The position numbers and the translations under genes were made by a program. DNA of 64,000 bases from positions 32,200-96,199 of the forward strand of contig CAMPDV010001716.1 in the NCBI GenBank assembly GCA_946699065.1, in the 5' to 3' direction. Shown in pieces: positions 1 through 64,000 of this stretch (position 1 is the first letter of the stretch; every line of letters begins with the position of its first letter). The stretch comes from Loxodes magnus. Its lineage: Eukaryota; Ciliophora; Karyorelictea; Loxodida; Loxodidae. Under the pieces are notes generated by a model, which was given only the letters and a program-made list of their open reading frames with translations, had not been told where the DNA came from and did no database searches.

Positions 1-1
1 T

Positions 2-1987
2 GAAAGACAGTTAATCCACTCAAGCTAAATGGGGTTTATGAAGAACAAATAAACCACCTAATAAATATGAGTGATCCAATAAATCATAGATCTTTATCGA
101 AAACAAGCGAAAGGAAAAACTAAACTGATTGCAACTTTAATTGACGTAGAGAAAATGTTTGATTCTATTGAAAGAAGAATTCTTTTTAAATAACTAAGAA
201 GAGTCAAATTACCACTAGGTCTCATCTTGGCTTTAGAATCTTTTTATAATAACTTAACTACTTCCTTTATTATAGACGGAACAAATTCTAAGAAATTGAA
301 ATTTAGCAATGGAGTGATGTAAGGAAGTTCGCATGGACCTGTGCTTGCATTATTATACTATGACATTGTCATTAGACATATAGAAAACAAAGGAGAAATA
401 TTAGGATTCAGATGTGCTAATTTTAAGAATAGGTTCACTTGTAGAGGTTGAGCTGACGATTTAATCCTATTATCGAACTCATAAAAAAATATGTAGTCAC
501 TTATTAATGAAGCAAACTCCATTTTCAATTAGACATTTCTTAAAATAAATGTCTCCAAATGCGAAACGTTGTAGTTTTTAAAAAAGAAAAGCAAAGAAAC
601 AAAACTAGACTTAAAAATAGGAGACCAAGCAATAATTTAGAAACAGCAAGTCACATATTTAGGGGTGATCCTTCACCAAAAGAAGAATCTAATTAACCAT
701 TGCAAATACGTTGCTGCAAACTATCTTTCAGCAATTAAAAAGGCAGTATTTGCATTATCAAGATATAGAAACGTAACACCTTGAAATTTCAAAATGCTTT
801 GTAGACTGTTCACGCTTCCTAAAGCAGAATACGGTGGGGACTTAATACCTTGGACTGTGCAATATGGAATAAATGGAATCTTGAACAGAATTGAAAAGAG
901 CATGAGATTAATAGCCAGAAAAGCCTTTTAATCGGCAGGAAATACGTTTAATGAATCATGCTTTGTAGACCTTAACTGGATGCCATTCAAACACATGATG
1001 GCTCTTAAGTATTTCAGGTTTTTCTTTAAGATTAGAAATGAAAGCTAAAATCAACCTTAATCGTCTATTGGAATATTGTTTGAGAATAATTATAAAGAGG
1101 GATATCAATATTATGATGAAGTTTAGAAATTGGCCTCATTTTATAAAATAGAAATTGATAATAAAGAGCACAATAACAACTTAATTTAATTCAGTAAATA
1201 TGTATAGGCATAAATATAAAAGACATATTTTGAATTAGCTCTTTCAAGATTCAGCAGAATGCCTACTGCATAAATATATACAGAACAATTTTAAAACCTA
1301 AGATAATTCCCCAAAATAACATACACGAAATTAAACAAAAAATATTTGAAAGAAATAATTTGCATCTATAAGATTAGAAGTTAGTCTTACGCATTTCGAA
1401 AGACTCTGAAAGATCGAAATTATATTATTGAAAACCCTTTTTGTATATGCGGAGAATATGACACTCTCCAACATGTAATGGAATGTATATATTACATTGA
1501 TATAAGAGAATGATTGATCTCCAAAATTGGTTAATGTGATATTTTGAAACTAATAAGTTACGATTAACTATATATAAACTCTTTTCCTAAGAAAAAAATA
1601 GAAATGGTGGATGAATAAATAAAAATATTCATTCAAATGTTTATTAAAAGGAGGCGAGAAATTCTATAACAAGAGAAAGAAGAAGAGAAATACGAGAAAT
1701 AATAAAAAGAAGCAAATCTAAGAATAGAAAATGTTAATGAAGAGAATGAAGAATAATAAAAACAAGAAAACAAAGAATAAGATGTCCAACAAAATTAGAT
1801 GTAAAATGATGAGGAAGAAGAAGATTGGAACGAAGAGGAAAACGATAGCGAAGATGAAGAAGAAGAAGATTGACAACAGAAAATAGAAAAAAATGAAAAT
1901 TAGCTTGAAAATGAACAAGAAAGGAAATACTTAGAAGAAAAAAAAAACCTAAACTAGAAAATTAGTTCTGAAGAGTAATAAACTTGA
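2..1987 (+). CDS. LINE-type ORF2, reverse transcriptase and C-terminal part (5' end outside window)
   Basis: Read with UAR=Gln and UGA=Trp, one frame is open from the window edge to TGA 1985-1987. It starts in the RT fingers (HSSQMGF), continues through LIATLIDVEKMFDSIERR, GVMQGSSHGPVLA and the catalytic RGWADDLILLS (ADD at 452-460), then TYLGVILH. A C-terminal zinc motif FCICGEYDTLQHVMEC (Cys 1442, Cys 1448, His 1472, Cys 1484) is typical of the C-terminus of I/R1/CR1-like LINE proteins. It ends in a long Glu/Gln-rich tail. Trp codons 449-451 (GW-ADD) and 1511-1513 (IREW) are TGA, while the paralogue at 36-38 kb has TGG at both. The stop could also be TGA 1871-1873. The copy looks undamaged within the window and could be recently active. 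Confidence 0.85.
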
Positions 1988-2015
1988 TATAAAATAACAT
2001 TTAAAAACAATATAA

Positions 2016-2055
2016 TACCTTCAATTGGAAGAACATATTCTGAAAATTGAAGGTA
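2016..2055 (+). promoter_or_regulatory. Perfect 11-bp stem-loop in the ORF2 3' UTR
   Basis: TACCTTCAATT at 2016-2026 pairs perfectly with AATTGAAGGTA at 2045-2055 around an 18-nt loop, 28 nt after the ORF2 stop and just before an eight-T run. It could be the 3' structure recognised by the element's own reverse transcriptase, or an mRNA 3'-end signal. The paralogue at 38 kb does not keep it. Confidence 0.55.
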
Positions 2056-2365
2056 CCACAAATTTTTTTTAGTTAAATTTAATTTAATTTAAAAGTTTTA
2101 TAAAACTTCTAATATTAATTAAGCTTAAAAATTTTAAGTGATATTAAATAAATTTAATAGAGAAATAAGTTTTTATTTTGATTCAGATATATTTAATTAG
2201 AACCCAAACTGTTTGCTTATATATTTTTAATTACTAAGATTATCTACTTTATTTATAAAAGTACTAATATATCTAAACTAAGTTAGTAAAATTAATTCAT
2301 ATACATTATTATTAAGCTATTTATTATTATTATATTCAACACATTTTTTAATTCACTTTTGCTCA

Positions 2366-2580
2366 AGATAGCCGAGTAGTAATCTGATGCAGTGTAACTT
2401 CATTGAGATTACTCTCGTAAAAGATGCCACCAAGAATAAATAAGTGCGTTTCCTTTGTGTGATAAACCTTACTTTTTCGAGGGCTCTCTCTAGCGGTAAA
2501 AGAAGCTGATTAACGGGTATTGCTGTTCAGATCTCGAATTCATCCTGTTTTAACATGTCGCTAATCAAAAAAGGAGTGGG
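2366..2580 (+). repeat. Repeat A, divergent copy
   Basis: Matches the reverse complement of 9345-9530 and 42150-42310: shared blocks are GTAATCT-GATGCAGTG, a short hairpin GAGATTACTCTC, GATGCCACCA, GAGGG-TCTCTCTAGC and TAACGGG. TAGCCGAGTAG at about 2374 resembles a Pol III A box, but no convincing B box lies at normal distance. Non-coding in appearance and less AT-rich than its surroundings. The shared 33-nt hairpin of the other copies is not present here. Confidence 0.55.
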
Positions 2581-2881
2581 TATCAACTAAAGATATTATT
2601 GTGACCAAATATAATTTTTATTTAGAATAATTTAATTCCTCTGTGTCATTTAGCACAAGAATTGATACTCCTCTAATCCCTTCTAACTTCAGCTTTCATT
2701 AAGAACTTTAAGAATTTATAACAAAAGGTAATCAATTTTGATTCCAAAAAATGGAGAAAAGAAGAAAATATGATCCAACGAAGAAAAAAAAATCAAGAAA
2801 AAGTAATTAAAAGAGATCAGGTGAAGATAGAATCATTCTAGATTATTCTAAACATTAAAATTTGTAATTTTTTTATTAACA

Positions 2882-4318
2882 ATGATGATCTCAATAAAGA
2901 TGGTAGCATAGTAATTATTTGTTAACGATACTGTTTATTTATTTAAATATAATAAGTAAGATAAATAATTATAAAAATAAAAAATTACTTTTATCTTTAT
3001 TTAGTATAAAATTACACCTAAGAAATAGTAGCCTCTCTCAATTACTACATTAAAAAATAATAATAATCTAGATTAATTTAGAAATCATCTTAGTAAGATA
3101 AAGAATAAAAACTTAGAAGTATTCTACATAATCAATAATTAAGAAATATCAAATCTACAATAAGAATTGAAACAAAAAAAACTAAAGATTGAAAAGTTAA
3201 AAACGATACAGAAAAAATAAGCGAAGATTAAATAATTAATTTCCATCTATAGAGGATGTAGAAAGCAGCATATAATTGTACATGGTATAAACTGAATAAT
3301 ATTAACAAATAAGATAAATCCCTTAAATGCTTTAATTTTAGTTTAGTTCCAATATAAAAGAGAACTTTAAGAAAAATAAGCACAATAATAAGAAATTAGC
3401 TAAAGAATCAATGGATTACAGGGAAATATAACTATGGATATAAAAATAAATTAATAGAAATAAAGCATAAAATAAAAATATCTTTATAAATGTAAAAAGT
3501 AGCATCATTATAAGGAATAGTGGTAAATAAACCTAATTTAGGAAAAAAAAGGAGAAACATAATAAAAGACTATTTTTAATATGATCTACTTTAATAAATT
3601 TTATAACAGTAAATTTAGCTATTTTTAAAAATAACTTTCAGATGAATAATACTCAGTTGAAAAGTCCAAACTACAAATAAGGAAAAGAACATATGAAGTT
3701 CTAAGCTTTCCTTTAGTCCAAGAGAAGATGATTTAATGATTACGAAATGTAAAGACCAATTTTTGAAACTATTATTTACTTTTAACTAAATTAATGATAA
3801 ATAAAGAAAAAAAACATAAATAAATTAAATTAGCATGGTTTCATCATTATTAGGCTAACCACAAGTAATTAGAATACATCTTGAAAAAAAGAGAGTCATG
3901 TAAGATTGCATCTCTAAGGACTACCAAAATAGTACTCATAATATGCACTCCAAGTCAGTTTCCAAAAAAAATAATCGCCAAAGATCATTCCATTCCAGGT
4001 CCCTATAATCAACTAAAGCAAAGGAAAAAATAATCAATTATATTTATTTAACAATCTCTAATGAACCTGTCCTTTTCTCCTCATTTGATGACCCAAATTT
4101 CTATGGAGACTTTACACGCTAAATCTTGGGGATCTACATTTTAATATTTTAATAATTTATAAAATATTCAAATTTTATTAAACTAAGACAATCTACATAT
4201 AAATATGCTGCAAAAAATTTAAAGAGAAAAAAATTTGTTAAGAAATAAAAAATTAAGCTTCATATCTTTTAATATTTTAAATAATAATTAAAAGAGAAAA
4301 ATCTAAAAATAAAAGAAT
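2882..4318 (+). other. Long open frame in phase with the following ORF1 gene
   Basis: From ATG 2882 the frame runs without loss of phase into the ORF1 module at 4319, so the two could be one protein with a long N-terminal extension. Trp would be encoded by TGA at several places (for example 3293-3295). First-position G bias is weak over most of it and I recognise no domain; the best protein-like stretch is around 3880-4010. It may be real N-terminal ORF1 sequence or simple read-through of non-coding DNA. Confidence 0.25.
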
Positions 4319-5154
4319 TTCGGACTTAAGAAAAGGACTCTTCTCTGTTCCAAAGAAATAGGAGCTAGGAAATTAACAATACTAAGGGGAACAAACGAAA
4401 CTTAAGAAAGTGACTCATCACTAACATCAACATCGGATGAGAAATCGAGGAAATAAATTAAGTCCGCCTTACATCAGGAGATTTCAGAATTTAATCCCTC
4501 AGGTTAGATTAGATGAAATAGCTTGTTAAGGTAGTTTTAAATTTCTAGGAAGAAGTCAAGAAGCTCAAAAAGTTGAGATCGAAGCTAGCTGAGCAGATCT
4601 AACATTGACTACAAGGTACTTTAGACCTCAGGATAGCAAATCAAGAGAGGAATTGGACGTTCTATGAAAATATTAGCAAGAAAAGTGCATCCAGACGAAC
4701 TCTTAAGTGTAGAGGATTCAAGATTTCAGCTAGTAGATTGAAACTTATTACAAAGCTAGAAAAACCTCTAAAGTCAGCAAACTCCGATAAGATGGAGATA
4801 GAAAAGACTATATTAGTAATTAAGACAACAGAAAAAAGAACTATAGTAAGGAAATTGTGTTACTATTGCAAGAGTTAACTATATCTGTGGAAGAATTGTG
4901 GTGAATATAAAAAGGTGAAAGAATAATGGAGGATGAAAATAAAATAATAACTAAGAAAGAAAAAGAACTAAATTTGATGTAGGGTGATTAGAGAAGTCTT
5001 CAGATTGAAAAGTATCCTTAATACAGAAGAATTTGGGATTACAACTGAAATAAGTTACGGTGGCGGAAGAGAAGCTAGAGGGACGAGATTTACAAGTACT
5101 AGAGCTCGTAAAAACCTAAATAATTCAAACTTCAAAATATTTACTTAGTGGTGA
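4319..5154 (+). pseudogene. LINE ORF1-like zinc-knuckle protein, one frameshift
   Basis: The block KSRKQIKSALHQEISEFNPSG matches KPRKQAKSALHQEVSEFNP in the intact ORF1 at 61.6 kb. The frame then shifts by one near 4510-4530 and continues as EEVKKLKKLRSKLAEQI (coiled coil), QERNWTFYENI, DKMEIEKT and a knuckle CYYCKSQLYLWKNC near 4861, where the usual His is Tyr. It ends at TGA 5152-5154, followed by an (AAT)n-like tail. The role would be RNA binding in a retroelement particle. The frameshift and the His-to-Tyr change suggest a dead copy. Confidence 0.65.
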
Positions 5155-5206
5155 TCTAACTGACACTACAAACAATTTTAATAATAATAATAAATATAAA
5201 TAAATA

Positions 5207-5395
5207 GGGAGGAGCAATCTTCCAACTGAAACTGACTTAAACTCTGGTATAAAAAAGTACCCCATAGAAGAATCAGCCAAGAGAAGAGAAGACAAGATCG
5301 AAGAGACATTAAGTATCATTAATGATGAAAAATGCCAGATACTAAGGTCTCTTAGGATAGCATTCCGATAGCGGCTCTATAGAAGATTTTAATTT
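5207..5395 (+). repeat. Repeat C, 3'-truncated copy
   Basis: Shares AGGGAGGAGCAATC-TCCAACTGA, CCAAGAGAAGA, ACTAAGGTCTCTTAGG and GCTCTATAGAAGA with the copies at 56937-57243 (+) and 32451-32765 (-). It lacks the terminal 33-nt hairpin of the full copies. It lies just after the AAT tail of the preceding ORF1 copy. Confidence 0.7.
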
Positions 5396-8300
5396 GGCTA
5401 CTAAACTCCATATTTTTAAAAAAATTAATAATAATAATTATTATTATTATTATTTTATTATATTTACAGTAATAAGTAATTTTAGTATATTTTCTGATTA
5501 ATTGTCTAGCTCCATATCCGTTTTATCTTACTCTTCAACATTTTTGTACTCCCAAGACTTTCATAGTTTAAAATTTCTTATAAAAACTCGTCATTTTGCT
5601 AAATAATTAGATTTATTCTTCGACTTTGTTATTTATGAAACATTTTATTCTAAATCTATCTGTTTTAACAATTTTCAGTTTGGAAAATTTTGATTAAGAT
5701 AAATTTAATTATAAGTCGCAAATTTGAGTAAATCATAGTTTTTTAAATCTTTAAATTTTTCAATCAAATCTTTTATAAATTCACATTGTTCAATATGTTC
5801 GATTGTATCCAATTATCCACAAATGGAAAATTCTAAATGTTTTATTTTGTAATGTCTTTTCTTCAATTCATATTAAAAGTTCTAATAAAAGTTCTTAGTT
5901 TTTATATTTAAATTATTTTTTGCTTTGTTCTTGTTAAGTGCTGTATATTTATAATAAAGAAATTTTTCTGTTAATAGATATTAAAAATACAATTTTTCAT
6001 CAGATAAAAATTCTGAAGCATTAGCATATTTAAGAAAATAATTTTTTCTTTAAGGATAAAAAAAAAATGTAGTAACAAATTCTTTTATTTCCTTTTTTGA
6101 CATTAAAGTTAAAACGAATTAATTGTTTTAAATATTGGCCTTTACATCCAGTAATCCTGAAAATTTTACTCTTGAACAAAGGATAGCTTAGGACTTCATT
6201 CGTCTGCTATTCTTATTTATTTTTTGGACTTTACAACTGAGATTTTTTACATCTAAAATTTATTTTTAGCATTACCGAATTGGCTATATTTTTTTCCTAT
6301 ATATTAAATCTAATTAAATTGATAATATTTAAAAAATCTTTATTTTAGATATTAATTATTTTTAGAAAAGTATTAGAAGAAACTAGTTTTATATTATTAG
6401 AATTATACTAATTAAAATTTTTCTATAACACAACCATCTAAAATAGATAAACTGGCTAAAATCTTGCATAAGAAAGTTTTGGAAAGGAGACTATAAATAA
6501 AAGTGAATTAATCAAAGTTATTAAAATTACAAATCATACACAAAAAGCCAATTCTAAAAGCAAAATAATGAAAATTTATTTAAAAGAGATATTAAAGAAT
6601 CTTAAGATAGCAATAAAATGAATCTAAGAAGAGAATGGAATGTAAGATTTTTATAATATGATAATAATAATAGATTAGCGTGATTTCTCCTTTTATAGAT
6701 CATCACGGTTTAAGATAAGTCTAAGTGAGGACTTGTTTATATAAAATTCATCTCTGCCTCTGAAATTGTTGATAGTTTTTTTCGTATTCTTTCCCTTCAG
6801 CTCCAATTTCATCTTGCTCTGAAAATAAATCGTTTTTTCTTTTAAGTTTATACGTCCTTTAGCTCCTTTTAATATTTTCTTCATTATAAAATTATTCGCT
6901 TCTTTTATTTATTAATTTAATTTCATGCCTGGATATAAATTTCTTCCATAAATCTTACCTTTTTCATAGTATATTCGATCCAGTTTGTTACCAAAGTTTT
7001 TTCTCTATTCTTGAAGCTTTTTTAAATTATTAAAATTGCTTTACCAGATGTATTTTTCTCTTGCAGTGCAAACATCTTAAAATATTTCTCTATTTATTGG
7101 TGCAAATTAGCTTTTACTCTTAGTATCCTTAGAATTTCCATTATTTTTTTTAATTGGGTTATTGATTGCATATATAAGGTAACCTTTGAATCTCTCTTCT
7201 ATTTGTTTTAATCGCAAATTTACGTCTTACATTTCTAATTTACTGCTAATTTCCTCTTTTAAAAACAATTTTTTGTCGTATCTTCACATGCTTTATAGCA
7301 AAATTCATTTAATACCGTGATTTGAGTTTTTCGATCTGATTTTTTGAAAAAAGCTGTTGAATCTCCTTTTAATAGTTCATGATTAAAGGCTTTTAAGTTC
7401 TTTCCTTTAGAAGAAATTAATCAATTTTATTATATCATTTAAAATCTAGAGGCCCTCCACTCAAGCATAGTTAGAGTGGTGAGATCTTCGCTCTAATCTA
7501 AATCTAACTAAAATGTCAGGCTTATATACGATTCAAAGCACTTATACCTTTGGATTTAGTTCTCTCTGGTGATAACCTTGTACAGGGTGTGAATCTAACC
7601 TTTGGAAAGAATATCTAATTTCTTGAGGGAGAATTTTTTAACAAGGAGAAGAAGATAAAGAACAAGACCAAGAAATCAAGCTGGAGGGAATCTTCTCTTC
7701 AAGATTGTTTAATAAACTTAAAACTTTTTAATTTATGGCCAAACAAATAAAGGGGACGCCACATTATTATATAAATAAAACGGAAAAAATGACTTCTACC
7801 TCAATAAAGAAAATTTAGATAACCTTAAATATTAATTACTAAAATAAACTTAGAAATTATTAGTATACCTTCACTTGTGCAATATATTCTAAATGTATCT
7901 AACCATTTATTTTATATTAATCTCTTTTATTTTTATTAAAATTGTAGCGATTTCTTATTCCATTTACTGAAGATTACAATACCAGCATATCATTATTTTC
8001 CTATAGGGAATATATTTTGCAACAGATTGTTATTCTATTTCCAATTGGTCATTTTATATTTAGGATTGCTCTGACTTACATATTTTCGAGTTTTAAATTT
8101 CTCTTATTATTGTTCTGTCTGTAAAATTCTACCTTAAATTTGTTGTAAGTGCGTTTTTAGAGCTAATTCCTATCGCAGTATTGAATTTTCTTATTTTAGA
8201 ATTTTCATAGCGTTTAATAGTTCATTAGTTCGTTGATAAAGATCTTTAATAGCCTTTTTTAATTCTTAATTCTCTATTTAAAAAAGGTAGAGATCATTTA

Positions 8301-8639
8301 CTACATCCTGCTAAATATTATTGGATTTTTCCTTAAATGCCATTTTTTTATTTCTTAGTTGCCATTTTTATTTCTTGGTTATCATTTTTTTTTCTTAGTT
8401 GCCATTTTTTATTTCTTAGATATAATTTTTTATAATATCAAATGCAGATGAACTTAGAAGTGGATATCCTAATAATGGTAATGCCATTATAATTAATTTA
8501 TTACTATTATTATAATTCCAATAATGACAAGCATTCTCAAATTTCCTTTTATTAAGCAAATGCAACTTCCTTCAAGATTTCCTTCCTATTTTATATCTTT
8601 TTTCTTTATATTAAGCCTTTTGGAGTGTAGTATAAATAG
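5396..8639. other. AT-rich stretch without a supported gene
   Basis: Starts with an (ATT/AAT)n tract at about 5428-5460, like the tails of the retroelements here. The rest is T-rich on the plus strand. The minus-strand reading at 6693-6884 (MKKILKGAKGR...) shows no clear coding bias. A less AT-rich island at about 7440-7720 has no recognisable product. I see no tRNA or intact gene. Confidence 0.4.
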
Positions 8640-9085
8640 TTATTGATCTCCATAACTTAAAGCTTTCAAGTTTTTATTTTTATTATAATTTTCAGCAATA
8701 TCTTAAACAGTGGCCATATTTACTACAATGTAATCATTTCTTTCTACTCTTTACTATCGGAATTTTTGCTGGTTGAAGGTTCGATTCCACATCCATAGGA
8801 TCATTTGGTGTAATTTTAGAAATAAGTTTTCAGTAAATTTCGTTAATTGATTAAATTTGGATTCTATTTGTTCACTTCTCAGGTTGACTGGTTGGTAATT
8901 TTCATTTTTTAGCATTTATTTGTTAGACATTAAGTATGTAATTTTTTCTTCAAGCTCTTATTCGTTTCTTAAAAGATTAAAATTCTCCTATTACATAGCT
9001 TTGATTTCTTAGAGTATTTTTTCTAATCTTAAGTTGATTGGGATGGATCCTGTTTAGAAGAGACATTTTGCAAGAGATGTTCCAT
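8640..9085 (-). pseudogene. ORF1-like zinc-knuckle relic
   Basis: On the minus strand from ATG 9083-9085, with at least one frame change, the sequence reads MSNKQMLKN..., then DPMDVESNLQPAKIPIVKSRKKWLHCSKYGHCLRYC. DPM-D/E-I/V-E followed by a CCHC knuckle is the signature of the other ORF1 genes here. The first knuckle Cys is TGA instead of TGT, which would be Trp or stop, so the knuckle is damaged. It lies immediately downstream, in transcription sense, of a repeat A copy. Confidence 0.5.
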
Positions 9086-9121
9086 TTTATTATTATAAAT
9101 AAATAAATAAAAAATGATTTT

Positions 9122-9154
9122 AGAGCGCGTAGCACCTCATTGGCGCACAGCTCT
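9122..9154 (-). repeat. Shared 33-nt terminal hairpin, copy 1
   Basis: Outer stem AGAG/CTCT, inner stem CGC/GCG, and a conserved TAG-CACCTCA loop region. Five other copies lie at 32451, 41915, 53417, 54115 and 57211. Confidence 0.75.
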
Positions 9155-9535
9155 TTCAATATTAATATTTAATATTAAGAAAAATGTTAACATGTTTCTT
9201 ACTAAAATTCTAGAAGTCCGATGAATCATGTCAGCTTCTCTAAATAGGGAATCTACTTATTAAACATTATTCTAAAATCTTGAGTCAAATGCTTCAGTCT
9301 TCTTGAATTAGGTCCAAATAAGAATTAGTTATTAAGTCGGTAATTAAAAGGCCCGTTAGTCAAACTTTCATACTGCTAGAGAGAACCCTCGGGATAAGTT
9401 AGGTATGTCTCAACGGAGCTTATCCACCCTTCCCCGTGGTGGCATCTAGTGCGAGATTACTCGCAATGCAGTATACACTGCACCAGATTACCTACTAGTT
9501 TGGCTGACGCAGCCGACATCCATTTTATATATCAT
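9122..9535 (-). repeat. Repeat A, near-complete copy with terminal hairpin
   Basis: About 410 bp, matched along its length by 41915-42320 in the same orientation and in part by 2366-2580. On the minus strand it begins near a GTCGGCTGCGTCAGCC block, has an internal hairpin GCGAG-TAAT-CTCGC, and ends with the 33-nt hairpin at 9122-9154. GC content is clearly above the surroundings. It looks like a SINE-like non-coding retroelement; the alternative is a 5' UTR of the downstream ORF1. Confidence 0.7.
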
Positions 9536-10339
9536 ATAAAAAATAGACTTCCATACCTTGTTTTTTTTTCTTCGTCAGATCTTTCTATCGCTCGATGGAA
9601 AGAAAGTTGATGTCTTGTGACAGATCGATATTCAGATTGCACTTCTTATTTTCTCTTACTACGGACATTTTCGTGATAGATGCCATAAACTTTTGCAAAT
9701 TTTACAAAGTTTTCTGATTTCTTTCGGTCTTAGTTCATTCTTTTTATTTTCTCTATTTCCATTGGAAAACAGCCACTCCATTAGGATTCTTGTCGAATTT
9801 ATTCAATTTTCTTTCAATCTCTGTATTAAATTAATCTTACCTCACCTGTCTTTGCCGTCTTGTTCTTAAAATATTCTGATGTCGTTTTCCATTTTCTGAA
9901 TTATACTCTTTGCATTTTATGCCTGTGATGCTTCTATATTGTTCGCAGAGATGAGGTTCATGATCTTCAGTGTGATTCTAAAATTCTTCTTTTTATTCAT
10001 TTTATCTTCCTAAAATGTTCAGACTCTCCACATCTAAATTGGATCCATATTTTTTATGATTTTTTCGTTAAAAATGCTTCGATCTATTTCATCGTTGAAA
10101 TGTCTTATTTCTGGTAATTGAATCAATGGCTTTTTTAATTTCTTTAGCAGATTTTCATTATCTAAGGCCTATCGTTCTTTTATCTTTTCAGGTGGTGGGT
10201 CATGAGAGTGCCATGCTTATGGAGGTTTTTATATCTAGATTCCTTTGTTTTAACCCTTAAATTTCTTTCGTTCTCCTTCCCCTAGATAAATCCACATTTA
10301 AGAATTTCCATTTTATTTTTGTATAAAAATAAAAATTAA
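9536..10339. other. No supported gene
   Basis: Moderately AT-rich. The minus strand carries Lys/Glu-rich open frames of the kind seen in ORF1 coiled coils, but I found no knuckle or other motif. Confidence 0.3.
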
Positions 10340-12450
10340 GTAAAATTATTTTAAACCATTTTTTTGCGAAATTATTATTTATTTAGCTTTAAAAAGTTGA
10401 ACCTTTTATTAATTTTGTTAATTTTGAAATATAAAAAAATGGTAAGGAATTCATAAATAAAACTTATTTTAAATTAAAGGATGGATTAATAATTAACTTT
10501 TTTAATATAGTTTAAATACTTGTAGAACTCATTCCTGTGATATGAATTTTATTCAAACTCTTACAAATTTACTTTGTTTAACATAAGCCTTTCATTGTGT
10601 TTTTTAAGTCTTACCCTATTTTTGATATTACTATAATTATTTATTCGTAATTTATTTTTTTCAGTTAAGGAAAAATTAGAGATCTCTTAATATTATAGTG
10701 GTTTGGCCACATTCTAGGCTTTTCTAAAGAAATTTGAGCCTTAATTTAATATGTGGCTTCTACCATTTATTTTTCCTTTTTCAAGAACTATTAAAATACC
10801 ATGTATTCATCTCTACCTTGTTTGAAACCATATGATAATTCATTGTCAAATCTGTTCAATTATGAGTTTATTTATCCAAATAATTAATTAGATCTATGAT
10901 TTTTTCTATATGATTTAAAAGTGAAATTGGCCCATAAGATAGGATCTTATGCTCTGCCTTTTTTGTGAAGTAATAAAATAAAATATTCTTTAATTTTGCT
11001 TAGCATAGCTCCAAATTGTATTATTTTTATTTTGATATTATCTTTAAGTTAATAAGCTTTTCTTCTCCAGCTGTTTATGTTTCTATTTATATTCCATCAG
11101 GTTCTGCAGCTTTTCATTAGAAGAGCTTTTTTATACAGTACTCTAAATCTTCTTTTTAAACTATATTGTTTATGTGTTCTTGTACTAGTCTGGTGATCTC
11201 CTACTGCCACTTTTATAGAAATCTCAGCTTTCTTTAAAATTCTACATATCCTTTTCGTTTATTAATATGCTAGGTGCTTATTTTCTCTACTTTAATCATT
11301 TTTATATTTATTTTCAAATGTTGTTAAGGCTTCCTTAGTTAATTTCATCAATTAATATTGAATTAATTTTCCTATCATTTTTGATGGAGTTTAAATTTTC
11401 TCTTTTCTTCTCGTCTTACTTAATTTTATTATCAATTTCTTAACATCCTTATCTAATTAGATATTTTACTTATTTCGCCTGCTATTAGAATTATTTTCTT
11501 TGTTTTATTGCTTCTGCTGTATAAAAGTACTTTCTCATTTAATTTGTTACAAAGTCACATATCGCTTTGGTTGCTTCTTGGATGTTTCTGATGATTTGTC
11601 ATTGTATACTTCATTATCTAAATTTTCGATTTCTCTAAGATTTTTTTCTCAAATCATTCTTTGAATCTCTCTTTTTCCTTCTATTACTTTAATTTTTGAA
11701 AGTTTATCCTTTTAATTTATGAGCGTTTTCGATATTCTTCCTCAGTTTTTATCATTATTTGCCTGGCTAATGATCTTCTATTGGTCTCTATTGATAGAAT
11801 TTTGTGTTGATAATATTAGGTGCTATATATTGATCCATTAAGAAGTAATCTATTTTGAATTTTCCTTTCTCTTATGTTGTGATGAAGATTGTATTTTGAT
11901 TTGGATCTTTACATTCTAAATGATAATTTCTTATAAAGTTAAATAAGTATTAGACTGCATTATGCTGCTCATAGGGTAAAAGTTGGGGAATATGCACATT
12001 AAAATTCTTAATATTAAAATCTGTAATCCTTTGCTGTTAGCTGCTATTATGCATTATTATAGACTTTCATAAAAGGGTATTAGATAATCATAGTCGGATG
12101 TTATATGCGCATATATGTTTATCAATGCCAGCAGAGCATCAAGCATTTAATCTATTAAATTTTCCTCCCTAAATAATGCTGCAAAATTGAGATCCGTTTT
12201 ATCAAATACTTTGGTTCTGCGGGTAGTTCCATTTTTTATATAAAATGCTACTTTTTACTGTATTTGTGCTTAATTTTATTATTACTCTGAATCCGTATAT
12301 GTAAGGAGTTTTACTAGTTTAATTTAATCCGCAATTATTTCTTAATTGCCATATTATTTATCTTCTTTCACACATAAACTTGTTTAATTCTTCCATTTTT
12401 GATTTTATTCATCTGACATTTGCTGTGCCTATGTTTAATTCAGTCTATTT
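10340..12450 (-). pseudogene. LINE ORF2 relic with APE-type endonuclease and RT fingers
   Basis: Read on the minus strand. An endonuclease starts near 12445 with ELNIGTANVRWIKSKMEELNKF, continues with LLALINIYAHITSDYDYLIPFYESL, then after a frame change TDFNIKNF (GDFN motif), IDYFLMDQ and EDHQP (the SDH position). Further down come PDGI, SYGPISLLNHIEKIID (RPISLL motif) and NELSYGFKQGR (GF-GR motif, about 10811-10855). The catalytic ADD region is missing. Frameshifts and the lost palm show a dead copy. It is the only endonuclease-bearing LINE part in the window. Confidence 0.65.
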
Positions 12451-15231
12451 TATTATATTAATATTTCCTTGATTTCCTCTTTTTTTTCGTCCTCCTACCT
12501 TGCAATTTTAACTTTATTTTCTTTAATAGCGTGAAAACCAAATCTTTCTAATGTTTATTATTTTTCCTGTACTTATTTCTTCAACTTTTTGCACGAAACT
12601 GTCTTCTTTGACATTATATTTTATTTTTTATCTTTTCGAGACAGCGATGCATTTTTGCATATTCTTTCCTGTCACTGCTTTCTTTTTTTCAGTTTTTTTG
12701 CCATATTTCCTATTTTATTTTCTGTTTTTTTGTGACGTTGATCGTTTCTTCTCAGTTTTATTACTTTAATTTTATAGTTGAGTATCTATTAAATTCGATC
12801 TGCTTTTAAAGTAGCTTTTGCGTGTCCTGAATTTGCTGCTTTAGCATGAAATTCAAAGTGATATTTTATTTGAAGGTTAACGCTCTTTCATTATTCTTCA
12901 CTTTCTTTTTCTTCTCTATCTGTTTCTCTTTATAATAGGCATTTTATTCCAGCTTTTTGAATGCATCAACCTGGTTTGTACTTTCTTAACATTTTTAATT
13001 GCTTCTTTATTGCTTTTTCTTATGAATTAATTTTTGTTATGCCCTTTTTGGTTACAGTTATACATTTTCAAATTGATGGATGACTCAAGTAAGTGTTTAT
13101 ACCTTTTTCATCTAACTTATATGGTATACTTTCTGCATCTTTGTTTTCCTTCAATTCTAAATAATTTTTCATTTTCCCATTCACTCGCTTTGTACTTTTT
13201 ACGATTTCAACTTCTGTACATACTATTTTTCGATACTGCTCCAGTTGGGTTTTCTACCTTAGTTAAACTTAAATACATGTTAAGTATTCAATGAATAGGT
13301 CATTTCTTGATGTTGTAGAATTCCTCTATATTTTTTCTCTGTTGATATTACAAAATTGCTGCACTTCCATTTTTGAATATTTCCGAATTATGTGAGTGTT
13401 TCCTCTTTTCTTAAATCATATAGTAACTATAAATGTCTGAAGGATTTTCACATTCTCAATATTTTTATATATTCTTAATCCAGATATCTGTGTAATACTT
13501 GAATGATTTCATTTTCTTGTATTTCTGCTGACCTGAGTCTTTGATTGTAGTATTCTATTCTAAAAATTTATTGAAATAGGTAACTCCTACTCTTTCATCA
13601 GTTTAAGCTGTGTATCCTCATTCTCATTATATGGCATTTTCTCGTTTTTACTTCTTCCATTATAACGATTTTCGTAGATCTGTTGTCTGAGTTGATGTTC
13701 TAAATTTTACTTTTTTTGATGTTTTACTTTGTTTTAAAAATTTTGCCCTTTTTTTAGTGCATTTCTCCTAATAGTTTTAAAATTTTACGACAGAGTCACT
13801 TATCTTAAAATAATATTCAAGACCTGATTTATTTTTAAAGCTCTTTCATGCCTTTGTTAAAGTTATCAAGCAGTCCCGATCTTCACTTTATACGTAATGT
13901 GTTTAAGATAATATTTCAATTATTTAAATTTACCAGTTACAAATATCTTTTTCTCTAGTATGATTTTTTTCTGAAGTTGCTAATGTCACATATTCTTAAC
14001 GAAACTATGATTGATTATATTTAATTTATTTAATTTTATCAAGACTGAATTTTACTTAATGATTAAAAATTACATTAATTTGAAATAACTTACGTATACA
14101 TAAAATCCTTTTTTTCACTATCAAATTGGAAGAAACGAATGTTTCTTCTTAACTTTGCATTTAAAATTATTTCTCAGATGCTTAGTTTTTATATTTACAT
14201 TAAATAATGTGACTCTTTTTATTAATAAAGATAAATTAAGCAATCATTTAGTCTTTTGATATTTCAAAATTAAAACTGCACATAGCAATCTTTAAAATAT
14301 CAATATATTCGTTATTTTAAGTCTTAAATTTTCTTGCTAATTTAAATTTTTAAATTGAAGAAACCTTTTTAAACTCCTCTTTCCAAATTAAATAAACTTT
14401 TTCTTATATATGAACTAATCTTTCTTTAAATCATTTTAGTTCCATCTTTTAATGATCAAAATATTAATAGTATATTGAAAAATATACCTGACATCTAGAG
14501 TTTTCATTTATATATTTGAAAAAAAACATTTCAAAAGTTAGATAATCATACTTTTCATTTTTCAATTTCTATAACTTTCTTAAGCTATAACTTTTATATG
14601 ATTCTGTAAATAGAGCAATCCAAACTAGAATATTTTATCTTTTCTTAAATATTTATTTATTTACAATTTTTAACAACTTTTGATGGAAAGTTCAAAAATT
14701 TATGTCTCATTTAAAGAAAACATAAGATTGAAAAAGAATTTAAGTAAGAGAAAATTTTCTTTTACTTATACTTTCTTTCTTTTATCTTATTTTTAGATAA
14801 CTGAATTTTAATTAGTTAGTTGAAATAAGATAAACATATTTAAGATAAATAAAAAAAATGTGATAGGTAGGATAAAATATGTGTTTTCTATTTTAAGTTT
14901 CTATCTTAATGATATTTAGTGTAGCTTCTAATATTCACCTATGATTTTAGTTATTTAGTTTAATTAAAAAAGTATTTATTTTGATAGAAATTTAGTTTCA
15001 TCTAAATTAAGAGCAATAGTTCATAAGACAATTTTTTTGGATAAAAGAAGACGTAAAGCAAAATTTATTTTATATCTAAACTATTTCATTTTTCTCTTTA
15101 ATTTTAAAAAAATAATGTATATTCCCTTTAAAATAGGGTACAGATATAAACGAAATAATACGAGCAAAAAATATTTTTTTGCTTACTAAGATGGTACATC
15201 AAAAAGTTAAAATTTTCACTTAACAACTTAT
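12451..15231. other. No firmly supported gene
   Basis: 12.45-13.7 kb on the minus strand is Lys-rich and could be the ORF1 or spacer upstream of the ORF2 relic, but no knuckle is visible. 13.8-15.2 kb is strongly AT-rich and looks non-coding. Confidence 0.3.
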
Positions 15232-16638
15232 ATGAAAAATAATAATTTAGAGCAAGCAGTTTAAATATTAAGTTAAAAGTTAGATCAATAAGAATCATAA
15301 TTTCAGAATATAATTCTCTTTATACATAAAACAGAATAGTACAGAGACATTCACTAAGAAAATTAAATAAACTAGTTTTTTTTATAATACTTTAATTAAA
15401 GTTAGAAAATAACGAAAAAAGAAATATGAAAGCAATTAAGATATAATCATTTTTTTTAAATTTTTTGCTTCTATATTTATTAAAAAAAGGCACCTAAGAA
15501 ATAGAAAACTTCTTTTAGCAAATTTTTATGAAAATTAGAATAATGAAGCAAAATAAATGAATAGTTGCCTTAACTGAATTGATATTAATAAGCTCTAGAA
15601 TCTTTGCTCAATAATTTCAACATAAAAAAGTAGAATATAAAATTAACTAAAAGATAAAAAGTAAAAATAGAAAAAGCCGGAGAAATTTTGGATATAATAT
15701 TACAAAGAATAGATCATGATATTCTTATGTTAGATGATGTTATTAAAAAGACATAATTATAAATTGTATAAAAATTTGAACTAATAGACGAAGTAATTGA
15801 ACAAATACAACAAATGTTTTAATTTCAATTTTCTTAATTAAAATCAAATAAAGCAATTTTAAGATAAGTATTAATAATAATTAGTAATTTAAAAATCATA
15901 AAATTAGTAAGTAAGCATATCATTGGAAATTTAATATGAACAATAATAATAATATACAATTATAATGAAATTTCATAGAAGAAATATTCGATGCCATATA
16001 AGTAAGAATAACTATCAACGGAAAAAATGCTAAAAGAAAACAGAAATTGAAAAAATAAATAAGAAATAAATATTAAAAGAACTTTTCTTCTTTTGACCAG
16101 TATCGACAAGATTAGAATATTGGAAGAAGTTCTATAGATCAAGAATACATGAATAGAATAATGATTGGAGAAGAAACCAAAGTAAAATTTGAATTATGGG
16201 AAGGAGATAAGGAAGACAGACTAACGAAGTACTACGCAATTCTTTAGTTTTGAATGAAATCCGTTGGAAGTTAACTGTGAAGCTCAATTCTAAGACTAAA
16301 ACTTAATGTTTTTAATTAAGAGAAAGATATTCGATTTTGACGAAAATAATTAAAAAAAATTATCATTACTTTCAGTTGACAATTTCCTAAAAGATGATTT
16401 ACAAAAATATTTAGTTAAAAAATAAAAGCTAGTCCAAATAAAAATAAATTCTTAAAAAACACGAAAAAAAAATGAATTAAGAAAAGAATTAAGTAACATA
16501 TTTTTTTAAACTATAGAAAACATTTCTAAAAATTTTATACAATTTCGATTATTTTTCTCCTTTTATTCCTTTCAAACTATGAAATAAAGTTTTATTCTTT
16601 TAGCAAAAATTATATTAGTTTATTATAGATTGGATTGA
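15232..16638 (+). CDS. Hypothetical protein, about 468 residues
   Basis: ATG 15232 to TGA 16636-16638, one frame. It begins MKNNNLEQAVQILSQKLDQQ and includes the helical segment EKAGEILDIILQRIDHDI, then LMLDDVIKKTQLQIVQKFELIDEVIEQI. First codon positions are strongly enriched in G (GAA, GAT, GTT), for example about 15 of 21 G in 15676-15830, which supports coding. Every Trp I see is TGA (15427, 15529, 15544, 15580, 16255 and others). The coiled or three-helix look recalls BAG or syntaxin-like helices, but I do not recognise the family. Bias fades after about 16.45 kb, so the true end could be earlier. Confidence 0.5.
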
Positions 16639-17924
16639 AGTATTTTAAAATAATTAAAATTAATTACTCTTTATTTCTTAGCATACAAATAATTCAAATT
16701 AAATAAAATTTATTCCAGAATCTTTTACAAAATAATTCATAAAATGTTCAAATAAATTCTTTCATACCATTTAATTAAATTCAAATCTATTTTTTATACA
16801 AAGATTTGTATCTATTTTTTTATTTAATTTTAAGTTGATTTATCTAAAATTAAATCTCATTTAATCAGTTTTATAAAAATTTTAAAGATTTGAATATTTA
16901 TACTTTCTAAATTAAAACTAAGCTCAGAATTTTTTTTTAATTTTTTTTGTTTCTTTTATTTAAATTCCCAAAATGAAGAATTTTATTATTTAGGAAAAAA
17001 GCTAAACTATAAAGCTAAATTTTAGATTTTCAGAGTAGAAAATTTTATAAAGTCAACAAAATTTTAAATTAGCTTTAATAAGAATTAATTATTTTTTCAA
17101 AGCTTGGAATTAGTAATTTTATTTATCTTAGTTACCTTTTAATTCGCAAAGAAATTTTTAAAGGTAAAGGAAAAAAATAATTGAATGATTTTTAGTACAA
17201 TATTTTTGAATTCCAAGAGAATAAACTTTTTTCCTTTGATAAATTTTTTACCTTCCTTAGAAACGAATATTATTTAATCAATGAAAAAAAATCTTTAAGA
17301 CATTATATATTTTTCTGAAAAGTATAATTCTAAAATAAAGTCTCTAGCATTCTGCATGATAGATTTTATATATTAATTTTTAATTTACTAATTTACCAAA
17401 TCATCAATTCTCAGTTAAAAATGAGTTAATTTATTTTATTTTCAACTTATAAAATTTGTATTTTATAAGCTTATATTTATTTTTTTCAACTACTTTAGAA
17501 TTGTTCTTAATCTGATTATATTAATTAGTTAAACAAATTATTTTTGATATACGTTTCTTTCTCTTCATCTATTTCATAAATTTCAGATTGAAAATTTTAA
17601 CTACTTTAATTTCATTTGCTTGAATCTTTAAAATTGCAATTAAATATGAAGTATAGAAACTAACTAATTTATTTATTTTATAATAACTAGACTGAATACC
17701 TACTTATATCTTCAGCTAACTTTTTATTCATTATTTTTTATTTTTTTCCTAAGTTTAAATTTTTTAATTTATTTTACTTTCAAAAAATAAATAAAAAGTT
17801 ATAAAAATCAGCAAAATGAAGAAGATGAAAGATTAAAAAAATTCTATTTAAGAAAAAAGTGACGAGAAAATATAGATTTATAAGCTAACTTGTCGAAAAT
17901 AAATTCTATTGATTATTCTTATGA
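16639..17924. other. AT-rich intergenic stretch
   Basis: Very AT-rich, with many A/T homopolymer runs and no motif or coding bias that I can support. Confidence 0.4.
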
Positions 17925-19391
17925 CTTTCATAATTTTAAGTATATCATAAATATTCTAATTTTATATTCAAACTTTCTTAGTCAAATTAAATAAATTGGA
18001 GGGAAAAAAATAAAAAAAATAAGCAAAAAAATAAAAATGAGAAGAAAAAATAAGCATAGTGTAACGTTTAATCACCTGAATAGAATGAAAATTAAAGAAA
18101 TAAAAAGAAGAATGGAAATATAAATGCATAAAAAAAAGTTTATAAAACAGAAGAAGAATAAATAAATTTAAATTATTTAATTGAAGAAGAAAAAACGCAA
18201 AAACCACAGGACAAACGAGAGAAAATTTATATTAATTTGAATAGCACTCTTAATTTAAAAGTTGAATGAAAAAATAGAAACGATCTTCCGTAATTTAATA
18301 AAGTAGGATTATAAAATTTAGGAAATACTTGTTGAATGAATTCTGCCTTATAGTGTTAATTACATACATCTCCTTTGGTTAAACACTTTCTTTCTGATGA
18401 TTGATAATAAAATCTTAATACAGAAAATAAATTTGGAACTGGAGGTGTTTTGACTAAAGAATTCGATAAGATCGTAAACGAAATATCATTCTCTTCTCTA
18501 TAAGTTTTCCGGCCTATAACTTTTAGATAAAAACTTTTAGATTTTACTCCAATGTTTACAGAAGAACAATAACATGACTCTTAATAATTTATCAAGTTTT
18601 TACTCGATGCTCTACATGAAGATTCAAATAGAATATCAGAAAAACCTTATATAGAAGGAAAGTCTTGCTAAGGCAAATCAGAAGAAGAAGTTGCTTCAGA
18701 ATGTTGGAATGCAAATTAAAAGAGAAATGATTCTAAGATAGTTGAACTTATTCATGGGTAATTTAAATCTTCTCTTACCTGTAAATAATGCAATTATGAA
18801 TCGATAACATTTGACCTATTCTAAGTATTTTGCCTTGAGATTCCTAAAATTAATAGTCAAAATAAAAAATAACGCAATCTAAATTAATAACAGATAACTC
18901 TTTAAGAATGCTTTAGTAATTTAGAAAAAGAAGAAGAGCTAGAAGGGTAGAATTAGTTTCTTTGCTCGACATGTAACAATCAAGTGAATGGAATTAAGAA
19001 AATTAATCTTTATAAAGTTCCGGAAGTTTTTATAGTTTATTTGAAAAGATTCAAACAAAATGCTTATAAAATTGAAAAAAGTGAAACTTCTGTTAATTAT
19101 CCAGTATCATTGGATTTAAGTCCTTTTTTGCCATAGAATTACTAAGGAACAAAAATTTATGATTTATACGCTGTTAACAATCACTCTGGGAAGGCAGGAG
19201 GAGGGCATTATTATACGTATGTAAAAGTGGATTAAGAATGATATGAATTTGATGATTCTAGAGTAAGCAAAAGTACAAGAAAGAAATTTCAAGATGCCTA
19301 TGCACTATTTTATCAAAGAGAAGTGAAAATATTAAAGAAAATAATTAACAATAATAATAACCTTAAACATTAATTATAAATTGTAATATGA
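17925..19391 (+). CDS. Ubiquitin-specific protease copy U1 (start unresolved)
   Basis: USP/UCH (peptidase C19) domain from [17 protein letters not shown] (catalytic Cys codon 18330) through [18 protein letters not shown], finger CKQCNYE...LCSTCNNQ, VYLKRF, and GGGHYYTYVK (catalytic His codon 19206) with EWYEFDDS. It ends at TGA 19389-19391. Trp is TGA at 18333, 18402 and 19239; the homologous codons in other copies are TGG (18333) or TGA. The frame is open back to TGA 17922 but has no ATG before the catalytic Cys, so a first exon and intron, or loss of the start, is needed. The domain itself is undamaged. Such enzymes cut ubiquitin from conjugates. Confidence 0.75.
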
Positions 19392-20806
19392 TTTAAATAA
19401 TACAGCAAAAGCTTAAAAATATCAAAATTTAAAATTTTTAAGTAAAAAACATAATTCGAGGTATTCAACTACATTTAAGCTAAAGAAGTTTATTAATAAA
19501 TAAATAATTATCTTAAGATAAATTTTTCATTATATATTTACATTTAATTATGTTCATTTAACATTTTAATAATAATAAATATAAGGTTTTTGATATTTTG
19601 AATTCTGGAGCATAATTGCAAAGTTGCATTGAATTTAAATAAAGTTTTGTTTTCAATAAACCTCAATCAAGCTTCTTGTTAAAATTTATCTTGCAACTTT
19701 ACTTGAATATATTCTTAATCCCTTCTCTTCAATTTGAGGAATTCATTTAGCATCTTAAATCGCAATATTAAGCTTGATCTGTTTTCTTGAACTTCTTTAC
19801 TTTTGATCTTACGAGATAAATTGAAAAGCCTGTTATTTTCAAAATTATTTTTAGTTATTTACTTTTCTTAAAGATTCTCGTATGTAATTTATATCCAAAA
19901 ACTTCATATAAATTATATTAGTTTACCTAATAATTTATTTTCCTTTATTTCATTATAATTTATTTTTGAAAGTAAAAAAATCTAATTTTTTTGATTAAAT
20001 CTTACTAGAATCTGATCTATTACCAAGATATAAATAATTTTCATATTTGCTTAATTTTCTTTTATTTTTGTTTAATACAAATTTCATTTTCCTCTCCTTT
20101 TTTATCTTTAATTTATCTTGCTTTCTGAAATGTAGTTATACTGTAATTACAATTAAACATAGTTATTTTCTCCTTAGAATTATGAAATAATACTCAAATT
20201 ATGTTTAGAAAGCATTTATAAAATAAATTACTAAATAATTTATTCTGCTTTTGCATCATAATTTAAATTATATTATAAAGCCTTCATTTAAATACACACT
20301 TTTGCCAGTCAATTATATAAAAAATGTATAAAGCTTAAAAAATTTATATGCAGCTTGTATACAAATAAAGGTAATTTGATAATATTCGTGAATATAAATG
20401 AGAGTTTAGGACTAACTCAAACTTACAATTTGAATAGTTATATTCAAATTCATTTAACCAATCCTTTTAGTGAGAATATTTTGAAGTAAATAAGAATGTA
20501 GATGATTATTAACATCCTGGAGAGAATTCGCCTTTTTTAGATTACCAGAAAAAAATTGATTTGCCATATTTAACTCTAATGCATAAATTAATATTTTTGG
20601 AATGATAAACCAATAAGAATTTTTATGAACAATTTCTATTATTTTATTCGCAGTTGAATGTATTGTTATAACTGTAGGTATAACTTTAGCAATAAAATGA
20701 TATAAACTCTGAGAACAAATAATAAATTTAAAATAGTTCGATATAGTAAAATTAGAGTTTAGAAACACTATAATGCATAAATTAATTGATTCCAAAAATA
20801 AATTTA
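19392..20806. other. AT-rich intergenic stretch
   Basis: Between USP copies U1 and U2. The minus-strand reading at 20454-20795 is open in the standard code but shows no motif; I do not call it. Confidence 0.35.
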
Positions 20807-22033
20807 ATGAAAAATTATTTCATCAAGTTTATTGCCAGATTCATGAAACCCAAGAATAAAAATTAAAAAAAATGTACTGAATGTGAAAAATTATAGGCTA
20901 TTATTAAAAAAATGAAATAAGATGCTTAAAATAAAAGGGACTAGTATGTATAAACAGATGCATTTAAATAAACACCTCAAAAATAATAAGCTATTCATAT
21001 ATAATTATGTATGCAAGGAATGTAAAATCTAGGAAATACTTGTTGGATGAATGCTGGATTATAATGTCTCTTACATACTATTCCACTTGTAGGACATTTT
21101 AAGAATAGTTAATGGTAAAATAATCTTAATACAACCAATAAATTTGGAACTGGAGGTGTCATGACAAGAGAGTTCGCTAGTATTGTTAATGATACATCTA
21201 ATAAAGCTCAAGGAGCTTATATCCCTAGAAGCTTTAGATAAAAGTTAATATAATTCGCTCCTCAATTTACTTTAGGAAATCAACATGATTCTCAATAGTT
21301 TATCAACTTCTTACTTGATGCTCTGCACGAAGATTTAAATGAAATAAAAGAAAAACCTTATATTAAAGGAATACCTAGTAATGGTAGACCAGATAAAATA
21401 GTTTCGTAAGAATGTTGGGATAAACATTCAAGAAGAAATAAATCTTTCATAGTAGATTTAATACATGGATAATTAAAATAAACTTTAAAATGTGATTAAT
21501 GTAAGTAAACATAAGTAACTTTCGATCCTTTTTAAATGTTCTGTGCTGAGATTCCCAAGTAAGAAACAGGAAGAAAAAATTAGTAATAAAGATAGCAAAT
21601 AAACTTATATGATTGCTTCAGGTTTTTATAGAGAGAAGAACATTTAGAAGGAATGAACCAATTTTATTGTGAAAAATGCAAAAATCACGTAAATGGGACG
21701 AAAAATATTAATTTATATAAGGCTCCTGAAATATTCATTGTTTATTTAAAGAGATTCATTTAAAATGGCTATAGCGTCATAAAAAATGATGTGAGTGTCA
21801 ATTATCCATTAGAATTGAATTTGTAAGAATTTTTACCAGAATAGTACTAAGAATCAACAGTTTATGATTTGTATGCAGTGGATATTCATAGTGGAACAGT
21901 AGGAGGAGGACATTACTGAGCTTATGCGAAAGTAGACGGAGAATGGTATGAATTCAATGATTCGCATGCAGGAAAATGTAGTAATGCACAAACTTCAAAT
22001 GCCTATGTGCTTTTCTATCAAAAACGTAATTGA
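20807..22033 (+). CDS. Ubiquitin-specific protease copy U2, intact, 408 aa
   Basis: ATG 20807 to TGA 22031-22033, no frameshift. The N-terminal 75 residues are Lys/Gln-rich with a CTEC pair. The domain begins [23 protein letters not shown] (nucleophile Cys79, codon 21041), then [30 protein letters not shown], zinc finger CDQCKQTQ...[55 protein letters not shown] (His369, codon 21911). The Trp after HY is TGA 21917, where other copies have Tyr; GHYWAY is seen in some USPs. Four other Trp codons are TGG. All catalytic elements are present, so an active deubiquitinase is likely. I chose the first in-frame ATG; the conserved domain needs only the later part. Confidence 0.85.
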
Positions 22034-22653
22034 TATGTATATCAAGTTTAATAAATTTATTAAACATTAAAGTTTAAATTTCTTAGCATTTTTTACTTAA
22101 TTTAAATATCAAAGTATAAACAATATAAATTTTTAAATCCATTTGCTTAATATATTATGTATATAGTTTTATCTGTCTTATTAAATTTAAACAATTAATG
22201 AAAAAAATAAAAATATTAAATTTTAAGCAATTATAATTTTAAACTGATTAAGTTTCCTAGTTATTTAAACTTAAATTATTTAAATTTTTTTGGAAAAAAT
22301 TAAATTTTATAAGAATAAAGCTAACTCAAAATTAGATTTTAAGGAGTATTATTAAATATATAATTGTATGCATCTAAAGAATAAATGCTAAAAATGAAGA
22401 ATCTTTTTATAGAAATCATATTAAATTTTTTTTGTTGGAAAAATATAACAATAATATTGATATTTTGAGATAAATAATTCTAAAGAAAAACTTTAAATAA
22501 TCAAGATAAATTATTTTTTTATTACCATTAGAAAAAAGAATAAAATGAATATAATTTTATTAGTGAAGAATTTATAACTAGAGATAAATTAAATTATTTT
22601 ACAAAAAGATTTTACCCATTCAATTTCATCTTTTTTTAACTTAAAATCTATAG
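22034..22653. other. AT-rich intergenic stretch
   Basis: 3' side of U2; very AT-rich, nothing recognised. Confidence 0.35.
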
Positions 22654-23370
22654 TCAAAAAATAAAATTTTTTACCTCGATTTTTAGAAGAGTTTTCAATT
22701 AAAATTCAAGTATTTTCAGTGGAGTTTATTGTAATTATACTAAAATTTTATTAATTTATGTAAACTTTCTAAGAAATTATTTACGTTAATTTTTAGTTAT
22801 TTATTAATCATTAAAAAATGTTTGCCTCTCAGTTTAATTTAAGCATATCAAAGTTTTGTTAAAAACTAGAACAACTTGAGCTAAATATCTTCCTCTTATT
22901 TGTTCAATAAGTGTAATTTATAATCTAGTCAGTTCTCTTCAGATCTTTTCGGTTTCTTTCTTTTCAGTTTCATAAATTACGTACAACTGCTAAGTAAATG
23001 CTTCTGATAGGGATAATATCATCATTTCTTTTTAGATTATTTTATTTTGCTTATTTTTTATATTTTTATAGATTCCGATTAATCAATTTCCATTATTTTT
23101 GAAGCATATTCATTGGTCAACTGTTTTGCAATTTTTTTGCCTAAATTTACTGGCCTTTTTCAGTTTGACAATTCCTTTCTCTTACTGTTTTCCTTAGATT
23201 CTTATATCTCCTTTGAATTTTCAATATTGCTATTGTTTATGAAAGATCTCGAATTTTAATAGTTGTCTTTGACAAAGTTCTGCAACTCTTACTACGTTTA
23301 CAGCATTTAATCCATTGATGATTAAACTGTATTTCCATTTTTTTTAGCTTACTTATGAGTGCAAAGATTA
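22654..23370 (-). CDS. Hypothetical protein, weakly Alba-like segment
   Basis: On the minus strand one frame reads KKWKYSLIINGLNAVNVVRV, then AELCQRQLLKFEIFHK, and later MMILSLSEAFTQQLYVIYET, IWRELTRLQITLIEQIRGRY and LAQVVLVFNKT. First-position G bias is strong over both parts. The first segment has the look of the G-x-A-I...V-x-x-A-E-x-x-x-R helix of Alba/Rpp25 nucleic-acid-binding proteins, but this is only a resemblance. Start is unclear: an ATG at 23543-23545 is in another frame, so an intron or frameshift may lie near 23330. The in-frame TGA is 22654-22656; bias stops near 22.8 kb. Confidence 0.4.
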
Positions 23371-23833
23371 TTCTTAGCATGTTCTATTATGTTATTCCTA
23401 GAACTTTATCTTTGCTGAAATTCCAAATCTCCATATGGAAAAGGAAGTTTTTAATTGATTCTATTATTTGCTTATAATTTATTTCTTTGAAGATTTTCAA
23501 ACAATATAATCTCGATCTGATGTTTCTCAGAGTTCTTGGAGTCATAATTTAGAAAAAATTTTAGATATAATCTAAAATAGTTTTATATTTGTAAGATGAC
23601 ATAAGGCAAGAGATAAGTTTTCAAACTATTTTTTAAAAATCCTATTTGAAATATTCTATTATTTTTTATTTTTAAAGATTAGTTATTATTTTAGTAACTA
23701 GCTAATATGATTTTTTAATTTTACAATTAAGAATTTATAAAATTATTTAAAGGCTCAAATTTGTAAGTAAAGTATTTAATTATTTTAATTAAAATAATAT
23801 AATAGATTTTAATAAAAGAAAGGAAATCAAAAA

Positions 23834-24690
23834 ATGGCAGGCATTCGATAGGCTTCATTACCATCTCCTCATAAGCCAAAAAAAAGAGTTCAAGATGTCA
23901 TTTATTATAACCTCATTCTTTTAAATAATCTTTAATAAGAAATAATTAATAAATAAAAACAGACAAGAGCAGATTATTTCAAATACGGCTGAAAAGGCAA
24001 GGAAATAACAAGAAATAATTATGCACCAGGCAGGGCGTGAGTTCTACCTTGAAAAGAAGAAAGTAGACATTGCACGACTAACTTTAAATGGGATCAATCT
24101 CGAGGAAGAAGTTCTAAAAATAAATACTTTTAATGAAAATCTTGTCCCGAAACTAGAATAAAAAAGCAAAGAGAGTACTTGAATGAGGTAAGGATAATGA
24201 AATATGAAAGGGAATGGCAGCCTTTTAAAATTTCAGAAAGAATAGAACAGATAAATAACATAACTGACAGAACAAATCAAAGAATAAGAAGACAAGCCAC
24301 CAAAGACTGAATTAGGGGAACTTGGATCAATATAAATGGAGATTGGAAAATCTTCAATATTAGAAATAATATAGAAAAAATAAAAAACTATGTTACCACT
24401 AAAATTAATAACATTTATGAAGAAAGAGACCTGCCTTTTAGATACTTAAGTAATAATCATTAAAATAGTAAGATAAAAAAGAATAAATTACATGAGGAAT
24501 GAGATTTGATGCCAAGAAGAATGAAGAAGTATACAAACTGAAATGAAATCTGGAAGCGACGAAAATTGAAGAACAGAGGATACGGAATACCTTGGGATGA
24601 ACAGAAAAGGAAGAATAGTAAGATTCGCAAGTTCCAGAACTCGATACTATTTACTTGAAAAGTTATTTTAAGTAGTGATCTTAAGAGATA
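23834..24690 (+). pseudogene. ORF1-like relic
   Basis: Starts MAGIRQASLPSPHKPKKRVQ, matching the N-terminus of the intact ORF1 at 60.2 kb (NQPTLPSSPPKKVK) and the one at 63.3 kb (NQPPLATTPHKK). A damaged knuckle CYHQNQQHLWRKR is at about 24390 in a different frame; HLWRK is the hallmark after the knuckle His, with TGA for Trp. Near 24660 it shares the terminal block TTAAGTAGTGATCTTAAGAG with the ORF1 relic at 5.1 kb. Confidence 0.5.
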
Positions 24691-24861
24691 CTATAAAAAT
24701 TTTAATTCATATATTCATATATATAGAAATTGAATAACTTTTTGTCTTTTTATAAAAATTAAAAAATGCTAACATATATAAAGCTCATGCAAGGGAACAA
24801 TTTTCTTGTTTGTTAATCTGCTCGCTACTCAAGGGTAGAGAACTTTTTAAAGAAGCATTTT

Positions 24862-25176
24862 CTTAATTAATTTCAATTAAAAAAGTTTTTGGACCGGAAA
24901 CTCCTTATCGATTGCACGACCCGACGCTCTCTTTTTATGGAATAACGGGGATATCCTGTTGTACTCCAGGCACAGCTACTAGGGAGCTCCATCGCTATGA
25001 GCAGCCAGGCTTCAAGCCCCTATCAAGAGCGGATAATCTCAAAGACAGTGTTCCCTTCAGAAAATGACTCTGATCAGGGACTTTCTCAGCGACAGGAAAG
25101 GAACTTGTTCCTAGACATAAAACCAGAAAGTTTAATCACGAAGGTCATTCTCAGCTCCCACCATCTTTTCAATTAT
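24862..25176 (+). repeat. Repeat B, copy 1
   Basis: About 315 bp, roughly 80-85% alike with 43562-43872 by eye. GC-richer than the surroundings. Shared blocks include ATAACGGGGATATCCTGTTG, GGGAGCTCCATCGCTATG, CAGGGACTTTCTCAGCGACA and the palindrome AGGAACTTGTTCCT. An open frame inside copy 1 is broken in copy 2 by a one-base indel, so it is probably non-coding: a SINE-like element or structured RNA. Confidence 0.7.
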
Positions 25177-26164
25177 AAAAACATTTTCTTTTCCTAGAAA
25201 ATCTATTGATATAAAAAATATAAAAAAATACCTATAGAAAAAATATTTTGCTTTATATTTGATTCCAATTAAATAAATCTAAAACACTTTTAGATGAAAA
25301 ATTTAGAATTTAATAACCAAAATAAAAATCATAAATATTCTTTAAGTTTTATTAAATAAAAGTTGATAGATATAGTTTTAAATTAGATATATTTTGCATA
25401 ATTTTAAAACTATTATGTTCTAAATTATTATGTTCTTAAAAGTTTAAACTGATCTTAAAATTTTTAATATTTTAAATTTTATTTTCTCTATTTAAATTAG
25501 ATATTTATTTTGTTTATATTAAAATTTTGATTTATTTTCAAACTTCTAAAAAGAAAAAATTAATAAAAATTTAATTTAGTTTTCCTGCTCAAAAAATAAG
25601 GAAAAATATTTGATAGTGAAAAAGAAGTCAATAAAAGAATAGAATTACTAATAATTATTTATGCTTAGACTATGTAATTTAGTTACAAAAGGCTATTAAT
25701 AAATATATTAAAGTATTTATTTAATAACTAGGAGAGTGGCGGGGTAAGATTTTAAATGGTCTGACTATACGTCCAATATTTAAGTAGATCCCTGTTAGAT
25801 CTAAGATTTTGAAGAATAAATCTAGAAATAATCTGGATTTGTAGATGTTTTAGCCTATCATGAATTATTCATTGTATAAAAATGGAAAGCCCTGTTTGTA
25901 GAAATTGATAAGTAGAATATTACTGTTAAATCAGTTAAGAGGTTCAAAGGACTTAGAACTGAGAGTGTTTGCTAGCTTAAATTTTTAAAGCTAACAATTA
26001 ATTAATTAATTTTGACTGATTTTACCAAGCGATAAATATACTAACTTTCATACACTTAAAAATGAAAAATTGTTAATTATATATCATTTATTTTTCTTTG
26101 CTTCACCTTAACTTAATTTTCAGCAAATTGCCTAAAATCTTTATGAAATTTTCACTTTAATTAA
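25177..26164. other. AT-rich intergenic stretch
   Basis: Mostly A/T. A less AT-rich patch at about 25730-25960 shows no motif. Confidence 0.35.
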
Positions 26165-27005
26165 CTATAATTAAATATTAAAAAAAGTCAGAAATCAAAA
26201 AAGGATTCTCGCGGCTTCAAAAAGAATGAGATAAGACATTCTAGAGACAATTGAAAGGAAAATGACACAAAAAAGATTCCATTAAACGAATCTTCCGGAG
26301 CATACGAAAAACCAAGAAAAAGGTTAAAAATATCATGAACTCTGAAGTTTCGAATCTCACCACAGAGTAGTAAATAAGACATTATTTGCTGATTAAAATA
26401 TTGCTGAATCTACAAGAATATTTAAAAAAATGAAAGAACTAAAATAGAAAATTAATGGAAAAACTTGAAGAGGAAATAGAATCGAGATTCATGATCTAAG
26501 AAAGAGACCTTAACGCATTTTGAAATATTTTACATGACAATTGAAACAAATCATAAAACTAGCAGAAAGAAATGGTCAACAAAATAGAAAGAATAAAAAA
26601 AGTAGAAGAAAACAAGCCTTCAAAAAGATCTAAAGGAAATTACCCAAAATAATCGAAGAAGAAAATTACTCAAGATTTAACCTAAACGAGAAGCAAAAAG
26701 ATGTTATTATTGTTACTCTCGAATGCATCTGTGGAAAAGACTAGAAATTTCAAAACTTTAAATAAAAATATTGAAACTAATAGTAGAAGATGGAGAATAG
26801 AAATAAGATACAGTAACAACTAAAAAGAGAAAGAGAAATATTATATAGTAAAAAATTTGGAAAAGGATACAAGGTCAAAGATACCAATAATTTGTTAGGT
26901 GAATAGATACCTCAGAGACAGTATGCATCACAAGGTGAAGAGTTTTAGAGACATTTTAACTTTTATATTTAGTCTCTAGAACAAGCTAGAGGTTGAAATA
27001 CCTCC
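26165..27005 (+). pseudogene. ORF1-like relic, left arm of an inverted repeat
   Basis: Contains EEIESRFMIQERDLNAFWNILHDN (compare EGIESRLMSQERGLSDFWNIS in the intact ORF1 at 61.6 kb; Trp is TGA in both), MVNKIERIKKVEENKPSKRSKGNYP and, after a one-base shift, a knuckle KRCYYCYSRMHLWKRL near 26697. The reverse complement lies at 30360-31030. Frameshifted, so probably dead. Confidence 0.65.
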
Positions 27006-27439
27006 AATAACTTCAAGCCTTTAATTTTGTATTTTTTTTAATTTGTATGAAATATAATTATATCTTTATAAAATCCTAGTATCAAATAAAAGTTATATTT
27101 AAAATAAAAATGTTTAAAACAATTAGAAAATTATTTCTTCAAATGTCAATTATATTTAAATTAAAAAAATAGAAAAATTTTAATTGGAGTGAGAAAAAAA
27201 AGATTAAATAAAGAATAAATATAAAAGAAAAAACAAAAACTGTAGCAATATTTCGATTTGTAAGATTATAGAATGAGATGCAAAAGAGTAAATAAATATT
27301 GAAAAATAAACCAAAGAGATAAAAGATAATATTTTTCTTAGTTTTCTTAAGTCTTAAATATAAAATTTTATAATTTTTAAAAATTTAAGAAAAATTTAAA
27401 AATTTAAATTTTATATTAATTTATTAGGTAATTCTTGAA

Positions 27440-29384
27440 TTTTCATTTCTTCTATGATAAAATAATAAATAGGCATCTTAAATTTTTTTTAATGACATCT
27501 TACTTACTCTTTAATCATCAAATTCATATCATTCTTCTCCTACTTTAGCATTAGTATAGTAATGTCCTCCTCTTGTACTACCAAAGTGATTATTTACTGC
27601 ATATAAGTCATAAATTGTTGATTTTTTGAAAAATTCAGGTTAAAATTCTTTAAGATCTAACTCTAAAGGATAATCTACAGGAGTATTGTCTTTTTCAATC
27701 GAATAAGTATTTTTTTTGAATCTTTTCAAGTTGATTATAAAAATTTCTGGAACTTTATATAGATTTATTTTCTTTTTTCCATTCACTTAACTTTTACATC
27801 TTTCGCAATAAAACTAATTCTATTCTTTTAATTCTTCGTCTTTTTATAAATAATTAAAACATTCTTAGAGAGTTTTTTACTTTTGGTAAAATTAATTTTT
27901 TCTTCCTGTTTCTTACTTGGGAATCTCAGCACAGAACATTTAAAAAGGATCGAAAGTTACTTATGTTTACTTATATTAATCACATTTTAAAGTTTATTTT
28001 AATTATCCATGCATTAAATCTACTATAAAGGATTTATTTCTTCTTAAATGTTTATCCCAACATTCTTACAAAACTATTTTATCTGGTCTACCATTACTAG
28101 GTATTCCTTTAATATAAGGTTTTTCTTTTATTTCATTCAAATCTTCGTGTATAGCATCAAGTAAGAAGTTGATAAACTATTGAGAATCATGTTGATTTCC
28201 TAAAGTAAATTGAGGAGCAAATTATATTAACTTTTATCTAAAGCTTCTAGGGATATAAGCTCCTTGAGCTTTATTAGATGTATCATTAACAATACTAGCG
28301 AACTCTCTTGTCATGACACCTCCAGTTCCAAATTTATTATCTGTGTTAAGATTTTTTTTTCAATTATCAGAAAGAAAGTGTTTGACTAAGGGAAATGTAT
28401 GCATTAAACATTATAATCCAGCATTCATCCAACAAGTATTTCCCAAATTTTGCATTCCTTAAAGACTTAATTATGTTGTATTATTTCTAAGTCTTTAAAT
28501 CGTTTGCATTTATGTTTCTTCTATTTATTATAAGTAAAAAGATTAACGTTATTTTTATTACAAACTATTCTTTGTTACTTTTAACTTTTCTTCTTCAATT
28601 TACAAATTTTTAATGTTTCAATTATCCTACATATTTTATCTGCTTAGATATGAATTTTAGTCAACTCCATAATTTTCTTATTATCGGTATTGATATTGAT
28701 ATTTAGTTTTTGCTGATATGATTCTTTGCTTTTTTACTGTTCCTTTTCTTATCAATCAAAATTGGTATTAAGTTTTCTCGTGATTTAATATTAACTTGTT
28801 TTTAATTATCGAAACCTATCTTAATACCAAGCTTAATTACTTTAACCTTTTTGCTTATTTTAGTTATATTGATTTAATTTTCATTCTTGTTCATATTTTT
28901 CTTTAAGCTTTAGATAATCAGACTGCTAAGGAGTATTAAACGGATAATTTTTTTTTTCTTACTTATATTAATTTTAATTTTCATTTACATCATTCCATTT
29001 TAATTTTTAATCTTCTGATCCTTATCTAGTTTATCTCTATAATATGGGTTTAGGATACAAAATAATTTAAGGATTTTATTAATAAAGTTTGCTTTTTTTA
29101 ATATCCTGTTACTCAATCTATACCTTAAATTAAGATTACGATTCTTACTAATAATTTTTATTTTAAAGATTATTCAAATAAGCCTTCATCTAATCTTGCT
29201 AATAATTTCTCATAATATCATTAATTTATTATTAGTTAATATAAGCAGTTTGACTTACATTTCTAAACGCATGAGGCTAAGATCCATAATTAGTTTAATA
29301 ACTTTATGCAAATGCTCTTCCTCTTCTTTCACTATTTACATAATTATAAGGTAAACAGTATGAACCTATATTTGTTCTATACAT
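27440..29384 (-). CDS. Ubiquitin-specific protease copy U3 with long Gln-rich N-terminus
   Basis: Minus strand. ATG 29382-29384 opens a Gln/Asn-rich N-terminal region of about 270 residues ([25 protein letters not shown]...), with good coding bias. The USP domain follows in another phase from [20 protein letters not shown] (Cys codon 28432-28434), with [18 protein letters not shown], a finger with Cys-to-Tyr change (CDQYK...YCERCK), and [20 protein letters not shown] (His codon 27562-27564). A 41-nt GT-AG intron at 28521-28561 would restore phase. Trp is TGA in DNWKKN and EEWYEF and TGG elsewhere. No in-frame TGA follows the domain until 27139-27141, so the stop may be lost. The lost finger Cys also hints at decay. 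Confidence 0.65.
28521..28561 (-). other. Candidate 41-nt intron in U3
   Basis: On the minus strand it begins GTAATAAAAA and ends AATAAATAG. Its removal joins the N-terminal Gln-rich frame to the USP frame (QETQMQ...QLSLQGMQNLG). A simple two-base frameshift is the alternative. Confidence 0.35.
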
Positions 29385-29399
29385 TTTTATTACAACTAA

Positions 29400-29880
29400 C
29401 TAAATAATTTAGTATTTAAATTTAATTTTTACTTAATTTTAAAAGCTACTATTATAACTAAAGACCAATCTAATTAGCATTCTAACTTTCTTTCAGTATA
29501 AATTATTATATAATTTACATTTAAGAAAAAAAGCTTTATAAAAGTTTTTTATTTCTCCTTTTTCAATTACCTAGAAATTTTTAGGGAAAGTAAATTAAAA
29601 TAATGATACCGAAAATATTATAACTTTATCTTTAAAATTTAATAAAAATGTCCTAATTTATAACTCTCAAGAAAAATAAAAAAGGAATATTAAATTATAA
29701 TCCATTTTATAATCTTAAAATATAAAAGTATCAACATAAAATTATTTTACATAGTCATTTATATTGAAATAAATGAAGAGAAATTAGTGATATTACTAAA
29801 TAAATATTTATGCTACATTTTTTTACTATAATCAGAATGTGAAGGTATTAAATATAGTTGAAGAGAATAAAATTTTAAAT
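29400..29880. repeat. Repeat D, copy 1
   Basis: AT-rich direct repeat of 48780-49300; shared blocks are TAACTAAAGACCA, AAAAGTATCAACATAAAA and GAAGAGAAATTAGTGATATT. Both copies lie close to a minus-strand USP copy (U3 and U5), so they may mark a duplicated USP segment. Confidence 0.55.
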
Positions 29881-30359
29881 ATGTTTAAAATTATTTTTCC
29901 TTTATAAACTACTTTGTTTTATTCAAGCTATCTTCTTTTTAATTATGAAAAAGTATACGTTTAAATCGATCTTTGCTTGATTAATTTTTACTCATAGAAG
30001 AATTTAAAAGAGATACTTGAAATAATTAACTAATTAAGAAATTAGGAGATTATTGTTGAACACTTTTTCAATTAGATTTAAAAATTATTTATTTTAAAAG
30101 TAATTTAAATTTGGGAAATTTATTATATAATTATTTTTTAATTATAACGAAAACATGACCTTCTGTCTTTTCCCACATACAAACTGGCAGAGGGTTTTAA
30201 GTACTGGAACCTGTGTCACAGTAGAGTCAACGCTAAGCCTATCTATGACTATTGGAAACGAAAGATTAACCTTCTATATGCTCATGCCAGTAAATAGAGC
30301 AGAAGGCTTAATACAATGAAAGTAATTGATAAGAGTCAGTTTCAAGCTTTTACAAAATT
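29881..30359. other. No supported gene; GC-richer island
   Basis: 30130-30350 is less AT-rich than its surroundings (for example GGCAGAGGGTTTTAAGTACT) but has no repeat partner or motif that I can see. Confidence 0.3.
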
Positions 30360-31030
30360 AAATGTTTTATTTTCTTGGATACATTTCAACCTCTTTCCCG
30401 CCAGACTCTAAATTGCTCTAGAGGCTAAATATAAAAGTTGTCTCTACGACTCTTCTCCTTGCTATACATAATATCCTTGGGGTATTCTTTCTGAGGCTCT
30501 CGAGAGTAAATATCATTTTTTTTCTCGTTTAGGTTAAATCTTGAGTTTTTTCTCCTATAATTATTTGGGTAATTTCCTTTAGATCTTTTTGAAGGCTTGT
30601 TTTCTTGTACTTTTTTTATTCTTTCTATTTTGTTGACCATTTCTTTCTGCTAGTTTTATGATTTGTTTCAATTGTCATGTAAAATATTTCAAAATGCGTT
30701 AACGCCTCTTTCTTAGATCATGAATCTCGATTCTATTTCCTCTTCAAGTTTTTCCATTAATTTTCTATTTTAGTTCTTTAATTTTTTAAAATATTCTTGT
30801 AGATTCAGCAATATTTTAATCAGCAAATAATGTCTTATTTACTACTCTGTGGTGAGATTCGAAACTTCAGAGTTCATGATATTTTTAACCTTTATCTTGG
30901 CTTTTCGTATGCTCCGGAAAATTCGTTTAATGGAATCTTTTTTGTGTCCTTTTCATTTCAATTGTCTCTAGTATGTCTTATCTCATTCATTTTGAGAGCC
31001 CCAAAAATTCATAATTTTAGCCCAGTATTA
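30360..31030 (-). pseudogene. ORF1-like relic, right arm of the inverted repeat
   Basis: Reverse complement of 26165-27005. The minus strand reads MVNKIERIKKVQENKPSKRS, then KGNYPNNYRRKNSRFNLNE, as in the left arm but then lacks the zinc knuckle. The 3.4 kb between the arms holds USP copy U3. Confidence 0.65.
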
Positions 31031-32450
31031 ATTTTTTAATTTTCAAACTTTTAACTTCCTAAATTTAGCTGATTTCATAAATCAGATAATTGCTTGTTAT
31101 CTGAAAACTACCAACTAAGAAACTGTAGTTCTAGTATTAATAAATGCTTAAAAAGAAGAATCTATTATTTGTTTATAAATTATTGAGATTAGAATAAAAT
31201 GCAAACAGAAATGAAAGGACAAATTTGCAGTCATAGAATGTTATTTAAGATTACGAACTTCGAGAGTAATGGACGATTTTAATGAATATTACGATGATTC
31301 TCAAGATTTTTAATAATACGCGACAAGTCCAATAAAGGCAAGGTCATAAATATATTATGTTATATAAAACTTTTTTACATTAAACTTGCCTTTGTTTTGT
31401 CAATTAATCATTTGTAATGAACCGGCAACCTTGATTTTTAATGAGCTTATTTGTTTTTATATTTACGAGATTTAATAATAAAAACATTTCATTTAAATCT
31501 TATTTTCTATCTCTTTAACTATCTTAAAAGATCTAGTATTTAGTTCATAATGAAAAGCTTTTAATAAAGGATTTATTTTGATTTATTTATTAATTTCTCT
31601 TAATTTATCTATAATTTATTTATTTTAGAAAATAAAAATTATTTTTATTAATCAAATCTTACTGAGAAAAACTGATCTAATATCATCAAACTAAAAGTAG
31701 CTTCCATTAGTTGCATTTTCTATATTTTTACTTAATTAAGAATCTAATTTTCTATATTTACCTTTTTTCATCTTTCTGACTAAAATTAAGATTCAAAGTA
31801 AAGATAGCTTTTCCTTCTTCAAATTATAAAATAATTATTGATTTATATTTAGAAAGAATTTACAAAATAAATTATTAAAGAATTTCAGTTGCTTTTAATA
31901 ATAATTTCTATTATATTATAAATCCTTATTTAAATACTTAGTTATGCTTGTCAAATACAAAAAATGTTCTGGCTTGAAAAACTTTTTTCTTTAAAAGAAG
32001 CAAACTAATTTTAATTTTTTAGAGATGATATTGGTTTTTATCTATTAATCATACTAGTCTTCTTTTTAGTTTGCTTAGTAACCATTAAATCAATCTAAAA
32101 CTAATTCCAAAGAAAATAAAGTTAAATAATAAAAAATAATTAATTTTTTAAATTTAAATTATGAGAAAAAAGTTAAAAAATATAAAGTTATATTGAAATA
32201 ACTTTAAAGTTTACTAATCAAATTATTTTATTTTTTTCAAATTTAGCATAATAATTCAATCTTATAATTTGCAATTCCAACTAACTAAAATGTTTTTTCA
32301 AAATAATAATAAACATATTTCAGTTATAGTTTATAGTATTTAATCTTATCCTTATTCTTTAATTTTTAAATTTTTAAGACTAAGAAAATGTATTTATATT
32401 ATATTTAATTTAACTTTTAAATTTTAAATTTTTTAAATAAATAAGATTAG

Positions 32451-32765
32451 AGAGTACGTAGAACCTCAATGGTACGTAGCTCTTTAATAAAGATTTTTAA
32501 AGTAAAAAAATTTCGTTGAAGCCTTCCACAGTGCTAGCATTCCTTTGTGGATTTTGTCTTTTATAGGGCCGTAATCGAAATTCTCTAAGAAATCTTAGTT
32601 TCTAGCATTTTTCATACTTTAATTTCTTGATGCCTCTTCAGTCTTGTCTTCTCTTGGTTCCTACCAAGATTCTTGTTCGGATCTTCGTATTGCGTACTTC
32701 CTGGTAGCAGATCTTGAGTCAATCTCAGTTGGAGGATTGTTCTTCCTTATTTATATATATTTAAT
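32451..32765 (-). repeat. Repeat C, full copy
   Basis: About 315 bp on the minus strand, ending with the shared hairpin at 32451-32483 (inner stem TAC/GTA instead of CGC/GCG). Its partner is 56937-57243. Here the two copies also share flanks because they belong to the inverted duplication. Confidence 0.75.
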
Positions 32766-33384
32766 AATTTAGACAATTAATTTTAGATATTTTCTATTCC
32801 TTTTTATTATTTTTAATCTAAAAAATAAAATATATTAAGATACTCAAAATTTAAAGTAAAATATTTAATTTTTTAAGCTAAAATTTTTTAATCTGATGAC
32901 ATAATTTTAGATTTTTAATATTTCTAATTTTTTATTAAAAATATGAAATTTGCAAAGAAAACTAGAAAATAATGCCTAATAAGTTAAGAAATTATAGAGT
33001 CCTAGAAAAAGAAATTTAATAAATATAAAGAAATAAATAAAAAACTATTTTATTGTTCAATGTTATAATTATGTTTTAACAAACACTAAATTTGACATAA
33101 AAATAGAAAGATTTCAGTAATAAGAGAGTGATTTAATTTCTAAAAATAATAATGAGAGTCTATTTAAATATATAAATAATAGCTAATAAAAAACAGCAAA
33201 TCTAGATTAATTAAAAATGAATTATCAAACAAATACTACTATAAAACTTAACTCTTTCTAATAATATGCTAAGAATACCTTATTTTATAAATATTTAATT
33301 CATTATTCCCTTTTTCAAAAATAAAAAAGTTGATTGAAAAAATGAAACTACAATTTCTCTCGTTAACATAATTTTAAAATTATA

Positions 33385-33830
33385 GGATGAAACCCTCACA
33401 AAAGGTTATAAAATTTGATATATTAAAAATTTATTTCATTATAATAAAGAGGGATTTTAAAAAGGAAGAGGACCAGCATCTAAATTTGGATTAAAAGTAA
33501 ATAATAAACATATTTTGAAACAAACAGGGAGGAAAAATAAATTAATAGTCACAATGATAGACATGTAGAAAATGCAAAAACTCATAAAGAGAAAATTACT
33601 TTTCGATCAACTTATGAAGTTAAAATACCTCTAGTCATTATAAACATTTTATAATCTCTTTATATCATTTAAATTCATATTTCTTTCAAGAAAAAAATAA
33701 TAAAGTAGTTTCAGTACAATAATGAAGTAATGTAAGGAATTTTATAGAAACCAATAATATCTTTATTGTATTTTGATTTTTACAAGAAAAAGCATATTTA
33801 TAAGGATATAAGAGCAATAACTTTGATAAA
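33385..33830 (+). pseudogene. Reverse-transcriptase relic in arm 1
   Basis: Reads GFQKGRGPASKFGL, then GRKNKLIVTMIDMQKM, matching the GF-K-GR and LIATLIDVEKMF parts of the ORF2 at the window start. No ADD motif remains. The inverted partner is at 55.84-56.32 kb. Confidence 0.55.
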
Positions 33831-34984
33831 AGCTTTGCTATGGCGAAAAAGAATTCAAGGATCGCATATTGACTAGGAGAAAAGTTATAAATATTTTAAA
33901 ACTTTAATATTTATCTTCCAGATCAATCAAGAGATTGGTGAGAAAGCGGTTGAAATTCTCCAAGATCGTCAAACATTTAATTTTGTCTTGTCTTACGAAA
34001 AACTTTCAACTTTTCAATAGATAAATTAAATTAATTTAATTTAGTTAACGTTTTTAATTAGACATTTTTCTAAATTTGTATTTTAAAATTTCAAAGTAGA
34101 TATGAAATAGAATAGATTTGCTGGTTTAAATAGTAGTAAATACGTTTTTGAATATAAGAGCTAAGATATTATAATATTCGCAATTCTGGTAGTCATTCAG
34201 ATCTTCTTAGGTCCATCCCGCTCTTTTTAATAGTTAATAAAGAGAAAATTTACTTATAGTTTTAATAAATTAAAGACCATTACTTTAAATAATATCTTTA
34301 AATGTTCCAAACATTATATCATTTTTTATAAATATTTATTCTTTTTATATTAATTAAAATATTTTCTTTGATACAAATAATAGAACTGCTTGCACTTATT
34401 AAGAAAGTTATAGATAAATAAGTATACTTACATTTTATTTTTTACTAAGGTTTTGCTTATGATAATATATGGGTAGCTTTCTTTCGTATATTTTTACTTA
34501 AATTTGTTTTAGTTAGAACGTAATAGGAATTTAGTATAAAAAACTCAAAAGGAGAATAATAAAAATCAATAGAATTTTTAAGTTTAGTCGCTTTTTTTGG
34601 TTTGTAAATTTAGCTAAAAAAGGGCTTACTCTTAATAACTTATTAATCTTCATAATAAAATCTTAAAGCTATGAAAAAATTTTGAATACTACTTGTACAA
34701 ATTTTAAGAAAAAACAAACAAAGAAAAAAATTATCCTTCTCATTGAAAATCGCAAAGATATGTTTTCACAAGCTAAAAAATTCTTAACCCTAAAAAATAG
34801 AAATAAAATGAATTCTAACCAAAGAAATAAGAAAATTTTGCTGATTTAGGAAATAATTTAGTGTTTAGCAAACATTTAAACTTGAAATAGCATTTGATTG
34901 ACTTTAGCAACCGAAGAATAAATCAAATATATAAAAATAATTAATAAATTTTAGATAGCCATTTTCATGCTTTTAAGGTTTTGA

Positions 34985-35298
34985 ACTTTTCACTTTAAAA
35001 AGAGATTAAAAAAGTCCAATAAGAAATCCCGAAATGTAAAGCTCCTATCCAGATAAAATCAAGGTAGAGCTTTTGAAATATGCAGAATGCTATCTTACTA
35101 TGATGCTTCTCTCTTTTATAATAATATGCTTAGATCTGGGAGAATACCTGATGAGCTTAACACTTCAGTCATATTTCCAATTTTTAAAAAGGTAATAAAG
35201 ATGATAGGAAAATTGACTTCCAATTTAACTTATAAATTCTAACTGAAGTTTTATGAAATATTTTTACTAAAAGATTATGCAATTTAATTTACTAAAGA
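34985..35298 (+). pseudogene. LINE ORF2 relic, part 1 (RT fingers)
   Basis: Reads IPKCKAP...PDKIKVELLKYAECYL, and SGRIPDELNTSVIFPIFKKG, NKDDRKIDF and LTEVLWNIFTKRLCNLIYQR in shifted frames. These are the N-terminal RT motifs (PDxI; G-IP-W--S-I-PI-KKG). It stops exactly where the ORF1-only element is inserted, and continues at 36271. Confidence 0.65.
35287..35298. repeat. Target-site duplication, left copy
   Basis: ATTTACTAAAGA; repeated at 36271-36282 on the other side of the ORF1-only element. The first ATT of the right copy could belong to the ATT tail, leaving nine unambiguous bases. Confidence 0.75.
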
Positions 35299-36270
35299 GA
35301 AAAAAATAAAATGGAATGTTTCAAAAAGGGTTTCCATACCACCTCCTCGAAGAAAGAGAGGAAACCAGAAGAAAATCTCTGATAATCTTCTTACACTTAA
35401 CCTTAACCCTTTTCTTAATAATTTAGTTACCTGGAATATAATAGAATTATGAAGAACGGAAACAGACTCAGAAAAGCACTCATGTACTTACTCCAATATC
35501 GGAGGAGAAGCCTAGAAAACAGGCGAAATCTGCTTTACACTAGGAGGTCTCAGATTTTAACTCTTCGGGCCAGATGAACATGGATCAGATCATTAAAGTT
35601 GAACTAAACCTCCAGAAGAGGTCAAAAAGCTAAGGAAGTACAATGAGAAGCTAATTCATTAACTTAACCTAGCAGAAGGAATAGAGTCAAGGCTCATGTC
35701 CTAGGAAAGAGAACTAAGCGCCTTTTGAAACATATCAGTCGGAATAACTAAGACTAAAATTAGCTTTAGAAACAGACTGAACTGGATAACAGACTTGGAA
35801 AAATAGAAGAGAAATTGCAAACATTTAAGAAAGAGTAAAGAGAAATTGGAGCTATACAAATGGAAATCGAAGCCTAAAAAGAGCAAACCCATCGAGGAAA
35901 ATAATTAAAAATCAAAAAGAAATGTTTCTGCTGTAGAAGCATATAATATCTTTATCAGAAAGTATAAAATTTTAATAGGAATAGAGAAGCTTTTGGATAA
36001 AAGAGATAAAAGAAGAAAAAAGAAGAAAAAAGAAGAAGTCAGAATGAAAAGATTGTATTGTAACCCGGATGGTTCAATATACAAGATTAAGTGGAACCAA
36101 GGCAAGTAAAAGGAGGGAAAACCTGGAAAAATTCAAGTTCCCAATCTCGCTAAAATTGGGCGACCCGAACTTTTATATTTAACAGCAGGGAACATGAACT
36201 GCTGTCCTCCTGACAGGGTTGAAAATCCCTAAAACGGAAAACATAAATTAATATTATTATTATTATTATT
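35299..36270 (+). mobile_element. ORF1-only retroelement, copy 1 (about 970 bp)
   Basis: Bounded by the 12-bp duplication. The 5' end is 12 nt of A-rich leader before ATG 35311. It then carries an ORF1 alike along its whole length to the intact copy at 61597-62478, a short 3' UTR and an (ATT)7-like tail at about 36248-36270. It contains no RT or endonuclease, so it must have been mobilised in trans, comparable in logic to mammalian HAL1. Confidence 0.8.
35311..36202 (+). pseudogene. ORF1 of element copy 1, frameshifted
   Basis: Starts MECFKKGFHTTSSKK and shares KPRKQAKSALHQEVSDF, GIESRLMSQERELSAFWNI and KKCFCCRS with the intact paralogue. A one-base loss near 35610 and a four-base loss near 35735 break the frame relative to the copy at 61.6 kb. 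Confidence 0.7.
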
Positions 36271-38035
36271 ATTTACTAAAGAAACTTAACTCATTCAAGC
36301 CAAATGGGATTCATAGTAAAAGAGATAATCAACTTAGTAGATCTGGATGATCTAACAAATAATAGATATCTTCCGCAATAAAGCTTAAGGGAAAGTCAAT
36401 TTAATAGAAACTTTATTAGATGTCGAAAAATGCTTGGATTCAAAGAGAGGCTGTTATTTGATTAACTTAAAAAATTACATCACCAATATTAATCATTAAA
36501 ACATTTGAATTGTTCTAAGAAAATCTTAGTTCATCATTTCAGATAGATGAAAAAAATTCTAGACATCTTTAATATAACAATAAAGTTATGAAGGAAAAAT
36601 CACGTAAACCCGTGTCAGTTATATTGAGAAATGGAATCGTGACTCTTTATTTAGAAAATAAAAGTAAATTTATAGGATTTAAATACCCACATTAGATAAT
36701 AGTTTCATATGTAGAGGATGGACAGATGAATTAGTTCTTTATAAAAACTAAAAGAGAACATGAAAGTCTTAATAAACGAAACGAATGGAATTTTTACTTG
36801 AACCCATATAAAGATAAATATACCTAAGTAGGAAGCTATCTAAAAAACTAAAAATAAAGAATTAAATTAAATCTGAAGATTGGTGATTAGCCAATAATTT
36901 AAAAATAATAACATATTTGGAAATATTTCTGCGCTAAAAAGGAAATTTTAAAAATCATGAAAGAAGCTGCCTTTATATATTTAACTGCTATGAAAAAGCT
37001 TTATTTACATTACTATGGTATAAAAAATGTGATTTTTTGACGTTTCAAAACTTTGTGTAGAATTTTCACTCTTCCAAAAGCTGAATTTATGGGGAAATTA
37101 GTACCTTAAATGCTTAAAATGGAACCTTTGTTCTGATGAGTAAAATTGATGCAAATATACAATTCATTACAAGGAAAGCTTTCTAAGCACCATTATAACA
37201 TTTAACGAGTCATATTATGAAGATCTGAATTAAATGTCCTTAAAGCACATTATAGCTCTGATATTCTTTAAATAATTTTACAAATAAGAAGGGAAAGTAT
37301 TGATTATCCATAATCAAATATAGGTACGCTTTTTGAAACAATTGGAAAGAAGGATAAGAGTACTTTGACGGCTTAAAAATATTGGCTGCAATCTATAATA
37401 CTTAATAGGATAACTCAGAACGTAATTGCAGTTAAAAATAATTTACTAAACATATTAAAATGTAAATATAGCCTAAATTCTATACAGCTGTAGCCTGAAT
37501 ATTTTAAAGGATGCCTACTGCTAAAATATATACTTAATAATTTAAAAATCTATACTAGTTTCCAGAATTAACTATAATAGACTAGATAAATAATATAACA
37601 GAGAAATTATAAGTATATATAGAATCCAATCATTCAACTTCCAGAAAGATCTTTAAGACCATCATTTCCTGCTGACAGTATGCTTAAAATCTGTTGAAAT
37701 TATGATAGTTTTAAGTATATAATAGAATGTAATTACTATTCATACATAAGAGAATGGCTATAGTATAAGATTGGGAATTTTGAAATAAAACGTTTGATTT
37801 TTGTTATCAAGCTTATATAAAATATGTTTCTTAGAACTCAAGCAATAAAGATATATTTTTAAATCAAAATATTTCATCTAATTGCAACTTGACCGAAGAA
37901 TATAATAGAGTTATTTAAAACAGAAGAGAAAGAATAATCGAACATATTTAAATAAGAAATGCTAATAAAAAGAAAATTAAGTAATGAAACTTTTTAAATT
38001 TAAATTTTTTTAATTAAAGAAGAAATTGAGACAAT
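36271..38035 (+). pseudogene. LINE ORF2 relic, part 2 (RT palm to C-terminus)
   Basis: Resumes IYQRNLTHSSQMGF after the insertion and follows the window-start ORF2 through CRGWTDELVL (catalytic ADD decayed to TDE), FWRFKTLCRIFTLPKAEF and SYIREWLQYKIGN. TGG at 36719-36721 and 37755-37757 corresponds to TGA 449 and 1511 in the better-preserved copy. Many frameshifts; dead. Confidence 0.75.
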
Positions 38036-38700
38036 TAAAGATGCCCAAACAACTTTTTAGTTTAAATTTAAATGGATTGACTCTTTAACAATGATAAGGC
38101 ATACTACCGATTATAAGTGATAAAGAAAATAAATAAGAAAAAGAATAATATTATTTCTAAATCTTTTTATCTCTAAAATATATTAAATCCATAATAAAAG
38201 ATCAAATACAAAAGTATTGCTAAAATAAATCTAAAGTCTTTAGAAGATGTAAAACTCTGTAATACATATAAAGGAAGAATCTTTAAACTTAATAAAAATT
38301 ATGCAAAATTTCTAAATATAAAAAATAGCTAAAAATATTTTGAAAAATTTCCTTAATGTCAAAAAATGAAATAAAAGAGGAAAAGTTTTCTCTCTTTAAA
38401 TAATAATAATTATCTAAGTAAATTTAATTTAATTTTCTATTAATTTTTAGTTATAAGAACTATATAAAGTTGATTACTTCTAAAAGTAATTTTTTAATAG
38501 TTAACTATCTTATATTTGCAAATAACCATATGCTTTAATTATTAATTTTTAACTTTAATGATATGTGATATATAGTTTTGATCTGCAGCTTACTATGAAC
38601 AAACTCTATGGATAAAGAAGCGATATTCTGGGGAATTTTCTGCAAATTGGTATTATCATACATGAAAATTAAACTACATAATCATACATTTTATGCCTGT
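38036..38700. other. No supported gene
   Basis: Very AT-rich. The plus-strand open frame at 38608-38841 overlaps a better-biased minus-strand frame and is not called. Confidence 0.35.
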
Positions 38701-39065
38701 TTCAAGGTCAGCAATAGTTCAGGTTATCTTCTATATCTTGAGAATAATAAGAAGCATCTAAAATGTTTTGAGGTAATCTCAGTCATCTTAAAAGTCGTGC
38801 TCTTGCAGTTCTTAGGGCTATATTTTGTAATAATACTTTAATTTAAGCATAAGTCTCAAATATTTGTTGGCATATCTAATTGGCAGAACTGCTTCTTTAA
38901 GATAAAAAACTTTAAATACTTTAGAAATAAATAAATTATTCTAATTTCTCCTTGCAGACACTATGCTTACATTATAATTAGCGAGACGAAAAAGAAATGT
39001 AGGAGCATTTATTTATAAAGAAGGATCTCTTTTAGAGTAAATAAGAGTATTAATAGTAAAATTTA
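38700..39065 (-). CDS. Possible coding segment, same strand as the RING2/IBR gene
   Basis: On the minus strand one frame reads FETYAQIKVLLQNIALRTAR, then ARLLRWLRLPQNILDASYYS and QDIEDNLNYC, with strong first-position G bias. Upstream in the same frame is SSRQLQCKHSVCKEKLEQF, which recalls half of a RING finger. It is out of phase with the gene at 39129-39398; an intron could join them. Start and stop are uncertain. Confidence 0.35.
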
Positions 39066-39128
39066 ATTAAACATAATTAGATTAATAAACTTATTATAAA
39101 ATTAATTTATTTAAATATATTTTTAAAT

Positions 39129-39398
39129 TCATGTTTGTTGTCTTGCAGCTATTTCACATACATCTCCTGCAGCTCCACATTTCCATTTTCCTTCTTCTCT
39201 TATGCTTAAGCACACAAAGCAAAAGGCTATTTTGCAATTCAAACAGCTAATGTGCTTACAGCTACTTTCATGAAAAATAAGTGTTTAGCACTTAGGGCAT
39301 AATCTTCATTATGGAACGTTTTGTACTTTTCCTATTTACTTAGTTCCACATGTTTACATCATCTTGTTCAATTCCAATCTTACGTTTGCTTCTACCAT
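39129..39398 (-). CDS. Small RING2/IBR-type zinc protein, 89 aa
   Basis: ATG 39396-39398 to TGA 39129-39131 on the minus strand. The core is RLCPKCQTLIFHESSCKHIS, then CLNCKIAFCFVCLS: Cys34, Cys37, Cys47, His49, Cys52, Cys55, Cys60, Cys63. The spacing C-x2-C-x9-C-x-H-x2-C-x2-C-x4-C-x2-C is that of RING2 (Rcat) or IBR modules of RBR ubiquitin ligases; Cys47 sits where the catalytic Cys of RING2 lies. Trp31 is TGA and Trp72 is TGG. No RING1 is visible, so this could be a C-terminal exon of a larger RBR, or a stand-alone zinc protein. Confidence 0.65.
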
Positions 39399-41171
39399 TT
39401 TTATTATAAAATTTAGATGACGAGAATAAATAGTCGAAAAAGTAAGTAGAAATAATAAATTATATTAGTTTTATAACGATATTATAAAATAAAAACTTTT
39501 ATATTGTAATTAAATTCAGAAATATCAAAAAGATAAAATAAAGTTTTCATTATAATATAAATTATTTATGCATATAATTATAAGTTAGTTTTGTAGTTAT
39601 TATTTTATTTTCTTAAATTTTATTTTATGTATTATGCTTTCTGAAATTAGACTTTATATCATAATTATTTGTTAGTTTTAAGTATTTTTTAACTAATATT
39701 TTTCAAGTGAAAATCATATTAGCTCATAAGATTTTTTTCAAAATTTGGTTTTTTTATCGATGATAATATTTTTTGTTTTTATTTAGCAAGTTTCTTCATA
39801 AAAGGCTTACATTTACTAATAACTGAATTTTGTATATAATTTTTATAAAATTGAGATGAAGAATATTTTAAGTTTTTATTGAGCAGCTTTTTTGATTTCA
39901 ACCGTCTTTATGAAGAAAATTCTTGCTATTTTCTAAGTATGATGGTTTTTGATTCTTTTTAGCCTTTTTGATGCTGTTTCAATTTAAGTTTCTAATCATC
40001 TACTTATTTTGTTTATTTAGATTTCAGTGTTCTTAAGTCTTTTAAACCAAAACTACTAATTTTTTATTTTGGATACTTCTATAATTCAGCCAAACAATTT
40101 AACTTCTTCTCTTTGAACCTTTGGCTTTTGAATTTTAATCTAATGCTCTTAAAAGATTTAACTTTAATAATCTTCAGGATCCTTCCTTCTCATTTAATTC
40201 TGGATATTATCAAATTTTAGATTGATTAACTTAAATGAAAATTTATACAATAATTAACAGATTTTTTTCAGTACTATATGAAATAAGAATTGCTAAGTTC
40301 TTCATTATGATTAATAAAGAAGCTTAATTGATTTATATTGGCTGTTTTTTTATTTTTACTTGCTATTCTTTTTAATGATTCTAAGTTATGATAACTAAGA
40401 ATATCCTATATATGAAATTATCATTTACTTTATAAAATAGTTTTATTCTAAAATCAAAGTTAAGATATAAAGCAATAATCTAAGACAATTCTTTATCTTA
40501 AGTTGAGGAGTGATGTCCTAATGTATAGAGTAAAACAATAAAGACACTTATTTTAAGATGTGCAGGCCTCATAATAATTATTAATGCTAGCTCTTATAAT
40601 AAAGATAAACTAACTCAAAACTGTATATTTTAGTTTAGATAGATTAAGATTAAATTATTACACTTTCTTGCTGTGAAGCTATCATTAGCTTGCTATTGTT
40701 GTTTATTACATTTGATGTGTAATTTTTCTAATATAAAGCTGTAAGCAATTTAAATTAAGAAATTTAATCCTATCTTTATGTGAATCAGCTAAGTTTATTA
40801 CTATCTAGAGCTTCACATTTAATATCAAAAATTGTATTTTACAACAGTTAGTTTATTTTAAATTTGGATAGTTGGCTAAATTCTTTTATTTAAACTACCT
40901 TCTCATTTTTATCTTAATCTATCAACATTTTATGGAGATATTCTAAAGAGTGAAATAATTTGATCTATTACTAAGAGCAAATATCTTAGAAAGGAATTGA
41001 AGCTTATAATTTTTACTGTGGTGGTATATTTTTATTTAGCATTCCTAATCTACTTTTCTTAATTAATATTCCTCTAAATGTTTATGTAAAAACTAGCTAT
41101 TAAATCAAGGCTAAAGATTCTCTTACTATTCTTTTTTGTAATTTTCATTTAAAAAAATTTATGTAAAAGCT
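39399..41171. other. AT-rich stretch, one weak minus-strand open frame
   Basis: About 40270 down to TGA 39659-39661 on the minus strand is a Lys/Ser/Gln-rich open frame without a recognised domain. Length and bias are not convincing under a code where few codons stop. Confidence 0.25.
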
Positions 41172-41177
41172 AAAAAA
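41172..41177 (-). terminator. Pol III terminator of the tRNA gene
   Basis: Six A on the plus strand, i.e. TTTTTT directly after the discriminator base of the minus-strand tRNA. Confidence 0.85.
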
Positions 41178-41249
41178 TTGCCTCACCGAGAATCGAACTC
41201 GGATTGCTGGATTTAAAGTCCAAAGTGCTAACCGTTACACCATGAGGCA
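41178..41249 (-). tRNA. tRNA-Gln, anticodon UUA (reads UAA)
   Basis: 72-nt cloverleaf without intron. Acceptor TGCCTCA/TGAGGCA (7 bp), D arm GTGT...GCAC with the A-box-like TGGTGTAACGG, anticodon stem TTGGA/TCCAG with loop CTTTAAA (anticodon TTA), T arm CCGAG-TTCGATT-CTCGG, discriminator A. CCA is not encoded. The anticodon pairs with UAA, a stop codon in the standard code. Glutamine identity is inferred from the U1-A72 pair and the use of TAA in USP genes here; identity elements were not tested. This fits the reading of all genes in the window. Confidence 0.93.
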
Positions 41250-41914
41250 TTTTGTTTAGTAACTACTAAATCAATCTATATATAAATAGCTTTTTAGCTT
41301 AATCTTTTTTATATTAATTCATCTTTTATGAGTATCTTATTTATGATCTGAGTCCTAACTTAAATACATTTAAAGCAACTTCAATTTTAAATAACCATTA
41401 TTATCTTGATAGTTCTAACAAGGTGACAAAAACAGACTTTAGTATTAGAAATAATTTTTATTAATCTAAATCATTGAAATACGAAACCATACTTGACTTA
41501 TAAAATTAGTTAAAACAGTAGTATAAAATACCAGGTTTCCTTACCACGTTATTTACTTAAGCAAAGAAAGACAAATTTACTAATTAGAGAGCTTTTACTT
41601 TATATAAATATCATAGTTAGAGAGTCTTCATTATATACCAAAAAAATCTTGTAATTGCTATTTTCACTTATTTTAAAAGTTGAAAAAAAAAGGAAAAAAA
41701 GAAAATGATCTAAAAAGAAAGTATAAAGAGCATTTAAAAACAAGATTAAAATGATATATTGAATATATAGAATTAATAGAAATACATTGGAATATATAAG
41801 CAACTAAAATATTATTATTTTAATTTATTCAAAGGCAATGTATAAATAAAGTTATTTCAATGTTATTTAAAAATCAGAAAATTTAGAAAAAAGTATTTAA
41901 ATAAATATTATTAT

Positions 41915-42320
41915 AGAGCGCATAGTACCTCGTTGGCGCGCAGCTCTTTAAATATTAATATTTAATATTAAGAAAAAGTGTTCTCATACTTCTTGTTGTT
42001 CTTCTAGCTGTCAAATGAGTCACATCAGCTTCTCCTAATAGGGAATCTGCTTATTAAAATTCATTCTCAAATCTTGAACCAAATACTTCAGTTTTCTCGA
42101 ATAAGATTCAATAAGACTTAGTAATTAAGTCATTAGTAGACCCGTCAGATAAATTTTCATACTGCTAGCGAGAATCCTCAGTCAAAAAAAGTTAGACTTG
42201 TCTCTTTCGAGTTTGTCCACCCTTCTCTGTGGTGGCATCTATTGCGAGATTACTCGCAATCCAATTTGTACTGCATGAGATTACCTACTAATTCATCTGA
42301 CCATTGCAGATATCCATTTT
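41915..42320 (-). repeat. Repeat A, copy with terminal hairpin
   Basis: Same length and order as 9122-9535, including GGTGGCATCTA, the GCGAGATTACTCGC hairpin and TACTGCTAG-GAGAA. The terminal hairpin is 41915-41947. Confidence 0.75.
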
Positions 42321-43561
42321 ACTATATATATTTTATAAATGATAAAAAAAGAGAAAACAAGTTAAGATGATAAATGACACTAAGCTTATTTATAAACCTA
42401 AAAGAGAAAAGGAAAACAAGAAAATGATTAAAAAAGGAAATTTAAATATTTCTCAAAAGTTAATAAAATTAAAAAATCTACTTTATACCTTCTCCTTTTT
42501 ATAAGCTCTTAATATATTAAAGTATATCCCCTTGAAAAGGCTAAATAATCCTTTTTACATGCTTTGAAAAAAAAGATAAAATTTTAGATATCCCAGCTTT
42601 CTTTTACTAAATAAAAAAATTATAATGAAAATATGTTTTAAATTGTTTACAAAATAAATATTTTCTGTAAAATAAAAAAATTAATATCTTAATTTATCTT
42701 TAACTTTTGATATTAAAATAATCTAGGAATAATACAAATATTAGCTTTTATATAATTAAAAAATTAAATTAAATTTAGATTAAGGCAATTAAAGTAAGAG
42801 TAATTAAGAAATTTAGTTAATAGAAAAATTTAATATTTAAGATTAATAATAGAGTAATAAAAAATAATTTTAAAAAGTATTTATTTTTATTTTTTAAAAA
42901 AGAAGCAAAAATAGTTACAATACGAAAAAATAAAAAACTAAAAAATTTAGCTTAAATTTGAGCAAATTAGTATATTCATATTTTATATTTATTTTCAACA
43001 TTAGTAAAAAAAACTCTACAGCTCTTTGAATAATCCAAATATTTATTTGAATTTCACTTCAATTAGTATGAAAATTTTTAATATAAAAATAAATAAAATA
43101 ATAACCTATGTCATTTTTGAGAGGGAGATAGCAAATTTTAATTTACAAAATAAAATATCCTCAAATACCTAAACAAAAGTAAGATTAAAAGAAAAAGAAT
43201 GCGAATTTTATGAATCGAGTGAAGTTAAAAAAATATTTGAATAGAAGAAGAAAAAAAAGTAATAGTTGAAATTAAAATAATAATATTTTTAATTTTTAAA
43301 AAGAATTAAAATATTTTAACATCTTAATAAGTTATTAATAGATATAATCAAATTGGTTATATTAAACTTCAAGTATAACTTAAATTAAAAAACTATTTTT
43401 AAATTTAAAAAACCATTTCTTTATTAATAAAAAAATGTATAATACTCTTTTTAATATAAAGCAAGAAACTTAAAATAGCAAAAATGAATGTTGTAAATAC
43501 TTTTTAAAACTATAATTTTAATTTTTATCTGATAGAATATTTATATAGCAATCAATTTTTT
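42321..43561. other. AT-rich intergenic stretch
   Basis: Extremely AT-rich with long A and T runs; nothing recognised. Confidence 0.4.
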
Positions 43562-43872
43562 ATTAATTAATTTCAACTAAAAGAGTTTTGGACGGCAACT
43601 TCTTGCAGTTTAACGACCCCAACACTCCCTTCATGGGATAACGGGGATATCCTGTTGCTTTCGAAAAGCAGCTGGCAGGGAGCTCCATCGCTATGGGCAA
43701 CCAGGCTTCAAACCCCTACCAGGAGTGGATAATCAAAAGGAAGGCGTTCCCTTGCAAAGGTTGACTTTGACCAGGGACTTTCTCAGCGACAGGAAAGGAA
43801 CTTGTTCCTACCCATAAAACCAGAAAGTATGATTCAGAAGGTCAATCTCAGCTCCCACCATCTTTTAATTAT
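43562..43872 (+). repeat. Repeat B, copy 2
   Basis: Partner of 24862-25176 in the same orientation, with the same ends (TTTCAA-TAAAA... and CAGCTCCCACCATCTTTT). Confidence 0.7.
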
Positions 43873-44269
43873 CCATCAATTTTTTATTTAGGTAAATAAA
43901 TTTAGTTTACTGATAAATAATAAAGTATTTTTAAATGAGTAATTAAGATATTTTTTAGTTAATATCAGGATTAATTTATAAATGCTAAATATTAATTATT
44001 TATAGCGCTGGAAAGAAGGTGCAAAATAATTTTAATTTCGAGGTTTGGAAAATATGCTAAAGCTTAAAAAATTTATTAAACCATTTCCCCATAACTTCTA
44101 GAATTAATTTAAAGGAATTTAATAATATCTAATAATAAAAGCTCTGAAGCATTAGTAAAATAAATTAAATATTTATTTAAAGATACCATATTTAATCTTA
44201 TTATCAACTACATTCATTTCAAAAATCTATAATCTATTTGTAGAAATTATAATAAAATAACTTAAAAAA

Positions 44270-44960
44270 GTTTTATCAAAGGGTTTAAACTGGTAAAAAT
44301 CTTCTCTTCTTCTCTCTTTTTTAACATTTTTAGAATAAAAACTTAAGTAAACTGTTTTATCTAAGTAAGCAGTAAAATATTGTTAAAAGACTATTAAGAT
44401 AACAAAGCCAAAGAATGCTTGATGTACCTCTTACTCTCATCTTTTTATATATAACCTGCTCCTAAATAGTTTTTATTGCTTTTCATTACAACAATTAATA
44501 GAATGCCTAGTGAGATACAAACATTTTCTATATCATTATTCATTAAAGAATCTTGATACTGTTCTTCATAATTCTTGATTTTTTCCCTTCAATTTAAGAG
44601 CATTTCACAGTTCTTGACTAAATACATAGTCGAACCAATTAAAGACATCCCTTCCAATAAATCTATAATATTTAAAAATCCAATTTATTTTCTTTTTATT
44701 CCATCCATTTCGTAGATTCATTTTATTACTATTTTTCAAATTCTTAAATGCCAAATTTTAATTTAAAATTTCCTTTTTTTTTGTTTTTTACATTTTTTTA
44801 GCTTAATTCTGCTATTTAATTACTGAGATTAAAAATTCCCTTCTTTAATAGTTTCAATTGCTTCTAAAATTCAGTCTGATATCATCCATAAGCTTAAAGA
44901 TTTCTTTTGTAGCTCTTCAATCTTAGATTGAATTTTAAAAAAATGTATTTTATAACTCTC
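44270..44960 (-). CDS. Unrecognised gene X, divergent from USP U4
   Basis: The minus strand reads GIQEFEKQQQNESTKWMEQK, EGKKSRIMKNSIKILQWIMI, QKMFVSHQAF and later KMRVRGTSSILWLCYLNSLL, ending at a TGA near 44275. The motif KWME...IKK/NSI-IL...WIM-Q-MF-SH is conserved in the copy at 50480-51200, including Trp as TGA in WIM, which supports coding in this frame. Function unknown. It faces away from U4 across about 230 bp that may hold a shared promoter. Confidence 0.4.
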
Positions 44961-45187
44961 AGAAATAAAATCTCCATAAAATAAACTAAGATTATCTAGT
45001 AAAAAAATAAAGGTTAATAATATAAATAAAAAGGCTATTTGTAAATAATTAAAGTAAAATGAAAATATTATTAGTAAGCAAAAATTCTAAAATAACAGTT
45101 AAAAGATATTTATGCTTTAATAAAAAAATATTATTTTATAGAATAATATTTTGGTATACTTTTTAAGATTTAAAAAATTTTATATTA

Positions 45188-46375
45188 ATGGGATCAAAAA
45201 TATCTGATTGCTGCGGATGAATTTTTAATAAAAGGAACAATGCTAATGAAGCTTAAGAAAGAAGCAAGAGTAATCTTTAAAAGAAAAGTAATATTTTTAA
45301 ATAATAAAAAGAAAGCGAGTCTCTACTAAGAGAAAAAACGAATGATAAAATATCAATGTGAAAAATTGGATTTAATAACCTAGGAAATACCTGTTGGATG
45401 AATTCTGGATTGTAATGTCTATTACATACTACTCCTCTTGTAGGATACTTTAAGAATTATTAATGGAAAAATAATCTTAATACAACCAATAAATTTGGAA
45501 CTGGAGGTGTTATGACAAGAGAATTCGCTAACATTTTAAACGAAATATCGAACAATACACAAGGATTTTTTAGTCCTTCAACTTTTAGATAAAAGTTAAT
45601 ACAATACGCTCCTTTATTTACTTCAGGAAGACAACATGATTCTCAACAGTTTATCAACTTCTTACTTGATGCTCTACACGAAGATCTAAATTAAATAAAA
45701 GAAAGACCTTATATTTAAGGAATACCTAGTGAAGGTAGACCAGATGAAATAGTTTCTTAAGAATGTTGGGGTAAACATTTAAGAAGAAATAAATCTTTCA
45801 TAGTAGATTTAATGCATGGATAATTAAAATAAACCATTAAATGTGATTAATGCTAGTAAACATAAGTAACTTTCGATCCTTTCTAAATGTTCTGTGCCGA
45901 AATTCCCAAATAACAAGAAAGAAAAAATACTTCACAACAAGTAAATCTTGAAGATTGTTTCAAATTTTTATAGAAAGAAGAATATTTAGAAGGAATGAAC
46001 CAGTTTTATTGCGAGGTATGCAAAAAATAAGTAAATGGAACGAAAAGTATTAACTTATATAAGGTTCCTGAAATATTCATTGTTTATATAAAGAGATTCA
46101 TATAAAATGGCTATAGCGTCATAAAAAATAATATGAGTATTAATTATCCATTAGAATTGAATTTATAAGAATTTTTACCATCAAGTTACTCTTAATCTAC
46201 TCAATATGATTTATATGCAGTGAATATTCATTCTGGATCGGTAGGAGGTGGACACTATTATGCCTACGCGAAAGTGGACGGAGAATGGTATGAGTTCAAT
46301 GATTCACATGCAGGAAGATGTAATAATGCTAAATGTTCAAATGCTTATATGCTTTTCTATCAAAAGCATGGTTGA
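45188..46375 (+). CDS. Ubiquitin-specific protease copy U4, intact, 395 aa
   Basis: ATG 45188 to TGA 46373-46375, no frameshift. The N-terminus MGSKISDCCGWIFNKR fits an N-myristoylation signal (MGxxxS) followed by a Cys pair suited to palmitoylation, so membrane anchoring is inferred. The USP domain runs from [19 protein letters not shown] (Cys69, codon 45392) through [20 protein letters not shown], finger CDQCQQTQ...FYCEVCKKQ and VYIKRF to [24 protein letters not shown] (His356, codon 46253). Trp in CGW and MWK is TGA; four conserved-domain Trp codons are TGG. Gln codons are mostly TAA/TAG. All catalytic residues are present. Confidence 0.88.
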
Positions 46376-47029
46376 TTTCTTCTTCAAAATTTTAGAATTT
46401 ATTAAAATATTAAATTAAATAATATATTAAAGCAATTTAATTTAGCATCATATTTCACATTAATACTTCTAAAATAGCTTGAATATTTACTAAGTAAATT
46501 ATCTTATCTATTTAATATATTTAATATATTTAAATTTCAGTATTAAAATTAAAAAAAACCTAATTGTAAGTTTATTATAGTTTTGGAAATTGATTATTTT
46601 AAACTGAATTAAATCTGTTTAATTAAGATTTCATTTTAGAAAAATAGAAAAATATAAATTAAATAGAATAAATTAAAAAATGTAAGTTAAGAATTACAAA
46701 CTAGAAATAAATTGAATTATTTGATAATGGATTTCTTTTATTAACATCATTTTTTTTCTAACTTTAATCGTATATCCAAGCTTACAAATTTCTACACTAT
46801 CTTTTTTAAATAAGTTTAAAAATAGTAAAATATTGTCATTTTTGATTTATAGTATTTAAACTAAAATTCTATTCGTTAATTTTAATTTTTTATTATTAAT
46901 AAAAATTTATAATTTATATTAAGACTTTAGCATATACATTTTTAATTATGCTCAGAAAAGAAAATTTTAATAGAGAATAAATAGAAAAGAAGAAGCAAAA
47001 AATACAGCGTTAATTGATTTATAAGGATA
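46376..47029. other. AT-rich intergenic stretch
   Basis: 3' flank of U4; nothing recognised. Confidence 0.35.
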
Positions 47030-47300
47030 TAGAAGTAATAAAATTCAAAAAGAGGAATTAAAATTCAGAAAAAGATACTCCCAAAGACAAAAAAGATTCC
47101 ATTTTTCTAATTTACTGAAGCATGTATCTAAACATTATACTCTAATTCATAATTTAAAATTTATCACTGAAAAATGTAGGAAAAAGAGTAAAAAATATAT
47201 AAATAAGACTTAACAGTTTATAGAGAAGTAAAATAAATCAATATTGTAATTAATTAATTAAATATTAAAAAATAAAAAAATATTAATACTGACATTAACG
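47030..47300 (+). pseudogene. Heavily decayed ORF1 fragment
   Basis: GACAAAAAAGATTCCAT and TACTGAAGCATGTATC match the 26.27 kb ORF1 relic (GACACAAAAAAGATTCCAT, TTCCGGAGCATACG). No frame survives. Confidence 0.35.
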
Positions 47301-47882
47301 ATAAAACCAGCAGGAGGTCTAACTATGAACTGAATGCATTAATCAAAAACAAAAATTTCTTTATCCCTTCTAGAAAAATCAGAAAGTCAATCTGAAATAT
47401 ATAAATATTCTGAACATCAAACTTTTATTAAAATTTATTAATTAATGGAGTTTCTCCTTTGGTGACTGAATAAATAATTATTCCTGAAAGTATTTTTATG
47501 GAATAACCAGACAATCTTTTTCTGTTACCGAGTGATGGTATTTGAGCTATTTACAGAAATGTTTACTAAAACATAATATATTTTTTAGTTCTAAATAATC
47601 ATAAAAAGAAATAAAGTTTTAATTTTAAATAAAATAAAAGATCTTTTAGTTATATCGATCTAACACAAAGCAACAACTTTTTTTCATCAGACAATGGAAA
47701 GATCTTATGGAAAAATCAAGAAAAATGGAAATGAGTTTGAATAATATTAGAAAAAGGAGACCGCTACAAACTTCAAAAATCTTCAGACTTCTAGATGAAG
47801 AAAAATTTTATTTGCCTTTAATTAATAATATTTAACTAAATTTAAAATAAAAGATTTCCGTACCTGAACTTTCAACCAGGTA

Positions 47883-48617
47883 TCAGTGGTAAATTTTTTC
47901 GTGGTTGTATTCCACGACTTTTTTGTAAATGAATTGTTATCACAAACGATTCTCTTAGTTTCTTATGAGTAATTTTTATTTATAAACTCCTCATTCAGTT
48001 ATTCATAGTATATTTAATTTCTTCAGGTTCTTTACTCTTCATTTGCTTGATAGCCTTCATTCTTTACAATGTCTTAGTAAGTGATATTTAGATTAACAGT
48101 ATCAACAATTTTAATATTGTTTCTTTACTTTCTTTTCGAATAAATATTTCTTTCTAATACTTCAATTATTTTGCTAAGATTTGAATCAATTTGCTCTTAA
48201 CTTTACTTTTCTTAATGCTTGCTAAAGTAGATTTTCTTTTATAATCATTCTTTCCGATTATTTGAAATTGGATTAAGACATTTCTTAAAGTTAATTTTCT
48301 GCTAATAAACTATTTTTTATCTGTTACTTTTAAGAATTAACAAATCGTTTTTTATCTTCTATGCAATTCATTAGCTCCTCTCCTTGATTAAAGAAAGTTT
48401 TTTCCTATTTTGAAATTTATGCTTTCATTAGTTTAATTAATTTTAGAGTAATTTGTTATTTTAAATTCCGTGATTAACTTATTCGGTCAGACCAATAATT
48501 ACTTTACTCTCTGAAGATGAGCTAGACCCTCGATTCTGTCTTTTTTAACTTCTCGTTAGTCTTTTGATTTTTTTATTTTCTTTTTTAATTCTTAGAGAGA
48601 TGAATGTTCTATTCCAT
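47883..48617 (-). CDS. ORF1-like zinc-knuckle protein, open copy
   Basis: Minus strand from ATG 48615-48617. A basic N-terminus and coiled coil (QGEELMNCIEDKKRFVNSQK, then LLQQALRKVKLRANW) are followed by a canonical knuckle CWYCQSKYHLLRHC: Cys171, Cys174, His179, Cys184, i.e. C-x2-C-x4-H-x4-C. All Trp but one are TGA, so the gene is open only with UGA=Trp. I end it at TGA 47883-47885, but the frame stays open further and the real stop is uncertain. Confidence 0.6.
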
Positions 48618-48779
48618 TTTTTTTACTTTTTATTTGTACTTAATTAATTAATTAAATATTTTAGTTTATAATATCAAAAGATTGGCTTCAACTAGGGCCT
48701 TTTACCACCTCCTTAGGCCAGGAGAGAAAACCAGAAACATGTTTGTATTTGATTTTTATTAATATTTGATTTTGATTAT

Positions 48780-49300
48780 ATAGGCAAAATGTTTTAGTAT
48801 TTAAAGATAAATTTTATTGAACTTTTTATTTTAATGATAACTAAAGACCATTTAAAATAATTTGCATTATAATCCTTTTTTCAGTAAAAATTATTTTTTA
48901 TTTTATAAGTTTTATTGAAGAAAAGCGTTTAAAACCATTTTTTTATTCTCTTTTCTTTGATTATTTTGGAATTTTTTTTATAGGAAAATTAATTAAAGCA
49001 TACAGACTTAAAGTAAGAAGAGAAACTGAAAATATATTAATTTTATCTGTAAAAATTACTTAAAAATATTTAAGTTTATAATAATCCTTTTTATAAGCTT
49101 TATAATATAAAAGAAAAGTATCAACATAAAACCATTTTATATAATAAATTACATTGAAACTAATGAAGAGAAATTAGTGATATTACAAAATAAATATTTA
49201 TATTAAGTATTTTGAGTATAATCATATAGTGAAGGTGTTAAAGTTATTTACTTTAAAGAGAATTAAACTAAAATTTTGGAAATTTATTTATTATGTTTGA
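48780..49300. repeat. Repeat D, copy 2
   Basis: Direct repeat of 29400-29880; lies just beyond the 3' end of USP relic U5. Confidence 0.55.
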
Positions 49301-49399
49301 TAATTTGCAACTTTTAATATAAAATATTTATTTATTCTATATCAAAATTGCTTCTAATTGTATTTTAATTACTTACATATTAAATCTACTTTATAAGAT

Positions 49400-49825
49400 T
49401 TTTTCTTTTTAAATATTTCTTCTTTTTCACTTAAGAAGCATCTTCATCTTTTCTATTTCTACTTGGATTTCCTTTTATATATGCCTTTCTTCTATCTCAT
49501 TCGAATCTTCTTGTATAGCATCAATAAGAAGTTGATAAATTGTAAGGAACCTTTTTTATTTCCTAAAGTAAATTAAAGAGCGAATTATATTAACTTTTAT
49601 CTTAAAGTTAAAGGACTAAAAAATCTTCTGATATTGTTCAATATTTCACTTACAATATTAACGTATTCTCCATTCATTACACATCCAGTTCCAAATTTAT
49701 TATTTGTATTAAGATTTTATTTCAATTTTGGGAAAGGAAGCATTTGACTAGAAGATGTGAGCGTATCATACATTATAACCCAGAATTCATCCAACAGGTG
49801 TTTCCTAAAATTTACATTCCTTAAA
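49400..49825 (-). pseudogene. USP relic U5
   Basis: The minus strand starts [20 protein letters not shown] and runs through a frameshift near the N-terminal Trp motif to remnants of the FINFLLDA and EERH/K region. The finger and the His box are absent. Upstream of the Cys box the GGAATG block of other USP copies is kept. Confidence 0.75.
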
Positions 49826-50189
49826 GACTTAATTGTTAAGAAAATATAATAAGTTAGTCTTGCCTACTTTATTATTAGATCTGTTTATTATTTTAAAAAA
49901 ACCACACATTAGAAATTTTGCTTTTTTAATACTTTTATTAATTAAATTAGATTTCTCTTTTTAATTGATTAGCTAACTTTATCTTAAATCTCTGATAGTT
50001 CTATATTATTTTATTTTTAATGATATGGAAGATTAAATTATTGAAAATCATTATTTTAAATATTCTACTCTTAGTTTAATTTATTTATCATTTTTATTCC
50101 TTTTTTATAATTTTTGTTCTAATTATAAATATTTTTAGCAACAAAATAAACCTAGACCGAGGAAAAAGATACAAGAAAATAGTGCAGTC

Positions 50190-50460
50190 TTATATAAAAT
50201 GGAATAATAATAGCCCTAAATGAATAAACAGTAATCCCAACGAAAAAAGAAAGAGTTTGAACAAAATTAATAAATTTCAAGAAAAAAGCTACATCTGTAG
50301 TAACACACGACACCTTTGGAGAAACTATAAATAAAATAAGAAGATCCATAAGAATATTTGGAAAGACCTTACTACCTTTTATCAGCATGTGACGAAAAAG
50401 AACATAAAAACTTAATCAAAAGAAGTAACATAAGTCTAGAATTGAACTGGTTGTAAACTT
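50190..50460 (+). pseudogene. ORF1 knuckle fragment
   Basis: KKSYICSNTRHLWRNY at about 50282-50330: a knuckle whose first Cys became Ser and last became Tyr. Same type as CYICCSTKPLWRKC at 63.86 kb. Confidence 0.45.
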
Positions 50461-50479
50461 GAGAGAATCAAAATGTCTA

Positions 50480-51200
50480 TTATATACTTGTAGAAATTAT
50501 AATAAATTAACTCAAAAAAAAATGTATTAAAGGGTCTAAATGGATTTTCAGTTTCACATTTTTTCTCTTTAATGTTTTTTATTAGTTTCCGTTTAGCTTA
50601 TAGTGAAATACATTGTGAGATAAAAACATGTTCTGTGTCATTATTCATTATCATAATAGAATATTGATAGATTTCTTTATAATTTTTAATCTTTACTTCT
50701 TCCATCTTTAAGTATCACTCAGTATTTGACTAAATAAGGAATCGAAACGCAATGATGAAATTTTTTTCATTGATTTTACTTTTAGCTCCATCCATTTCAT
50801 ATATTCATTTTATTATTTGTTTCTTCTCTTTCAATATCAATTTTAATAGTAATTTCTTTTTAAATTTTTCGTGAATGTTTAGTTTGCTTTAATTACTAAG
50901 ATTAAGTTTCTTCCTTTATTTATTTCAATTTATTCTAGTATTCAATTCAATTAAACCAATAAATTTGAAGATCTTTTTCATAGCGCATAAGTCTTACTTT
51001 GAGGTTTTAGAGTATCTACTCTAATCCTAAATATCTTCCTTAAACTAATGCAATTATTTTTAGTTTCTCATTCAATAATTTTAATTTTCAACCGTTAGCT
51101 TGCTCTCCGATCTTTTGAATGCTATATTTTTTTAATATGAAGCTTTCCCTAACTTTTGAAAGACTAGATAATCCTTTGCTTCGCTATCAAATTTTTTCCT
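50480..51200 (-). pseudogene. Gene X, duplicated copy
   Basis: The minus strand keeps MKWMELKVK, RLKIIKKSINILLWQWIMTQ and MFLSHNVF in line with the 44.27-44.96 kb copy. The middle is shortened. With 51581-51670 it forms a direct duplication of the X-USP junction. Confidence 0.45.
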
Positions 51201-51580
51201 TAATTTCTCAAATTATTCTTTGATAATCGAAAACCCTTTTCATTAAATATTTTTGGGATGACTGTCCGTTTTTAATTTTTCTACTTAGATCAGATAAACT
51301 ATGAATCTGATAATTTCTATCACTAAATTCAGTGGATGATTTCCAAAAAAGATTGAACCCACAGTACGAATTGAACAAAAAATAGAGATTAAAATACTAA
51401 AGATATTGACTATTTGCTTAAAAGTTAAAAGAATTTAAATAAAAACTTATTGAGGAGAAAAAATTCTTAAAATTATAGTCTAAAGCTATAAGGAAGTATT
51501 TCTGGTTTATTTAATAAAAATTTAATTTATTTTATAAATATATTTGAATATAGTTTATAGGTTTAATAACTATATAAAAT

Positions 51581-51670
51581 GGTATCAAATTGTACTAGTT
51601 GCTTCTGTTGAAAATATTATAAAACTAAGAAAACTAATAAAGCTTAAATCACTGAAATAAATGGAAAAAT
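51581..51670 (+). pseudogene. Duplicated N-terminus of a USP U4-type gene
   Basis: MVSNCTSCFCWKYYKTKKTNKAQ aligns with MGSKISDCCGWIFNKRNNANEAQ of U4 at DNA level (ATGG-ATCAAA...GAAAGCTTAA-like end). It follows a gene X copy at the same relative place. No USP domain follows. Confidence 0.45.
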
Positions 51671-53416
51671 TAAGATTCTTTTATAAACTGCAGTAAAGAT
51701 ACAACAAGATAGTAACTTTAAAAAAAGGAATATAGCAGCAGATCAGAATGTAAGAGATTAATTTACTCTAAAAAATAGAATAAAAAAAGATGTCAGATTG
51801 AAATTAAGGTTTTATACAACAAGGTCATCTGAGCAAGAGAAAGAAAGGAAAATTTAATGAGGTCAAAAAAATCGAACAAATCTGATTTCCTAAATTAACA
51901 GAAAGTTACATTTAGTTTTTTGATTCCTCAACAGTCGAATTGGCTATAAAGGTTGCTGAAATATGACTTGAGGTAACAGAACATAAGTAAATAATCCATA
52001 TTCTTATGAGAATTGGCACCAAATTGAATATTTAGAAAAAAACTTGAGTAGAATCTGTTCGACGGTCGAGTGGAGCATAAAATCTCATAGAATGCCTCAA
52101 GAACAAAGTAGCACGATAGAATAGCCGGGCAAAACAAAAATCCTCTAAGAGCAAACGAGATTTATCACAAAAATTTCGTCATTTAGGACTCTAAGTAACT
52201 AGAGTAAGAGATCCCTCCGTTATCACTACCTTCCCTAGAGACAATGCCCGCTAATCCGAGTTATGTTACTTCTGCGGAAGTGGTTGGTATCTCTAAATAA
52301 ATGGTTAAAAATTCATGTAAAAACAGAGATAGTATTGGCGGATTTTAGAGCTAAGCTGAAAAAAAAGGCTAAAAAATCAATAGGAAAAAATAACGGTTTT
52401 ACAACTAGCAAAGGTTATTCTGTGACCCAAGTTTTAAGGATTTTTATAAAGTGCTCAGATTTAGGCTTGCACAAAAAAAGATCCAAGAGCATATGTTTAT
52501 CTGCAAGATTTATTCTAGGATTGGTCTTAAAGCGATATACTGACATCAAGAATATCGTACCGGAACAAAAAAACACGTCGAAAATAGATCGAAAGTAAAA
52601 CTGTTTTTAAGTAAAAACTCTTAATTAATTTCAAATTAAAACAAATAGAAGAGAGACTCAATAAATTATCTTATATAATTAAGCAGTAGTCTAATAAAAC
52701 TTAAGCAATGGATAACCTATGGCATTGGGAAGAAGTAAAAGTCGGTTTTCACCAATAAGCAGATAAAAATTTTATGATCTGATCTGATACGATAAGATAA
52801 AATGACACCTGATACGAAACTGGTAATAGTTCAAATAAACTTAAAATAAAGCAAAAAATGTAGTGAAATCTAGTCAAATATATTACTAGAGAAAATAGAA
52901 TTAAGGACAGGATTATAAATAAATAACAGAAGTGAATAATATAAAAATTAGGAAAATGACAAAAGTATCTACAGTATGCATAATTTAAAAGAGCAAATTG
53001 ATTAGCAGAGTGAGATGAGGACAGAGTTGAAGAGAAAGAATAGGAATAAAGTTACCAACAATTTCAGAAGCAGCTTGAAAGGTTTTTAAGCAATAATACA
53101 TCTAGATTTAAAATAAAATCGAGATGGCCTTATTATAGAAAGAATCACGTTAATCTATTGTAATTATTATTATATAATTTAATTTAAATATATGTCGGAT
53201 TCTTTCCTTTGGGAGATTCTTGGAAGCACAACAAGGCAAAAGAACAAAGCACTGCTGAGGATTAACTTTAGTAGAAGAATCTAATATCGTAAGAGATTTC
53301 TCAATAAAGGATTCACAAAATTCACGAATTCTAATTGTAGAAAAGGTTAAAACTGCAAGCCTGTTTTGCATTTAGAGAAATAAACTTTAGAGATGTTAAT
53401 AATAAAAAATTTTGGC
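51671..53416. other. Less AT-rich region open in several frames, identity unclear
   Basis: 51.84-52.6 kb is GC-richer than anything nearby and has no standard stop in one frame (52263-52598) and no TGA in another. A CYFCGSGWYL block near 52270 recalls a decayed ORF1 knuckle. Codon-position bias is absent, so I do not call a gene. Confidence 0.3.
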
Positions 53417-53449
53417 ATAGTTGCATGCCAATGAGGTGCTATGTACTCT
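53417..53449 (+). repeat. Shared 33-nt hairpin, divergent copy
   Basis: On the minus strand AGAGTACATAGCACCTCATTGG is followed by a weakened right stem. No recognisable repeat A or C body is attached. Confidence 0.5.
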
Positions 53450-54114
53450 TTAATCCAATATTTTATGACGTAATTTTTCATTTTTATATGATTGTTTTTT
53501 CTTTTAATTTTTATATTTTTCAATTTCAAAAATTTGTAATAATTCTTATTCGACATAAATATATCAATCTTTTTGATTTCGTTTAGTCTCTATGGCTATA
53601 ATATCTCATCTTATAAATAGTTAATCCATAATTTCTTAAATCTATGAACTTTCTACAATTATAGATTTAACTATTCTTACTTTTCATTAGTTACACATTC
53701 TTTTAATATTTTGATCTTGAACCATTTAAATAATTATCTTTCATTTTATCTTTTAAGAAATTTAAAATAAAGATAAAAATTTTATCTAAGCGAAAGAAAT
53801 ATTTAACATAATCGAAAAAAAATGCAGTCATAAGTTTAAAATTTAAAGATCAATATTAAAACCTTTAAAAGCGGAAACCTAAAGAATACAATAATTCGAA
53901 AAATATTAAGCTTTACATCTAATTCATATCTATATTAAGCATGTCCTACTTCATTAAAATTTTATCCTATGAAAATATTTTATTTTTGGTTATTAAATTT
54001 AAGTTAAAGTTAAAAAGCTTTGTTAAAGCCTTAGTAGTCAGCCATCTGACCCATTCTATCAGCTTGTCTCTATTGTTTGTCTTGAATTCCTACTAGGCTT
54101 AGTTAGGCGGTGTA

Positions 54115-54147
54115 GCACTTCATTAGCGCACTATCCCTTTAATATTC
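54115..54147 (-). repeat. Shared 33-nt hairpin at the 3' end of an ORF1 relic
   Basis: GTGTAGCACTTCATTAGCGCAC core is recognisable; outer stem is altered. On the minus strand it lies just downstream of the ORF1 relic 54190-54854. Confidence 0.5.
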
Positions 54148-54189
54148 TGAATAATTTTGGTCTTACACTTAGTGTTCCTAATTATTTAT

Positions 54190-54854
54190 CCAAGGATTAA
54201 GATTTGAATTAAAGAATTTTTTTATAAATTTTTCCACTTTATGTTAGATATATCCTTAATAGTTTTCTAAAAATATCTTATTTATTCTTTCTTTTAAATT
54301 TCGCTTAGTTAGTAGCAGTATTTCATTGGTGTTATTTATTGCACACTTAGCATTTTATTCTTCTTTTAAACTATTATTCCTGTAACACTTACTTAATTTA
54401 AATTTACTATTTATTTTAAATAAACGTTTACTGTTTATTTTAATTTGAGGCTTCATTTTCTATTTCCATAGGATCTGATTAATTCTGTTAAAACGAAAAT
54501 GGCGTAACCTGAATTTATTATTAAATTTAAAGAATTCTTTGTTCCAGTTTGTTTTCTATTTCTTATAATGATTAATATTGTTTCTCAAGTAAAGACGTTA
54601 TTAGTTTTCTAATTTTTCTACTTTATCACTGAGGTATCTATTTTTAAACATAAACTCTTTAATGACTTAGATAATATTTCTATTTGAGTTTGTGTCGGAA
54701 GTTTTTTTAGTTCTGGATTTCCAAGTGGTTAATGTTCGTCATATCAATCATATTTCTCACTTTCACTCATTGTAATTATTTCGTTTTTTTATTTTTTAGA
54801 GAATTTTCCTGTTTAAATGTTTTGTTCAAAGTTCTGTTATTTCTTAGAAGCCAT
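54190..54854 (-). pseudogene. ORF1-like relic with 3' hairpin
   Basis: Minus strand from ATG 54852-54854: MASKKQQNFEQNIQTGKFSK..., then after a frame change LLEKQYQSLQEIENKLEQRI (coiled coil), QSDPMEIENEAS (the DPM-E-I-E motif) and RRIKCQVCNKQHQW, a partial knuckle. It links a protein-coding retroelement to the shared hairpin. Confidence 0.5.
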
Positions 54855-55834
54855 TTTATATATATATTTAATAATTAACTTTACTTTTCAAATTTATGAA
54901 CATCTTTTATTGTAAAAATTTATTTTTAATCAAGATATCTTAGAGTCTTAAAAAAATCAGCATTCTTTCATCTTCAATTTATTTAACTTTTCTCCTGCTC
55001 CTTCATTTCCTTTTAAACATACAAGAATTAAAATCTAAAAGAAAGCAGCATTTTATCAAAGTTTTTAATCGAAAAGTTTAAATTTTTCAATTACTATCTT
55101 AGAATCAATTGCCATAAATCATAAAGCTTGAATATCCCTAAATCATTTCCAACTTATTATTGAATCTTTCCCTTAAGTGCTTATAATACTTAGATATCAT
55201 TATTCAGTCAAATGTATCATATTCTGCGTATTTCAATTAAGAATGTCAATAAATAACAGACTTATATTTCCTTCCGAAAGTTTTAAGATTTGGTTCTCAT
55301 TCTATATATGATAATAATTTCTCTTACATATTGCTTATTAAGTTTTGAATATATTATTTCTGGGAACTAAGACAATTTTGAAATTAATAGAATCTGGTTG
55401 TAGTAATTCCATTTATTCTTTGAATTAAATTTCCATAAAGCCAAGTTTGTATTTAGATTTTTATTAAATTTTTGTTTATTTTTGTTACTTAAATCAATAT
55501 TATAAAATTGAGACATCATCTTCACATTATTATAGTATTAGTAACTTTTTTTCAGTTATTTAAAAAATTCTTCATATTGTTGATTTGCTTTGATGATTGA
55601 TGAAGTATTATATGCAATAATACACCAAGGTATGTGACTTATTTTTAAAGGGTTTCTATCTTTTAAATTTAAAAACTTAATTTAGCTTCTTTTTCTTCAA
55701 AAAATTATATAAATAATCGTTTAGAAATATTTACTTTTAAGCATGGTCATTTAAAGCTATGTTTGTTTATTAAAATTGTGCATGATTTTATTCAATTTAG
55801 ATAGTAGAATTAAATAATCTGTTCATATTCTAAT
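54855..55834. other. AT-rich intergenic stretch
   Basis: No supported gene; no repeat partner seen. Confidence 0.3.
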
Positions 55835-55839
55835 GCAAA

Positions 55840-56325
55840 AACTGCTATCAAAGTTATTGCTCTTATATTCAAATAACTATGTTATTTCTTCTAAATATCA
55901 AATCACAATATCAAAGTACAATAAGGATATTATTGGTTTCCTATAAGATTCCTTACATTACTTCATTATTGCACTGAAACTACTTTATTATTTTTTGTCT
56001 ATAAGAAAATATGAATTTAAGTGATATAAATAGGTTATAAAGCTTTTATAATACCTAGAGGTATTTTAAACCTCATAAGTTAATCGAAAAGTAATTTTTT
56101 TCTCTATGAGATTGAAAACTTTTTCTATGTCTATCATTATTGCTATTAATTTAGTTTTCCTCTCTTTTCGTTTCGAAATAAATTTATTATTTACTTTTAA
56201 TCCAAGTTTAGATGCTGGTCCTCTTCCTTTTTAAAATCCCTCTTGACTATAATGAAATAAATTTTAATATATCAAATTTTATAACCTTTTGTGAGGGTTT
56301 CATCCCATAATTTTAAAATTGTGCT
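55840..56325 (-). pseudogene. Reverse-transcriptase relic in arm 2
   Basis: Minus-strand counterpart of 33385-33830, with the same GGATTTTAAAAAGGAAGAGG start. Confidence 0.55.
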
Positions 56326-56936
56326 AATGAGAGAAAATTTAGTTTTTTGTTAATCAACTTTTTTTATTTTTGAAAAAGGGAATAATGAAATATTTATAAA
56401 ATAAGGTATTCTTAGCATATTATTAGAAAGATTTAAGTTTTATAGTAGTATTTGTTTGATAATTAATTTTTAATTAATCTAGATTTGCTACTTTATATTA
56501 GTATATACTTATATATTTAACTAGTCTCTCATTATTATTTTTAGAAATTAATAACTCTGTTATTACTGAAATCTTTCTATTTTAATGTAAAATTTAGGAA
56601 GTTTATTAAAACATAATTATACCATTATACAATAAAATAGTTTTTTATTTATTTATATTAATTTCTTTTTCTAGGACTTTATAATTTCTTAACTTATGTA
56701 AACATTATTTTCTAGTTTTCTTTGTAAATTTACTGTTTTTAATAAAAATCTAATAGATGTTAATAATCCAAAATTATACTCATCAGATTAAAAAAATTAT
56801 ATGTTTTTATTTTTAAAAAATAGCATAAAAAATTATAAATTAGAGTCTTAATATATTTTATGCTTAGGATTGAAAAGAATAAAATTAATAGAATATATCA
56901 AAATTAATTGTCTAAAATATTAAATATATATAAATA

Positions 56937-57243
56937 ATTAGGGAGAAGCAATCCTACAACTGAAAGTCATTTAAGATTTGGTACCAGGAAGTACTCATGG
57001 ACAAAGAACCGAACAAGAATATTAGTAGGTGCCAAGAGAAGAAAAGACTGAAAAGATATCAAGTAATGCTAATAATGAAAGAAACCAAACACTAAGGTCT
57101 CTTAGGGAGCATTCCTATCATAGCCCTATAGAAGACAAGACTCATATAGGAATACTAGCGCTTTGAAGGCTTCAACAAAAAAATTTTAACTTAAAAAAAA
57201 TCTTTATTAAATAGCTGAGCGCCATTGAGGTTCTATGTGCTCT
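56937..57243 (+). repeat. Repeat C, full copy
   Basis: About 307 bp ending with the shared hairpin at 57211-57243. Shares GGTACCAGGAAGTAC, GAACAAGAAT-TT-GTAGG, CCAAGAGAAGA and GGAAT-CTAGC with the copy at 32451-32765. Confidence 0.75.
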
Positions 57244-57960
57244 AATCTTATTTATTTAAAAAATTTAAAAGTGAAAATAAATAAGATGAACCATTTTCTT
57301 AGTCTTAAAAATTAAAAAATTAAATAATAAAAATTCAGCTAAATATATAAACTATAACTGAAATATTTTATTATTATTTTGAAAAACAATTGTAAAATGT
57401 TGGAATTGAAAATTTAAAGATTGAATTATTATGCTAAATTGATAAAAGATTAAATAATTTGATATATTCCTTTTTAAAATTATTTCAGTATAATTTTAAA
57501 TATTTATCTTTATTTTCTTTAGAATTATTTAAATCAGATATCTGAAATAGAATTAAAGTTTCTAACAAAAGTATCTTTACTCTATTATCTAATTTTATAA
57601 ATAGATCTATCATTTTTATTTCCTTTAAAAGATTTATAAGATTATATTTTTAATATTGTTCTTTTATTTTTAAGTAAACTCAATTTTAACACTTTACTTA
57701 CAAACATTTTTATTTTGCAAAAAATTTATTTTTATATCTAAAAGCACTTAAACATTTTAGAATATTAATGACTTATCAATGTAATTTGTATTATTTCATG
57801 CTGCTACTTATCTTTTATAAGATAGATAAGATAATTTACATAATCAAATAATCAAACTTTTATATGCTTTTGATATTTTACTAGTTCAAATTATTTTGCA
57901 GTTTAGAAATTTTAATTTTAAATTTAATGTGTAATAAACTTATTAATTTTGATATACTCT

Positions 57961-59290
57961 TCAGCCATGCTTTTGATAGAAAAGCATATAAGCATTTGAA
58001 CATTTAGCATTATTACATCTTCCTGCATGTGAATCATTGAACTCATACCATTCTCCGTCCACTTTCGCGTAGGCATAATAGTGTCCACCTCCTACTGATC
58101 CAGAATGAATATTCACTGCATATAAATCATATTGAGTAGATTAAGAGTAACTTGATGGTAAAAATTCTTATAAATTCAATTCTAATGGATAATTAATACT
58201 CATATTATTTTTTATGACGTTATAGCCATTTTATATGAATCTCTTTATATAAACAATTAATATTTCAGGAACCTTATATAAGTTAATACTTTTCGTTCCA
58301 TTTACTTATTTTTTTGCATACCTCACAATAAAACTGGTTCATTTCCTTCTAAATATTCTTCTTTCTATAAAAATCTGAAACAATCTTCAAGATTTACTTG
58401 TTGTGAAGTATTTTTTCTTTCTTGTGATTTGGGAATTTCTGCACAGAACATTTAGAAAGGATCGAAAGTTACTTATGCTACTTACATTCATCACATTTAA
58501 TGGTTTATTTTAATTATCCATGCATTAGATCAACTATGAGAGATTTATTTCTTCTTAAATGTTTATTCCAACATTCTTAAGAAACTATTTCATCTGGTCT
58601 ACCTCCACTAGGTATTCCTTAAATATAAGGTCTTTCTTTTATTTAATTTAGATCTTCGTGTAGAGCATCAAGTAAGAAGTTGATAAACTATTATGAATCA
58701 TGTTGTCTTCCTGAAGTAAACAACGGAGCATATTGAATTAATGTTTATCTAAAAATTGAAGGAATAAAAACTTCTTAAGCTTTATAAGATGTATTGTTAA
58801 CAATATTAGCGAACTCTCTCGTCATTACACCTCTAGTTCCAAATTTATTGGTTGTATTAAGATTATTTTTCCATTAATTATTCTTAAAGTATCCTACAAG
58901 AGGAGTAGTATGTAATAGACATTATAATCCAGAATTCATCCAACAAGTATTTCCTAGATTTTACAATCCTTACATACTTAATTATATATGAACTACTTAA
59001 GGCACTTACGTTGCTTTTTTGTTTGTAATTTAAGATGATTAAACTTATAATCACTATTATTATTAGGAAAGTTTAGAATTTTCTTTATTATTTAGTTTTA
59101 CTATTTTTGTTTTATCCTACTCAGACTATTTTTAATATGCCTTTAGTTTTTTTTAGTTTTTTTACTTAGAAGACTTTTTGTCTTTTTTAGACTAGTGATT
59201 GATATCTTTTGGTTAAGGTTTTGATTAATCTTTATTTTATGATTCTAAATCATCAGAAGGATTAAATCTAAATATCTACTGTTTAATATA
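57961..59290 (-). pseudogene. USP relic U6, frameshifted
   Basis: Closest to U4. On the minus strand a Lys/Gln-rich N-terminus (NPSDDLESQNKDQSKPQPKD...) runs in phase into [20 protein letters not shown] one-base loss after the first finger Cys pair, and one-base gains at the EEYLEGMN and VCKK blocks, break the frame relative to U4. The His box [21 protein letters not shown] and the terminal TGA (57961-57963) remain. Probably a recent pseudogene inserted in arm 2. Confidence 0.8.
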
Positions 59291-59880
59291 TTTTCCTACC
59301 TTTCACAGCGCTTATAAAATTTATTAGATTTATTTTTTTGATACTAAGCAAACTATAAAGAAAGCTAGTACGATCAATAGATAAAAGCAAATATTGTCCC
59401 TAAAAAATTAAAATAATTTTCCTTCTTTCTAAGAAAAAAGTTTTTCAGGCCAAAGCATTTTTTATATTTGACTAGCAAAACTGAGTATTTAAAAGAGGAT
59501 TTATAATATAATAGAAATTATTATTAAAAGAAACATAAATTCTTTAATAATTTATTATGTAAATGCTTTCTAAATATAAATCAATACATTTTTATAAATC
59601 TCAGAAGGAAAAGATACCGTTATATAATCGTATCTGCTTTGAATCTAATTTTAGTTAGAAAGATGAAAAGAGGTAAATAAGGAAAATTAAATTCGTAATT
59701 AAGTAAAAATATAGGAAAATGAAGCTAATATGGAAATTATCTTTAGATGATGATATTAGATAAGTTTTTCTCAGTAAGATTGAATAAATAAGATTTTTTA
59801 TTTTCTAAACTAAATAAATTATAAATAAATTAAGAGAAATTAATAAATAGTAGAATCAATAAAAGAAGAAATAAAAATAA

Positions 59881-60212
59881 AAATATTAGAATACCAAAGA
59901 AAATAATTATGTATATGGTTATTCGAATTTAAAGTAAATATTTTGGATTTAAATTAAATTTATTGCTCAGAATGAAATGATTCACAGATTTATAGAGCAT
60001 AAGAGAGCTTTTAAGTCTTATAGAAGTTTAAGCTTTAATCAATATCTATATAGCTTTAAGAGAATTTTTATATTTTATAATAATAATAAAATGGAAGGAG
60101 GTTTCATTAAGATGTTTACAATATTTCCCCAAAGCATGGGAGAAAACCAAAATATTTATTCTTTATATTAAGTTTTAATTTATAATAGCCCAATCTTTGT
60201 ATTTAATATTAA
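59881..60212. other. AT-rich spacer
   Basis: No gene supported; the standard-code open frame here has no motif. Confidence 0.3.
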
Positions 60213-61142
60213 ATGAAGTAAAAGAAAAGACAGGACATTAACCAGCCAACTCTTCCATCTTCTCCTCCCAAAAAAGTAAAAAATTACAGAGGAAAGGATC
60301 AATATAAAAAATTTTACTTCAAGCAGAGATTGGAGTGGCCTTATCAAAGAATAAATTCTTGAATTTTAGTGGAAGCAGGATAAAAATGACAGAAGGTCAC
60401 AAGAAGGGATTTTTGCAGGCTCCATAGATAAAGGAGTAAAAACGAGAGACTTCTAATTATTTATCCACCATGTCTTCTTTAGTAAAATAATAATTTTCTT
60501 AATCTTAATAGCATCCAACAGTAGAAAATTAAAAATAATCTTAAATAAAATAAGAACTTAAATAAACAGAAACAGAATAAAACGAATAATAAAATGACTT
60601 TCTTCCTAAACCAAGACTAAGTAACTATATGAAATCCGATAATGCTAAAACAGAAAAATGAAGAATAAATACTAATTGAAACTCTTTTGAAATCTGTTCG
60701 AATTCTGTAAGAAGAAGCCAAAATATTAAGGTAAGAAAACAAAAAATTATTTGAAAAAAAGATAAAAACTGAAGAAAAATTAGTCAAATAAGAAATCAAA
60801 GTAAAGCAACTTGGACAAAAAAGACCAGAATCTTTAATCTAAGAAATAAAAATGGAAGTAGAAGACAATAGACAAATAGAAACAACTAATATTAGAAGGA
60901 TTCTCAAGAGATGTTACCTGTGCTAATCAAGTTTCCATAATTACAAGAGATGCAAGATATACAAGAAAAAGAAGGAGAGAAACAGCGAAGAAGTATGAAG
61001 AGAATTAACAAGAATTTATGTGACGAAGGACGGAAGAATTTACAGAAAGAGAATTTTCCAATCGAGTTCCAGAACTCCGATAAAACTAGGTGACCCAAAA
61101 TTTTATTTTAAGCCTCAAGGAGCGATCATTAGTTGGCAGTGA
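60213..61142 (+). CDS. ORF1 zinc-knuckle protein, intact, 309 aa
   Basis: ATG 60213 to TGA 61140-61142, no frameshift. The N-terminus contains NQPTLPSSPPKKVKNYRGK (basic), then a Lys/Glu-rich coiled coil (about residues 150-205), KMEVEDNRQIE, and a canonical knuckle RCYLCQSSFHNYKRC: Cys234, Cys237, His242, Cys247. The C-terminus SSRTPIKLGDPKFYFKPQG is shared with the ORF1 at 61.6 kb. Several TGA codons lie inside and read Trp. After the stop comes a short 3' UTR and a (TTA)4 tract at about 61187-61200, so it is probably another ORF1-only element; no clear target-site duplication was found. Predicted role: RNA binding in a retrotransposition particle. Confidence 0.78.
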
Positions 61143-61499
61143 AAATGAGGTTGAGATTCCTCAAAATCGCAAACACTTAATTTAGTTTATTATTATTAGT
61201 AGAAGCAGAATTTTAAAATAATGTTTTGATGAATTTGAGCAGTCATGGAATTGAAAAATATCTTAGAATAACTTCAAAATAATATTAGCTTTCACACTAA
61301 GGATGTAAATATACATACACTCTTTTTAATTCCAATGAGAATACGAAACTAAGATGAAAGAACTAGATCAAGATTTATGAGTAATATATTAGCAAAGAGA
61401 AAAATATTTAACAAAACAAGAAAAAATAAATCAAAAAGCAAGAGTGAAGAAAATAGAATCAGCTTTACCTCAACTGATTTAACAAAAATCCTAATAATT

Positions 61500-61590
61500 C
61501 GGTAAATCAACTTAGATGGAATTTAAAAAAGTGTAAATCAGATTAAAGACTTTCAAAAAGAAATTCTGCGTATGTATTAGCACAAGACAC
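61500..61590 (+). pseudogene. Host ORF1, 5' part of its knuckle
   Basis: Reads MEFKKVQIRLKTFKKKFCVC, then ISTRH, i.e. the motif and knuckle of the CYIC...HLWR type with the first Cys changed to Phe. Interrupted by the element at 61591; continues at 62559 with LWRNC. The upstream part of this ORF1 (about 61.2-61.5 kb) is too decayed to bound. Confidence 0.6.
61579..61590. repeat. Target-site duplication, left copy
   Basis: AGCACAAGACAC; the right copy at 62547-62558 is AGCCCAAGACAC (one mismatch). Confidence 0.75.
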
Positions 61591-62546
61591 AAAAAAATGG
61601 AAGGCTTCAAAAAGAGTTTCTATACCACCTCCTCGAAGAAGGAAAGGAAACTAGAAGCAAATATTGGACAGTCTTCTTACGCTTAACCTTGACCTTTTTC
61701 TTAATAATCTTAGCTACCTGGAATATAATAGAACTATGAAGAACGGAAACAGACTCAGAAAAGCACTCATTTACTTACTCCAATGTCGAAGGAGAAGCCT
61801 AGAAAACAGGCGAAGTCTGCTTTGCACCAGGAGGTCTCAGAGTTTAACCCTTTTGGCCAGATGAACATGGAACAGCTAATTAAAGTTTAACTAAATCTCC
61901 AGGAAGAGATCAAAAAGCTAAGGAAGTACAATGAAAAGCTAATACAATAACTTAACCTAGCAGAAGGAATAGAGTCAAGGCTCATGTCCTAGGAAAGAGG
62001 ACTAAGCGACTTTTGAAACATATCACAAAGTCGGAATAGCTAATATTAAAATTAGCTTCAGAAGTAGTCTGAGCTGGATAGCAGACTCGGAAAAATAGAA
62101 GAGAAATTGTAAACATTTAAGAAAGAGCAGAGTGAAACTGGAGCTATGCAAATGGAAATCGAAGCCTAAAAAGAGAGAACCCATCAAGGAAAATAATTAA
62201 AAATCAAAAAGAAATGTTTCTGCTGTAGAAGCGTATGACATCTTATCGATATGGAAATTTTAATAGAAATAAAGAAAATATTGGATAAAAGAGAAAAAAA
62301 GGAAGAAAAAAAAAGAAGTCAGAATGAAAAGATTGCATTGTAACCCGGATGGTTCAATATACAAGATCAAGATGGAACCAAGGCAAGTAAAAGGAAGGAA
62401 AACCTGGAGAAGCCCGAGTTCCCAATCTTGCTAAAATTGGGTGACCCAAATTTTTATATTTAACAGCAAGGAGCATGAACTGCTTCCTCCTGACGGGGTT
62501 AAAATCCTAAAGCGGAAAACGTCCAAATAATAGTATTATTATTATT
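61591..62546 (+). mobile_element. ORF1-only retroelement, copy 2 (about 956 bp), intact
   Basis: Bounded by the 12-bp duplication, with six A before ATG and an (ATT)4-like tail before the right copy. Alike to 35299-36270 over its whole length. Both begin a few bases before the ATG, so both look full-length rather than 5'-truncated. It inserted into the zinc-knuckle codons of another ORF1. Confidence 0.85.
61597..62478 (+). CDS. ORF1 protein of the ORF1-only element, 293 aa
   Basis: ATG 61597 to TGA 62476-62478, no frameshift. MEGFKKSFYTTSSKKERKLE, then KPRKQAKSALHQEVSEFNPF; coiled coil about residues 92-200 (EEIKKLRKYNEKLIQQLNLA, EGIESRLMSQERGLSDFW); MQMEIEAQKE; knuckle KKKCFCCRSVWHL with Cys207, Cys210, His215 but no fourth Cys; C-terminal KPEFPILLKLGDPNFYI. 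TGA at 61693, 62014 and 62236 must be Trp and at least 15 TAA/TAG must be Gln for the frame to hold, so this gene is also evidence for the code. Likely RNA-binding retroelement protein. Confidence 0.82.
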
Positions 62547-62660
62547 AGCCCAAGACACTTTGGAGAAACTGCAGTTAAATAGACAATCCAAAATAAAATT
62601 TTAAAAGGCATAATTATCTTTTGGAAAAATGTGATGCGAAATTATAGAGGAAGAAACCAT
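62547..62660 (+). pseudogene. Host ORF1, part after the insertion
   Basis: Begins with the right target-site copy, then CTTTGGAGAAACTGC (LWRNC in the host frame) and QIDNPK, closely matching the relic at 50300-50390. Confidence 0.6.
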
Positions 62661-63277
62661 ATGAAGAAGTAACGTAACCCTGCAAATGAAATTGATTCAT
62701 CTAAGGAATTTGGAGACCTTTTGCTTTTAGAGAAAAGAACATTCTAAGGAACATTTTATTTTAATAGAAAACCTTTTAATTTAAATTTATTTGTATTAAT
62801 AAAACTTATTATATCTTAAATGAAATTAAAAATATAAAAGCAATAAAATACTATCTTCAAAAAATTAAGCTTAATTTAAATTACTTTAAGTCCAAAAGTA
62901 ATTTCTTAATAATAGCTTATCATTATAATCTATAAATTATCATTTTAAAGCATTCCATTTTAAATGTTGCTAATATTTGTATAAGTTTAAGATTAAACTA
63001 AAATAAACAATTTCTTATTTTAGTATTTTATAAACTCATAATTTATTTCTGAATATAACAAAATTAATCTCTATTGGTTTAGTTTAAAATCTATCGTAAA
63101 TTTTTTATTTTACAGTATTTTTATATTTTAACTACCTTTATATTATAAAAGGCCCTTTTAAAATATAATATGCTATTAGTAGTTAGTGTTGTCGTTTAGC
63201 GTAGAAAAATAAAAAGCAAGATTTAAAAATATATACTTTTAATTTAATTTTAACAATATTTATCAAATTTTAAAAAA
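62661..63277. other. AT-rich spacer
   Basis: Very AT-rich, nothing recognised. It precedes the last ORF1 gene. Confidence 0.35.
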
Positions 63278-64000
63278 ATGGAAAAACTTGCCAAAGGATG
63301 GATGATTCCAGAAGAGGAGAAGAGGGCCAGAAAGGCTTCCAACCAGCCACCTCTTGCTACCACTCCACATAAGAAAGCAGACAAGCACAAGCATTCTTTG
63401 GAGTCCACTTAAATCCCACTTAAGAAACTAAAAACTAACGAGTAAGGATAATGAATAAGGAGATTCACAACCAACGACAACATGAGAAACCTCACTAAAG
63501 AACAAATCTGCAGCATGGACTAAAATCAGACCCTTAAACTAATCTTCAGGCTAATAAAGACTATAACAGAGCTTGAAGAAGAAACACATAAAATAAGACA
63601 AGGTCTCATTGCTCACGGAGAAGACGATGAGATGCACATGGTCGACAGAAGAGCCAAGGCAGTCGTTTTCTCATAAGTCCAAAAGCTTGAAAACAACATC
63701 TAAACATTGCAACAACAAGATGAAAAGATCTGGGTCAAGCTAGAAGAAAGAATCGAAAAAAGAATAGAAAAAAAAGCACTAGTCTCAGCAACAAGATCCA
63801 ATGGATATAGAATAAATTAAAGTAACAGGATTCAAGAAAATTAAAAAGAAGTGCTACATCTGCTGTAGCACGAAGCCCTTATGAAGAAAATGCCATGAAT
63901 AAAAATGAATAAAAAAAAATTGTGAAACTACTTTTGGAAGAAAAAGAAAACTTCCATGCCCTCAAGTGAAGGAAAGCTGTGGAGGAAAAAAGATAAAAGC
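63278..64000 (+). CDS. ORF1-like protein, runs off the window, one phase change
   Basis: ATG 63278: MEKLAKGWMIPEEEKRARKA, then SNQPPLATTPHKKADKHKHS. GC content is above that of the surroundings. A coiled coil (IKTITELEEETHKIRQGL; VQKLENNIQTLQQQDEKIW) is followed by QQQDPMDIEQIKVTGFKKIK, then KKCYICCSTKPLWRKC at about 63852-63893, with Pro at the His position and TGA for the Trp of LWRKC. A one-base shift in the A run near 63765-63776 separates the two halves: a mutation, or slippage during translation. Otherwise well preserved. Confidence 0.6.

Follow-up and report, generated by a model that had tools for sequence, protein, structure and literature searches.

ORF1-like-only units with ATT-repeat tails in the genome of the ciliate Loxodes magnus

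Can a gene that resembles the first open reading frame of a LINE, separated from any copying enzyme, behave as a mobile element in its own right? This question is raised by a locus of the karyorelictean ciliate Loxodes magnus (contig CAMPDV010001716.1, positions 32,200 to 96,199 of the forward strand; these 64,000 nucleotides, the whole stretch that we analysed, are referred to here as the window), where two copies of ATTTACTAAAGA flank a 972-bp segment, unit A, within the reverse-transcriptase (RT) region of a decayed LINE, named LINE-B here. The positions of unit A, its parts and its relatives in the window are collected in Table 1.

Table 1. Unit A, its interrupted target and related units (window coordinates)
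Feature	Position	Strand	Remarks
Unit A, ORF1-like-only retroelement	35299..36270	+	972 bp; decayed ORF, ATG at 35311
Left target-site duplication of unit A	35287..35298	+	ATTTACTAAAGA
Right target-site duplication of unit A	36271..36282	+	ATTTACTAAAGA
5' head of unit A	35308..35371	+	common to L061-type LINEs; about 80% identical over 64 nt
Zinc knuckle remnant of unit A	35923..35964	+	CX2CX4HX4C; CFCCRSIQYLYQKV, CFCCGSVWHLYRKC in copy L008
3' stem-loop of unit A	36215..36230	+	AGGG-TTGAAAAT-CCCT; stem covaries between families
(ATT)n tail of unit A	36253..36270	+	next ATT (36271-36273) may be tail or duplication
LINE-B RT region split by unit A	34985..37757	+	decayed; outer limits approximate
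Unit B, second copy of the unit A family	61591..62543	+	88% identical to A; (ATT)n tail
Left duplication of unit B	61576..61590	+	ATTAGCACAAGACAC
Right duplication of unit B	62544..62558	+	ATTAGCCCAAGACAC (14 of 15)
Unit C, related family	60379..61196	+	knuckle CYLCQSSFHNYKRC at 60912; stem-loop GAGG-TTGAGATT-CCTC
Unit F, related to the H family	47827..48627	-	knuckle CWYCQSKYHLLRHC; stem CCTGG/TCAGG; short TATTATTAATT tail

An insertion within a LINE reverse transcriptase

The coordinates, the 972-bp length, the ATT tail and the 12 nt of unit preceding the ATG, all given in a preliminary description of this DNA, proved correct. When stretches were drawn from the same locus as a control for the duplication, the left flank of the unit was matched equally well in 7 of 300 trials. 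The preliminary description had also proposed that the flanks rejoin into one interrupted RT reading, and this was confirmed by alignment to L065, an uninterrupted LINE: with unit A taken out, the flanks restore the RT reading and translate as ..LIYQRNLTHSSQMGFIVKE.., aligning through the joint with LYNYIYERNILHPAQFGFIRKR of L065, and the duplication itself supplies the residues I-Y-Q-R. The joined flanks matched L065 in a frame that crosses the joint (tblastn, E 5e-4); in that frame, neither flank by itself gave a tblastn row at E 1. The right flank also matches a LINE at the start of the window, and a Pfam search with the LINE-B pieces yielded nothing of use. Among the fetched copies that occupy this site (site A), the LINE-B reading is found upstream of the unit in 7/7 and downstream in 6/7, the seventh copy stopping one base past the tail.

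The ORF of the unit is readable only when TAA and TAG are taken as Gln and TGA inside the ORF as Trp (table 27), and in unit A it is disrupted by frameshifts, which marks this as a decayed copy. Between 3 and 9 in-frame TGAs, most commonly 8, interrupt each of the RTs listed from our RVT_1 search, and TGA is therefore a sense codon too; the Loxodes magnus code is described as table 27, with UGA as Trp or stop (PMC11441545). The window holds a tRNA gene with the anticodon UUA, which reads UAA (41178-41249, minus strand), and this fits Gln at UAA.

Copies across the genome and their common 3' end

We searched the assembly (705,730,643 bases in 7,843 contigs) with the unit as query. There were 4,919 first-look candidates; 40 were scored, all of which cover nearly the whole unit (40/40), and 30 copies were fetched, which fall into 11 insertion sites by their flanks (7 loci at site A, 9 at site B, where unit B lies, 6 at one other site and one each at eight sites). 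Loci that share a site look like duplicated or repeated contigs. Ranking of the hits by score under-represents copies that are truncated or lie in longer contexts. On one contig (G000:C1853, L010-L012), the same insertion repeats about every 14 kb, as either a long tandem array or an assembly repeat.

Pairwise identity among the 11 copies, one per site, is 87-94%, and their ends are regular. The start is constant at all 11 sites, with 6-15 nt between the duplication and the start codon (GTG in L017), and an ATT-repeat tail of 2 to 7 perfect consecutive ATTs is present at all 11, imperfect in L025 (2) and L019 (3); the stretch of L005 terminates one base beyond the tail. Target-site duplications exceed chance at 8 of the 11 sites (within-locus control, ≤13 of 300 controls as good); those of L008, L027 and L028 do not (55, 42 and 18 of 300 controls as good). 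The duplications vary in length, as strings of 10-19 letters with 0-2 mismatches, and the left copy opens with ATT at 6 of 11 sites vs. 5.3% expected at each (binomial P 8e-6), an excess that may be inflated, since the duplication match could extend into the tail. The copies make up a dispersed family.

An autonomous LINE has its endonuclease (EN) and RT in the same element. About 1.2-1.5 kb on each side of the unit was compared with four LINE queries, by which other clades could be missed, and no LINE reading adjoins the unit as an ORF2 at any of the 11 sites. LINE readings occur in the flanks at three sites only: L024, with a piece of an L061-type LINE 1.03 kb downstream; L008, with a 31-aa match upstream on the opposite strand; and site A, where the flanking RT is the interrupted target and not the unit's own enzyme. 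The observation that would have told against independent movement, namely that all copies are internal to longer elements with ORF2 attached, is thereby contradicted. The same data bear on a first alternative, that an autonomous LINE with two ORFs is represented here by its ORF1 part, its ORF2 having been deleted or lying elsewhere: the ORF is directly followed by the tail, with a flanking duplication at 8/11 sites, and the one site with a LINE reading next to the unit is the target at site A. Variable-length duplications, the ATT-repeat tail with no LTR and the lack of RT and EN in the 972-bp unit are the hallmarks of a non-autonomous non-LTR retroelement that we observed, and from these sequence features we consider it probable that the units are non-autonomous, protein-coding non-LTR retroelements, which a LINE enzyme would copy in trans.

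Besides unit A, the window contains three such elements (units B, C and F). The flanks of unit C, TAGTGGAAGCAG and TAGTAGAAGCAG, agree at 11 of 12 positions, and those of unit F, which are AT-rich, at 18 of 21, both judged by eye and without a chance control. The H family, to which unit F is related, is present in L064 (minus strand) and in L067, with the knuckle CWYCKSRWHLLKNC and, in L067, AAGAAAAAAAGTTAT on either side of the unit; L068 is a shortened C-type copy.

An ATT tail and, ahead of it, a 3' stem-loop whose stem covaries are common to at least three families. The 8-nt loop, TTGARAWT (TTGAAAGT in F), occurs in all of the A, C, H and F types, where an ATT-rich tail follows the stem; in L008 (A), C and L067 (H), the TGA of this loop shares the frame of the ORF, as judged by eye. 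The pattern TTGAGATTCC-N15..45-(ATT)4 gave 77 + 189 rows in the genome vs. 0 + 0 for the reversed control, long tails yielding several rows each. Ten pattern places among the matches listed were fetched (two of several kb, eight of about 350 nt); a C- or H-type ORF end lies upstream in 10/10, and no RT was seen there, with ~300 nt upstream read in eight of the ten. In 24 segments representing types A, C, H and F, pairing in the inner stem of four pairs stands at 93.8%, both sides change in two of these pairs, and the covariation score is 0.556 vs. a mean of 0.174 for shuffles (0/500 reach it) and at most 0.226 for slides (0.643 on 17 cleaner segments). Since the changes fall between families, this covariation amounts to about four independent states and not to 24 events. 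The outer stem also looks covarying by eye; a stem of equal length arises, however, in 15-26% of the shuffling trials of each family, and we regard it as suggestive only.

This 3' end is informative about a second alternative, that LINE enzymes produced the units as retrocopies (processed pseudogenes) of a host gene encoding a CCHC protein. The unit does resemble a Loxodes-type mRNA: its leader is short, and the tail or the end of the unit follows the last in-frame TGA at a distance of about 30-50 nt, and Loxodes 3' UTRs are reported with a mean of 53 and a median of 41 (PMC11441545). However, it ends in ATT repeats and not in poly(A), the covarying stem-loop is common to families whose ORFs have diverged, there have been several separate expansions, and the 5' head is held in common with a LINE, all of which makes retrocopies very improbable.

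The encoded protein and the resident LINEs

The copy L008 has an ORF of about 300 codons open (table 27). It starts with a head peptide, MESFKKSFYTTSSKKERKPEE; a long stretch rich in Gln, Lys and Glu comes next, helical in appearance and by eye possibly a coiled coil, and then KKKCFCCGSVWHLYRKC, a CX2CX4HX4C knuckle whose motif is also found in other copies; the unit A remnant of it has lost the histidine and the last cysteine. Pfam found no known domain in the L008 reading and a PDB sequence search nothing at E 0.1, and it is therefore the motif that assigns the knuckle. The final in-frame TGAs are located within the 3' stem-loop and next to it, the ORF ends reading HELLSS-TGA-RG-TGA-KS in L008, WQ-TGA-K-TGA-G-TGA-DS in unit C and QQETG-TGA-DS in L067 (all by eye). 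Selection on the ORF is only weakly visible within the unit A family (median dN/dS 0.49 vs. 0.62 when changes are placed at random; of 55 pairs, 43 fall under the control mean and only 2 under all 40 controls). Coding is indicated more strongly by the layout of ORF, knuckle and stop, which diverged families have kept in common.

The protein gave no significant match to the ORF1 of the LINE L061 or to the ORF1-bearing frame of the LINE L062 (best BLASTP E 2.2), and is therefore better called ORF1-like than a stray copy of a LINE ORF1. The preliminary description had concluded that the ORF1 gene moves on its own: movement without an attached ORF2 is borne out at 11 sites, and the designation as an ORF1 gene is not, given the lack of a match to the ORF1 of these two LINEs.

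A genome search with RVT_1 gave 3,403 candidates, from which 150 were scored and 30 loci cut out; all 30 form one family, 96-99% identical to L061 (L031 is L061's own locus). L061 and L064 have about 5.5 kb in common, head included. In L061 the order is head, ORF1 with CCLCKVKGHTDQQC, Exo_endo_phos_2 and RVT_1, and L062, like L061, carries its own ORF1 with CCHC; Pfam found nothing in the ORF1 of L061. The head of the unit reads as a peptide M..FKKGF.TTSS..ERKPE. It is 76-83% identical over 52-68 nt to L061, L064 and L066, which are the three L061-type stretches extending to the 5' end; no match to it was found in the stretches of L062, L063 and L065. Several of the changes between the A and L061 heads are silent in the ATG frame (by eye). 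This common head hints that the RNA of the unit and that of L061-type LINEs pass through one machinery.

The 3' ends tell another story. The L061 family terminates in a hairpin, GAGCTGCGCACCAACGAGGTGCTACGCGCTC, and then (TTTA)n; the hairpin is present in 26 of 33 rows examined (L031 and L061, one locus, are both among the rows), and within 45 nt of it (TTTA)2 occurs in 26/26 and (ATT)4 in 0/26. With a different 3' end and tail and a common head, the unit therefore shares its beginning, and not its end, with the L061 family. As a partner by 3' end, an L061-type LINE was accordingly rejected; LINE-B, also considered as a candidate partner, looks in L065 as if it ends in (TTAA)n (one copy, by eye), and no LINE with the 3' end of the unit was found among the 26 rows of L061 type whose 3' hairpin could be read.

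The head of about 50-70 nt in common with L061-type LINEs is what speaks for the unit as a fragment of a two-ORF LINE. Between that head and its EN-RT, however, L061 holds a different ORF1, and together with the tail, the duplications and the flanks this leaves an origin as a LINE fragment largely contradicted and most unlikely. A third alternative is a two-part retroelement, in which the ORF1-like protein and EN-RT reside on separate, mutually dependent mobile units. ORF-only families are numerous and no copy was read with an RT of its own, as such an arrangement would have it; against it, no RT-only element sharing the 3' end of the unit came to light, and L061 and L062 have their ORF1 in cis and therefore need not depend on the unit. 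We judge a two-part element improbable, if slightly less so than the retrocopy and LINE-fragment explanations.

A further knuckle-bearing ORF, which starts with MASKKQ, lies in the window at 54863-54016 (minus strand) and also downstream of the LINE in L061, from which its knuckle, CYVCNKQHQWKYC, is taken; a similar start, MSPKKQ, is found in L063 directly past the 3' end of its LINE.

A proposed route of copying and comparison with known elements

The units hold no copying enzyme, and therefore most likely spread by borrowing the RT of other retroelements. For a non-autonomous element copied in trans, the following route may be proposed. The element RNA would be almost nothing more than one mRNA, comprising a 5' leader of about 6-15 nt, a single ORF some 300 codons long (for the head peptide, a middle part of helical appearance and the CCHC knuckle), in-frame UGA stops in and around the 3' stem-loop, and an (AUU)n end. 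The encoded protein would most likely coat or bind its own RNA. A LINE endonuclease/RT supplied in trans would nick the target; where the top strand of the target reads ATT, the free 3' end AAT could pair with (AUU)n and prime copying, that is, target-primed reverse transcription, and integration would leave the short flanking duplications that are present at 8/11 sites. Given that its loop is conserved and its stem covaries, the stem-loop beside the tail is likely to be the mark that the enzyme recognises.

SINEs and other short LINE-dependent elements borrow an enzyme in trans, and their 3' end is often the recognition mark. SINEs, however, are non-coding and have a pol III head derived from a small RNA, whereas the unit has a long ORF, as in L008; Rfam (gathering threshold) and ARAGORN gave no hit in the unit, the one tRNA of the window lying outside it. 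HAL1 (half-L1) of mammals is described as a non-autonomous derivative of L1 that encodes only ORF1p (PMC5753468). The unit is non-autonomous as well, the single protein that it encodes may be of the ORF1 type, to judge from the CX2CX4HX4C motif in L008 and other copies, and the units may work in principle like HAL1; we claim no likeness by descent. Two features of HAL1 are lacking in the unit: homology to a LINE ORF1, as compared with L061 and L062, and a 3' end in common with a LINE, as compared with the one family of L061, with which the unit shares its head and from which it differs in its (ATT)n tail and its stem-loop. The LINEs rnd-1_family-27 and -19, described from the same Loxodes magnus genome, have EN and RT, which are absent from the unit (PMC11441545). 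ORF1-only retroelements are known from mammals as L1 derivatives; the protein of the units described here has no visible relation to the ORF1 of the two resident LINEs compared. In the main text of the genome paper (PMC11441545), no term starts with ORF1, gag, SINE, zinc knuckle or non-autonomous, literature searches covering open-licence papers returned no description of such elements in ciliates among the best-ranked titles, and passages of a Dictyostelium paper (PMC5633606) present no ORF1-only element.

A wider and distinctly tentative idea, which we think somewhat unlikely, is that these families form a guild of 'gag-only' elements, each with its own CCHC protein and all with a common RNA 3' mark, which would be obligate partners or parasites of EN-RT elements, swapping 5' heads with LINEs and descending from no LINE ORF1. 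If this were true, the unit of selection would be the ORF-carrying RNA and not the enzyme-carrying RNA. With such a group one could ask how an ORF1 protein serves an RNA that has no enzyme of its own, and which LINE enzyme reads the 3' mark. Part of the large fraction of unclassified repeats described for this genome (PMC11441545) might also consist of these elements.

The window contains further repeats and knuckle-like ORFs. A dispersed repeat of about 240 bp (24929-25169 and 43625-43866), in which ARAGORN found no tRNA, may hold a box-B-like motif and is possibly a tRNA-derived SINE (by eye). Hairpin-rich-looking repeats at 9180-9508 (minus strand) and 41974-42301 adjoin a LINE-type 3' hairpin, a similar stretch lies near 2370-2460, and none of these has an Rfam hit at the gathering threshold. 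A knuckle-like ORF at 4300-5454 (plus strand), CYYCKSQLYLWKNC, has Y for H and ends near an ATT-rich stretch, and a further one, CKICKSLWHLSRKC, lies at 9706 (minus strand). Finally, six repeated coding stretches occur in both orientations (18275-19319, 20987-22080, 27451-28489, 45368-46419, 49525-49834 and 57914-58999), which, from their translated motif, we take to be ubiquitin-protease-like.
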